Shown: positions 1 to 64,000 of the stretch, in pieces
Layout: each line of letters begins with the position of its first letter
How positions within the stretch are numbered: the first letter of the stretch is position 1
Assembly (NCBI RefSeq): GCF_026151205.1
Contig: NC_087078.1
Coordinates: forward strand, 8,386,675 to 8,450,674
DNA: 64,000 nucleotides
Origin: Bolinopsis microptera
Taxonomy: Eukaryota; Ctenophora; Tentaculata; Lobata; Bolinopsidae
Direction: 5' to 3'
Position numbers and translations under genes: made by a program
Notes under the pieces: model-generated
Database searches by the model: none
What the model was told of the DNA's origin: nothing
Seen by the model: only the letters and a program-made list of their open reading frames with translations

Positions 1-1790
1 ATGAATTGAACGAAATTAGAGATATAGCTGCATGCAACAGATGTTGGGAAAATCTTTTTAAAGAGTACAGTTTACTGCATTAAGGTATTTTTAAGAATCA
101 TTTTTGTTGGTAAGATCCTGTTTTATAATAATAATATGCTGATCTGAAGGCCATTAAAGCGTTTGAACCAGTCAAAAAAGTTTAAGTTGTATATCTTTTA
201 CAGTTTTTGGGAGAGTCGTGTTTAAGTTGATGCTGTGGTCAGTGGCGCAGTGACACGTATCCACCAAGTTTGCAGATGAGCGCATGGTTTGCTGAGTATT
301 TCTTTGCAAACCAAGAACCCTCTTACTCGCTGGCAATCCTAATGACTTCCATGCTAGTTCCAATACAACATGTGGTCAGCAATAGCAGCAAATCTGGGGA
401 AACTTTGAAATACACCAATTTGAAGCATTTAACCACCCCTTAAAAATCACAGATTATGAATTTTAGTAATCTGAATATTTACATAGGTCCAAAAATGTCA
501 TAGCTTCGTGATAGTGCAACGAAATAAATCCCAGAACATTTTGGTGCTGAGTTAGGTGGTTAAGTAGTCGAAATATGACTGATTTGTTAGTGGACATTTT
601 TTTGTACTTCTAACACTCAAACCCTTACTACACTGAAGATATGAGTGTTACAGTTAAAATTGATGGTCATTATTGAACAGAAACGGTTCATTGACACATA
701 GTTGAAGAAAGAAATTAAAAAGGTTAATAAATGTGGTCTGTGGAGTGGTTTATATGTGTTTATGTTACAGTGTATGCGTGCGCGCGCGCGCGCGTACTTA
801 ACCATCTGTAGGCCAACATATTTAGTTTATGCTTAATTTCTTTATATATTATGTCACCACTAGAGTGCCCAATACTTTTAGTGAAGGTGTAATGTAAAAC
901 GGTTAACCACCAACTGTGGTATATCAAAAAACCCCAAAAGTGTATGCGTGCGCGCGCGCGCGCGCGTACTTAACCACCTGTAATGGCACAGCATTGAGAT
1001 ATCACCATAATTCCAAAAGCAGAGTACACCATCCAGGTGCCCAAAACTTTTGGCTATGGTCCCAATACCATAAAACCTTAGATGTGGCCATAATGTGGTT
1101 AAAACATGTTGATTTTGGACCTTCGGTCAACAGAAGCCATCACAAATTAACCATTATTCAGCACAATCTGACCTTTTGGTGACTTATTTTGTTTTGATAT
1201 TTGATTATGAGAGATAGCTGAAGGATAATAAGTGATTTTAAAGATAATGCAACAAAATGTGTGGCCGTATAGCGGTTAAAACGACCAAAAACACTGATTT
1301 TGGTCAATTTTAGACCTTTATTAACCATGATGGACGCAACATAGGACTCAGCAATGTTTCTGGTCATATAAATGAGCAGGTAGTTATATCTAGATAATGT
1401 AGCATGGCCAGCTATAGCTTTACAAAGCTAATATGTGCTCTAAAAATGGTTAATTAGTGCAAATATAGGGTATTTTCGAGACATTTTAACCACCTTAGCT
1501 GCACATTGATCGGAATGCATGAACTTGGGGTCAATTATGCATTTGCAAACAAATATACACTCATTTGGATAGCAAACCATTATCTGAAGTTCATATTGTG
1601 GTTAATTTTCACTTTAATAGATGCCTTGTTCAACAGCCTAGCAAGTAATATAGCCCTTTTAACCACTTTTATGACAACATTTCTTGATTTTTTTTTAAAT
1701 TTGAAAATTCAATTAATCATTATATATATAAATCAAGCGTTACATTTCAGCCATGCAAAATTACAATGACATATTTTGATATACTAAATG
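1..1790. repeat. TTAACCAC-rich repeat region, left part
   Basis: No gene is seen. The octamer TTAACCAC or close variants recurs in both orientations every 50-150 bp (near 429, 557, 796, 903, 968, 1094, 1146, 1275, 1320, 1446, 1484, 1600, 1658). The same pattern resumes at 11.58-12.06 kb, beyond the LINE. I infer one element or repeat-rich locus split by the LINE insertion. Dense short motifs in both orientations resemble subterminal transposase-binding repeats of DNA transposons, but no terminal inverted repeat was found. Confidence 0.5.
768..981. repeat. Duplicated segment with (CG)n runs
   Basis: The string GTGTATGCGTGCG followed by a CG dinucleotide run and TACTTAACCA occurs at 768-812 and again at 938-981, about 170 bp apart. 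The runs are alternating purine-pyrimidine, about 16-20 bp long. No coding role is visible. Confidence 0.7.
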
Positions 1791-2108
1791 GTAAATGGTA
1801 CTGCAATATAAGTTGCTTAATGTTTGGCCGGATGACAACTAACGAGAAAAATAAACTTGATTATATAATAATTAATTCGGCTGAACCAACACATAGCAAG
1901 AGCCACATTAACGTTGGGGCCGTCTACCAAATTTGAATGACAAACATTAACAAGAAATCAAACATATCATAAATAATTATAAGGATTTTGTTCATTACAA
2001 TTCCGTCACAACTGATAAGAAAAAAGAAAAGGACAAGCAGATAGGAAATTGGACGGACAGAATTGTAACCAACAAAAACAAATTTCTGAGACTCATAAGA
2101 CTGATGAG

Positions 2109-2725
2109 CTAATCTGGCCAGACTGTATCGGCAGCCCAGAGGTACTTGATCAGTTTGGCCTTAAAAGTAGAAATCCGCTCTGACTGCCGGATACATACTG
2201 GTAGACTATTCCATTTCAGCATAGATCTATGAAAAAAGCTATTTCGGAAGGCGTCCGAGCAGGGCACAGTGGTACTCATGTAAGTTGAAGTATCCGACAT
2301 ATCAATTATTTGAGCATTGTGCCTAGTGTATCGGGTGCCCTCTGGACGGCATAGGACTATATATATGTAGGGAGCGAAACTGGAATTATGCTATTCACTA
2401 TTTTATAGAAGGTCATAAGATCGTTATAAATAAACTTCTGTTTAACAGGGAGAATATTTAGTTTCTTTTGCTCTGTAGCAAGTTTATCGTCATTATAACT
2501 GGAGTAAGGTTCACCATTGATCCATTTAATAGCCCTCTTTTGGATAGCAACAAACTGTTGAAGATGAGTTGCAGATTGAGGGGACCATATGACAGAACAA
2601 TGTTCAAATATAGACCTAATTAACGCTAAATAGAACGATCTTTTCTGCCTTTTATCAGTAGTGAAATGACATGTTCTCTTAAGTAGTCCAAGTCTAGAGG
2701 TAGCTTTGGAAACAAGCGCTTTACA
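2109..2725 (-). pseudogene. LINE ORF2, separated C-terminal part
   Basis: Continues ORF2 beyond the DNA transposon. From 2725 downward the frame reads the LINE C-terminal domain (LVSKATSRLGLLKR, then RSIFEHCSVIWSPQS, then ILPVKQKFIYNDLMTFYK). It stops near 2357; a second frame at 2300-2109 holds the terminal block (FFHRSMLKWNSLPVCIR). A frameshift or stop near 2345 therefore also damages the end of the protein. The 3' untranslated region runs on to about 1800. Confidence 0.8.
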
Positions 2726-2746
2726 AGGCATCATGTAGCCTCCAGG

Positions 2747-2910
2747 CTCGACAAACCCCGACAAACCCCGACGCACCCCGACGCACCCCGACGCACCCCG
2801 ACAAACCCCGACATATCCTGACAAACCCCGACAAACCCCGACAGACCCCGACATATTCCGACAGACCCCGACAAACCCCGACAGACCCCGACATATCCCG
2901 ACGTGTCGAG
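2747..2910. repeat. 10-bp minisatellite CCCCGACAAA, left subterminal
   Basis: About 14-15 tandem units of CCCCGAC followed by AAA, GCA, AGA or ATA, ending in CGACGTGTCGAG. It lies just inside the left TIR of the 3.7-kb transposon. Reverse-strand frames spell GFVGVCRGLS repeats; these are repeat artefacts, not a protein. Confidence 0.9.
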
Positions 2911-3004
2911 ATATGTCAGGGTATGTCGGATTATGTCAGTTTGCCCAATAATTTCGGTATCAAATTGACGAAAATAATACTCTGGAGCTCTCATAACGAG
3001 GTAA

Positions 3005-3343
3005 TTTAAGTGGGTATAAATATGTCGTCAGTCCTTCCTTCCTTCCGTTAGTTACCATGACAACTAGCGCGCAGTGCAGCGCGCGAGTATTGCTTGCGGA
3101 TATTTAATGTATATATAGCTAGCATGTCAATGAATGCGCGGCGCGAGTGTATTTTAATGTATGCTATGTTATGTACAGTATTAGGTAATAAGCCCAATTT
3201 GTACATGGCATGCGTAGTATAATGTACTCTGTGTATATTATTATTATGAAGTGAGCTGATTAGAGCTTATATTTATAGTTATAGTGAATGGAAATCTAGC
3301 GTCCGCCAAAACGAAACAACGGGCGCAATTCTTGTTAAAACTG
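3005..3343. repeat. Repeat module shared with PRRC2 intron 5
   Basis: A stretch of about 330 bp, from GTCGTC and CTTCC-rich sequence to GGGCGCAATTCTTGTTAAA, is closely matched at 25388-25690 in the same orientation. The shared right edge (CTAGCGTCCGCCAAAACG onwards) is nearly identical. It marks a second, partial copy of this transposon or of a module it carries. Confidence 0.8.
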
Positions 3344-3931
3344 TGCACTCAGTATAATAATAATCTAATACGCACTATGAAGCTATGAGCACGAGAGAAG
3401 AGTACAATACCGGACGGGACTGCAAGAGTGTGAGAAAGCAAGAGCGCAGCGCAAGAGACCAAAAGAGCAAGAGTGGGGGACAGTAAGAGCCACAGGATGA
3501 AAAGAAAGGAGTGTTGCGTCAGGCTTTGCTACGCCGCATCAGTTCACTTCCTTACCAATACTTGCCTAAATCCAATTCAATGAAACAAGCGATGCTGAAT
3601 AAAAACAATAAAATTTGTATCATGTATTTTTTAAAACATACATACATACGTATAAAAGTTGTTGAAAGTTTCAAAAGTATTACTAATACTAAGTAACTTT
3701 TAAAATGTACTTTACAAGGCATTATACAACTTAGAAGTACACATATCCCAAAGGCCAAAATATCATGCAATTTGTAAAATTTAAACAAATATTCTTAATT
3801 ATCATTGATAATTTTCTACATGTGTCGAACTGTAATATCTATTATATTGCATCACAATTATAATGATATCAAAATATGATAATTGGTAATGTACTGGCCA
3901 GTATATTAACATAGATCCGCTCATTACGTAC

Positions 3932-5392
3932 TCAATGTTTTTCATTCTCTCCTTGCGACTTATCATCGCCCTCCTTATCCATCTCTTTTTCAGTTTCACC
4001 TTCAATCTCCTTCTGAATAGCGTCTCCCTCAAGCTCCTTCTTCTTCCTACGCCTCTCCCTCTGCTTCTCCCTATCCTCCGCTGTCTCGTCCATGATCAGC
4101 ATTAGCATTTCGTCACTATAATGACCGCTTTCTCTCCAGTCCACAGGCCACCCAAGCTCAAGAGCCCTCTCATCGTCATCTATGAGCTGCTCAGCATCTT
4201 CTATCCTGGTCTTTACTGCTTCCTCCTCAGCCTCTTTCACCCTCCTATCCCATTCATCCTCTCTCGCCTTCTTCTCTTCTTCTGTCTCTTCCTTTCTCCC
4301 ACACTTAGGGGGGGGTCCAAGGGGAACTTTGGGGAGTTTTGGGGAACTTTTTTTTGGGGAACTTCAGGAAACCTGGGGGACTTTCCCAAAGTTCCCCAAA
4401 AAATTATCAATGAAACAAATAATTTTGGGGAATTTTGGGGAACTTTTTTTTGGGGAACTTCAGAAAGTTCCCCAAAATTTCCCAAAGTTCCCCAAAGTTC
4501 CCCAAAAAAATTATCATGCCAAAAAAATTATCATGCTGCAAGTATCAACAAGTAAGTTAAGATTATACCTTATAATAACATACATGTTAACATTAATGGG
4601 TATTAATGTATATTAGAGAAATTTTGAATAATTTTGAATAATTTTGAATAATTTTGGATAATTTTGAATAATTTTGGGGAATTTTGGGGAACTTTGGGGA
4701 GTTTTGGGGAACTTTTTTTTGGGGAACTTCAGAAATCTTGGGGGACTTTCCCAAAGTTCCCCAAAGTTCCCCTTGGACCCCCCCCCCCCACTTACTACAA
4801 TTCTTCTGGCACCTGGTGTACCAAGGGCACCCATGATCTGCAGCGAGGCTTGTAAGAAGCTTACTAAAACTAAGTGTTCCCCATTGAGTTCCTCATTACA
4901 CCTAGGATGCCATACAATATTCGTTTTCCATTTTCTCATTAAACTTTCTACACGGCGGGATTTTCTCTTTACCTTAGAAACACGTACAACTTTAACGAGG
5001 AGACTAGAGCCTGCTTTAAGCTGGCAGTAAAGCAGCTCAACTCCCTCTAGGGTGACATCAGATTCATTCCCACAATCATGTATTTCCGTGGGGACAGGCA
5101 GACCTTGTTCATCTTTTAAGTTGAACTCTACAGTGAACTCATCACTCTCCTTTAGCTTGTAGATTTTTCTGATTTTAGTGCAAAACTCTCCTAAATGAGC
5201 CTTGCTTATACGGAAGGGAGAGGCCAGGCTGTCTTCAGTCTTAATTCTGTAAACCTTCTGATCAGGCTGCTCATCTAGTGATTTGAAGGTATTGCCTGTG
5301 TGAGCGTCACTGAAGTCAATACTGTTAGACACGACAGACACAACATGCTCTGACCCTGATGCAGATTCCTCTGATTCTAGCGCTGCTATCAT
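3932..5392 (-). pseudogene. Hypothetical ORF inside the transposon, broken by the foldback element
   Basis: Not recognised. An upstream frame (5392 to about 4795) codes for a serine/acidic N-terminus followed by a folded-looking part (VYRIKTEDSL, FTVEFNLKDE, VKVVRVSKVKRKSRR). Past the 481-bp foldback element, 4300-3932 codes for a highly charged Glu/Lys segment (LIDDDERALELGWPVDWRES, then REKQRERRRKKKELEG). The insert plus its TSD (487 bp) changes the frame. Even without the insert, the two parts need a shift or splice to join. It could be cargo captured by the transposon or a remnant of its own gene. Confidence 0.4.
4308..4788. mobile_element. 481-bp foldback element with GGGGAACTTT repeats and 6-bp TSD
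   Basis: The ends are inverted: a G run then TCCAAGGGGAACTTTGGGG on the left, and the complement ending in a C run on the right. The flanking duplication is CACTTA (4302-4307 and 4789-4794). The interior is made of GGGGAACTTT-like units of about 10 bp in both orientations, plus a short AATTTTGAAT tandem near 4620-4680. It sits within the hypothetical ORF of the 3.7-kb transposon, so it inserted later. Confidence 0.85.
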
Positions 5393-6240
5393 GTCTGAAT
5401 TATTTTGTTAGTAGAAAAATAATTTATATAATTAGAGGAGTTTAAAAGTTAACAACGCACTGGACATAAAACGATCGAATCGCCCGAAGTGAACATTCAC
5501 TAAGCACCGTTGATCGTCGTAATCAGAGAGCACGGTAAAGGAGTAAAGGGCGGGAAGGAGTGGAGATTGGACAGTTAAGACAAGTTTGGAACTTTTGGGA
5601 TCTATCGATCAAAAAATTTCAAAACAAAACTTACATAAAAATTATGAAACCTTACAAAACTCTCCAAATCAATCACAATGCCTTCTAAAGTACAATGAAT
5701 CAATGTCCAAAAAAGATCAATTCGAGAGAAATCTTAGTTCCCAAAACAAGAACTTGATGTTTTTAGAAATAAAATAACAATATTTCAGCATCAAAGTATC
5801 AAACAGTTCCCAGGTAATTTGACACTACTACATAATTCAATGTACTAAATAATTCAATATTTTAAAAACAACTTTAAAAACTTTATCAACTACTGCCTGA
5901 CGTGACTCGTGTGCCACATTGTACCAACTGTCGCTCTTCGTCCACGCTTTTTCGTCTACTTGGCGTAGGGCGCGGTAAGATTTTATGTAATCACGCGCGT
6001 ACTTATCGCGCGCTGTAGTGATACGTGCACATGGTCTTGTGGCTTCAAATGACCCCTGTAATCCATGTGCGGGGCAGGAGGGTCAAGCACTCTTTTTCTG
6101 AAATGAGCCTCCTGATCCATGTGTGGGGCAGGAGGGTCAAGCACTGTTTTTTTCAGGTTGACCCTCCTGCGCCATTATACTGCCATTGATCAATCTTCTT
6201 TAGGCAACTTCCAATCACTCTTCATCCATTATTAACGAAT
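5393..6240. other. Transposon interior without gene
   Basis: No coding region supported. At 6061-6102 and 6117-6158 a 42-bp segment (ATCCATGTG, GGGGCAGGAGGGTCAAGC) is duplicated with a 56-bp period. Confidence 0.5.
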
Positions 6241-6395
6241 CCCGATAAACCCTGACAAACCATGACAAACCCCGACAAACCCCGACAAACCCCGACAAAC
6301 CCCGACAAACCCCGACGCACCCCGACAAACCCCGACACACCCCGACAAACCCCGACAAACCCCGACAAAACCCCGACAAAACCCCGACGTGTCGA
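6241..6395. repeat. 10-bp minisatellite CCCCGACAAA, right subterminal
   Basis: Same unit and same orientation as the array at 2747-2910, again ending in CGACGTGTCGAG and followed by the TIR. It supplies the false C-terminal repeats of the interrupted LINE ORF2. Confidence 0.9.
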
Positions 6396-6437
6396 GGTGT
6401 GTCGTATCATGTCGGGCCCACCGGCTACATGATGCCT

Positions 6438-9338
6438 TTTACATTGTGCACCCCAATTAAACCTGGAGTTTATTGCGACTCCTAAATCTGACTGAGAGGG
6501 CACAAAGTCAATATCACTTCCAGAAAGTTTATAAAAGAAGGTATTGAATGGCAAGTTATCCAGCACGTTTCTTTGCAGGGACACAGAGAGGGCTTTGCAC
6601 TTTTGTGGGTGGAACTTCATTCGATTTCTCACTGACCAATCATATAATCTGTTGATGTCATTTTGGATTATGTGATGGTCAGGGTAACCAAGGATCTCCC
6701 TCCAAATTTTAGTGTCATCTGCATAAAGGGCGATATTGGTGCCTTCAGAGACACAGGAGAACATGTCATTTATAAATATTACAAACAATAAAGGGCCAAG
6801 TATAGAACCTTGAGGGACACCAGACCGAACTGGTAGAGAAGAAGACGTTTGGCCTCCTATCACTACTTGTTGTTGTCGCCCCTCAAGATAGGACTTAATA
6901 AATTTAAGCATTAGTCCATCGACATTAAAAATATTCTTTAATTTACTTAAAATGAGGTCATGCGAAACGCTATCAAAAGCTTTCGCAAAATCAAAATATA
7001 TTATATCAGTCCTGGACCTGTTATTCAATGCAAGTGCAAGATTGTCCGTGAAAGGTATCATTTGGGTTGTGCATGAACGTTCATTAACAAAACCGTGTTG
7101 TCGGTCATCCAACAGATCAGAACATGCAGCGTATAATGCAGTCTTTATGCACCTTTCAAAGACTTTCATTACAAGAGATGTTAACGAGATAGGCCTGTAG
7201 TTCTCAACCGAAGACTTATCGCCCTTTTTGTGCACTGGTACTACAAGTGCCAGCTTCCAATCAGGGGGTATGCATCCGCTCGAGAAAGACAGGTTAAATA
7301 AAACACTAAGTGGGTATGCAAGGCTTTGGGCACAGTTTTTGAGGACTCTCCCATGAATCCCATCAGGGCCAGGGGCCTTGTTAGGATTTAACTTTTTAAG
7401 AATCAACAGAACATCTTCTCTACTAAACACAAGACTTGAAAAACAATCATCACGAAAATCTATGTCAATGCCATAATCGCTCTCTTGAGAAAACTGCTCA
7501 TAAAAATATTCGTTAAAAAGGGCAGCTTGATCAGATGGATTGTTTCGAAAGCGATTATGATATTTGACAGTTTCAGGGATCCTGGTTGACTTTGATTTAG
7601 ATTTAACGTAGGTCCAGAATTTCTTGGAGATAAGAGCATCATCGGAGTCATCCTCAACACTGAGTCTCATTCTTTCGTCCATCAAATTTTTAAATTTTGT
7701 GCGAAATGCACGAAACTTTTGTTTATGAGACTCAGAGTTGCTCCCCTTATGCCTTATTCTCCATTTCTCCTTATTTCGTAGGAGACGATCACATTCGGAG
7801 TCATACCATGGGGGCTGGAACTGAGACTTAATGGTCTTTTTAGGGATCCATCGGTCACAGGCTGCACCGAGAACTCCTCTGAATCGACTCCAGGCAAGAT
7901 AAGGATCATTACACTCAAATACACTATCCCAATCGATGCTAAATAACTCAGAATTCAGGCCCCTAAAATTACCTTTACTATAATTAAAGATCTTTCTTTT
8001 AGGCTGCTTAATATACTTGGTCTTAATATCAATGTCAAATGTGATACAAAAGTGGTCGGACATACACATTTCGTTTTGATCTAAAACTTTAACATTCTTA
8101 ATAAGGTTTTGAATGTTAGTGAACACAAGATCTAAGGTGTTGCCTGACTTGTGAGTAGGGGAGCTAATAAGTTGTGTATGTCCGAGGTCATCAGTGAGAA
8201 AATTTACAAAGCTAGAATGTAGCTGGCAAGATGACTGACCATCTGGCCAGGAAATCGAAGCCAAATTAAAGTCACCTACCAGAATGTGCCTTTGCAATTT
8301 TCTGGCAGATGCTAAAGTAACAAAATGTTTCTTGAAAGATTCAAAATTATCTAAGCCAAGCGTTCCTACTCTATAAAATGTTGATATACAAAAGTTTCTT
8401 CCACACTGAGTCTTAATTATGATGGATAATAATTCAGCTTGAACACTAACTTTAGAGAACTTTAGACTCGAGATATCAATGTCTGTTCTATGGGCAATCA
8501 GAACACCACCACCGTTTTTTCTGAATTTCTTGGGCTGGGTTGCATCCACTGGATGCGATCTTAAGGATCGGTCAAGCCTAAATACTTTGTATTTGTCAGG
8601 GAGCACCTCATTACTGAGAATGGAATTTTTCAGCCATGTCTCGTTTAGAATAATGATGTGAGGCTTATGTTTGTAGATATAACCATGGAATTCATGTATC
8701 TTGGTCATATTTAGTGGTGGTGTTCCTGATGCTAAATCGCGTGTATTTAGGAAACCATGGACATTATTGTAAACAACGGATAAATTTGGTCCAGGGTTCA
8801 GTAAGGAACAATTACAAATTACTATCAGGGAAATATTAAGGAGAGATAGAAAAACCAGACCACACCTAGACATGACCCCAAGCCAGCTGCTGGTTATACC
8901 GAAAAGTAACTTAACAGTCTGTTTCGGTGACATGGTAGGTGACAGTTCGGTTTTTGTGGTAGATAGCAATTTTATAGAAATTGCAGCTAAGGCTGTCCCA
9001 ATGCCCCCCTCCCCCCTATACACAAGTTTAAAGTGTCTGAGAAAAATGGTACAAAATATTACCATAAAGTAAAGATTTATGGATGACCTCAAACATGGTA
9101 CAGAGTGTATTTTAGGTTGTAGGGGAGCACCAGGGAGTGTATAATTAGCATCGATAGTCAAAGAAAATATATACAAAATAACATAAAAATAAAATATACC
9201 CAATAGAGCACATAACATATGACGAGACAGAAGACAGGACAACAAATTTTCCCCGTTACCTCTATTACTTTTACTGATGATAACATACCTAGAAAACATA
9301 CCAGTTGCAACACGGTGTTGTTGAGCCGATATTCCCAT
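6438..9338 (-). pseudogene. LINE ORF2, N-terminal part: APE endonuclease and most of the reverse transcriptase
   Basis: Open from 9338 for 967 codons up to the transposon insertion. The true start may be a later Met near residue 156, because the first 150 residues are hydrophobic and unlike known domains. An NPGP motif lies at 181-184. The APE-like endonuclease follows: NETWL (about 232), LVGDFNL (about 354), SDHFCITFD (about 437). The RT has KAPGPDG, YRPISLTS, FDFAKAFDSV, GVPQGSILGP and the catalytic YADD near 872. These motifs place it in the CR1/L2/Rex1 group. The frame then runs into the transposon's terminal minisatellite and ends at 6222, so the RT thumb and C-terminus are lost from this ORF; they lie at 2109-2725. 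Confidence 0.88.
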
Positions 9339-9532
9339 GGAACTTTAAGGTATATTATTAACAGAATTGTGTCTCGCCGTTGTGTTTTGTTAGGTATTGT
9401 GCTATAATATGAAGTAACATACATTATGCTATCACTTCGTTTGAATACATATAAATAACATCCAAATGATCAGATCCAATAGGATACTGATGCAGACAAT
9501 GAAAAATTTAAATATTGAATTGAATTACCACA

Positions 9533-11044
9533 TCAGTATCCCAATGGATTAAACCACTTTGAGTGTATGATTCTGAGATAGAACTTTGCCAACACTGGCA
9601 TCCCAGCCTTGGGGCTGGGATGAATATCATAAAAGCCCCTTTTGTCACATTTAGGAAATAATCTCTCGTTTCTGTTTCCATAGCGGTCTAAGAAAGCCCA
9701 AAAAACATCAAGGTAAAACAGTTTATGCCTAGAGCAGCGATCAAAGATCAAATTATTCACAGCACAAACATTACCAGGGATTTTATCTTGTCCGTTGGGG
9801 TGGACTGGTGGAATAGCTTGTACAAAAACACGTGCATTTGGATAAAGTTTTTTTGCTGTCTTCATAAGGTCACTCACAGGGGTCTTGAGATGATTGACAC
9901 CCTGGGTACAGTACCGGATGTTGTTGGCACCGAAGCTTAAGAACAGTTTCTTTACCTGCACAAGAGGGTTCTTTGTATGAAAGGCCTCAATAGATTTCTG
10001 TATAGCTGAGATCTTAAGCCCACCCTTAGCTATGTTGGTGACAGTTTCTTTACCTCTACTGAGGCGATCAGCGTCCAATCGAGCAGCAAAGGAGTCACCA
10101 GCAATGAGGATGATAGACTTCTGGTGTTTTTGAGAGTCTGTGATGGGAGCTTTTGGGGGTACCTTATTAGGACTGTCGGATGTAGGAGAGGGAAGAATAG
10201 GAGATGAAGGGGAAGAGGAAGGTGTGGTTAACTTTCTGAAGGAGAGACTATACCTCCAACAAATTTCATTGTCAGAAGGTGCAACTCCTGGGGCAATCCT
10301 GTGCCTCATGACTTGCTGTGCACCAGGCTTCATGATGTTCAGTGTGCCATTGGTGGCAGGAAGGGTGAAGTCTGCGTTAATCAACTCTTGGGCTGGCCTT
10401 GACCTAGAGGCCCTAGTTGTGCGTTGTTCTACTTGGGTTGTATCGAGCACAAACTCAAGTGACCGCGGAGCCCCTATTGAGTAAGTGCAAATGGAGCTGG
10501 ACTGTGATATTATTAGGTCTTCATCGTCTTTATGGAGGCTTAACTTAGCTTGCTGAGTGTCGTACCTAGTAACAAGGCAAGCATCCATGTTGTTGGTGGT
10601 GGAGGGGAGGTCATTAATAAGTCCCATCAACTTAAAGATGCTAGGGAAGTTGTTGATGGGATGTGGCTTGTTGACTATGTTACCAAAGCAGTAGTCTTCT
10701 GATGAAGGGCTTAGCCATAGGGTGTGGACTTTATTAGATTTGCCTTCAAGATTCATTGAATCTAATTCTTCTGTGATTTTCTGGAATAGATTTTCATCCA
10801 TTCCAGGGAGAACTGGAACGTGCTCTACGAGCGTATGTGGGCTATACGAGACATTTTGAACAGTAGTTTCCTTCTTCGTTTTCTTTTCCTTCTTCTTTTC
10901 ATCTATACGTTCTATTTTAGAAGCAAGCTTTTTCTCTTTCAGACTGTCCAGGATACTCTGAGTAAGGAGGGTATGCATGTGTTGCTTTACTTCAAGAGAT
11001 AAGTTTTGCAGTAAGGCGAGGAAGTTGGCGGGCAGTGTTGGCAT
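9533..11044 (-). CDS. LINE ORF1 protein: coiled coil + AlkB-like 2OG-Fe(II) dioxygenase + SGNH hydrolase
   Basis: Intact 503-aa ORF upstream of the EN-RT ORF. Residues about 10-60 form a charged, probably coiled-coil/basic segment. Residues about 150-272 match the AlkB fold: NNMDACLVTRYD, then H171-x-D173 (SLHKDDED), SICTYSIGAPRS, H248 (VMRHRIAPG) and R264...R270 in RYSLSFR, the spacing of the 2-oxoglutarate arginine and substrate-side arginine in E. coli AlkB. A Pro/Ser linker follows (272-305). Residues 310-495 look like an SGNH/GDSL esterase: IAGDSFAARL with the nucleophile Ser in GDS (318), GANN (372-375), and DIHPSPKAG with the likely catalytic His (475). Esterase domains in CR1-like ORF1 proteins are established. 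The AlkB part suggests demethylation or repair of the element's RNA or cDNA, which is my inference. All expected metal ligands are present, so activity is plausible. Confidence 0.85.
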   Translation of the reverse strand: MPTLPANFLALLQNLSLEVKQHMHTLLTQSILDSLKEKKLASKIERIDEKKKEKKTKKETTVQNVSYSPHTLVEHVPVLPGMDENLFQKITEELDSMNLEGKSNKVHTLWLSPSSEDYCFGNIVNKPHPINNFPSIFKLMGLINDLPSTTNNMDACLVTRYDTQQAKLSLHKDDEDLIISQSSSICTYSIGAPRSLEFVLDTTQVEQRTTRASRSRPAQELINADFTLPATNGTLNIMKPGAQQVMRHRIAPGVAPSDNEICWRYSLSFRKLTTPSSSPSSPILPSPTSDSPNKVPPKAPITDSQKHQKSIILIAGDSFAARLDADRLSRGKETVTNIAKGGLKISAIQKSIEAFHTKNPLVQVKKLFLSFGANNIRYCTQGVNHLKTPVSDLMKTAKKLYPNARVFVQAIPPVHPNGQDKIPGNVCAVNNLIFDRCSRHKLFYLDVFWAFLDRYGNRNERLFPKCDKRGFYDIHPSPKAGMPVLAKFYLRIIHSKWFNPLGY

Positions 11045-11489
11045 CTTGTTGTGAAGTGTGGGAGGATCGGGAGGAGACTGGGTGATCCGGATAAGAGATC
11101 AACAGCAGGATGTTTCAGTGGCACCGTTGTAAACCCTAGCAATCTGGATCTGAAACAGTTAATAGGCCAGAGATTTATAGTTCAGAGTGAAAAAAATTTG
11201 AATTATAATGAACAGAGGTGTTGTAAAGAACTGTATAGCAGAAAAAAGAATGCAATACTTATCTAAAGGAGAAGTAGCTAAAAGGAGTTAATAAATTTCA
11301 AACATCACTAGATCTCTAACAATAAAACTAACCTCGTACCAGACCGCAGGAGCCCTGGTAGTACAAGACTACCAGGGCAATAGGAAGAAACGGTTACCAC
11401 CTCCACAACCTGCCATCTAACTCAGATCCATCACACCCAGGACACCGGCAGACTTTACTCCAACGGATTACTCATCGGTAGCCATACCT

Positions 11490-12440
11490 AAAATTATTTG
11501 TTATATAGTAGTGTTGAAAGTATTAAAACTAACTTTTATCAAGACCCTTCAAATGTCCTTTGTTGACCATAAAATGTTGACTAAAACCATTAATAATGTT
11601 TTGATTGGTGGTTAACAACAAATTTTGACATTTTAACCATCTTTTTAGCACTTTTTACGAATATTAACCACCTCAAATCAACCATACTATTAAATTGCAC
11701 ATTTGTGATACAAAATTATCATCCATGCACAAATGAACAACCACCACTATACATCTATAATCAGAGCAATATTTATAGCTCACCGTTCATCTTCAATTTA
11801 ACCACCATTAGGACCACAAAATGCCCCCCATGAGGGTTGAAAACTTTTGTGATAGTTGCACCATGATATGATCTCAATATAATGACTACTCAGTTCATAA
11901 TATCATATCTCAAAATGGTGGTTAACCCTAAAACTGGTATTTTAACCACCATAGTGGCCACATAGATGACCCATTAACCACAATTATTCAACATAACCGT
12001 ACTGCAGTGTTTTGTGCACCAGAAAAACATCACTCCAACATTGAGATTAACCACAATGAGCTGCAACATAATGTTGAAGTCAACATACTCAAATTGTGTG
12101 AAAAAAGTCAATGTCCACCAAGTTTCCCCAGATTTGCTGCTATTGCTGTGGTGCTAGATTTGATATATAATCTGATTGTGAATCATGGTGACCAGTATTT
12201 GAGCGCACTTTCTTTGATGTAAGGGTGTCTCATCAATATGCAGCATTAAATGTTACTGTCAGTCTTCCTACACCACGAGGAGAAAATATACCATTATCAA
12301 GATCTGGTCTTGGAAACTAAGAGAGGATCATTTGAACTCCTTTTCTTATCGACTACAAGAGACTCAGGTCCCAGCTGCACCACGCTCACAAAGCAAGTGG
12401 CAGCCAAAATATCGAACATAAGAGACGAGCAATAAGCTCA
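11490..12440. repeat. TTAACCAC-rich repeat region, right part
   Basis: TTAACCAC variants in both orientations recur near 11610, 11636, 11667, 11800, 11918, 11940, 11972 and 12047, as at 1-1790. No gene is supported; short ORFs here have no recognisable content. Confidence 0.5.
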
Positions 12441-12529
12441 TTTATCGAGGGGAAGAATTTTTTATTTTTGATAATATCACAATGACCCTATATAAAAGTA
12501 AAAATCTGAGTTAAAAACCCCTAAACACT

Positions 12530-13524
12530 GAGATAAGATAAGATTTAAATGTATGCCTCTCTGGGCATCTCATATACAAATATAATTACTTCAAAAATGT
12601 ACAATTTACGTTTAATAAACTATTAAAATATAAAAACTAAAAGAAGTTAACTGAAAACTTGGCTGATAAGTGCCTTAGTAAGGCCTTTTAAAGTGACCTT
12701 CTTCCTCTTAGCTATTATTGGATTATCTTTCATATAATTTACATAATTACTCCTGTGAGCTACAGTAACATCAATTCTATCAAATATATCATATGAAAGT
12801 TCCCAGTGATGACCAAGCTTATTAGCTTGATATCCATGAAGCCGGAAGGCATCTAATCCCCTCTTGAAACCAGTAACCGACTCACTAGCTTTCACAAGTG
12901 GTGGTAGACTGTTCCAATAGCGCAAGACCCTTTGGGCAAAGAAATCAGTCTCATTTGTGGTGAATCTATGAGTCTTTGATATAGCAGCAACAGTCCTACC
13001 AGAACGACTAAATAAATCGGAACCATAACCCACAAAGCCTTCCTGGATCTTGAACATCTCAATGAGATCTCCACAAACCCTGCGTTCAGGCAGGGTTGTG
13101 AGGTTCAGCTTATCCAGTCTCTCTCTGTAAGTCATGAGTCCCAATCCATCAATCATACGGGTGAACGATCTCTGAACACCTTCCAATTCAAGAATCAGTG
13201 ACCAGTTTCCATGCCTAGCCATCGGAGTCCATGCCTGTGAACGATACTCTATATGAGGCTTTACTAAAGACTTATACAAGTCCAGCATAACGCTTGTTTC
13301 CCTCGATATAATATTTCTTGTAAGCCAGGCAATGGTACCATTAGCTTTAGCAATGCACTTCCGCACATGATCCTCAAAGTTGAAACTGGTGCTAAAGACC
13401 ACTCCAAGGTCCTTCTCGCTTTCAACACATCTCAAAGGCACACCACCAAACAAGTACTGATTCTTAGGATTACAAGAACCAATTTGCACGACCATACACT
13501 TATCTACATTAAAACTGAAGAAGA
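12530..13524 (-). pseudogene. 5'-truncated CR1-like LINE (RT C-terminal domain)
   Basis: The open frame 13495-12647, extended upstream to about 13524, codes for the end of a CR1-like ORF2: KCMVVQIG, EKDLGVVFSTSF, LDLYKSLVKPHIEYRSQAW, GDLIEMFKIQ and YWNSLPPLVKAS. Endonuclease and RT palm are absent. Loss of the 5' end is the usual outcome of incomplete target-primed reverse transcription. The 3' end lies near 12530, in an AAGATAAGAT-like stretch. It is a different family from the LINE at 1.8-11.5 kb. Confidence 0.8.
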
Positions 13525-14049
13525 TTTATTTACCTTATAGGAAAACCTTTACCTTATAGGAAAACCTTAGTAAAAATACCCAAATTACAATCAATGCACT
13601 GGCTCTAAGCTTAATTTACATCTAAATCTGCTATTTTAATCGCACTTCCACTGTTCATTTCTCTTTCTTCTCTAATATCCTTTTTAAAGGAGGGAAAAAA
13701 GGGGGGGACCATCCCCCAGTCCCAACCGATGTAGCTGAGACACCTCACAGCAAGTAGATCAAAGTTGCTCTTGCTTGTGAACGGTGCATAAACTATGAAC
13801 TACCCGCCGGCCGAAGCGGTGGGTTGAAAGTTTCCACTGGGATCATTTCGTCCGTAAAATTTTACACAATATCTAACGAAGTGGTTGCAAAAAACATTAT
13901 TTGATGATATGCACGGCTTGGCCCTCAATGCTGCAGTGCATTACGCTACATTTAGAAAATATACATAAACAAATCTAAAAGACTCAAAAGTGCAAAGCTC
14001 GTCTTCTTATATTATTAAGGGTGTATATTAAGTTGCTCTAACGAGAGCT

Positions 14050-14165
14050 TGTATCACGTCGTGATCTCATGCACGGTCGTTTCACTATAGAGTTTCTGTA
14101 CGATACAGAGGGAGCCGCGCACTCATGCACAGCGGGTCATACAACGTATGATAAACCAGAGCTTG
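14050..14165 (+). repeat. Repeat copy, inverted match at 58835-58925
   Basis: The segment containing ACGTCGTGAT, TAGAGTTTCT, GATACAG, GGAGCCGCGCACTC and GGGTCATACAACGTATGA is found as its reverse complement at 58835-58925. Divergence is modest, so both belong to one interspersed family. Confidence 0.75.
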
Positions 14166-14409
14166 ACGAATGATACTCGTCTAAATTTCTTCTCGTTCGA
14201 AGTCTAGCGCGCGTTGGGTTATTCCATTACAGTATTACACATTAACAACGAGCAAATCAGAGCCCTCGCACTTGCAGTACTGCGTGCATAGTACACGAAA
14301 ACTTGTGGTTATTTGAATATATTAGGAGTGAGATTGAAGGATAAGTCATTGCGAGTCATTCATTGTCCATTATTAATGGCCTAGCCCAGCGCACGCTAAT
14401 TCGTATGTC

Positions 14410-14497
14410 GTAGCACTTGCCTCGGGCAAAATTTCGAGAAGAAAGCGCTGCGCGCTGCCTTGAAGTAATTTAGACGAGTAACATCCGTTAAGTCATT
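14410..14497 (+). repeat. Repeat copy, match at 42245-42322
   Basis: CACTTGCCTCG, GAGAAGAAAGCG, GCGCGCT and GAGTAACATCCGT appear in the same order at 42245-42322. Part of it also occurs inverted at about 14175-14215, suggesting an element with inverted internal arms between 14.17 and 14.50 kb. Confidence 0.7.
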
Positions 14498-15869
14498 TAT
14501 GATTTAGTCCAGAATAATGAACTTTTTGATTACCTTTAATTTCCTTCAGTGAAATAAGTGTGCTTGATTGTAGCAAATCAAACTTTGATTGTGTTCTAAT
14601 GTAATTTTTTTTGGAAAAAAAATATATATTTTGACCTGACTTTTAAATTCTTTTTGTGAGTCATTCCAAGGAAATAAAATAAACGATAAAGTAGAGTCAA
14701 GAGTAGAGGAAAGTGAAATTAAAAACATCACATCATTTCATACACACATGTCTATAAAATATCATCGCACAGCTTAGTAAAAAAGATGTAATAAAATATT
14801 TCCCCACCAACATTAATTTTTAATATCAAATACATTATTTTTAAAAATTATCAAAACATTATCAATTATTTTATTTTAAAACCTAGTCAAATAACTTTTG
14901 AAAGTTGACAACTATGTGTATATTGTTTGAATAATTTTTAATTAAAAAACAAAACTTCTGAAACCCTTCTTTGTCACTTAAGGATGTCAATCCTTCGCGT
15001 CGTCGACGTTCAGCTAAGGATCATGAGTGGTCTATGCAGCCCCCCGGTCTACTCAGCCGAATACTCGAGAAATCGGGTGTGAGGGTTAAATGAGGAGCTG
15101 CCAGAGGCGGCTCGTGGGAGCTGGCTGGCAGTTTTGTTGGGGGTCCAATCGATGGACTGGGGGGAGGGGGGCTTGGGAGCCGGCTCAAGCTGATCCCTCC
15201 AAACTACCGATTACATTACACACAGGGCCTTGTAAATGTAATGTGTAAGTTGTAACACTTTACAGGCGACAGCAAACAAAAACAAAAACTTATAACATGG
15301 GTGAAACAGGACATCACACGTGTACGATCTCAGCCGCGCAGTATCATATAGCAGTCAAATTGCAAAGGGTCCTGGACCCCCAAATCGAGGCAAATCATAA
15401 TAGATTACCTGTAGTGGGATGCGCACGATGTGCTTTGTAACGTTTACAATTAACTATGTGTTAAAACTGCGCGGCTGAGTAGTCCAGAGGTAGGATTGGA
15501 CTCCCTACAACACAAAATTTCACGAAGATCATGCGTGCGCTTACATTAAAACGTATGATAGTAAATGAAGACCTTTATATTGCAATTTGTTATTTCCTAA
15601 CACTATTACTAATTACTATTTCTATTTTAAGCACCAGCCACCAGATAATAATTTTAAGGCGTCCACGGACGCCTGGACGCCCTCAATAGCCGCCTCTGGG
15701 AGCTGCACATTGCAGCAAAGTCTCGGACGAAGAAAGTATGGTACACACTACCTTAAACGTCACTGGCCAAAAAGATCCTTCGGCTTCCTGTCATGTAATT
15801 GGCTGGTTGCACTTGTGTAACATTGTGGCTGTTGGAATACACCGAAGTAAAATAAGTGTCTAGATATCT

Positions 15870-15983
15870 CGGCGAGTCCCAGTTGTGCATTTCGCCACGC
15901 AAATTTACCGAATCTGCGAACTACCGATCAGCGAGAAGATTGAAGATGCGTGGCGCGGCCCAGTAGTGCATCGCGCTACAAGG
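15870..15983 (+). repeat. Degenerate SINE-like copy
   Basis: The right end GCGCGGCCCAGTAGTGCATC then GCGCTACAAG matches the element at 16431-16544. The left half is diverged and no target duplication is seen. Confidence 0.6.
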
Positions 15984-16430
15984 ATAAAACCAAAAAAATT
16001 GTTATCAGTTACAAATTCTAATATTGGAAATTAAATACTGCGCAGAATGGATGTCTTGAACTATAATTTTGTTGTCACTAATAATTTATTGACAAAGTTG
16101 AATTTTTGTTAAGTATGAAATGCCACCACATCATAATTAGGGTAAAATGTTATTCTTAAATTATAAAATTGAGAAGGATGCTCTATATAAAGATTTAAAA
16201 TAAGCAAAAGCTATCCCATTTTTAAACAGTTGTTTACAGTTTATAACAGTACTGGCATGACCAATTTTATTGTGGCTGGTAAAAGGACCCAGTAAGGGCT
16301 TTACAGAACCCCTGGGGACCACAATGTGATAAGATTAGGCCAGATGTTTATATGTAGAGCAATTTATTTATTTCGGAGCTATGATTACATGATATAGCTG
16401 GTGGTCAGTTCATCCTTGTATACTAATTAT

Positions 16431-16544
16431 TTGATTGACGATGTCAATCCTTTGCATCTCGCCGATCTGCTTAAGCCGATCTGCTGTGGTTGCGAGAAGC
16501 ATTATTGGATGCGCGCGCGGCCCAGTAGTGCATCGCGCTACAAG
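16431..16544. mobile_element. 114-bp SINE-like element with 8-bp TSD
   Basis: Starts TTGATTGACGATGTCAATCC and ends CATCGCGCTACAAG. It is flanked by CTAATTAT at 16423-16430 and 16545-16552. Further copies lie at 36026-36135, 36381-36484 and 43211-43320 (inverted). TSDs differ in length between copies (8, 12, 9 bp), which favours retroposition over cut-and-paste transposition. No confident tRNA-type A/B boxes were identified. Confidence 0.75.
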
Positions 16545-16639
16545 CTAATTATCCATCCAGATGCTATCATGCCCTTCTACGATATATAAGGTTTAACCAT
16601 CAATTTGTTTTTCCCACTGAAACTGTGGCACTAAGGTCA

Positions 16640-17349
16640 AGAACAGAGTGATTTACATTCCTTGGAGTAATTATTGATGACAAATTAAGTTGGAAACCAC
16701 ACATACAATCTCTTAACAAAAAACTAAGCAGTGCTTGTGGACGTATCTACCGTATTAAGAAATGCTTACCAGAATCACTATAAACAAATTTACCATTCTC
16801 TCTTTGAATCACATCTCGGTTTTGCTATTTCTGTGTGGGGAGGTATTCCTAATATCCAGTTAAAACCACTATTTATTACTCAGAAGAAATGTATAAGAAT
16901 TCTATTCGGAGACCATAAAAGGTATGTAGACAAATTCAAAACATGTGCTAGAGTTAGACCGTTCGGCTCCCAACGTTTGGGTTGCGATTTTTATGTAAAG
17001 GAGTCTACCAAACCTCTATTTGCAAAACATAAATTACTAGCTGTAGAGAACCTATATAGACTACGCTGCCTAATGGAATTTTTTAAGATAATTAAGACAA
17101 GAGTACCAATTTCAATGTTCTCTTTGTTCACCATATCTCATAGGAAAGACAATATGTTAATCACACCTTCTCCAACTAAACAATTCATCTATAAATCAGC
17201 GTGACTGTGGAATGAGTTTTGTAAAATTGGCTCATTTAATTTTAATTCCTCTTGTTCTTCTGTTAAGAATAAATTACAAAAGTCATTGATGAATGCCCAA
17301 AACAGGTATGGTGCTGAATGGAATGACAAAAATTTCACTGAATTCTAAG
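16640..17349 (+). pseudogene. 5'-truncated LINE fragment (RT C-terminal domain)
   Basis: Frame 1 begins TFLGVIIDDKLSWKPHIQS. A frameshift near 16785 moves coding to the frame that reads FESHLGFAISVWGG, LLAVENLYRLRCLMEFFK and TPSPTKQFIYKSA. A stop at about 17204 precedes LWNEFCKIGSFNF, which continues to the terminal stop near 17347. This is the end of a LINE ORF2 with two lesions. A relative of the same family split the GPCR gene at 45.2-45.9 kb. Confidence 0.8.
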
Positions 17350-19593
17350 TTAAACACAATATAATCCAGGTATCGGCAGGCGCTGCCGCCAAACGACATT
17401 ATCATGCATATACTTCTTTATTTTCAGCAGCTAGTATGTTAGCGCGCATAACAAGGCGCGCTAGCATTTTACCGCCATTAATTCTAGGTTTCACTGATTT
17501 CACAATACACAATACACAATATGTCCAATTTGATTCTAATTTTTGCTCCTAATCTGATAATTCTAATGACAGTGACTGCTCCCTATTAACCAACCGACCA
17601 ACATTTTCGGTCGAACCCTAAAATTACTAATACCAAATTTAAACCCCACATATGCGTGTATAGTCTCCAAATCTTCTCTCTGCTCTCGGACTTTGTTCTT
17701 TTGAATAGAACTGTTTGTATACTTTAACAAATAGTGATTTTAACTTTGAGATAAACTGCTATATTATTATATTTTTGTACCAATGTTCACCTAACTTAAC
17801 GTCTCTCACTGACACCATCGCCCGGCAACCAATTTTAAAGTAAAATTTATTAACGATCTGACTACAGACTGGCGGTCAACGTTCCCCGTATAGTAGCTCA
17901 ACGGATGGGGGTAATCAGGGCACGTGTTAATGAAAAATGTACGTGTCCTTCCACAATCCCTTCTGTTGGGTCACACGTTATTGGGAACTGAGATCGCTAT
18001 CGTGTAACTAGAAGCAGTATATGCAAAGTAACTTTGGTGATAGGTGATAGGCAATATGAAATTACACATCTTACTTTAACTTTATCCCGTCACCCATGGA
18101 CTTATTAATTAACGGCTGGTGGTGGTGTCATCGTTTGTCGTACTCAAAACGTTTCGCGGTTGCGAATGCCGGCCCATCGAGGAAAATCTTTTTACTTTGT
18201 ATTTTAACCATTATAAAGTATGATTAGTCGGACATAGTACTGAGTTCAAACAGTCCCCGAAACGAAAAAGCAAACATTTGATTTTTGTTTCGGCGACTGA
18301 ATTGTTGATGGGCCGGCAAATATTTGTTGTCGAGTAGTGTTGAATACTCATATTAACATGATTATTGATTTAATTGAGGAATTGTATATAACTATCTTTG
18401 ACCAAGTTTAATTGTTAATGAGAATGCACCCCAGCACTGGGCGCGCGCGGCGGCTTTGATGTTAGCGGCTACAAGCTTGAAGCTAGGCAGCTGCAGAAAA
18501 AACGCCGCGCGCGTTCACAGTTCAGCGTACGGCTTTTCGTTTTTGATTTTACAAATGACAAAGCAACTTTTAATGATTATTAATGGAATTATCGGATATT
18601 TATAATTCAATATGTATTGATTCTTCTGTGGAAAATAAAAATTGTATTTTACTTAAATTGTATTTTACTCGATTAATAATAGAATTATCAACTATTCGTA
18701 CAGCTCCTACGTTGTTTGTTGACATATTCCCTGATCTTCAAGTCACTCGTTACCAGGCGCGTCAATTCCTGTGTGTGCCATGCGGCGCTCTTTTCAAGTT
18801 TCCTGAGAGGAGCAAGCAATAGACTAGCAAGCTAGTTAAGTTCACTTGCAGCGCTTGCAGTGTGATGCAAATACCATAATTTGTTGAGCGTGAAGCTTCA
18901 CTCGGGTGAGGATCCTCATGAAGTGGCAGGACAGTTAGACATGGACAATTTAATTTTAGGGGGTATCGGGAGTATTACAATTCACTAAATTTCTAAAGCA
19001 CAAGGGCTCTACTTACTTCCAAGGGGATAATCCTGTTCCTCTCATTTTTCTAATACTTGTCTTCAGGATGTTAACCTTTCAGTATAGTTTCACAATAAGC
19101 ATAGCTGAATTCATCTGGGTACATTGATTGACTAACTATTATTATCACACTAGAAGCTCCCTTTCGCCAACAATTTTAGCAACAACAAACAAGGACTCCA
19201 TCGCTATTACTTAAAAGGCATCCTTTAATCTTGCTTATTGTTTCAGGTTGATCACAATTCATTGTTCATTAATTTGTTTTCATAGTTAAACATCTCTGTT
19301 GAAGTCTGCTGTGCAGTCCGCGTATTTCACTTTGAATGCTAGTTTTATATTTAAGCAAAATTTGTCAGATTAATTAGTGGACAGGAGGCCGAGTGAAGAG
19401 GTTCAGGTTCAAATTCGAGTGCCACCTAAATTGATTGTGAGAGTTAGCTAAGGATTTCATTACATCAATGCGAAACTACTCATCTGTGCAACATCCCCTC
19501 GGTTGACATTGTCAAATGATCGGTAAATTATGATGTAGCATTAAGTTAAGAGAGGCTCTTTTTTTCGAATTTTTCAGTATTCGAATAAATCAA
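17350..19593. other. Intergenic, nothing recognised
   Basis: No coding region, RNA gene or well-bounded repeat is supported. A tRNA-like B-box string occurs near 19405 without a matching A box or cloverleaf. GCCGGCCCATC at about 18170 recurs inverted at about 18310. Confidence 0.4.
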
Positions 19594-19959
19594 TTAACCC
19601 ATTAGGGACGATAGGGTCGTTTTAAATATAAAAGAATATTCAAACAATATACACATAATATAGCAATGGCCAATTGGCTGACTATAAGGTCATGGCCTGA
19701 ACAAACAATTTTTTTAAATAGTCAAGTGATGCTTAAGCAGAGCACAAATGTGTAATAAGTTAATAGATAAAGATACTGATTCAACGATTAAAAATTATAG
19801 CTGTGAGTGTCAATAAATTAATGTGTCTTTAAAAAAAAAGGAACGGTGTACACGTGATCTGAGATACCAATGTCTCAATATCAAAAGGATAGTGTCTAGA
19901 AACATTCATAGTCCATGGTGGCAGGTATCAAGTTAAACGAAGTTACACTGACTGGCAAT

Positions 19960-20230
19960 GTATACGATTGCCGTCTCCCTCTCTCACCCCTGACCGCTAT
20001 CAGGGTGCTCCTGAGGATTGAGAATCTAATCCTGGTGCGCATGTAACACATAATAGCCGCATAGTCTTCTCCTCTCTTCTGGGATAGTTTTTCAGCGAGT
20101 CTCTTGTGGTATCTTGTGGCTTGTGGACCCCATCCGCCATTTGTTGAGTATATAAGTGGGGTAAAGGTGCCTTTTTCCACCTGGATGATTCTGTTGTTGT
20201 ACTTTTTCATTTTCCTCGTTTCATGAGCTT
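19960..20230 (-). pseudogene. Retroelement polyprotein C-terminal fragment carried in the TTAA element
   Basis: Within an open frame (20399-19896) the segment NNRIIQVEKGTFTPLIYSTN, GGWGPQATRYHKRLAEKL and RTRIRFSILRSTLIAVRG resembles the conserved C-terminus of reverse-transcriptase polyproteins I recall from invertebrate genomes. Upstream and downstream residues in the frame derive from hairpin and unique sequence. It is probably a captured fragment with no present function. The family assignment is from memory of the motif and needs a search. Confidence 0.5.
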
Positions 20231-20283
20231 TATATATCTGTTCCATATCTTTTTTGTCATATGTGGGTGAGTTTTTGTCATAT

Positions 20284-20490
20284 ATAGGGTCGTTTTTATA
20301 ACCCACCTTTTCTAGACGAAAAACCAAATTACTAAACGCTATAACGAATCTATAGCATATATGCTCAAAATTTATTGGGCTACATATAATGAAGCCCAAT
20401 AAATTTTGAGTATATATGCTATAGATTCGTTATAGCGTTTAGTAATTTGGTTTTTCGTCTAGAAAAGGTGGGTCATAAAAACGACCCTAT
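20284..20490. repeat. Large near-perfect hairpin
   Basis: The arms 20284-20381 and 20393-20490 (98 bp each) are reverse complements with about two mismatches around an 11-bp loop. The left arm begins with part of the element's own TIR (ATAGGGTCGTTTT). The right end of the piggyBac-like element has therefore been duplicated in inverted orientation. Confidence 0.9.
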
Positions 20491-20823
20491 CGTCCCTAAT
20501 GGGTTAAAGGTCCTGCTAGATATATAAAATATATTTTTGTTTGCTTTAATAGATACTAAATGAAATTGTTGTTTTTGTCAACAGGTCAATGAACTTTACT
20601 ATGCTTTACTTTACAATAGAAACAAGTCCATACCGAATACAGAGAACATCCTGTATGATTAAGTATTAGAAGATTGACATTTTCATGAAAAAAATGGTTG
20701 TTTTCTTGAATTACATTTTTGGGTTTGTTTATATACCATGCTTTAGCACTTTCTGAACGAAGCTAAAGTTAAGGTTGTGATTGAAAGTGGTTTTTTCCAT
20801 TTAAACACATGTTAAATTAGGGG

Positions 20824-21265
20824 CATATTCACTGAAAGAGCCCTTGATTAAGATTTGGAATCTTTTGAAGGGCCCTTATTTAACCCTCAATCACCGCTTC
20901 CTGTTCATTTATCTTAGTCGAAAGTGTACATAGACAGCAAGTGTAACAGATAGGCCGTTTCCTCTGTTTCTCGGGTCATATTTACTGAAAGAGCCCTTGA
21001 TTAAGATTTGGAATCTTTTGAAGGGCCCTTATTTAACCCTCAATCACCGCTTCTCGTTCATTTATCTTAGTCGAAAATGTACATAGACAGCAAGTGTAAC
21101 AGATAGGCCGTTTCCTCTGTTTCTCAGGGCATATTTACTGAAAGAGCCCTTGATTAAGATTCGGAATCTATTGAGGGGTCCTTATTTAACCCTCAATAAC
21201 CGCTTCCCGTTCATTTATCTCAATTGACAGTGTACATAGATAGCAAGTGTAACAGATAGGCCGTT
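20824..21265. repeat. 153-bp tandem repeat, about 2.9 copies
   Basis: Units begin at CATATTCACTGAAAGAGCCC (20824) and recur at 20977 and 21130. Each contains ACCCTCAAT, a CATTTATCT block and GTGTAACAGATAGGCCGTTT. The first two copies are nearly identical; the third is more diverged. Confidence 0.9.
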
Positions 21266-21974
21266 TTCTCAACTAACTTATGGGAATATTGCTTGCTTTG
21301 CCATTCTCAAAGCTCACAATTACATCAGCAATCCTGTTTGGGCTAGTGTCCTTGATGATAATTGAGCTGTCAACAGATTTGAAAATGTACTAGGCAAAAA
21401 TACTCTATTGGTCAAATAGGGAGTCTATCTTGGGCTAACACTTGTTCGTTCAGATTGGTAGCCAAGGAAGTAAAGTACTCAGTACATTTTGTAGCTATGA
21501 CACTTCTACATTTTACCTGGTTATCGCAAAGTCATCAATTACCACCGATTTGGTTTTGCCACAAAGTTCATTTGGGAGTTTTGGGCACAAGTGACATGAA
21601 TGAGGGAACTTCCTATGAGAGTGTTGCATTTTGCAGTATTATAGAGGAAACATTTGTACTACATTATACATTTTGAACTGTATATACTGCTTTTTTGTTT
21701 GCTATTTTGTGATGTTTTGTGATTTTATTGCTGATATTATCAATTGCAAACCCTAATGGCTGCATCTTCTTCCATTTGATATTTGTATCCACATGTCTTA
21801 AGACCGGTCTTAGTAACTTTGATATGTTATATAACTCAGGTTTCATACCAAAACTTATTCAACAAGGAGCATCTTCAATCTTCATTGACAGGACAAATGT
21901 TTTGCCTACAATAAGTGGCCATGATTGTTTCAATTACGTAACTCTATAAGATTTAATATTATTATTTTCCCCAG
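21266..21974. other. Upstream region of the PRRC2 gene
   Basis: No gene recognised; short ORFs here have no supporting features. Any PRRC2 promoter or 5' non-coding exon would lie here or further upstream. No TATA box or initiator could be assigned with confidence. Confidence 0.4.
21970..21974 (+). promoter_or_regulatory. 3' splice acceptor in the PRRC2 5' UTR
   Basis: The pyrimidine-rich ATTATTTTCCCCAG ends at 21974, 57 bp before the PRRC2 start codon. It implies a spliced leader or an upstream non-coding exon joined to the first coding exon. Confidence 0.6.
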
Positions 21975-22031
21975 TCGCAGTCTCTTACCACTAACATCTT
22001 GTTAGGCTGTCGTCTCAATGTTATACATGAA

Positions 22032-25000
22032 ATGTCAGATCAGTTTAATAGGGGAGGAAAAAATGATGGTAACCGCAAATATCAGAGTATAAACCTATCG
22101 CAGCACTTCAATAAACGCGACCCCAAAACTGCGGCCAAGTCGACCACTGGTTAGTAATTAAGAATGTTAAGATATTAAATTAATGTTTACTTGGACTTAA
22201 TTCCAGCAACCAGATGTACAACAACGGTTTATAATCAGTTATAATGATCTTCAGTCTTCACCAAGTTTACTCACTTATAATTTCCAGGTCGCGGTCTGCA
22301 GTCACTTGGAAAAGTCGGAGTATCCACTCGACGATTACCTCGCCCAGCAGTTTGTAGTAGTCTCAAAAAGGAAAATGCAGGAAATGATCCGAACGTGGCA
22401 CTTGTCCCCGGTGGTGGCGGATGGGGAAGCAAGAAGGAGTCAACTCAGGTAGAATCGACTGAGGGGGAGAAGGGATGGAAAGAAGTTGAGGACAAGCCAG
22501 CCTCTAAACATCCTGGATTTTCTCAGGTAAGAAGACTTAAAACATAAGACCACTTCAGTTTTTTTCTGTAGATGAGGTTCGAAAATATTTCTTGTATAAG
22601 GGCAAGTTATCAAAGTTTTGTGAGTTATCGATCGGGATTAGTAAATATTGGTCAGGATCAATAAATACAGGCCGGGGCTGGATTCTGGAATCGTGGAAGA
22701 GCACTCTCCTTGAGTTTTTTAGTTACTAATCATAATAGCCGATCGTAACAAACACATTTTCAGGAATTTCCATCCCTTGGAGAAGATGCCCCCTCATCAC
22801 AAAGGCTAGAACTACGTCCTCAAACCGTAAAATGGGGAGAAAAGCAGCACAAGCACCCTTCCAACATTGGTTAGTAATGCAATGCAGACCTGTAATTCAA
22901 CATAATGAGTTTAATACTGTATGTAATAAATATAACGGCTGCAACAGCGTGACTTCATCTTCACAATGAGAATTATCTTGAATCGTGATAAGTGGGGGGA
23001 TATGGGATTCAGGGATTGTTTCCTGTAAGTAGGGGTTATTGAGACGTAACAAACCACATCGTGTTTGTTAAAAGATTTCAACCGTGAGCTCCGAGTGTAG
23101 ATCCAATTAAAAATCGGAAGTTACATTATTTGGCTGCAAATTCCAATGGCTTGCCGTTCTGAGCAGCAACACAATATCCCGTGTATTGCCTCCCTAACGT
23201 GCTACACGGACCCAGCCCTCCTATTATGTGCTTGTAATGATGTCACTTCTTTAATTACGGTTAAATGTTTCTGTAATGTCCTAATCGTCTAATTCCATGT
23301 TGTAATACATCAAAGTAAGACGTATTTAATTTGATTTGAACAATGCCTCATCCGCACAATTCTCCAACCATGCAGCATTAATATTTCACTATCCAAGCGC
23401 AGTAAAAGGAAAGTAGTAACGTAGTAGTGTAAAAGGAAAGTAATAATGTAACGGTTTACTGTTTAGGTTTCAAGATAATAACTCACCCTCAGCCTGCTCC
23501 GGTTCCACGAGAGATCAAGTAACGGTATTACACCGGCTTACTATCGTGACGCAACTGTCAGGCTATTACCTCGTTACGAAGTTACGGCCGCACTACGCTT
23601 TAAACTTGTCCGATAGATCACATAATCTCACGGCTTAAAAGCGCACGAAATCATTAGTTATTTAGCATGTGAATTAAAATCACCCGACTTAAGCTTGTAC
23701 ATGTAACGGGAGGGTTCTCATGTTATGCGGCATTCGTCGTGACCGTCATCTTTATTCCGTCATTCCGCAGAATGACGTGGAAAAATTACGTTAGAAGATT
23801 ATCCCTATAAGTGTCCACATCCAGAAACACGGCAGTCTGGCAGTCTGACTGCGAGGAAATTTTGGATGTGAGAGGAAATTTGACCTGCCGTTTTTTTAGA
23901 GCATAAGAACATTTTTAGGGGGAACACTGTACTGCGAGGAAATTTAAAACTTTCTTAATGTGGGTATAAGTGATCCGTTCCTAGGTTACATACGTCACTG
24001 ACCAATTTACTCAATAATAAGCCTTACTGTGCCGAGTGTGCTCCTGTTGATGATTTGTAAATATTTGTTGATTTTTCAATAGTGTCTAATGATGTTAATT
24101 AGTTAGTTAATACTGACCAACACTTACTTTTGTTTCAGATAGTGGAGAAGGAGCCCCCACGATGGGACCGATGCCTCCTACTGTTATCCACCCAGCAATG
24201 CCCCCACCCCAAATAACAATCCCCATCAATCAGACTTACGGCGTGGTCCAGGTTCCTATGTCACCCATGTATGGCATGGTTCCTGTTCCAGGTAACTAAT
24301 TATTTCAGCAATACTCATAACAATTAAATCTGATTTACTTATTTTGCAGTCAACGAATTTCTTGTAGGTTCATCGAAATTCGATGTTCACCATTTATCCC
24401 AAAAACTTTTTACCGGTTTCGTCATTTCAGCATGTTGAAAATTGTGAGTGGTGCAGATATTTTCTGAATTTTTCGCCATTTCGATTCTAAAAATAGCAAA
24501 TGATAGCAATTAAGAGGAGACGCAATTCAAACATAATTCAATTTCCACTTGTCCTGAAATGTTGGTCTAAAAATACCAACATCGCTTTTCGACAATACTG
24601 AATAAAACCTCCGTTATTCGAGTTCTAATTTTGCCCCGCGATCAATCCTAATGACTAGGATAATAACGTTACTGGGCCAGAACAGGGCAATTAAAAGTAT
24701 GATACTCATTCAAGCGTTTAAATTGAATGCAAATAATCTTCTGTGATCAACAAATTTGATATACTATGATTATCTTCAAGAGAGTACGGCTATTGTTCTT
24801 GTTAAATTAGACACCTGTTGGTATCCTAGGAATTTGTCAGCTCTTTGTCTGCTGTCCCTCGGCTCAAATCTCCTCTGATCTGCAATAATTGCTATCAAGC
24901 TAATTTTGCCAATAAACCGACAGTTTGTTTTTGTTTACTCATGGTCCAGAGTATTAATTGAACTTCTCAAACAAAGGGGGACACAAAAACTTTTACATTT

Positions 25001-28000
25001 TGAATATATACAGCACGTTCTGTTGAGGAGGCTCTGCTTTACGTTCGTAATATTAAACTATATAATGAAAAAATGCAAGTAAATTGTTTTGGGAGACCCA
25101 AATTGTTTTAGCCTAATTCTCTTATCTCCCACAGGTCCGATATACACAGGAATGCCACCAGGCGCGGTGTACAGGCCTATCTACCCTGCTAACTCAGGCA
25201 CCCCGCCACAGATTTACACGGGGGCACAACCCCTTAACGCCCCCCTTTCTATACCTTACGTGAGTATACCACTTAACATTAATACTCAAGCACGATTTTT
25301 TCCTTTTCACCCTTTTGAAAAAAGGCAATAGTGAAAGGTTACGAATGGACGTTTTTGCAGAAAAACGTGGATTTTGGGGATTGCAGAAGGTGGGTCAAAT
25401 AAATGTCGTCTTCCTTGCTTCCGTTCGTTACCATGTCAACTTGCCGCGCACACGCGCGCGAGGATTGCTTGCGGAGATGTGGTGTATAGCTAGTCTGTGG
25501 TCAATGAATGCGCGGCACCAGCGTATTTTAATGTATACTAGTAATGTATAGTATTTTGTAATAAGCGTAGTGTACTAATTTTTCAATATTATTATTATAA
25601 GGTGAGCTGATTAGAGCTTATATCAATAGTTATAGTGAAATGGAAATCTAGCGTCCGCCAAAACGAAACAACGGGCGCAATTCTTGTTAAAGATTCTTGC
25701 TTAATGTTTCTCTGAAAGTTGGATAACAAACAACAATTCAGCATAAAAACGATACTCACTGGATAGAAATGGTCTACAGCCTTCTTGTATAAACTACTAA
25801 TCCGACAGTTTAATGCAAGGAAATAATTTCTAGTTTTGCACAATCTGCTGGATCTGCCTGTACTTGTAAAAATACACACGTCACTGCCCTAATGTACATA
25901 ATAATGACTGCAAAACTGTGACATGCACGTCTCTGTCTTTCTAAAGTTGTTTCTACTTTTGAATGTATAATGTTGTTACACAGGATTATACACTATTATG
26001 AGAAGCAGTTAGTAATTGTTGCCAGCCAGTAATGTGATGTTAGGTTATGTGTGATGTAACCACTAGAAACTTCTCAAACTTTGTAGAACAGCTTTGCTGA
26101 GCAAATCACATAATATGCTTCCGTGAGGAATAATAATTTATGTTTGTTTAACAAATAGACACTATATCAAATAGACATTATAACAAATAGACACTATAAC
26201 AAATATAAATAGACACTATAACAAAAAATATACACTATTATAAAAGTCAGTTTTTTCCTGCTAGGCTGTAATGTTAATATGTAATTTAACTTACAAACTT
26301 CTTAAACTTTTATCTGCTAGACTTAATTTAATTTAATTTAGCCCATAGCTCCATAGAAACTTTAACCCACAAGATCCTTCTCAAACTTTATAGAACATCT
26401 TTGTTCAACATATCACATAGTACATTTCCGTCTCTTTGTTATCCAAGAGATGTATCCAGAACATTTAGAAGAGAATTAAAAGAAGAAAAGTTAGGTCTCC
26501 AGCTGGCACCCACTGTTGTGCATTTTATTAACTGAAATACTGTTTAGTCTCTTATGAAGTTGACCCTCAATTGTACTCATGTTAAAGTGAATCAGTTTCT
26601 CCTATTGGACAGCAATATTTGGAACTACATATTATAAGGATGGATAAAACTAATCGTGGAAGTGCAGTGCTTTGTCAAAATAAAACTTGAAATTGAATGT
26701 TAAATTATAAATCCTTTACTGGAATTTAATCTCTACGAATATCCAGTGAATAGTTCAGGAGACACCATGCTGTTCATTTAAATATAATAATATCCGATCT
26801 TGACAAACATGAAAAGATGATTAAACGATTTCTAATAAATGTATATTTTCAGATGTACACTGCACCACCACCATTGCACGGTAATGACGAAGTTCAAGTC
26901 AAAGTGAAACCGGTAGAGGAGAAAGAAAAAGCTGAAGAAAAGGTACCCGAAGTTTAAGCGTTTATTAACTAGCGGTTTTATTAGAAATTATAAGCGCGCA
27001 GAACGGAACAGGAAATTTTCAGTTTTGCTTTAAGCTGGAAGCAGAAGTTTCTTTGTTATAGAGTCTGCATATCATTGAATTGACATTGATCGAATGTTTA
27101 CACCAGGCAGTGTTTTAGACTCCGCATGCTGAATATCAACAGTATCTTTCTCATTCACGTTGTATGTGACGCATGCACTCTAAGTTTTCCGACATCCTTT
27201 AGTTTTTGGAAAATTACCAAACTGAAAACGGTCACAATTACGCAAAAGGGTCTACCGAAAAGAGTGAGATCGTACGAAAACTACTCTTACGCACCATTTA
27301 TTCACTTACATTTTGGCGCGTTGAGAGCCGCGCAATTTTCGTTCACTGCCAAGAATTATATCACTAGTTTCCGGGCGGGGTTCCGTCCGTCTATCTTTAT
27401 CAATAAGCGGAATATTTTCTGCATGACTCTGGCCTGCATTTGTGAATTCATTCCATAACATCCGCGACTTACTTTCATCATCATGACAACTTTTGTGATA
27501 TCATTTAAAGACGAAAACAGCGCTTAAACCACTGTTTTGCAGATTCCAGCTAAAGCGTCGGAGCAATGGGGAGACGACATTCAACCGACCCAGAAAGTTG
27601 GGACAGGAGCACCGGACCAAAATCCTCCGCAGATGGGCTATATTAGTCCCTACACCTTACCATTCCCTGGTACTCCTGGAAAGTTGAAACAGACTGAAGA
27701 AATTAGGGCTGACCCTGTCGGTAAGTCATCTCGAAATCAGCGGTGTTACTTGACTGTTTTACTGTTCCAGTCCATTGTTAAAATAAGTGCTACTGTCACA
27801 ACTTTTAACTGAATATACCTAGTTGCCATGCTTAATCTCATGGTTACTATTATTACTACTACTCTCGATATCCTATGTTTTATGGCAGAATTTAGTCACT
27901 AAATTAGTTCTCCTAACCTTGCCCCACCTTCAGGTAAACCGTCCGAAGAGAAGAGAATAACTTATCACGGTCGAACATCTTCTCACTCTTCTCTATCGGA

Positions 28001-31000
28001 ACCACTTGAGGACGAACTAGCTTATCAACTGGAGGAAAAACTTGACCTCAATCAAGAATCTGCTCCACGAGTCATTTCGAGATCCATCGCCAAGAAAGAG
28101 TTGAAAGCCTTCCCCAAGGAAGATGAGGTAGAGGTGAAACAGATCCTTCAAAAATCTGAACAGGAAGAGATATCTGCCAATTGGGAAGACGATGAGTCAG
28201 AGGACAAGTCTGTGAGTGTCTGGGAGGAACGCCAGAAAGCCCAAGATGGAAACGTTTGGAACATTCCCCGTTCTGCTGGAGAAGGTGCCCCAGCACCCAG
28301 TAATGCTGACAGGTATTTTGATGACGACTACGCACCAGATCGAGATGATGGTCGTCATTACGAGAGACATCCACCCTCAAACCATCGGAGAGATGATCGT
28401 GATCGTCATGAACAGAGAACTCGAGATCGTCCTGACCAACAATCTTCAAGACGTTTCATGGATAATGGCCAACGAAAAGCTTTAGAAGATGCTACAAACT
28501 GTATTAACAGCATGGCACTGACAACAGTCAAACCACCTGAGCCAAAGAAGCAGATAACCATCCAACAAAAACCGAAACCAGTAGAAATTCTTCAAAAACC
28601 TGCTCCTCCAGCTGCACCGAAACCAACTCCAATCCAGTCAACAGCTGCTCCTACTAGCAACTATTGGGCGCAAAAACAAGCTGAACGAGACCGTATTGAG
28701 GCTGAGGAAGATAGAAGGAGACGAGACCTTCAAAAAGCTGAAGCTCAAAAAGTCAGACAACAACAGTACCAAGACTATCGCACTCCAGAACAGTACGACG
28801 GCTCTGCGTTTGATGAAGACGAAAGGCGACAGTATGAGGAAGAGCGAGAAGCTGAACGGGAGAAACGGAGTATTCGGCGCAGAGGACAAGATGAGTTCTA
28901 TGACATCGATCGAACTGAAAAGGCTGCAAAAGCAGAGCGCCGTCAGCAACGAAGGAAAGAGGAGGTATTCCGAATCGAGTATCGAGAACCCAGGGAACCA
29001 CGTGGTTCAAGAGAAGGCCGAAGTTCCCGGGAGCCTAGACAGCCTAGAGAACCTCGTGAAAGGAAACGCAATGATTCACAGGAACAGCGCCCCGAGAATC
29101 GTGAGTATCGAGAACCAGAAAAATACGAATCCCGTGAACGGAAGTATGATTCTAGAGATCGTTACGATCGTGATGAAAGAGCTCCTGATAGTCGGAGACG
29201 ATACAACAGGTATAGCTACTATGATGAACCTGATCGATTTTACTACGAGCGTGCTGATGTACGTGATCGGCCAAAACGTCAGGAGCGTAGCAAAAAAGTG
29301 GAACGATCTGAGTCTAAAGAAGAAACGCCTCCTGAAACTGTTGCCTCAGAAGATGGTGAATTCGAAAATGCTGAGGATAAACCAGAAGAACTAGTTGATG
29401 AAAACGAAGCTGTTGCTGTTGAAGAAGAGTCTGTCCTCGAGGAAGAAACCGAGGAAAATGCTGATACTGAACCCAAACAAAATTCTGAAAAGGCAGCACC
29501 ACGCGAGAAGTCAGCACGTGATCAAGATAGATTTGAACGTTATGATCGTGAGAGAAGAGATCCCCGAGAGCGATATGACAGGGAGCGATATGAGCGGCCT
29601 GATTTCACAACCTATCGAAGGGAACCTCGCTCGTCTCGCGGTGAGAGACCACGTGATTCTCGGAGAGAGGAACCTCGACGTGAACGACGACCACGCCCCG
29701 AGAGAGAAGTCCGGGACCAAGAGAGTGCGCCCAAATCTGACGAAAAGAAACCTGTTTCAAAACAGAAGGCTCGAGTCGAAAAATACAAGACTGATCTAAA
29801 GGATAAAAAAACTAAACCAGAGAGACGTCCTCGCCGCCCCAGGGAAGGAGAGGAATGGATATCATCTGATGAGCAACGATCTAAATCAACGGCAGCTCAA
29901 GCAAAAATTGTCTCTGAACAACCTAGTGACGAGAATGGAGATAAGCAGGACAAATCTGAGCGACCTCAGAGACGGACTCGTAAAACTCCTTCCTTGAAAT
30001 ATTACTCAGCTAATCCTGCTGACAGATTGAAATCATCCAGCCAATCAGTGCCACCACGACCTGTAACTAATGATGAACGACCAAAAGACAAGGTTGTAAG
30101 AGCAAAGAGTGATGTTAGGTCACGGGATACAAAGAGAGATCCTAAGAAAGAGCCTTCTAAGAAAGAATCCGCTGAAGCAAAACCAAGCGAAGCGTCTAAA
30201 ACTAAGACGAAAGATCCCGCTGTTGAAGCTAAAAAAGCTAAGAAGATCGAAAAGACCAAATTCGAAATGGATCGGTTGAAGAAAATGACACAATCTGGTA
30301 TGGACTTATTGACGTTAGGTATTTATGCTGTAGATGGAAAAGAGCTTGATGACCAGGAGGCCGCAGATTATTCTGAGGGATTTGTTGAGGTGGTTCGTAA
30401 GAAAAGCAAGAAAGAACCTGAACCAGAAAAGAAACCTGCAATTTCAAAATCAAAGAAATCCAAAAAGTCAGCGTCTAAAGCTAAAAAGGCACCCATCTCT
30501 CAGGAAGAGGCCAAACAGGCAACTGTAGCTGAAATAGCTACCTCTGTCTCCACCACATCTGCTTCACCGACTGGAATTGAGAAACCTCTCAACCCCGCCG
30601 CAGTCAAGTCCTGGAGCTCAAACACCGCCGTCGATATGCCTCTCATGTCCGTTAACATCTGGTCGAATCCAAAGAAAAACGCTTGGGACAAACCACTAAC
30701 ATTCTCAGAGAAACAAACTATCGGATCCCGGGAAATTCTTGCCCCGATCTCGGGTGAGAGCACTTCACTATTCTCATCTGATGCTGACCTGGCTAAGAAG
30801 ACCAAAGAGAAGAATTGGAGAGGTAAGATAAAGTTAACTTTCATTAGATACGCGGACTCTCTTCTCGTAGTTCAAACACCCTGGTCCTTTTCTATCTCTA
30901 CTAATCTCGTTAGCAGAAATTGCAATATCTATCAGGCTTTTCTATCTTCATGTATTTAACAATTTTTAATTTGGCGTTTTTAGGATCTGAAGCTCGGCCG

Positions 31001-34000
31001 CCCCGATTTTCGAAGGCTTCAGAAAAGGCAGCGGTAGTTGCCTCTGAGAAAAGGAAGAGCGAGAAGAAAAAGTCAAAGGAAGAAATTGAGGAAGAAGAGG
31101 AAGAGGAGAAGGAACTACAGTTACCTAGCGGTGTTCTGTCAGGATCCTCCCTCGATCTTAATATCCCTCCTGTTGTCGAGGTCAGTTTAGCACTAGAAAA
31201 GCTTTGTAGCGCCTATATTATTATCAAATTATAATGGAGAAAATTATAATATAGCATGGTAATATTCTTGTAGTTTGAAGACATGTTGTCTTCGTTCAAT
31301 AATGTCTGACGTTCAATAAATCTCTCTCAGGATTTGTTTGGTATCAGGTCAGACGGTGAGGACGAGAAGACGACCCTGTCCTCTCTGGTACTGGACACCA
31401 AGCTAACAGCTCCATTAGTTGCTCCTCCGGTGGTCGGTTTGTCTCAGAGGGATCGGGTTCCAACTGCTCCCCCTCAACCTGAGCTTCTCTCAAGTGAAGA
31501 GGTTTGATTTTTGGGTCACTGTTCCAATTTCCATACAATATCAAAATTCAGGTAGTCTCAGAAATTTCTGTGGGTCAGAAAATGTGATTGGGTCTGATAA
31601 ACTTTATCAAATGTAAACAAACAAATCTTTTTCAGTTGAGTGACTCGCCTAAAGACTCCGATACTTCCCCCGATCTAGTATCTGCAGAGACATCCACCCA
31701 GACAACACCTCCTGCACCACGACCCCTGGTTGAGGACCCTGTTCAGGTTCCACCAATGCCAGTTAGCGACGTGTCACCACCCATCAGGACTCCTGGCCTC
31801 AACACTGCCGTCAAACAGATGATAACCTCCACTGGTGGACTGTCCCTCACTGATCAGCTGAGGGAGATTGGACAGGCTCAGCTTGCTCAACAACAGGCTG
31901 CAGCTGATAGATCTCAGTTCTTTGCTATGCAGGGAATCCAGGTAATTTGAGGGTGGAATTTATCTGCACGTTGGCATAACAAATTTTCAAATGAGCAAGT
32001 TTTGTCAGTTTAAAAATGAACTGAAACGTGATCTACTTGTATATTTAGGGTTCACCGCTGATGCAGAGTTTACAGAACTCACCCAGCCTACACCCGGAAC
32101 AGCCGACGATAGCCCAACAGCAAATTCCTCAACAACACCAACAACCTCTTCTTGGTCACTTCATCTCTCCACCTGTATCTGAGATAACGCCTCATATCCT
32201 TCCTTCTCCTCACCAAATTGGTTTGTTCATTTCTGCTCATCAGTCATCACAACTGGGGGAGGGGGTCCATGTATCCCAGGAAATATTTTAAAGTCTGAAC
32301 TTTGAGTTTTTCCATTGACTAACTAGTTACATTTTCAGGAGGGAATAATACGTCATTACCACTGATAGGGTCTCACCCTATCTCATCTCCTCTCTCTTCT
32401 CTTGGCAACATCGTGAATCGTCCCAACCCTGTCACTACATCCGACCTCTTCAAAAACTATATGTCCCCCATGTCTCCTACTAACAAGATATATCCGGGAT
32501 CAAACCAAAACTTCGTAAATCAGAACATCCATCAATTCATGTCCAACCAGTTCATGACTAACCAGTCCTCGGGTAACTATGGCAGTCCCTCCATGAGTCC
32601 AATACCATCGCAGATAAATCCTTTCGCACAGTTCCAGCAGAAATCAAGCAGCCCCAAGCTCCAGAATCTGTACAACAGCCCTCAGGGGTCGTTTGATGGG
32701 TTGGACCATACCGGGATGATGTCATTCGGTCAGCAGAAACCTACCTCCAACACCCTCACCAACCAGCAACTCTTCTATCAGAGGTCAGTTAGATTTACTT
32801 ACTCAATTCTTACCCGACTTTGTTGGATCTGCTACATTTTGAAATCACGAAACTGACAAGATTACAAGAAGGCAAAATTTTATACTTTTTACGACATGAC
32901 TGGGTGTCAAATCAAGTTTTCTCTTACTAAAAATACAACCAATTAAACTACAACCTTTAATCAGGATGATGCCGGGTCAGGAGTTGTACTACAAACTGAA
33001 ACCAACGGACAATATTCTGCTTCAGTCGGATATGAGCAAGCACGTGGACGCTAAACCCTTCAACCCGGGGGGTAATCCCATGCAGGCTCCCCCGCGTCCG
33101 GGCATGTTCAAACCTGGTCAGTATCTTTATAATTTTATTATTATGCTATAATCAGCTATGGTATTGGTAACAGATTTTTTGGTCTTGCTTTAAATAAGGT
33201 GGTTTAGTGTTCAGCTTTTTATTAAGAAAACAGCAGCAACAGTAAATCGGGGTTCTAATTGGATGCTTACAATTTCAGAGATGCTTCAACACGTGATGCA
33301 GCCAAACGGACCGTCACCAGTGTTACCTCACCTCAGCTACAAGCCTATCAACCAGGGCTTTGAGAAGGAAACACTCGGCGCTAGACAGGCTATGGTTCAG
33401 CGACCAATCACCAGCGACTTCAGTGCCATTAATGGTGGGTAACAAGAGTAAAACATTTATTTGTAATTGAAACCATTTCAACAATATTTTCCAATACCAA
33501 ATTCTTGATACTATCATGATATTCAAGGCCGCAGTATTGGGACACTAATTATACATTGCCTGTTCACAAGTTGTTTGATATATCCTATTACTTGTTGCAA
33601 GGCTTTGGTACAATTTCTCATAACTTAGCCACTATCCTCCACTATACACATTGATATCTCCGGCAACCTCCCCTAGGGTTGCCATACCCCAGAGGCAGGC
33701 TGAGCATCATGCTATCCTCTCGTGGGCCATCCAGGCCCAGCCTCTCTTTTTAACAATAGGGTAATAGGGACGCATTAGAAAATTTCAAACTTTCTCAGAA
33801 GTCTGATTGATCGTGAAATCACCTGATTCTTTCGTGATGAAAGTCTTTGCTTATATTATATATGCTTGTTCAATATATTCACAGTCTCCGTTACAGGTTT
33901 GATGCAGCAAAACATGACCGCCCAACAGAACTTACAGCGAATGCCTCACGCCCTCTTTCCACAACAGTCATCTCGCCAAGACGCCACTGCCTTCATCCAG

Positions 34001-34843
34001 CAGCAAGCCGCTGCCATCGCTGCCGCTAAAACCGTCAACCCTATGGTGCGAAACATGCCGCGAGTAAAACTAGCTCGGGATGGACGACTACACCGAGTGC
34101 CGGACATGAGGAACAAGTTCAGTTCCCTGATCCCTCCCTCTGTTCAGCAGCACATGCAGCAGCAATCGCTGGCACAGATCCAGCAGTACCAAGCTGCTAT
34201 TGCACGTGGTGAGGACCCTGCTAAGGAAACTCTACCTGATAACATGAAACCTGTTGCCAGCAGCCCCATAAAACCTCCTCCTCCTGAGAAAATAGACTTA
34301 TCTCCTTCTGCTCTCCCTGAGACGTCCCCACGCTCCCCAATCAAGGAACAACCGCCTCAATCCTTTGTTCAGTCACCTGTTGGAATTGGAAAGGCTCCCG
34401 GCTCTCCAGTTAAAGAAACCATGCCTGTCGAGAAGATCATCGTCGAGGAAGAACCTAGGAAGAGGCAGGAAGAAACAAATAGTGAGGAAAAAGAAAAGAA
34501 AGCTGAGAAAAGGAAACACAGTGAGACAAGAAACACCTACAGAAGGAGAAACTACGGATATCCTGCTCCTGAAAACGACTACTACGAAGGGTACCCAGAA
34601 GATAGGTACCATGAACGGTACTACGATGAACGGTACAATGACGAACGTTACTACGACGACCGTCGTCATGACGACAGGTACCACGATGACAGATACCACG
34701 ACGAAAGGCAACGTTACCGAGGTGGAGGTCCCAGGAACGGTCCTGGTCCCTACCCTCCACACCCGATGTACCGGGGCTACCCACCACCGCCGCCCCGGGA
34801 CTATCGCAGGGGTGGACCGCCTCCTCATCGACATCGATACTGA
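22032..34843 (+). CDS. PRRC2: PRRC2/BAT2-family protein, 16 coding exons, 2147 aa
   Basis: Coding exons: 22032-22149, 22288-22526, 22764-22869, 24139-24291, 25135-25259, 26853-26942, 27543-27720, 27934-30822, 30984-31180, 31331-31501, 31636-31941, 32049-32220, 32339-32783, 32965-33116, 33279-33434, 33897-34843. All junctions are GT-AG with matching phase and sum to 6,444 nt, 2,148 codons with stop. The BAT2 N-terminal domain is diagnostic: KYQSINLSQHFN (16-27), GRGLQSLGKVG (40-50), GNDPNVALVP (71-80). Exon 8 (963 codons) is a disordered Arg/Glu/Asp-rich region; the C-terminal third is Gln/Pro/Met-rich and ends in an RGG/PPPPP-type tail. Vertebrate PRRC2 proteins are cytoplasmic RNA-binding proteins tied to stress granules and translation initiation; human PRRC2A is about 2,160 aa. 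No lesions seen; exon edges are predictions. Confidence 0.93.
25388..25690 (+). repeat. Transposon-module copy in PRRC2 intron 5
   Basis: Closely matches 3005-3343 inside the 3.7-kb transposon, same orientation, with matching right edge GGGCGCAATTCTTGTTAAA. No TIR or minisatellite flanks it here, so it is a partial copy. It accounts for part of the 1.6-kb intron. Confidence 0.8.
26150..26235. repeat. Short tandem repeat in PRRC2 intron 5
   Basis: About five imperfect units of the type AACAAATAGACACTAT in an AT-rich context. Confidence 0.75.
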
Positions 34844-35245
34844 TCAACTGGAGATCCTCAATGCACACTTGCAGAGTGTTGGAGCCGCGCACACGTGCTC
34901 GTATAGTTGTTTATTATATTAGCATATTGAAGACAAATAATGGATGCTGTACTGTTACCCTCCGATTATACTATTTATTTTACACGCTCGTGCCCAGTGT
35001 TTACTGTATAGAAATTACCTATTTATTGTAGTGTTGTGGCCGTCTTGTCACGTGTTTACTGGAAATAAGAGCCGGATCTCTTCTTTCGTTTCATTTGATA
35101 TGATATATGTTTACACTGTAAAACTTTTTTCTTATATTATACATTGAGTGATTATCTAGAAATGCTGCATAAGAAGGATCGCTTTTTATGTGAATTGTTT
35201 TACAGTGAGAAACAGTTATTTTGAAATAAAACAATTTATGTTACT
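34844..35245 (+). other. PRRC2 3' UTR
   Basis: From the TGA stop to just beyond a canonical AATAAA at 35225-35230, AT-rich and without an ORF. The cleavage site is inferred at about 10-25 nt past the signal. Confidence 0.65.
35225..35230 (+). promoter_or_regulatory. PRRC2 polyadenylation signal AATAAA
   Basis: The first canonical AATAAA after the PRRC2 stop codon, about 380 nt downstream. Confidence 0.65.
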
Positions 35246-35616
35246 TTAAAGTTGGGTAAAACAAAACTTGCGCGAAAAGTGTGTCACTGTGGTTTGAATC
35301 GTTGCCATGGCGATGGCTGGCTATGTTGATTCTCATGATTATTTTATTACATGTTTACCTATATGGTAGTAATATTACAATATTTTATTCTTCAAACTTC
35401 TGCCTATAAAATGTGACAATCATCATCTCATTAATTACTTTTTGGCGTGGTTGTTTTTTCCTGGGCGTATTATATTCGTTTAACAATGTCCGCCAGGCTG
35501 GACAAACTAAGTTATCAGTTTTGTAAAGCTTATCTAATTGTGGGATTTTGAAAATTTGTATGCTTTAACGCATCGTGAAGATATATATTTATATTTCCAT
35601 CGGCTGAACTGGTAAT

Positions 35617-35765
35617 AGGGGTCATTCACATATTAAGTCATTACCGAGGGGGTCTAAAAATGATAACGCTAGCATACTTTTAACACAATATTACTGTGGA
35701 AAACTGATTGGGGAGGGGGTTAAAAATTGGCCAAATATTGATAACGTAATATGTGAACGACCCCT
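35617..35765. mobile_element. 149-bp MITE-like inverted-repeat element
   Basis: The left end is AGGGGTCATTCACATATTA and the right end TAATATGTGAACGACCCCT: inverted repeats of about 19 bp with one mismatch. A one-ended match (TATGTGAACGACCCTT) lies near 52690. No TSD is clear. Confidence 0.7.
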
Positions 35766-36025
35766 CAATGACAAATAGCGTCAAGCGTGCCCCTAGCTGG
35801 CTCGTCCACATTTAAGCCATGTTTAAGAATTGCCTGATTACTTGAATGATCCACGAGTCCTGGATTTGATGACATTATATAGGGACACTGTCCTAGAAAT
35901 TAAACAGTGAAGAAACAGTACTAATAACTCATTGTTATATAGTTGTTTAATGTGGTTGCTAAGAAACCTGTTTTATTTGTGTGACCGTGAGAGGGAGGGT
36001 TAACTTTTAGTTGTAGCTAATTTAT

Positions 36026-36135
36026 TGATTGACGATGCCAATCCTTCGCAGCTCGGCGTGGCCAAGTCGTGCATCTCTCCGATCTATCGAAGGTTGGGAG
36101 AAGCATTATTGAATGCGCGGCCCAGTAGTCCATCT
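36026..36135. repeat. SINE-like element copy
   Basis: TTGATTGACGATGCCAATCC through GAGAAGCATTATTGAATGCG to CAGTAGTCCATCTTGCTA matches 16431-16544. Diverged at its right end; no TSD recognised. Confidence 0.75.
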
Positions 36136-36380
36136 TGCTATTATATAAGTGGTTTAATAAAGTTACAAGAAACTGGTTAATGTTTAGTGGACAAAAAGTT
36201 GATGATGATTGGTATATAATCACATGAACTTTTTACATTTTAACACGTTTTAAGTGCCCTGAAAGACTATTCGAAACCCTAACTAGCTAGGTAGTGAGCC
36301 GCGCATGCTGACTGTGGGATGGTTTTTTAGCGCCAATTTCGGCCAGCACAAAATTCTTGAAACAAATGCATATTGGGTTA

Positions 36381-36484
36381 ATTGACTATGTCAATTCATC
36401 GCAGCTCGTTAAGGTCCAGTAGAGCTTCTTTGCAAGAAGCATAATTGAGTGCGCGGCGCAGCCCAGTAACACATCGCGCTACAA
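36381..36484. mobile_element. 104-bp SINE-like element with 12-bp TSD
   Basis: Begins ATTGACTATGTCAATTCATC and ends CACATCGCGCTACAA. Flanked by perfect CATATTGGGTTA copies at 36369-36380 and 36485-36496. Same family as 16431-16544. Confidence 0.8.
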
Positions 36485-36837
36485 CATATTGGGTTAAAAG
36501 CAACGTCTTTTGCCCCATTTTCATTACTATAGGATTAGGGGGGGGGGGGGGGGTGTCACGTCCGTCTATTTCCGCTTGTCTCATAGAATCCAAAAAGGAC
36601 AGGACATAGGCGGACATAGGCGGACATAGACGGACATAGACGGACATAGGCGGACATAGGCGGACATAGGCGGACATTAATGGACACTTAAATTGCTAAA
36701 TAAAATGTTCAATTTTTGCTTTTATAGGGGGATCATGTTTTTTGTCCGTTCGGTACCCTATATTTTCAAAACGGACAAAAAATAGAACGGACAAAAACGG
36801 ACAAAAACGGACAAAATGGAAATAACATTTAGATGCT

Positions 36838-38045
36838 TCCTCCTCCTACTCTTCCTCCTCCTCTCCCTGGGTCTTCCTGATCTTCCTCAGTCCTCTTGCT
36901 CCTCCCCTCCTCAGTCCTCCTCCTACTCCTCCTCCTCGTCCTCAGTCCTCCTCATCAGTCCTCAACAGTCCTTCTCCTCCCCAGTCCTCCTCCTCCTCCT
37001 GAGTACTCCTCCAGGGTCCTCCTCTTCATCCTCCTCCTCTTCCTCCTCAGTCCTCCTCAGTCCTCCTCCTCATCCTTCTCCTCAGTCCTCCATCCTCCTC
37101 AGTCCTCCCCCAGTCCCCCTCCTCCTCCTCCTATTCAGTCCTCCTCCTCCTCCTCCTTCTCAGTCCTCCTCCTCCTCCTCCTCTTCCCTCTCAGTCATCC
37201 TCCTCAGCCATCCTCCTCAGTCCTCCTCAGTCCTCCTCCTCAGTCCTCCTCCTCCTGGGTCCTCCTCCTCCTCTTCATCCTCCTCCTCTTCCTCCTCGGT
37301 CCTCAGTCCTCCTCCTCCTGGGTCCTCCTCCTCATCCTTCTCATCAGTCCTCCTCCTCCCCAGTCCTCTCCCAGTCCCCCTCCTTCTCCTCCTCCTATTC
37401 AGTCCTCCTCCTCAGTTCTCCTCAGTCCTCCTTCTCATTTCTCCTAAGTCCTCCTCCTGAGTCCTCCTCTTGAGTCCTCCTCCTCTTCCTTCTGAGTCCT
37501 CCTCCTCCTCCCTCTCAGTCATCCTCCTCAGTCATCCTCCTCAGCCATCCTCCCCAGCCATTCTCCTCAGCCATCCTCCTCAGTACTCCTCAGTCCTCCT
37601 CCTTCTCAGTCATCGTCAGTCCTCCTCCTCAGTCCTCCTCAGTCCTTCTCCTCCTCCTGGGTCCTCCTCCTCCTCCTCCTCCTGGGTCCTCCTGGGTCTT
37701 CCTGATCCTCCCCAGTCCTCTTCCTCCTCCCCTCCTCAGTCCTCCTCCTACTCCTCCTCCTCGTCCTCATTCCTCCTCATCAGTCCTCAACAGTTCTCCT
37801 CCTCCCCAGTCCTCCTCCTCCTCCTGGGGCCTTTTCCTGGGTCCTCCTCCTGGGTCCTCCTCCTCCTGGGTCCTCCTCCTCCTGGGTCCTCCTTCTCCTC
37901 CTCAGTCCTTCTCCTCCTCCTCCTCAGTCCTCTTCCTCCTCCTCCTCCCTCTCAGTCATCCTCCTCAGCCATCCTCCTCAGCCATCCTCCTCAGCCATCC
38001 TTCTCTGCCATCCTCCTCAGTACTCTTCAGTACTCTTCAGTCCTC
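36838..38045. repeat. TCC/TCAG-rich microsatellite block
   Basis: About 1.2 kb of CTCCTC, CAGTCCTCC and CCTGGGTCC variants on the plus strand, nearly purine-free over long stretches. Open frames through it are Ser/Pro/Leu artefacts of composition. Confidence 0.95.
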
Positions 38046-38049
38046 AAAA

Positions 38050-38225
38050 TTTTTGTCCACCAATGTCTGCTAATGTCCATCAATGTCCATCCAAGTCCGC
38101 CAATGTCCGTCCGGGTCCGCCAATGTCCGTCCGAGTCCGCCAATGTCCGTCCGAGTCCGCCAATGTCCGTCCGAGTCCGCCAATGTCCGTCCGAGTCCGC
38201 CAATGTCCGTCCGTGTCCGCCTATG
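38050..38225. repeat. Minisatellite CAATGTCCGTCCGAGTCCGC
   Basis: A 20-bp unit repeated about 8 times with single-base variants. It is built from two 10-bp half-units (TCCGCCAATG, TCCGTCCGAG) related to the GGACATAGGC units at the transposon ends. Confidence 0.9.
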
Positions 38226-39410
38226 TCCCAAAAAACACGTCCGTTGTCTCATAGAATCCAAAAAGGACAGGACATAGGCGGACATAGACGGACATGACAC
38301 CCCCCCACTATATCAACTCCAATATCCACCAAGTTTTTAAAGTCCAATTAGAAGGTCCTTACGAATTTTCAGAATTGAAAATGATCTTATTCCAGAAACC
38401 GAAGATATGACAAAATACTACTACTACTATGTCGGAGCTAAGTCCGATCTACGCCAGAAAACCCCCTCCATATATCCCTGTCCCGCATCAGGGTTCGCAG
38501 TTCCTCTTTAGAGTTTGTCCCAACTTCCTTCAGTAACATAAACAAGTAGCTTTGTCTTGGTCGGCCTTGCTGTGCTCTACCGTGCGTAGATTCCCATAAG
38601 ACTAAATCACTGGCAAGTAGCTCAGGATGTCGGATGCAGTGTCCCGCCATTTTTAATCTCCTGCTTCGTAACTTGTTTGACAGCCTTGGGAGGCTACCAT
38701 ACAAAGTTATATTGCTGACCTTGTCCTTCCATGAGATACCATTACCCAGCACCATACGCAACATCTTTGTGTATGTCCCGTCCAAACTTTTCTCTTGAGC
38801 CTTTGTCAGTGTCCAGGTTTCTGATCCGTAGAGCAGTACTGATTCACAAGCCGCTATGAACAATCTAATCTTTAGGCTCTTTGACAGTTTGGATTTCCAG
38901 ATATCCTTCAGTCTATGTAGGGCACCCCACGCTTTTCCCTTTCTAACCCTTACCTCCCTATCTGTGCTCTCAATCCAGGAGCCTAAGTAGATGAAATCAT
39001 TTACATTTTCTATACTATGGCTTCCCCGGATCGACTTTGTAGGTCGCTAGATCGATCCTCCATATTCAGTGTCATGACCTTGGTCTTGCCTTCGTTTATG
39101 TGTAGTCCCACGCTTGCTGCCGCCGATTCTACTCTGAGCAGGAACTCGTTAGCCTTGTCCATGTCCTCAGATATAAGTGCTATATCATCTGCAAAGTCCA
39201 CATCGGTGATGATCTTGGGCCCCACTCTTCTGCTTTTTCTACGTTCGAGGGTGAGTCCAAGTCGCTCCGCATCATCGCCTATGGCTTGCCTCATACAGTA
39301 GTCGATGACTATTGCAAAGAGGTAAGGTGCTAAGGTATCACCCTGTAACACACCTGCAAGTATCTCGAACAATTCAGTTTCTCCGTCTGGAGTTAGGACT
39401 TTGGCCATTG

Positions 39411-39501
39411 TTGATACATGTTTCGTATCCAATTGTTGATACATGTTTCGTATCGGCGGCGCGCGCTTCGCGCGCGAAAAGTGGCATGCAACGTATGTCA
39501 A
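39411..39501. mobile_element. 91-bp mini-element with 8-bp TSD, in frame in RT
   Basis: Flanked by GGCCATTG at 39403-39410 and 39502-39509. Termini TTGATACATG and CGTATGTCAA are imperfect inverted repeats. The interior has a direct repeat (ATTGTTGATACATGTTTCGT) and a CG-rich palindrome (GCGCGCTTCGCGCGC). Insert plus TSD adds 99 bp, preserving the RT frame; removal restores MYEKTMAKVLTPDG. 8-bp TSDs suit hAT-type mobilisation. Confidence 0.85.
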
Positions 39502-41171
39502 GGCCATTGTCTTCTCGTACATGAGCCGTATAAGCTGCACGATTTTGACTGGAATGCCGTAAGCTTCTAGAATCTTTAGCATTTTCCCACGATGTACACT
39601 GTCGAAAGCCTTCTTAAAGTCTATAAATGTCAGAACAGCTGGCAGTTTCCGACTCTTGACACCCTCTATAAGACGTCTCAGTACCAATATCTGTTGAGTT
39701 GTTGACCTTCCTGGTCTGAATCCATTCTGGTTTCTACGCAGAATTGTCTCGATTTCTGGCTTCAACCGGTTTAGAACCATCTTGTTTAGAGACTTGGCAA
39801 CTAGGGATGACAAGCTTATTCCCCGATAGTTCATTGGTTCGCTAAGGTCGCCCTTCTTTGGAATTGGTATGATGTTGGCAGTTGACCATTGGTCTGGTTT
39901 CTCACCTTTCAATAGAGCATTGTTACAGAAGTCTAAGACAATTAGATCAAGGTCGCATCGTTTTAAGACTTCTGGGGCTATGTTGTCGTCACCCCATGCT
40001 TTCCCTTCCTTTATGCTGGACTTTGCTTTCCTGTACTCATCCAACGTAAACGGTTCTGTTCCGATATTCAGAGGTGGGTGGACTGGATCAATATCCTCTT
40101 CCGCGTTCTCTACCGTCGGTGGTGAGCCGAGAAGAGTAGCAAAATAGTCCTTCCATTTCTGAACCCTTTCCGTTGGTGAGTTTCCCTTGATTTTGCCAGT
40201 ATATGATGGAGCTTTACCTGTGATCTTGTTGATCATGGTCCAGCTTTTAGCATGTCTGCCCTGCCAACTTGCTTCCTCCAGTTCCCGGACCTGCCCCTCC
40301 AGCAGGTGCTCTTTGGCTGCTTGATAAGCATCGCCTAGCTTCTGTTTGCCCTCTTGAACAGCTATTCGGTTGTCTTCTGTAGCATCTGAGTGGTATTTTA
40401 TGCTACATTCCCTCAGCTTCAGCCTGGCAATCTCAACACTTGGAGTCGCTGAGATTTTACATCTTTTCTTTTTCTCCTTTTCAGGTAGTAAAAGTCGAGA
40501 AGTTGTCCTATTCGCATCAATAAAGCATTGGTACCTTTCTGTTGCCGTCTGATCATCCTTTTCAAGTATGGAAAAGCGGTTTTTAACTTCCACTGTGTAC
40601 CTCTCTTGTAGAGCGATATCAGTTTTAAGTTTAGACCAGTCCAGAACCGGAGCCCTCTTCTCCGTCTTGCTTATCCGTAGACTAAGCTTTACCCTTGCTA
40701 CGACTACTCTGTGATCCGAGCCAATACTGTGGAAACTACCATATGCTTCGGAGTTCTTGACGGAGTTCCGCCATTTCTTCCGGCAAATGATGAAGTCGAT
40801 TTGAGATTTACTTTGACTCATATCTGAGAGATATGTCCAGAGTTTACATCTTCGCTTCTGAAATCTGGTGTTTGTGATTTCTAGCTGTCGCTCCAACAGC
40901 ATATCCTCTAGCAGTCTACCATTTCGGTTTGCTGGACCCTTGTGGAAGGATGTCCAGTTTCCTGATGATGAGACATGCGCATTGAGGTCTCCTACAACGA
41001 AGTAGTAAGTTGTGGGCTGGTATCTGGTCGATGGCACCACCAAGGCTGTCGTAGTAGTTTTCTGCTTCGTCGACAGTCGCCCCCTCTGTCGGGCTATAAG
41101 TCACAATAACAGTTGTGACCGGGTTCCCTGCAAAGTTGGCTACCATCGTCCTCCTGTCATGTGAGTATACA

Positions 41172-41248
41172 TTACTGGGCCGCGCTCAGCCTGTCATTCC
41201 GCCAAATCTTTATGTTAATGAACATAATAGCCTGGGGTCCTCAGGTAA
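41172..41248. mobile_element. 77-bp mini-element with 8-bp TSD in LINE endonuclease
   Basis: AGTATACA flanks it at 41164-41171 and 41249-41256. Ends read TTACTGGGCC and CCTCAGGTAA, weakly inverted. It adds 85 bp and breaks the frame; deleting it restores SVYSHDRRTMVANFAGNP, the expected RTE endonuclease sequence. Confidence 0.8.
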
Positions 41249-41765
41249 AGTATACACTAATCAATGAGTTGAATACTGTCTTTTTGTCCAAGACAATACC
41301 AACCCCACCAGCAGCCGCCCCATTGCTGGTTCTCCATGCCGAAGTTGTTATGAGGTGAGAGCTTCCAAGATCTTGATACTCGATTTCAGTGCTATGTACT
41401 ACCCGATGCTCATGAATGCCCAAAATATGTACGCCACTATCCCTCATGCATACACCCAGCTCATCCCTCTTGTATTGTTCTCTTATTGTTCGTACATTAA
41501 GAGTTCCTACAAGAATTTCCTTCTGGCCACGTAGTAGTAGGGTACCAGCCTTTGAAAGAGTTGGAGCAGGAGATTTGGGTGTGACCCGCCGGTCGAGAGA
41601 TTAAGGTGTGTGCCCGAGGTAAATACCCCACACACCATGTGTTGAGTCTACGGCGGCGCCCGGCCAGTAGGCAGGTCACAAATTGTTTTGCCAGACTTGT
41701 ATAACCGCATTATAGTACTCAAGCGAACAACCATCCCCCTGTTCGCTATTTTTGTTCGCTGACAA

Positions 41766-42782
41766 AATAATACGACAAAAATCAACGAATTTCATCAAAT
41801 AATAAGAGACTTTTACACCTACTGAAACTCCAAAAACCTAGGTATTTAGTGTTTAGGTCCTAGGCGAAACTGACTGATCATTCCAAAAAAGTATAAGAAA
41901 TTTGGTACTGTGAAAAGGCTCACACTCTTTAAAAAAATTCTAGCAAGTTTATTTTTATCGTGCACGTCTGAACCTATCCTGACCCTATACTATTGCTCTA
42001 ACCAGAGCCCTCTCGCTTGCAGTAGCGCACGACCGTTGTTGTGAAACAAGCGCGTCACGCAGTACGCGTATATGGTATACACATGGCTATGTGAACCTAT
42101 ATACTAGGTGCGCACACAAGGCCGTTAATTATGTTAATCTGATCCTAACCTTGATTGACGACATGTCAACTGTCAACCTTTCGAGATCGTTGCTCGACGC
42201 AATCAACTGTAGTAATATCGACAGGCAGTAAAGTTTGCTGGGAGTGCTACTTCGTACCACTTGCCTCGAGAAGAAAGCGGCGCGCGCTACTTCGAAGAAA
42301 TTTAGAAGAGTAACATCCGTCAACATGAGTGATGAGGTACGTGGGAACTTCGAAATTGTAGGTTTACAACCTTCCAGGACGCGCGCCGAGTTCCAATATA
42401 TGGAACAGATATTTTACGAGTATCACCCGTTAACTTCGAAATCGAGATTGGAGATAGAAAATATGAAAACTTAATACGTAATAAATTTCGGAATTTTTTT
42501 ACTGGATTGTTTTCAATTTGGAAAGACAAAACGCTTAGTACTAGGGGGTGCACCATAAAAATGAACTTGCTCGGATTTTAAAAATTTGTGTACCATTGTT
42601 TTCTAGAGACTGTGAGAATTGTCACAATACCAAATTTGTCATACCTTTTTAGAAAGATCAGTGAGTTTCGCCTAGGTGCCATATTTGATGGTACGCGGCT
42701 TTTGGAGCAAAATTAGCTGTAAAAAGCGCCAAATTTGACCAAATTTGACCAAATTCGTTGATTTTTGTCGTATTATTTGGAT
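41766..42782. mobile_element. About 1-kb element with long inverted repeats
   Basis: AATAATACGACAAAAATCAA near 41766 recurs inverted near 42760-42780. Farther in, CCTAGGCGAAACT (about 41860) matches the inverted AGTTTCGCCTAGG (about 42665), and TTGGTACTGTGAAAAGGC matches the inverted copy near 42610. The arms are diverged and about 200 bp long. The middle contains the shared repeat at 42245-42322. No transposase ORF was seen. Confidence 0.65.
42245..42322 (+). repeat. Repeat copy, match at 14410-14497
   Basis: CACTTGCCTCGAGAAGAAAG, GCGCGCTACTTCGAAGAAAT and GAGTAACATCCGTCAA match the element at 14.41 kb in order and orientation. Confidence 0.7.
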
Positions 42783-43210
42783 ATATCTTCAGTTCCTTGA
42801 ATGAGATCATTCTGAAAACTGGTGACGACCTTCCAATAGGGCTTTCACAACTGTCCGAAAAATTTGGTGGATATCGGAGTTGATATAGTAATAAAAATGG
42901 AGCAAAATACGCTGCTTTTAGCTGTAACATAATGTTTGATGGTTGGATATGCTTTAAACTTTTCGGACACTTTCCTTGTAAGTCTATGAGTAAGCTTACT
43001 AATTTTTGTTGCAATTGGAGGTCGGGAAGGATACTAAATATCTATTTGTTTGAAGAAAATTGTGCTGGCCGAAATTAGCGCTAAAAAACCATCCTACAGT
43101 CGGCACGCGCGGCTCACTGTCGATGGCGAACTACCTATTAGTACCAAATTTAAGATATTTGAAAAACAAATGTTTTTTTTGTTTTTAAAATTTTTGAAAT
43201 CCCCCATTTT
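42783..43210. other. Intergenic, nothing recognised
   Basis: AT-rich sequence without a supported gene; short ORFs have no features. Confidence 0.4.
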
Positions 43211-43320
43211 TTGTAGCGCGATGCGTTACTGTGCCGCGCCGCGCACTCAATGAGGCTTCTGATCGGCGAGATGCGCTACGGTGCCGCGCCGAGCTGCCAT
43301 GAATTGACATCGTCAATTAA
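43211..43320. mobile_element. 110-bp SINE-like element (inverted copy), 9-bp TSD
   Basis: Begins TTGTAGCGCGATGCGTTACT and ends TTGACATCGTCAATTAA. CCCCATTTT flanks it at 43202-43210 and 43321-43329. Reverse complement of the family at 16431-16544. Confidence 0.8.
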
Positions 43321-43577
43321 CCCCATTTTATGCCATTGGTCCCCCCTATATTATAATCCGGCTGCTAAAGTATATAGTTTGAAAGGTTTTGTATTACGAT
43401 GGTGTAAAATTATTTCAAAACATATTCTAGAAGTTTTAGGCATTTTATGCGAGAAATTATCCATTTCCGTCCTTCTTACACACTTGCAATGTACAGGAGG
43501 CCCACATACAGCTCGATCTTATTTTGGAGGATTTCACTGCTTCGACGTGCCGTGCGAACTATCATTTTTGCTTCACA

Positions 43578-43634
43578 TTGTAGATCGCTTTGTAGATCGC
43601 TTTGTAGATCGCTTTGTAGATCGCTTTGTAGAGT
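43578..43634. repeat. 12-bp tandem repeat TTTGTAGATCGC
   Basis: Four to five perfect units. Read in one frame they give VDRF repeats, an artefact. Confidence 0.9.
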
Positions 43635-43773
43635 AACGATCTCGAAGGTTTGACATCGCTAATCAAGATCTTGTCGTGCTATACGGTGAATTTGTACCAT
43701 TCACACTTAGAGGCAACTTTTGGTACCGAATTTATCAAAATCGGAGACAAAAAATTCTTTTCCAACTCATCAC

Positions 43774-44025
43774 ACGGGTGCCAGCAGTTAGCAGCAGTCA
43801 GCAGCAGTTAACAGCAGTTAGCAGCAGTCAGCAGCAGTTAGTAGCAGTCAGCAGCAGTTTTATGCCTGTCTTTACTGCTGCTAACTGCTAATGGCGCGCG
43901 TGTGACAGCAGCAGTTAGCAGCAGTCAGCAGCAGTTAGCAGCAGTCAGCAGCAGTTAGCAGCAGTCAGCAGCAGTTAGCAGCAGTCAGCAGCAGTTAGCA
44001 GCAGTCAGCAGCAGTTAGCAGCAGT
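43774..44025. repeat. 10-bp minisatellite GCAGCAGTTA/GCAGCAGTCA
   Basis: Two blocks of alternating 10-bp units (43774-43860, 43905-44025) separated by a segment with an inverted unit (CTGCTGCTAACTGCTAATGG). GGGTGCCA at 43767 and its complement TGGCACCC at 44037 bracket the array. Confidence 0.85.
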
Positions 44026-44496
44026 TTCTTTGCACTATGGCACCCCTGCGTCATGGCGCTTATTACGTAGACTCGACTACATGGGAGTATTTTATCCTTA
44101 TATCGGGTAAAGGTCATTCAAACAATATATACATTCAACAAATTAAGTAATGCAATTGCCTGAGCAAAGTCAAATCAAGTGATGCTATTGGCAGAGCACA
44201 ATACATGGGTACAAAAACATGGTTTACTCCATCATATGGACAGGGATGAGGTTGTATGAGACTTCTGATAGAGGGGTCTCTTGATTGTTGTCAATTGGGG
44301 AAAATTTAAACAAATACATACACACTTTTACATTTTAACGACTTTAGGGTCCAATTTTTTAACACATCTACTCCATAATAGGGCAAGGATGAGGTTGTAG
44401 GAGACTTCAAATAAAGGGGTCCCATACTTGTGTCTTGTTGTCTATCCTCTTGCCTCTGTAACCACGTAGAGTTTTAAAACTCTCGTTAAACAGCCA
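44026..44496. other. Intergenic downstream of the GPCR
   Basis: No gene supported. A block with CAAATAC, GACAGGGATGAGGTTGTA and GACTTCTGATAGAGGGGTC is roughly repeated about 150 bp later (GGCAAGGATGAGGTTGTAGG). Confidence 0.45.
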
Positions 44497-46396
44497 TTAT
44501 ATCCTCAAGATCTGGGAAGCAAAATTCAGGGCATCATCACCTTGCACTTCTTGAAGATCATGCCTTGGATCTGGTCTTTGTCTTGGATTTGATCTCTGTC
44601 GTTGAAGGGCCAGTGGTCTTTGATGGGGTTGAGGTGTTAGTCTCTGATGCAGATGGGGTTGAGGTCTTTGATGTAGTTGCCGGTGTTCTTGCCTGGTTAG
44701 CCTCATCAAGGAAATGAATTCAGATATCTTCATTTTTAGGAAACGTCTAAAACTTTGCAACGTTAGCGAGTACACGAAGAAATTACCCATCAAATTTAGG
44801 TTAACGAGATGAATTATTACTCGAATTAAGGTGTTGCTGATTTGAACTCTACAGAGCAGTATCAATGTCAACACACTATATGGCAAGTAAGATAGCAAGA
44901 ATACACCAACAGTGAGCAGTATTGTGATGACACCCTCCCATCTCAGTGTTTCTCCATGTCGGGAGGCAGCTTTACTAGCCACGATCAAGAGAAGGACTGA
45001 TGTAACTATGAGTGTCATGTAGGAGAGGATACCTATTGCAGTCAAACTGATATGAAAGTACCATGTATACCATAATGGGAAACTGGATGAGTTTGTAAAA
45101 TAGTTACAACTATAGTCTATGTAACTGAAGTGGATTGTGTATCTTGTATAAAGCAACTTCCCTACTAATAATCAGAATAAAACAAATATTCAGAATAAAA
45201 CAAATATTATATTCAAATCTCTTTATTCAACAATATTAAATCATTATAGAACCTAATTTGTGGCTTGATCGTTATGTTAGGGCTATTCTGCTAGCTGATG
45301 CTGACAGGCACTGCATGGGGCAGAGACTTAGGACCATCACGCTGGAGGCTTACAATGACCCTTTTTGAACCCCATGGCAGTGCTAGTTTTATTATGGTAC
45401 AAATTGTAAATCGAAGTTATGAAAACGATCAAGTCACTCCTGTTTTACACTATCAACAGCTACTTAAAGCAACCTAGATTGTACAACTCACTTTGAAGAT
45501 TAAACTGTTAAGTGATGAGTGATTGGGCTCATTAAACATTTTAGTAGCGGAGACATGCGGATCAGCTTCTTGAGGTTCTAATAGTTCATTCAGACAAGAA
45601 GTTTTATTTTTTCAAATTTAGTCGTTCAAGCTGCCTGAGTTCAGAAAGTTTGCCAAAGGGGCCCAGGTATTCTTGTCAACTTTACCCTGAGACGAGAGAA
45701 TGACTTTTTTTACCTTTGATTTGAATACACCATGAGTGATTTCAAGGTCGTTCAGTGCCAACATCTGACGGAATGAATTCCAAAGGCAACTAGATTTGTA
45801 AACGAAACTGTTTGAGGGCATGGTTGTTATAAGAAGAGTTTCTTTGCCGGGTCTTTTAGACAAACAGAAAAGTTCAAATAGTGCAATTGGTGTTCGATAT
45901 TTAAAGACTTTAAAAAGTTCAATAATGGAGTGCCCCAACCAAGTGATAAAAGCCACAACGCAGAACTGATTTTATGTCCTAACAGTGTGGACCAGGTTCT
46001 AGTTTTCAGAGGATACTTCACTGTTATCCGCTTCAGAGTGGTTATAGCACATGTCAGGAACAATGTCACTGGGGTGCATGTCCAGTTGACAATTACCTCC
46101 ACATGGCAGAGGAGCTCTCCTACAACCCACCTCTCTGATATTAAAGCTAGAGTGACAGGGATTACTCTGAATACAGATTGTATCAAGTCACAAACAGCCA
46201 TGTGCTGCATCACCGTTACTATCACTTTATGGAGTTTGATAGCTTTATATTTTATAGTTGCTATCAAAATTATACTGTCTCCTATAAGCGACAACAGAAG
46301 AACCATAAAGTTCCACAATATGAGAAGTGACTGCTCCGCATCATCTTTGATAGCATTTTGCGTTTTGTTAGCTGTTTGCATGTTCAACAGAATCAA
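44497..46396 (-). pseudogene. Rhodopsin-like (class A) GPCR split by a LINE fragment
   Basis: Minus strand. The first part (46396 to about 45940) encodes TM1 (FMVLLLSLIGDSIILIATI), TM2 with MAVCDLI, the TM3 start with the expected Cys (GELLCHVEV) and TM4 (ISSALWLLSLGWGT). The second part (about 45170-44497) resumes with ECL2 including its Cys (IDYSCNYF), TM5, TM6 (GVITILLTVGVFLLSYLPY) and TM7, with GNFFVY at the NPxxY position, then a Gln/His/Pro/Arg-rich tail. TTLKR replaces the DRY motif. About 750 bp of LINE 3' sequence separates TM4 from ECL2. I see no splice pair flanking it, so I read this as an interrupted gene; an intron carrying a LINE is the alternative. The ligand cannot be inferred. 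Confidence 0.72.
45180..45940 (-). mobile_element. 5'-truncated LINE fragment inside the GPCR
   Basis: The frame from about 45940 to 45618 reads IIELFKVFKYRTPIALFELF, NSFVYKSSCLWNSF and GKVDKNTWAPLANFL, colinear with the LINE fragment at 16.6-17.3 kb. The 3' untranslated part follows to about 45180, ending in two copies of an 18-bp unit (CAGAATAAAACAAATATT on the plus strand). Confidence 0.8.
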
Positions 46397-46584
46397 ACCT
46401 GGTCGTTAGAAGAATGTTTTGGTAAAGAATATTATTTACCCACTTCATTAAAAATAAATTTCAACTGAGACGGTTGTAAAATTATACTTATTATTATCAA
46501 ACATGTCAATCTTACAAATGTCAACAATCGTAAAATAATTTAGAACCTAAACGTGATCCTTTGTAAGATTATATGTCCCAAAAG

Positions 46585-47000
46585 TCAAATTGACTTGTAC
46601 TCAAGTATAAAGTCGAACAATTTACTCCAATAACCACGGTTACTAACAAGTTCTCTCAAATGAAGAATATCATCATACGACTCCAGCAAGATGAAACGCT
46701 TCCAGAGGTCAACCTTCAGGTGGTGTAGGAGGTTACGTCTGTGAGCCCCGAGTCTACCAACTTCACTACACATCTCGACAGCAAAGCACAGTGCAGCTTG
46801 AGCTGGTGATCTTTCATCGCTCCTCAGTATGTGTCCTAGCATCTTCCACCTAGATAACTCAGCACGCTCAGACATAGGGGTAGAGTTACTCTGTTTGTAT
46901 AGGGTATCTTTGGACATCATACTGCGTGGCCAGCTGACATTCATGATCTTTCTGAGGTCATTAATTATACTGCACCAAAAAAAAAACAAAGATGCTAAAT
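46585..47000 (-). pseudogene. RTE-like LINE C-terminal fragment
   Basis: The frame encodes IMNVSWPRSMMSKDTLYKQS, MSERAELSRWKMLGHILRSD, GRLGAHRRNLLHHLKVDL and RGYWSKL, the region after RT in RTE-like ORF2 proteins (the WxxRHxxT/WKxxGHxxR-type block). Everything upstream is missing. It lies just upstream of the GPCR start, on the same strand. Confidence 0.7.
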
Positions 47001-47040
47001 AGCACAAGCTTAAAATTTTTTCCAAACTAAAAATAAACAT

Positions 47041-47739
47041 GCAACCGATTCCGAAAATGTTGTATAATAATGATATCTCTCTTTCTCTACTAGATTGTAC
47101 TGCAGTGGTACAGTGCAGTGGTGAGTCGCATCATGCGTGACGAGGTGACAAGAGAAGTTTTATCCCGCATCAACTACTCAATTTCATATTATCTATTCTC
47201 TCATGGCTCATTTTTATTTCCTTACACATATTTGCGTATTATTGTATGTGAATATGTGTCCATACGAACAGGTTTGTTCCTGGTCGTGTGTAGGATGTAA
47301 ATTCTAATCATACACCAAGAGAACCACTGAGTACAACTTGGACCAAAGTCGTAGGTACACACAGTGCAGTGTTGTTTATGCACTATGAAGTATGTATGCA
47401 CATAGCACATTGTATTGTCAATTTACTTTATTGGGTGCATTGAGTTATGCATTGGAGGAGGGTAATTACAATGGAATAAGGGGACCATGGCCATCCCTGA
47501 AAAGAAAATATCTAGCTATTTCTAGTTCATAGTCCTTGTCAATCCTTAACCACTAACCAGACTTACCCAACTACGTATTACAATGGATGAGCAGATCTTA
47601 TTTTCTAGTAGTATACTTATTCAATATTTATCCTGACCCTTATTTCTTATTATTTCTTATTTTATTATCTCTGCTGATATTGTTGTGTGAATCCTAATTC
47701 TATTCAATGAGTTCGTCATTAACTTAGTTTCTTATTTAG
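47041..47739. other. Intergenic region upstream of the SR gene
   Basis: No gene supported. Ends at an acceptor (CTTATTTAG, 47731-47739) three bases before the SR start codon. The SR promoter or leader exon may lie here. Confidence 0.45.
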
Positions 47740-47742
47740 ATT

Positions 47743-50700
47743 ATGTCTGATCTGAGGAATAGGATTTACATCGGCAAGCTCCACTACGATGTCCGGGAAA
47801 AAGATATTGAACGGTTCTTCAAAGATTTCGGTAAAATCAACGATATCAACATGAAGAACGGATATGCTTTCGTGGTGAGTCTTTTTTTCATTTCTTATTT
47901 CGAAGTTAAATGGAGGAATTTGGAGTGTGAGTGGGGAGGTGTTAAATGTGTTAAATGTGTTAAATGTGTTAAATGGCCAAAATCAGGCTGACATGATTAC
48001 ATGGGATCGAATGTTAATGTTGCACATGTTCAGGATTTTGAAGAACACCGAGACGCTGACGATGCAGTGTACGAGATGGATGGTAAGGATTTACTTGGAG
48101 ATAGAGTGTCAGTAGAGCACTGTAAAGGTGGACGTGATAGAAGGTAAGGAGTTTTACTTGCTGGAGCCTGGTGGGAAGGGATTTAAGGGGTGGGGAAGGG
48201 ATTTAATTTTTAATTTTGACCAAGTGGATCAAGAATTTGTAGAATTACACTGCCTTCCGGGCACCAACAGATTCGTGCCGATTATCAGTAAACCTTACTG
48301 CTTACATACCTAAATAGTTAAAATATTTCAAATAAACATCTTAACCTTTCTTCCCTACCAGAGATGACCGCCGAGGTGGTGGTAGTGGTTTTGGTGGTGG
48401 TCGTGGTGGAGACCGAGGTGGAGACCGCGGTGGAGACCGAGGTGGAGACAGGGGTGGAGACAGGGGTGGAGACCGCGGTGGAGACCGAGGTGGAGACAGA
48501 GGTGGAGACCGAGGTGGCAGTGGCAGCAGTCGCTTTAAGAACAGCTTCAGCTTGTTTGAGCGACCCTTTAACACTAAACACCGGGTTGTTGTTGAGGGAT
48601 TGTCCTCGTCCACTGACTGGAGGGTACGTTTATTATTGGGTTCAAGTTACTAAACCGAACCATCATTTGTACGAACACGCTTTTTTAATACGTTGCATCT
48701 AAATCTAATTACAGTTTCTAGAGATAATATTATTTATCTTGGTTACCAAACCGACCAAACCTGAATAATAATGAATTCTCGCAAGTTGTAGCCCCTACGT
48801 CCGCGTCCTCCATTCTCACTGGTACATTCCATTTTATCGATACCAAATTCCTTACTGCGATAGCCCTCCAGTATAGTAGTAGTTATAGTATAGTTGCCTT
48901 CACACTTATCTAAAATTGTGAATAATACCCTGCAAATCGTTATCTACGGCATATTTACTCCATAAAATACAAAATTGCCTATTTTGGTTGTATTTTTTGG
49001 CAATAGCTAAAAGGAAGCATGATATTTTTTTCATAACTCGTATATCAATCCTTCCACATATAATTATCTAGATTTCTCAATGATAGGATTAACAGTTTAC
49101 ATTAAAATTGAAAACAAGATGTGCTCCTCAAATCTTCTGTATGTAGAATGTAGATCTTTATTTTATGCCAAGGTTTATAACGGTACACTGTAATATAATC
49201 CTGGGTATACTATCTACATTTAAGTGAAGAAGAATTCTTTGTATGATAGTCATATAATAGTCATATAGTCCTATTATAGTGCTATTATAGCCCTATTATA
49301 GTCCTATTATAGTCCTATTATAGTCCTATTATAGTCCTATTATAGTCCTATTATAGTTTTATAGTATTCCTACATAAAAGAAGCAGTCCTACTAAGCAGA
49401 GGTTAAACAGCCAGCTTTAATAGAGCATTAACTCAGCATCCTAAGGCACATCAGGACAACTATCATATGATTACATAGTACGAGTGTGTATTTTAGGGCA
49501 ACAGGTAAACCCTAACTCTAACTATGTTCGGAAAAACCTGTCGGGCTACTTCGATACTGGCAATCTACAACATTTTTGAAAAAAAATTAAGCTCAATAAC
49601 AGAAAGATCAATAATGCTATTGAAGTTAATTCGCTCTGAGCTGTTGCACTTGAACCAAATCAACTAGTTATTAACAATATATATATTTTTTTGGCCTAAA
49701 CTTTATTAATCGATTGCTCTCAATAGATGTTAAAGAAGGCATAAAATGTATATAATGTTCAATTCAGACAACTTACCACCTGTGTATTGTATAATATATA
49801 TGGTAAATCCTAAATAGACAGTATTATGGATAAAACATGTTGAGGCTGCGATCGAGAATCCAAATGCAATCAATGCAAATTACGACCAAATAGGCAAAAT
49901 ATTAATTCTTAGTTTTAGCAGAACATTAACTCTAAGATAAATAACATTTGTTTTACAAAAAAAAATCAAAACTGCTTAGTTAGTAAGTTCATGTCTATTT
50001 GTTACTTAATTTGTTTGTTTTATAGAATAATCAGTGGCTACGATATTACCTACCTATGGTCTATTAAACCGTCTTGGAATGGTGTTTGGTGGCCTTTGGC
50101 GTCTTTGGTTGCCTTGGTCGCTCTTTTGGTTGCCTTGGTAACTTGACTTTGGTGGTCCCCCCTTTTAGTATTCATTGAGACCATATCAAAGGTAAAATAG
50201 CAAACATATACACTTACTAAAACTATTAAAACTGACCAGTGACTGACTGACCTTATATTATTTGGAAGAATGATTGTTTTTGTGGTAAAATCTTGCCATT
50301 CCTTAAATTTTATGAATTAAGAAATATTCAAATTTCCGTTTATTTTATATCAAGCATGACAATTTAGCTCTGGAGCACGCATAATTTGTATTATCTATCT
50401 TTTTAAAAGCAGATAATCTTTTATTATGACAATGTTTTGCTCGGTAAATATCTGGCTCCTTACAATATATCTGAATATTATTTATTATTTCTCTTAATAT
50501 TTTTGATAATATTCAATGTTTGTTTAGTACTTAACATAGTTCAATTCCAGGATTTGAAAGATTTCTTCAGAAGAGTCGCTGAAGTAACATTCGCTGATGC
50601 TCACAGATTTAGAACCGGAGAAGGGTAAATAATCTTCAGCTGTATTTTTTGGCATCGTTCCAATAGATTTGGAGCATAATACGCCGGTGTATGTTATTAA

Positions 50701-53700
50701 ATTGATCGTGCTCGATAATCAAGTTATTATTCACAACTATATACTCTCGCTCAGCGTTGCTGACTTTAAATGTAAAGACGATTTGAAGAGGGTGATCAGA
50801 GAGCTAGATGATACCAAGCTGAATGGTAGAAGAGTGCGGCTTGTTGAGGAAAAGCAATCCAGCCGTTCCAGATCTCGGTCTCGCTCGCCAAGGTGGGACA
50901 ATTTGTAAAAATATCTTTAGAGAGCACGTTTCCTTGATTTGTGTAGTGGATTTGTAGTGGATTTCACAGGTGTAGTGGATTTGTGTTCCGGGGTAGGTGG
51001 AACATGTTTTGGTAGTTAAATAGGTAGTACGTGACCCAAACGATCATAAAAACCGAGTTTCGACCTCCCAACCCACTCAGGCCACTCCCAGGGGCCACGC
51101 CCATCCCAAAATTACTGAAAATTAGGTAAAATCAAGACCGAAAATCTTTACCCCCGTAGTGCATTTATGTTCCGGGGTAGGTGGAACATGTTTTGGTGGT
51201 TAAATAGTTAGTACTTGTCCCAAACCATCAGAAAAACCGAGTTTCGACCTCCCAACCCACTCAGGCCACTCCCAGGGGCCACGCCCATCCCAAAATTACT
51301 GAAAATTAGGTAAAATCAAGACCGAAAATCTTTACCCCCGTAGTGCATTTATGTTCCGGGGTAGGTGGAACATGTTTTGGTGGTTAAATAGTTAGTATTT
51401 GTCCCAAACCATCAGAAAAACCGAGTTTCGACCTCCCAACCCACTCAGGCCACTCCCAGGGGCCACGCCCATCCCAAAATTACTGAAATTCAGTTAAAAT
51501 CAAGACCGAAAATCTTTACCCCCGTAGTGCATTTATGTTCCGGGGTAGGTGGAACATGTTTTAGTGGCTAAATAGTTAGTACTTGTCCCAAACCATCAGA
51601 AAAACCGAGTTTCGACCTCCCAACCCACTCAGGCCACTCCCAGGGGCCACGCCCATCCCAAAATTACTGAAAATTAGGTAATATCAAGACCGAAAATCTT
51701 TACCCCCGTAGTGCATTTGTGTTCCGGGGTAGGTGGAACATGTTTTGGTGGTTAAATAATTAGTCCAAAATCGTATATCGAACTTCGAAAACCGAAAAAA
51801 ATATTTTTGGCTCAGAATGATCAGAGTAGCATGAAACATGAACAAAAGTAGTTTCCAAGAAAACTTTGAAAATTTGTGACTTTGAAAATTTTCGGTCCGA
51901 GTCATTCTCGATACGTACCTCTGAAAGCAGAGCTCCCGCTTCCGAGCTCGTATTGCGAAGGGGAGCCCTGCCTTCCGAGATCGTATTACAAAGGGGAACC
52001 CTCGAGTCCAAAATCGTATATCGAACTTCGAAAACCGAAAAGAATATTTTTGGCTCAGCATGAAACATGAACAAAAGTAGTTTCCAAGAAAACTTTGAAA
52101 ATTTTTGACTTTGAAAATTTTCGGGGAAAAATTTTCAGAAACCTAAATTAAAAAGTTGGCCCTTTTTGGCCCCTTGCCCGGATTTCATGGGGGAAGCGAT
52201 GGCCCCCCCCCCCCCCGCTTCCTACACCCCTGGGCCCAGACAAAATATTTTTGGCTCATATCTATATCATATACAATATAAACGATCAGTGTAGTATGGT
52301 GTGGGGGGGCAATGGCATAAAATGGAGAATTACTCAAGGAGTGCAGCCCTCCCTTTTGCAGTGCGAGCTCGGAAGCGGGAGCCGTGCCTTCAAAGGTACG
52401 TATCGAGGATGACTCGGACCGAAAATTTTCTTAGTCTAAATATTTTCAAAGTTTTTCTGGAAACTACTTTTATTCACGATTCATGCTACCTTGATCATTA
52501 TTAGCCGAAAATATTTCTTCGATTTTCGAAGTCCGGACCTACCCTTCGATATGCGATTTCGGACTCGAGGGATCCCCCATGTAATGTGATCTCGGAAGAC
52601 AGGCCTCCCTTTTGCAGTGCGAGCTCGGGAGCGGGAGCCCTGCCTTCAGAGGTACGTATCGAGGATGATTGCCAAAATATCGATTATATGATTATATGTG
52701 AACGACCCTTACGCGTACGTGCGATCAGTTTATTGGGTTGAGACTAGATCCGCCCTATGGGAATCGTGCAGAAAGCCCAATTACGGTATCTTAGCACGCT
52801 ATCACATGATTATTCACCCAATTCGATACCAAAATAAGCAGGTTGCTTGATAACTTCGTCATTTTTAATCCCTTTGCAGACTTCTGCAGTAAGTAATACT
52901 AATTCGAATAAAATCATACCCTGAAGTGCTCCCTTTCGTGACTAATTTGGTTGACAAGTACTAACTATTTAACCACCAAAACATGTTCCACCTACCCCGG
53001 AACATAAATGCACTACGGGGGTAAAGATTTTCGGTCTTGATTTTACCTAATTTTCAGTAATTTCAGTAATTTCAGTGATTTCAGTAATTTTGGGATGGGC
53101 GTGGCCCCTGGGAGTGGCCTGAGTGGGTTGGGAGGTCGAAACTCGGTTTTTCTGATGGTTTTGGACAAGTACTAACTATTTAACCACCAAAACATGTTCC
53201 ACCTACCCCGGAACATAAATGCACTACGGGGGTAAAGTTTTTCGGTCTTGATTTTACCTAATTTTCAGTAATTTTGGGATGGGTGTGGCCCCTGGGAGTG
53301 GCCTGAGTGGGTTGGGAGGTCGAAACTCGGTCTTTCTGATGGTTTGGGACAAGTACTAACTATTTAACCACCGAAACATGTTCCACCTACCCCGGAACAT
53401 AAATGCACTACGGGGGTAAAGATTTTCGGTCTTGATTTTACCTAATTTTCAGTAATTTCAGTAATTTCAGTGATTTCAGTAATTTTGGGATGGGCGTGGC
53501 CCCTGGGAATGGCCTGAGTGGGTTGGGAGGTCGAAACTCGGTTTTTCTGATGGTTTTGGACAAATACTAACTATTTAACCACCAAAAAATGTTCCACCTA
53601 CCCCGGAACATAAATGCACTACGGGGGTAAAGATTTTCGGTCTTGATTTTACCTAATTTTCAGTAATTTTGGGATGGGTGTGGCCCCTGGGAGTTGCCTG

Positions 53701-55087
53701 AGTGGGTTGGGAGGTCAAAACTCGGTTTTTCTGATGGTTTGGGACAAGTACTAACTATTTAACCACTAAAACATGTTCCACCTACCCCGGAACATAAATG
53801 CACTACGGGGGTAAAGATTTTCGGTCTTGATTTTACCTAATTTTCAGTAATTTTGGGATGGGTTTGGCCCCTGGGAGTGGCCTGAGTGGGTTGGGAGGTC
53901 GAAACTCGGTTTTTCTGATGGTTTGGGACAAGTACTAACTATTTAACCACCAAAACATGTTCCACCTACCCCGGAACATAAATGCACTACGGGGGTAAAG
54001 ATTTTCGGTCTTGATTTTACCTAATTTTCAGTAATTTTGGGATGGGTGTGCCCCTGGGAGTGGCCTGAGTGGGTTGGGAGGTTGAAACTTGGTTTTTCTG
54101 ATGACTTGTGACAGGTACTTCCTATTTAACCACCGAAAATGTTCCATAAACCCAGAAACACAAATCCCCTACAGGAGTCAAGATTCTTAGTCTGTATTTT
54201 AGGGGACTTCAGCTATTTTGGGATGGACGGCCTGATCCATTCAGCTGAATGGGGTTGGATGTGTTAATACGTTATTCATATCTTATTGTCTAAAAATACG
54301 AGCAGTTTATTGAGAACTCTGACGGCTACCGTCGTAGATTCTACAATAATAAATATTGTAACGTACGTGCGGCGCGCAAAATCCACTACAAAATCCACTA
54401 CACATTTCAGGGAAACGTCTTCTGTATCTTTAAGTACTAGCAAGCTTGACTGCTTCTGACGTGTATAGAGCGCGCACGTATGTTTTATATCGCGCGCGCG
54501 TGGATGAATTGAACAGTTCCGGCTGCCATATCCACGTATAGTGCGTGGCTTGGTTTAGTAAACCCACTCTTATGTATAATGTATACAATGTACTTGTTAA
54601 ATATCATCTTAAATCGCTGAAGATTATAGAAGCATACATCGTGAAAATAAAGATGTCATACAATCTCAGGCGATCAGCACGAAGATCACGATCACGATCG
54701 AGGTCAGCTGACCGATCTAGAGGGTCTAGACCCAGGGACGACAAACGATCACCTACGCCGGAAAAAAGGGCCCGGTCCCCTGAGGATCGTTCTAGATCGC
54801 GGGAGAGACGTTCTAGGACACCCGAGGTCAGGAGGTCTAGGTCCAACGATAGACGGTCAAGATCCAAAGACAGACGATCGAGAAGTCCGGAAAGGAGATC
54901 GAAGACGGCGGAACGACGCTCTAAATCTCCCGTAAAGCGATCTCGATCCCGATCTGCTTCTCCTAAAGAAAAAGTACGATCCGGGGATTTGAAAGAGTCA
55001 GATGCGTTTGAAAGAAGCAAGTCTAAATCACCCGCGCCACAGAAGCTCATGGAAGCTGACGATACAGTTACCTCAGACAGAGATTAA
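47743..55087 (+). CDS. SR splicing factor, SRSF4/5/6-like, 6 coding exons, 377 aa
   Basis: Coding exons: 47743-47874, 48034-48143, 48362-48623, 50551-50624, 50755-50892, 54670-55087. Phases match throughout; the sum is 1,134 nt. RRM1 (about 6-78) has RNP2 IYIGKL and RNP1 starting NGYAFV, completed by DFEEHRDADDAVYEMDG. A Gly-rich hinge carries nine RGGD units (exon 3). RRM2 (about 148-222) has DWRDLKDF, the counterpart of the SR-family SWQDLKD signature, and AEVTFADAH. The RS domain (about 228-377) is mostly in exon 6. Such proteins bind exonic enhancers through pseudo-RRM2 and recruit spliceosome components in the nucleus through phosphorylated RS. The exon 5 donor is weak (AG|GTGGGA) and intron 5 is 3.8 kb with a huge inverted repeat. 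SRSF4, 5 and 6 cannot be separated here. Confidence 0.93.
48400..48522 (+). repeat. 12-bp coding repeat GGTGGAGACCGA
   Basis: Nine near-identical units inside SR exon 3 encode the RGGD hinge. Third positions vary (CGA, CGC, AGG, AGA for Arg), so the protein repeat is conserved beyond pure DNA slippage. Confidence 0.9.
48624..50550. other. SR intron 3
   Basis: A 1.9-kb intron with an 11-bp minisatellite (about 49255-49365) and a TTGGTTGCC-rich patch (50060-50150). No ORF or RNA gene recognised. Confidence 0.6.
49255..49365. repeat. 11-bp minisatellite TCCTATTATAG
   Basis: About nine tandem units in SR intron 3, the left ones diverged (TCATATAGTC, TGCTATTATAG). Confidence 0.9.
50940..51775 (+). 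repeat. 184-bp tandem array, forward arm, SR intron 5
   Basis: TTCCGGGGTAGGTGGAACAT starts at 50986, 51170, 51354, 51538 and 51722, exactly 184 bp apart. Units also contain CGAGTTTCGACCTCCCAACC and CAGGGGCCACGCCCATCCC. The array is inverted relative to 52940-54200. Confidence 0.95.
51776..52680. repeat. Spacer with its own inverted repeats, SR intron 5
   Basis: TCCAAAATCGTATATCGAAC occurs directly at 51764 and 52007. The block with GTAGTTTCCAAGAAAACTTT and GATACGTACCTCTGAAAG (51846-51935) recurs inverted near 52390-52480 and 52640-52665. Short ORFs here are repeat artefacts. Confidence 0.8.
52940..54200 (-). repeat. 184-bp-type tandem array, reverse arm, SR intron 5
   Basis: Six good units plus one diverged unit of the same sequence in reverse complement (CCACCTACCCCGGAACATAA near 52987, 53199, 53383, 53597, 53778 and 53960). 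Some units carry an extra 20-30 bp of TTTCAGTAA repeats. Together with 50940-51775 it forms a very large inverted repeat. Confidence 0.95.
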
Positions 55088-55354
55088 AAATTCATAAACT
55101 CTTTATAATATATTTAAATGAACTTTATTTTGCCTGGGAAGTTTATACGAGCCCGCTTGAACTTGTTTTATGTTTTTCCAGTCTTAAAGTTTGATGTTAG
55201 AACAGCTTTTTAAACATTGTGACTCAGATTGACACGTTATCGAATATCAAACTGTATTTTGATATACCAACAACTTTAATTAACTTTAACTGTTTAATTA
55301 ACAAATTCTTCTTTCTTAATTGTCGCAAGTTTTGACCTTTAAACATACGTATAT

Positions 55355-55360
55355 AATAAA
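55355..55360 (+). promoter_or_regulatory. Candidate SR polyadenylation signal AATAAA
   Basis: The first canonical plus-strand AATAAA found after the SR stop codon, about 270 nt downstream. It would end the transcript before the convergent transporter gene's stop at 55534. Confidence 0.5.
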
Positions 55361-55533
55361 ATAGGCAAAACAATAAACTACGAAGATCAAAGGCTATTGG
55401 GTCGGACAGTGCAGTGTATACTGTAGCAGGAAAATATATAGTAAATGTACGATACTATTGTTATTATAAAAATATTATGAGCACAGGGATATACGAAATA
55501 TGGAGCTATGTTGGAAACAGTTCATTTATATAC

Positions 55534-56846
55534 CTATTTAAGTGTTAATTTTCCTCTGGGTAAGATCTGTGAAGAGTCCTCAGCACTGTCTGTAAGGTGA
55601 CCCCGTTCTATCACAGCCTCTTCTCGTGTCTCTACAACTTTCTCCGTATCTCCAAAAATCTCGGCTTCATCTTGGAACTTAATATGTTTAATAGGTTTGA
55701 CCCGTTTGACGATGGTGGCAGTGATCGTTGAGATGGCAATACAAGCACATCCCACTAGAGTCCACGTGTTCGGAAACTCCCTACAAGATTTCATTCAGTA
55801 TTAGTCAAATGGGTAATTTTAGATGCAATGGTTTAAAGTGCACCAATGAAACTCTAACAACAAACAAGGAGTTTTCTGATAAATGTTGAAGTGATTATGC
55901 CGGTTCCGTAACAATGCTTCAATTCTTAGTATCATGGCTATTTCTAAAATGGAAACTATCGAAATCTGTTCAGTTTCCCGAATATCCCAATTCCCACTGT
56001 ATGCACGCACCTGAAGATGACGAACTGGAAGAAGAAAGGCAGGACCACATCAAGGTACTTGAGAAGAGATGTTTTACCTGGTTGGCCGTATTGCATGGCT
56101 TTACACACGCATAGTTGCTGCAAGCAGTACATCAGTCCAACCATCCATAGACAAGTGAAATTCTGCGGAAATAACTACTGATCAAATATTACCACTCAAT
56201 AACCAGTCAGATATCCTAGGAGTCAATGGGAACATGGGAAACATTGAACACTGGACTATTATAATAGAGCGACAAAGTTAAATGTCGTTCAAAGAAGTCC
56301 TGGCTACACTTGGAACTGTGAAGTGTGAACTGTATATCACATTATCAGTATTTAAATAAACAAAACTTACCAGAATGTTAGGATGAACCCAAGTTTTCTT
56401 CATGTCTCCATCCGATATCTGCTCTACACATACGGATACAATAAGAAAGAGAGTGGAGACCAGGAACCCCAAACACGAGAGACACATCACGATGACACTG
56501 GTCGGTACTTCCACTCCGGTACAGGATACTGCCACGTACTTGGCCGCTTTGAAGAAACCTCTGGCTGGCGGAGTGTCGGGTATCATGTGCTAGCTTTCAC
56601 ACATTTAGTTTCGACAAATTTATGGGCTATAATATAGTCATCTATAGTTAGTTTTCAGATATTTTGGTTCGCAATAGAATGCAAAAATTCATCTTGATAT
56701 TGAATAAAAGCGACCAACCTAGTGCGACTGCAATAGCAACGTAAAGTATAGGGGTCTGATTTGTAACACTGTCCGATCCAAAGATGACCGACGGCTGAGC
56801 CACAAAAAACACGCCGAGCGTAGCTATGCCCAGTGCAATTATGTCC
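55534..56846 (-). CDS. EamA/DMT transporter (SLC35G-like), C-terminal four exons
   Basis: Minus-strand exons 56846-56719, 56564-56371, 56162-56011 and 55780-55534, joined in frame to about 239 codons plus stop. They encode the second half of a ten-helix drug/metabolite transporter: IIALGIATLGVFFVAQPSV (TM5), ILYVAIAVAL-ARGFFKAAKY (TM6), SVIVMCLSCLGFLVSTLFLI (TM7), LNFTCLWMVGLMYCLQQLC (TM8), KTSLLKYLDVVLPFFFQFVI (TM9) and TWTLVGCACIAISTITATIV (TM10), then an acidic cytosolic tail. The KxSLLxxLDVVxxFxFQ block is typical of EamA repeats. The donor of the first exon is weak (GTTGGT). Upstream exons for TM1-4 were not found; transposons occupy 57.0-59.8 kb. The substrate is unknown. Confidence 0.8.
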
Positions 56847-57983
56847 CTGAAGAGAATATTGGTGTTTAGTTCATGGTTTTTGTCAGTATAATTAGTACAA
56901 CTACAATGTGAAAAGTGTCCCAAAATAACATTTAAAAGGTAAAAAACACAAATTCAAGTTTAATTTAAGTATCAAAATTACCTGAACGATATTATAAGAA
57001 AGTATTATAAAAAAGTATTGGTAACTGTCATGACGTTTCCGGTGACCGACAACTAAGAACCTCTCATTCAGGCTCCCGCAGGTATCACATCACATGGCCC
57101 AATCAGTGACGTGATATATTTGTGATGTGATCCATATTCTAGCCAGCCTAACAGCCGGACAACCAAAAACCTGGCGGTAGGGTTCACATGACAGTTTAGT
57201 AAGCAGTTTAGTAAGCAGCTGCGTATAATTATGAAGTATAATAATGTATTAAAGGATGAGGGGACCTTAGAATTTACTTCCAAATATTCGTGTTTAAGTC
57301 CTGTGAAAGTGTGTAGAATCAAAAAATACGCCGGACTGTGAAATCGATAATTCGTGCAATATCACGCCGCGCTCCTATTGGCTGATAGCAATTTTGGGCT
57401 GTGACGTCACTTATGTGTTAAGACCAACGTGCGCGTGCACCCTTTTATTTGCTCGCTAACTAAACCACAAACTGCTATTTTGTTTTGACTTGTTTGAAAC
57501 CCGATATGGACACAATTAAAAAGAATGTATGATGTTGTAGAAGACATTTTACTAGCTGGCCCTTGGCGCCTCTAGTCCTATCTGAGTACGCACGTGCGGT
57601 TTGACACTGCGCGTGTACCGGCCTTTAGTTGTACACTCATTTATAATTTACCGTTTTAGTTTGCTGTGACTTGAGTGTAAAGCGTAACGAATGTGGATGT
57701 GTTCGTCTGCTATGCTTGGTATAAATATAATATTGCTTGGTGTAATAGTTGCAAATCTTGCTTACGTTATACTTATAAGTAGTGTCACATAGTGAGTTAG
57801 AACTTAAAAGCTTGGTGCTTAGTGCTTGTCCAACTGGAATGAAGACATGCATTTCATACCTACCCGATCCATTTTTATTAGGACCGTGTTGTGTTGATAT
57901 GACATGTTGATATATCAACTGTGGTACGAAACAGGGAGTTGCACTTGCTAGGTGTTACGTTGGGAGCTATAAATATACATAAT

Positions 57984-58163
57984 TTACATGCCTTTCTGTA
58001 TGACTTCAATCTTATTCCAGGTGTATCTCGGCTCATGGTTATCGTAGGGTAATAATTCTTTTTTCAACCGGTCATAAAAAGTCTCCTCTCCATTGGTTAT
58101 AGGCTCGTTAGTATCGTAAATTGTTAATTTATTCTTAATTAGTAATTTAGTCGGCCCGCACGC
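57984..58163 (-). CDS. Short exon-like ORF inside the TTAA element
   Basis: A 59-codon frame reads ACGPTKLLIKNKLTIYDTNE, then EETFYDRLKKELLPYDNHEP and RYTWNKIEVIQKGM before TAA. Composition looks like real protein, unlike neighbouring frames. A GTAAAT donor-like site overlaps the end (GGCAT|GTAAAT), so it could be a captured exon. I do not recognise the family. It lacks a clear Met start. Confidence 0.35.
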   Translation of the reverse strand, partial: ACGPTKLLIKNKLTIYDTNEPITNGEETFYDRLKKELLPYDNHEPRYTWNKIEVIQKGM

Positions 58164-58489
58164 TCATTTTACCTGTATTTCTATATGCGCGGATCAGAGC
58201 AACTCACATAATTGACGTCACAGGTTCAAATTGTTTTGGCTGGATATCTCGGCGCGCGAATGAAATACAACTTCGAGCGTGCTAAATCACTCTACAGTCG
58301 ATCTTCAAGATTATTCTAAAAGGGCCCCCGACAGTTGAAACCAGCTTGAATCGATGTATTTTCGGCCGCTGATTCCGAATCACCCCCCATGACATAGGGT
58401 TAAAATGCTCCCCTGCCGAGATATTTGCGAAAAACTGTCTTGATCACGTGATATGACCGTATAAGGAAGTTGGTCGAATTTCTCGTTAG

Positions 58490-58560
58490 GGTTAGGGTTT
58501 CAGCATATGCTTTTGTTAGGGATTGGGTTAGGGTTAAGGTGGCATCAGATTAGAGGGCTA
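58490..58560. repeat. Interstitial telomere-like tract
   Basis: TTAGGGTTAGGG followed by degenerate TTAGGGATTGGGTTAGGGTT within the TTAA element. Too short and diverged to mark a chromosome end. Confidence 0.6.
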
Positions 58561-58834
58561 TGATTGCGAATAGTCATTCAGGGCCACCAAGAGAACGTGT
58601 TTAAAAAGTCACGTGACAGTCGAGTGTAGAGTGATTAATCATCATCCATACAACTTTGCGGATTTCACTAAAGTGGTTTAAACGATTAATGTAATAAAAG
58701 GATTTGCACGAGAAAAAAACTTTTTCTAAGGTCCCCTCATCCTTTAAGAAGAGTTCAGCTCTCGGCATGTGTTCACATAACGGACGTGAGCCAGGTCCGA
58801 AAGGAGCTGGTTCTCGTATCAGCCACTGCGATAC

Positions 58835-58925
58835 TTGTCATACGTTGTATGACCCGCCGCACACGAGTGCGCGGCTCCCCCTGTATCGTAGAAACTCTAC
58901 TGTAGTCACGACGTGATACAATGCG
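58835..58925 (-). repeat. Repeat copy, inverted match at 14050-14165
   Basis: CATACGTTGTATGACCCGCC, GAGTGCGCGGCTCCCCCTGT and ACGACGTGATACA are the complement of the 14.05-kb repeat. Confidence 0.75.
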
Positions 58926-60751
58926 ATACCATATTCACCGTGATTGAATCTACCTATTGATTATTCGACAGCTTTTGGACGGTTATAATTGGGTTAGCTA
59001 GTTAGAATAAGATGTCGGTTCCCCTATAAGTATAACTATTGTTAATGATATCGTTTAATTATAATCATACATGGTTTGTTATAGCTGTGGTCAGTTTACT
59101 ACCGCCCTCATCAGATAAACATTTCACGCGTGGCATTGCAATTGTTTTATATTCTAGCTCAAACTTAGCTCTCGTTCAAAGTTTTGTTGGTTTTCAAGAA
59201 AACAACAATTTCAAAGTTTGGCACCGGTAGTCTCTTAATAAGTTTCACGTCTTTGTGTTCTCAGTCTCGACTTTACCTCATCGCATCGGAGTTTGTTGAT
59301 ATACCACCACTATTGTGCACCAAAGAAATATATCCATTATATTGGTTCCGATGTAATGAGGGACAGTCTAAACTTCAAACGTTTAAGAGCTGGAATATTA
59401 AACAATTGGTTAGCTCCTCAAATTCAGCACTCGGTGCAAGACCGACGATAATGAAACTTTTAGATAATTAAACAATGTAGTTGAGATTGAATCTAAAGGA
59501 TTGTGACATTCACGGCAAATGAACGAGCGAGGACTATTGTTATGCGGCTGTTACGTACCGACTCAAATACGGCTGAAACCCCGCCTAGAAAGAAAACTCA
59601 TCTCACAGTTTTCTTAGTTAAATTACTTCGGCTTGGCGATTCAAATTTGTTTACTCCTATCAACTTAATCCTCTCGAGCAATGAAACATTTCTGTCCGGA
59701 TCTGCACAGCACATGGAATTTTAAACCTAAAGTATCTCCAGAGGTTCTTAGTTGTCGGGGATATGTAAATGTAATGATTGGTTCTTAGTTGTCGGAGCTG
59801 ATTGCATTTCCCAAGCTAGTATGTTAATTAGGTATTGTTAACTAGGTAAAATTGACAGGTTCTTAGTTGTCCGTCAGCCGACGTTTCTGCTAGTATAAAT
59901 TTTTTGTTTGTTTGTTGGGGACTGGCCCGTGGTACCAGCCAATGTTTACTCAAAAAATATCAATGGCATGGTAATAAGAAATTCATCCCCGTGGGGCACA
60001 TGCATAAATATATAATGTAAAGGAAACATCAAATTATTTAATTTAGACTCTACCGGACCAGACCGGTAAAGTACAATAAAGGTTTACAACGTTAAGTTTT
60101 ACTTTTCAAATGGTGAATAGGTAACAGATTAAAAAGTAAAACTGTAAAACAAGACTGAGCACTTCATAATTAATAAAAAAATTCGCCGCGGTTAAACCAC
60201 GCACGATCAATTTTCCCTACGATGTACTTGTACCATCAATTCTTTTGAGTGAAAAGTGTGATTGGAAAAAAGTGCAACATATTTACATACTATGCAATGT
60301 TTTTTTATAAATGAGTAGGATTTGTGCAAAAATATGGTAAAAATTGACGATTTATTTCACCAATGCAGCGCCGCGCATCAACATTTAACAAATCCAGAAA
60401 TTTGCAGAAAATAACTTTGCGAAGGAGGAGATTATTTTTAATCTAAGATTATTTTTAATAAAATAATAATTAATTATTTTTAATCTCAGGGAATAGTGAT
60501 CGTGTCACCTATAACCTCTCCTATTCCAATGACCATAGTGCGTGATGAAGAATCACATCCTTTTCGAGGTGCTACTATTAAGCATTGTAATCTGTCCTGG
60601 GTGACTCCAGTTTAAACATATGACGTGCAACAAAACACTATGGATCTAGACAGGCAAAGGTCGATAAAAAACCGGGTGCGAGATGCTGGCAACTTTTCCT
60701 CTCTAAAAATTTGCTGCAGAAACATCACAAAGTAACAACAAGAAACGGTGT
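58926..60751. other. Intergenic, nothing coding recognised
   Basis: Short ORFs at 59.0-59.7 kb lack recognisable features. Three GGTTCTTAGTTGTC motifs lie at 59742, 59780 and 59858. The remainder is AT-rich. Confidence 0.4.
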
Positions 60752-63363
60752 GTGGCTCCCTCTGCAAGGACGGATGATACCAGTATGAAGGTGGCGGGGC
60801 AAAGCCTAAGGGACCCCCGTGGCCAGATGAGTGTTGGGAGAACACGTCATTGTAGCAGATTTATTTCTCCACAGATCACCCATGTGGACTCCGACTCTAA
60901 TAAGAAACAGCCAGCGAATTATTCTAAAACAGGTCTTACATTTGGGACATGGAATGTATTATCTCTGACAAGTAGTTCAAGTCAGTTGTTCCAGCTATCA
61001 GAGAATATCTCTGAGTATAAGTTGGACTTGCTGGGTATAACTGAGACCCATATGCCTGGTACAGGATCAGAGCTACTGGATAATGGCTCCTTACTGATTT
61101 ATTCAGGGAGGACGGACGGTATAAGAAGGCGAGGTGTCGGTCTTACCCTTTCAAAGAAGATTAAAAATTCATTAATTTCCTATCTACCAATATCTGACCG
61201 GTTGTTGAGTGCAAGGCTGCATAGTCAACACCTGAACATCTCTGTTGTTGTGGCATATGCGCCAACTGAGGGAGCTTCAGATAATGATAAGGATGAATTC
61301 TACCAGCAGTTGTCAAGTGCATTCGATGAGCTACCCCGACATGATCTAAAATTACTGCTCGGTGATCTTAATGCTAAGGTCACATCGGACTGCAGTTCTA
61401 TGTCAGGTGTCATTGGTGGGCACTCGCTTCACAGCTCATCAAATGACAATGGTACCCGATTGTTGGACTTTTGCATTGCCCACCAACTTACCATCGGTGG
61501 CACTATGTTTCAGCAAAAGGATATACATAAAGGTACGTGGAGATCACCTGATGGTCGTACTGTAAACCAAATAGACCACATCTGTATCAGTAAGAAGTTT
61601 GGAGGCTCTTTGCTAAATGTAAAAGTTTGTAGGGGGGCTGACATTGGGTCTGATCACTATTTGGTAAGAGCACGACTGAGAATGAAGCTTATGTCAGTGA
61701 AAAAGAAGCAGGAACGTAAGCTTGAGATTCCTGCTATTGAGCATCTGCGTGATCATTCACTTGTTTCCGAATACAATATTGTTCTGAGAAACAAATTTGA
61801 CTGTTTGGAACCTGAGGTTGACCTGGAATCAATGTGGGACAACTTCAAGACAACTGTCCAACAAGTTTCCATGGAAATCCTTGGGCAAAGACCTCGAAAA
61901 AAGAAGGACAGGCACCAATCTCAGAAGACAAAAGAATTATTGAAGAACCGTAAGGAATTTAAGCGTAAAGACCCTAATTCGAACGCTAACAGGTCAGAGT
62001 ATTCTAGATTGAATAAGCTCTTTAAAAAAGTAGCAAGGTGGACGATAACAACTGGGCACGTAGAATGGCCAATGACTTGGAGGAAGCTGCTAGAAAAGGT
62101 CAGCAACGTGAGGTATGGCAGAAGATCAATGTCATATCTGGAAAGAAGAAGAAGCAGTCAACTGCAGTTAGAGACGTATCTGGCCAGTTGATTGCCGACC
62201 CACATGCCCAGAAAGAAAGGTGGAAAGAGCACTTCTCTAGGCTATTGAACCCTCCCCCGCAAGAGGCCAATATTTCTGACCTAGACAACATCCCTCCGCA
62301 ACCCAGTTTTGACGACCTTTCCGATTCGGATGAAGCTCCTACAAGAAACGAGATTGTTGATGCCCTCAAAAAACTCAAGAATCACAAAAGTCCAGGAGTG
62401 GATGGTATCACCAACGAGCAACTTAAGTATGGACAGGATGGGTTGGTCGATCAACTAGTTGTGTTGTTCAAGAAAGTGTGGGAAGATGAGAAGATTCCTG
62501 AGGATTGGTCCAAAGGTGTTATTATCATCGTTGGAAAGAAAGGTGACACCTCTCATTGCGCTAACAACAGAGGCATTACATTAAGATCCACAGCCTCGAA
62601 GCTCCTGCAGATGATACTCCTGCGGAGACTTAGCAATGGAATGGAAAAATTCCTTCGGGAGAATCAAAGTGGTTTTAGACAGAATCGCTCATGTATTGAC
62701 CAGGTTTATTCACTCCGCTGTATTATTCACCAATGCATTGAGTATAATATCCCTCTGTATATTAATTTTGTTGATTTCAAAGCAGCTTTTGATTCAATTG
62801 ACAGGCAGTTCATTTGGAGAAGTATGCAGCACTACGGCTTACCTGACAAGTACATTAGAATTATGAAGGCGTTCTTCACTCACACAGTTAGTGCTGTTAG
62901 GGTCAATGGTGAGGTCACAGGTTGGTTTGATGTCAACTCGGGTACTGGGCAAGGTGATATACAGGGACCACCAGTCTTCAACTTTTGTTTGAATTTTTCG
63001 GCATACCTTATGGAACTGAACAAGGTCATTAGCAAAGGGGCTTTATTACAGCTGCCAGCCCCCGGGGTAGAAGAAAAACATCTTTTGGACACTGATTACG
63101 CTGATGACATGGCCATGTTAGATAACTCAAAAGAGGGGCTGCAGGAAACCACTGACCTTCTCTGCAAATACAGTGCCTATGCAGGTCTGAAGATTAATGC
63201 TGGCAAAACACAGAGCATGGTTGTCAGCAAAAGTGCATCGCAGAGGCCGTATTCTAAAGACGACACTATGGACATCAATGTGGAAGGTCTCCCAATACAG
63301 CAGGTCAGCAATTTCACTTACTTGGGTGCAATCATCAGTGCGAATGGAACAATTGACAATCTA
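60752..63363 (+). pseudogene. RTE-like LINE: APE endonuclease + RT, frameshifted and 3'-truncated
   Basis: The first frame (60752 to about 62036) codes for the endonuclease: FGTWNVLSL, LLGITETHMPG, VVVAYAPTEGASDNDKDEFY, LLLGDLNAKV, QIDHICISKKF and GSDHYLVRARL. Near 62036 coding shifts to the frame ending at 63369, which codes for RT: KSPGVDGITNEQ, NNRGITLRSTASK, FVDFKAAFDSIDR, GTGQGDIQGPPVFNF and DYADDMAML. It stops abruptly after VSNFTYLGAIISANGTIDN where a 240-bp satellite begins, so the usual C-terminal block is absent. One frameshift and truncation make it inactive as assembled. Confidence 0.85.
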
Positions 63364-64000
63364 ATCTAAGTAAACTATAGGTAAAAATATAATATTAATC
63401 ATAAGCTAAAATGTACTAATCTTTGTATTCTAAATGGGGAAAAAGAGGGCGCCCAAGAAAACAAAGATCAACCAAATCTCGGAACCAATGGCCGGGAGAG
63501 ATATACATGTAATTATAGAGCAATATCAAGAAAAGCTATCAATTATGTATCCAACGGGGCGGAAGAACCGACCACCAGTACTTGATACCATGATACGGAC
63601 GTAATCTAAGTAAACTATAGGTAAAAATATAATATTAATCATAAGCTAAAATGTACTAATCTTTGTATTCTAAATGGGGAAAAAGAGGGCGCCCAAGAAA
63701 ACAAAGATCAACCAAATCTCGGAACCAATGGCCGGGAGAGATATAAATGTAATTATAGAGCAATATCAAGAAAAGCTATCAATTATGTATCCAACGGGGC
63801 GGAAGAACCAACCACCAGTACTTGATACCATGATACGGACGTAATCTAAGTAAACTATAGGTAAAAATATAATATTAATCATAAGCTAAAATGTACTAAT
63901 CTTTGTATTCTAAATGGGGAAAAAGAGGGCGCCCAAGAAAACAAAGATCAACCAAATCTCGGAACCAATGGCCGGGAGAGATATAAATGTAATTATAGAG
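63362..64000. repeat. 240-bp satellite, at least 2.7 copies, runs off the window
   Basis: Units start TAATCTAAGTAAACTATAGG at 63362, 63602 and 63842, exactly 240 bp apart, with very few differences. Each complete unit holds a 56-codon ORF on the plus strand (from 63434: MGKKRAPKKTKINQISEPM, ending VLDTMIRT). The array continues past the end of the window. Confidence 0.95.

Follow-up and report, generated by a model that had tools for sequence, protein, structure and literature searches.

Does an intact open reading frame in a ctenophore genome encode a LINE ORF1 protein that joins an AlkB-type dioxygenase to an SGNH hydrolase and, if so, what would a retrotransposon gain from carrying it? These questions are raised by positions 9533-11044 of a 64,000-nucleotide stretch of the Bolinopsis microptera genome (hereafter the window), for which an original prediction made from the letters alone had proposed such a protein and had suggested that it reverses alkylation or methylation of the element's own nucleic acid.

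The LINE copy in the window

The frame of 503 amino acids is real. It runs from 11044 to 9533 on the minus strand over 503 codons without a stop, and many stops interrupt the plus strand across the same interval. A search with this ORF gave 91 matches in the genome, and 18 further full-length copies are also stop-free. The encoded protein consists of an N-terminal region (residues 1-69; 10838..11044), an AlkB-type 2-oxoglutarate (2OG)/Fe(II) dioxygenase domain (residues ~70-276; 10217..10837) and an SGNH hydrolase domain (residues 309-503; 9536..10120), all on the minus strand. The N-terminal region evolves fast and is helical in a low-confidence model, the first structure model placing helices at residues 6-14 and 17-50 with pLDDT values below 50 for residues 34-69.

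The limits of the LINE copy were set by BLAST against the copies L001-L003. Homology begins at 11530 with L001 and with L003, whose piece, as a reference for the 5' end, itself begins just 13 bases before; it breaks off at 6438, is taken up again at 2725 and, with L003, extends to 1690. The whole copy therefore occupies 1690..11530 on the minus strand, from a 5' end at 11530 to a 3' end near 1690. A gap of 194 bases separates ORF1 from the first part of ORF2 (6222..9338, minus strand), which encodes an endonuclease and a reverse transcriptase (RT) with a YADD motif. The Pfam matches of ORF2 are Exo_endo_phos_2 (6.7e-11) and RVT_1 (5.1e-30), and its best PDB relatives are the R2 and LINE-1 ORF2 proteins. 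The LINE-derived part of this frame ends at the breakpoint at 6438, and the remainder lies inside an insertion; the C-terminal part of ORF2 and the 3' end of the element follow at 1690..2725 on the minus strand, with 94% identity to L002 and L003. ORF2 is thus disrupted from 6438 until 2725 because about 3.7 kb was inserted there (2726..6437). The insertion has 15-bp perfect inverted termini (AGGCATCATGTAGCC), contains tandem 10-mers at 6241-6388 and is flanked on both sides by TGTAAA, which is likely a 6-bp target duplication; by its sequence, it looks like a DNA transposon. Since the insertion splits ORF2, the window copy is incomplete, and its ORF1 is still intact. In copy L002, stop-free frames exist for both ORF1 (523 aa) and ORF2 (1185 aa). 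An endonuclease/RT ORF2 downstream of ORF1 and many dispersed copies characterize the element as a LINE, and the many near-identical intact copies indicate that it was active recently. Other LINE ORF2 remnants or parts were recognized by eye in the window at 12647-13495 (minus), 16731-17204 (plus), 39010-41043 (minus) and 60752-63369 (plus); a Pfam scan of the first of these gave no match, although it is endonuclease/RT-like by eye.

Identity and conservation of the two enzyme domains

When the window ORF was scanned against Pfam as a single sequence, AlkB was absent even at E 10 and the SGNH match alone was obtained, so the AlkB claim was tested at the level of the family. A family profile built from eight ORF1s of the Bolinopsis microptera genome and searched against the PDB matched human ALKBH3 over profile positions 98-245 (1.6e-9) and ALKBH2 over positions 66-244 (3.1e-6), and AlkB types other than these two were absent among the 28 PDB profile matches up to E 10. 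The Pfam AlkB profile, PF13532, matches three of the eight family members (best 4.8e-17), the window ORF alone being unmatched, and the AlkB domain of another LINE, L018, matches ALKBH2 at 3.7e-11. The domain is homologous to AlkB enzymes.

A first structure model (8 rows, pLDDT 63.7) left the HxD loop weak, and for this reason we used a second AlphaFold model of residues 70-503, built on 18 rows, with a mean pLDDT of 81.5. Foldseek ranked ALKBH2 (4.6e-12) and ALKBH3 first and E. coli AlkB next. When residues 1-205 of the model were compared using VIA-align, ALKBH3 (8jnk_E) gave a Z of 20.6 with 181 aligned residues and an rmsd of 2.8, and ALKBH2 (3bty_A) gave a Z of 20.5, followed by FTO (17.9) and E. 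coli AlkB (17.6). The predicted model has an AlkB-type double-stranded beta-helix fold, with ALKBH3 and ALKBH2 as its best matches, and the structural and profile comparisons both bear out the proposed AlkB domain. Orthology to ALKBH5 or FTO was also considered and is not favoured by the profile matches to ALKBH3 and ALKBH2, by the first ALKBH5 row standing at Foldseek rank 44 or by the FTO Z value.

The iron ligands of the HxD...H motif are H171 (10532-10534), D173 (10526-10528) and H248 (10301-10303), and the 2OG-binding R-x5-R motif provides R264 (10253-10255) and R270 (10235-10237), all on the minus strand and all as originally placed. The Glu of the HxDxE stretch is kept as E175, the ALKBH3 equivalent reading HSDDE. 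To call the set complete was slightly too strong, as the N-x-Y motif reads T159-x-Y161 in the window protein. In AlkB, the place of T159 is taken by an Asn (Asn120) that contributes to 2OG binding. The elements have N, T, S or I at this place and all three host-like genes (described below) have N; L011 is also devoid of the Tyr. The N-x-Y cofactor motif is accessory rather than defining for AlkB.

The C-terminal half of the protein matches Pfam Lipase_GDSL_2 at 6.4e-9, above the cut-off. Its GDS motif lies at residues 316-318, and residues 239-427 of the model aligned with a sialic acid esterase (7pzg, Z 20.1) and PAF-AH (3dt6, Z 18.5) in VIA-align. The S, GxN, N and H of SGNH enzymes are invariant in 14 aligned sequences, and S318 of block I (10091-10093), N374 of block III (9923-9925) and H475 of block V (9620-9622), on the minus strand, are invariant in 18 of 18 rows. 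The predicted SGNH domain thus stands with respect to GDS, the block V His and the fold; the catalytic motif departs from expectation at the Asp place of D-x-x-H, where Tyr472 is found in 19 of 19 window-family copies. This Asp is present in L013 and L018. It is absent in some active SGNH members. We filed the C-terminal half of ORF1 as an SGNH-fold domain, a putative hydrolase.

Selection was analysed in the 19 copies (the window copy, L001-L003 and L034-L048) that make up the whole of the full-length, stop-free set of at least 94% identity among the 91 matches. The residues H171, D173, E175, H248, R264, R270, S318, N374 and H475 were kept in all 19. The pooled Nei-Gojobori dN/dS values, which come from copies chosen as intact and from pairs that are not independent, were lowest for SGNH (0.147), followed by AlkB (0.249), the linker (0.275) and the N-terminus (0.296). 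Based on dN/dS across these 19 intact copies, both the AlkB and the SGNH domain are under purifying selection, and in the proposed comparison of copies the ligands were not lost.

The ligands are also retained over greater distances. None of the five AlkB ligands varies among the 11 open ORF1s that were picked, by whole-protein similarity, from the window family and its sisters; since this set spans longer times, it is a stronger test than the 19 near-identical copies. The ligand pattern is seen in 11 of the 12 loci that were initially fetched by similarity, the exception, L006, being truncated inside the domain. The sister families that keep the ligands show 33-49% identity. When the parts of the element were compared between the window family and L004, L011 and L009, identities were 50%, 44% and 39% for AlkB, 44%, 62% and 43% for the endonuclease, 62%, 74% and 58% for the RT and 27% each for the N-terminus. 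In these three sister families, the conservation of AlkB is therefore near that of the endonuclease (39-50% versus 43-62%).

The widest comparison was an alignment of 24 AlkB domains, 21 from elements and three from host-like genes, with identities down to 16-25%. Ten columns are invariant in it, namely Y118, H171, D173, E175, S189, G191, R194, H248, R264 and R270. With these 10 columns out of 148 gap-free ones, the hypergeometric probability that all five ligands fall among the invariant columns is 4.6e-7; in the eight rows chosen by whole-protein similarity, where 33 of 179 columns are invariant, it is 1.6e-4. Both values are flattered, because the pattern with which the element domains were cut already held H, D, E and the two Arg, though not H248. 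Of 27 element loci, 26 carry this pattern, the exception again being the truncated L006. As 16 of the 24 rows were found via PF13532 and pattern cutting, the 24-domain count favours kept ligands.

Based on the profile, the fold, the conservation among copies and the downstream endonuclease/RT, the element is supported as a LINE whose ORF1 joins AlkB to SGNH, as the original prediction had it.

AlkB domains in other LINEs and in Helitrons

When we searched the Bolinopsis microptera genome with PF13532, at least 151 places were matched. We fetched 18 of these loci, which comprised 12 LINE ORF1s (L013-L021 and L024-L026, with L019, L021 and L025 judged by eye from neighbouring frames), three giant frames and three host-like genes. 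In all 11 LINE ORF1s that were scanned (L025 was unscanned), AlkB was matched at 1e-18 or better, above the Pfam cut-off. A GDSL/SGNH match at E<=0.05 was obtained in eight of the 11 (L013-L017, L020, L021 and L024), in each case below the Pfam curated cut-off. The Pfam scan gave no GDSL match at E<=0.05 in L018, L019 and L026; SGNH blocks were seen by eye in these three and in L025, and the invariant Ser, Asn and His of SGNH are kept in the alignment by L018, L025 and L026. An additional LINE family, found via the SGNH search (L049, a frame of 478 aa), has AlkB-type motifs ahead of SGNH when read by eye. Weak PHD-like finger matches below the Pfam cut-off occur in L016, L017 and L018; the Pfam scan of the window protein gave no PHD match. 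The LINE ORF1s L050 and L052, the latter with its upstream part L055, contain coiled-coil-like stretches and SGNH, and no AlkB was seen by eye in the ORF1s of L050 and of L052 with L055. With at least two LINE families having SGNH and no AlkB seen, some SGNH LINEs can do without AlkB.

The three giant frames are L022 (G000 C10:16874600, part of a 3388 aa frame), with AlkB and DUF6570 in the piece read, L023 (G000 C12:2468300, part of a 2459 aa frame), with AlkB, DUF6570, Helitron_like_N and GDSL, and L030 (G000 C9:11089000, part of a 2225 aa frame), with AlkB, DUF6570 and Helitron_like_N. AlkB precedes DUF6570 in all three. The GDSL match of L023 (9.3e-7, just below the cut-off) precedes AlkB, so that the order in this Helitron, SGNH-like before AlkB, is swapped relative to the LINE ORF1. 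By these matches, the predicted AlkB-SGNH pairing is also found in other LINE families and in at least one Helitron, L023. The remaining loci, L027-L029, resemble host genes, with L028 closest to ALKBH3 (2.2e-40).

We then compared the history of the AlkB domains with that of the RTs. The AlkB tree contained 23 rows (20 element domains and three host-like genes), was unrooted and included no outside AlkBs; the RT tree contained 14 rows, all from families of the Bolinopsis microptera genome and with no reference LINE RTs, and covered nine of the 12 LINE ORF1 loci above (L013-L018, L020, L024 and L026). In the AlkB tree, the three host-like genes stand on one side (82/74) and the 20 element domains opposite. 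This tree, which is unrootable as it has no outside AlkBs, does not set the origin or the number of captures, whether from host ALKBH2/3 genes or otherwise, nor the direction between LINE and Helitron AlkBs. Both trees recover the window family, the L013-L015 pair and the L014-L024 pair, which indicates that AlkB travelled with the RT at least within these groups. L016, L017, L018 and L026 form one group by RT (98/97) and are ungrouped by AlkB. The L014-L024 pair is joined with L013, L015 and L021 by AlkB (88/87), but with L016-L018 and L026 by RT (84/90). Strict co-inheritance is therefore not fully borne out; AlkB and RT may in some cases have had separate histories, and the L014-L024 conflict is a hint that parts of ORF1 may have been exchanged between LINE lineages. 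The RT of the L020 type is very distant from the remaining RTs.

Related systems and proposed function

The closest architecture is the type IV (esterase) ORF1 of CR1/L2/RTEX LINEs, such as zebrafish ZfL2-1 ORF1p (PMC3905857 and PMC4120745, in their excerpted text). As in that type, the window ORF1 lies upstream of an endonuclease/RT ORF2 and has an SGNH hydrolase and a helical N-terminus; unlike it, the type IV ORF1s pair the esterase with a coiled coil or with a zinc finger/leucine zipper. The term AlkB is absent from the main texts of both papers, and no described ORF1 with AlkB was found in open-licence PMC papers, in agreement with the original prediction. Likewise, no LINE or Helitron AlkB was found in that literature, as screened by titles and abstract openings, and a term look-up in PMC8141815, PMC11294593 and PMC7873242 gave none. 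The nearest precedent is the AlkB of an orchid Ty3/Gypsy element (paALKBH5-like), which is a retrotransposon-encoded AlkB with the ligands; according to the excerpted text of PMC9289625, it is of the ALKBH5 type, is encoded by an additional ORF of an LTR element and demethylates m6A in RNA in vitro. In contrast, the domain described here belongs to a LINE ORF1, is nearest to ALKBH2/3, is fused to SGNH and occurs in several families. For one accessory enzyme in unrelated element classes there is also a precedent, as GDSL/SGNH ORFs are common to bdelloid LTR elements and other retroelements; the excerpted text of PMC5408684 deals with SGNH and a DEDDy exonuclease, and its main text lacks the terms AlkB and Helitron.

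Among enzymes outside transposons, human ALKBH3 and ALKBH2 share with the window domain the fold, the HxD...H...R-x5-R motif, the Glu of HxDxE and the profile match, and differ from it in being only about 20% identical, in having Asn at the cofactor place occupied by Thr here and in not being part of a transposon protein fused to SGNH. Foldseek also matched viral AlkBs, from grapevine leafroll-associated virus 3, little cherry virus 2, a vitivirus, Riboviria sp. and pithoviruses, whose carriers are a different type of element. The AlkBs of plant viruses repair RNA. No relative was found in viral contigs using A2, L018, L015 or the Helitron AlkB as queries. Genomic surveys of AlkB-like enzymes may have mentioned transposon-borne members. 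The comparison suggests that the new aspect would be the addition of AlkB to an esterase-type LINE ORF1, seen in several families, with Helitrons carrying AlkB as well.

It is known that ALKBH2 and ALKBH3 act on m1A and m3C, and that these groups block base pairing and hence stop reverse transcriptase. PDB titles among the Foldseek matches name N1-meA, N3-meC and 3mC. Since the domain is nearest to these enzymes and E175 is kept, we suggest that the ORF1 protein of this recently active LINE, with its helical N-terminus, its AlkB part of the ALKBH2/3 kind and its SGNH fold, is best explained as a tethered repairer of m1A and m3C in the element's own strands, a reading that we regard as probable. 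The protein would package the element RNA, as ORF1 proteins generally do, and the SGNH part could tether the particle to membranes or lipids, in the manner proposed for ZfL2-1. The AlkB part, using Fe(II), 2OG and O2, would strip methyl or alkyl groups such as m1A and m3C from the Watson-Crick face of the element's own single-stranded RNA or DNA. As such groups stop the RT, tethered repair would let more copies reach full length; alternatively, it might undo marks laid by the host. The points against full activity are T159 in place of the cofactor Asn, L011 without the Tyr and Tyr472 at the SGNH Asp place.

Helitrons move without an RNA step, through single-stranded DNA. Because they carry AlkB too, the substrate is more likely to be single-stranded nucleic acid generally, single-stranded DNA included, than a mark confined to mRNA. 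A broader version of the repair reading, in which LINEs of several deeply diverged lineages and Helitrons in this genome carry the AlkB-SGNH cassette as a standard accessory module that repairs, or frees from marks, the single-stranded replication intermediates of both, appears to us to fall a little short of even chances.

The original prediction had also named m6A-type marks as targets. In this case, the domain would clear m6A from the element mRNA and let it escape host surveillance, as has been proposed for the ALKBH5-type orchid enzyme, which has m6A activity in vitro (PMC9289625, excerpted text). The proximity of our domain to ALKBH2/3 by both profile and fold makes this target less favoured, as do the AlkB domains in Helitron frames. 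Moreover, ALKBH5 suppresses L1 in human cells, according to the excerpted text of PMC7873242, so that erasure of m6A need not help a LINE. We consider an m6A eraser unlikely. An anti-silencing role on DNA, in which 6mA is removed or another base is oxidised in element DNA at a new insertion or in a Helitron intermediate, seems less likely still. It draws on the fact that Helitrons, which are DNA elements, share AlkB, on ALKBH2 having been solved on double-stranded DNA (PDB entry titles) and on the PHD-finger matches of L016-L018, which could mean chromatin targeting but are weak and have no counterpart in the window protein. We also considered a non-catalytic role or one that does not concern nucleic acid, with the AlkB fold used for RNA binding or as a protein hydroxylase. 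T159 and the L011 motif would fit such a role, and SGNH proteins with lost activity are known (PMC3905857, excerpted text). Since a fold used only for binding need not keep its ligands, their presence in the 11 family ORF1s and in all 24 pattern-selected domains counts against it, and we regard this role as improbable. Finally, an accidental HxD, H and R-x5-R in an unrelated ORF, or a local host-gene fusion, would agree with the single-sequence Pfam scan that misses AlkB and is rejected with near certainty on account of the profile, the fold, the conservation in multiple copies and the recurrence.

Returning to repair of the element's own strands, the domain content suggests that mobile elements may bring their own nucleic-acid repair tool. 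If the ALKBH2/3-like activity is true, the element would open to direct test both whether transposition is limited by base methylation on RNA or single-stranded DNA and whether such methylation serves hosts as a weapon. If the cassette reading is true, it would imply that Watson-Crick-face methylation is laid by the host, or left unrepaired, to a degree that selects for the cassette. The presence of the domain in both LINEs and Helitrons points to a selective pressure that the elements of this host have in common. The protein would also add an enzyme-rich ORF1 type to the classification of LINEs and is a possible source of an RNA demethylase.

Outside the LINE copy, the window contains a long C-rich stretch of low complexity at 36816-38297, with Ser/Pro/Leu-rich frames on the plus strand and a GC skew of -0.43 at 36-38 kb. 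Two frames at 44497-46396 (minus strand) resemble exons of a rhodopsin-type GPCR, by eye. When two glutamate-receptor frames from the genome were compared with the PDB, kainate receptors were the best matches listed, at 237 and 172 bits, with no near-identical chain among the matches listed, and a stricter search with the second frame gave none. In the genome, the glutamate-receptor ligand-binding family gave 32 matches, 10 of them in open frames of at least 900 aa (L031-L033 were fetched), and the glutamate-receptor genes with such long open frames are apparently intron-poor.
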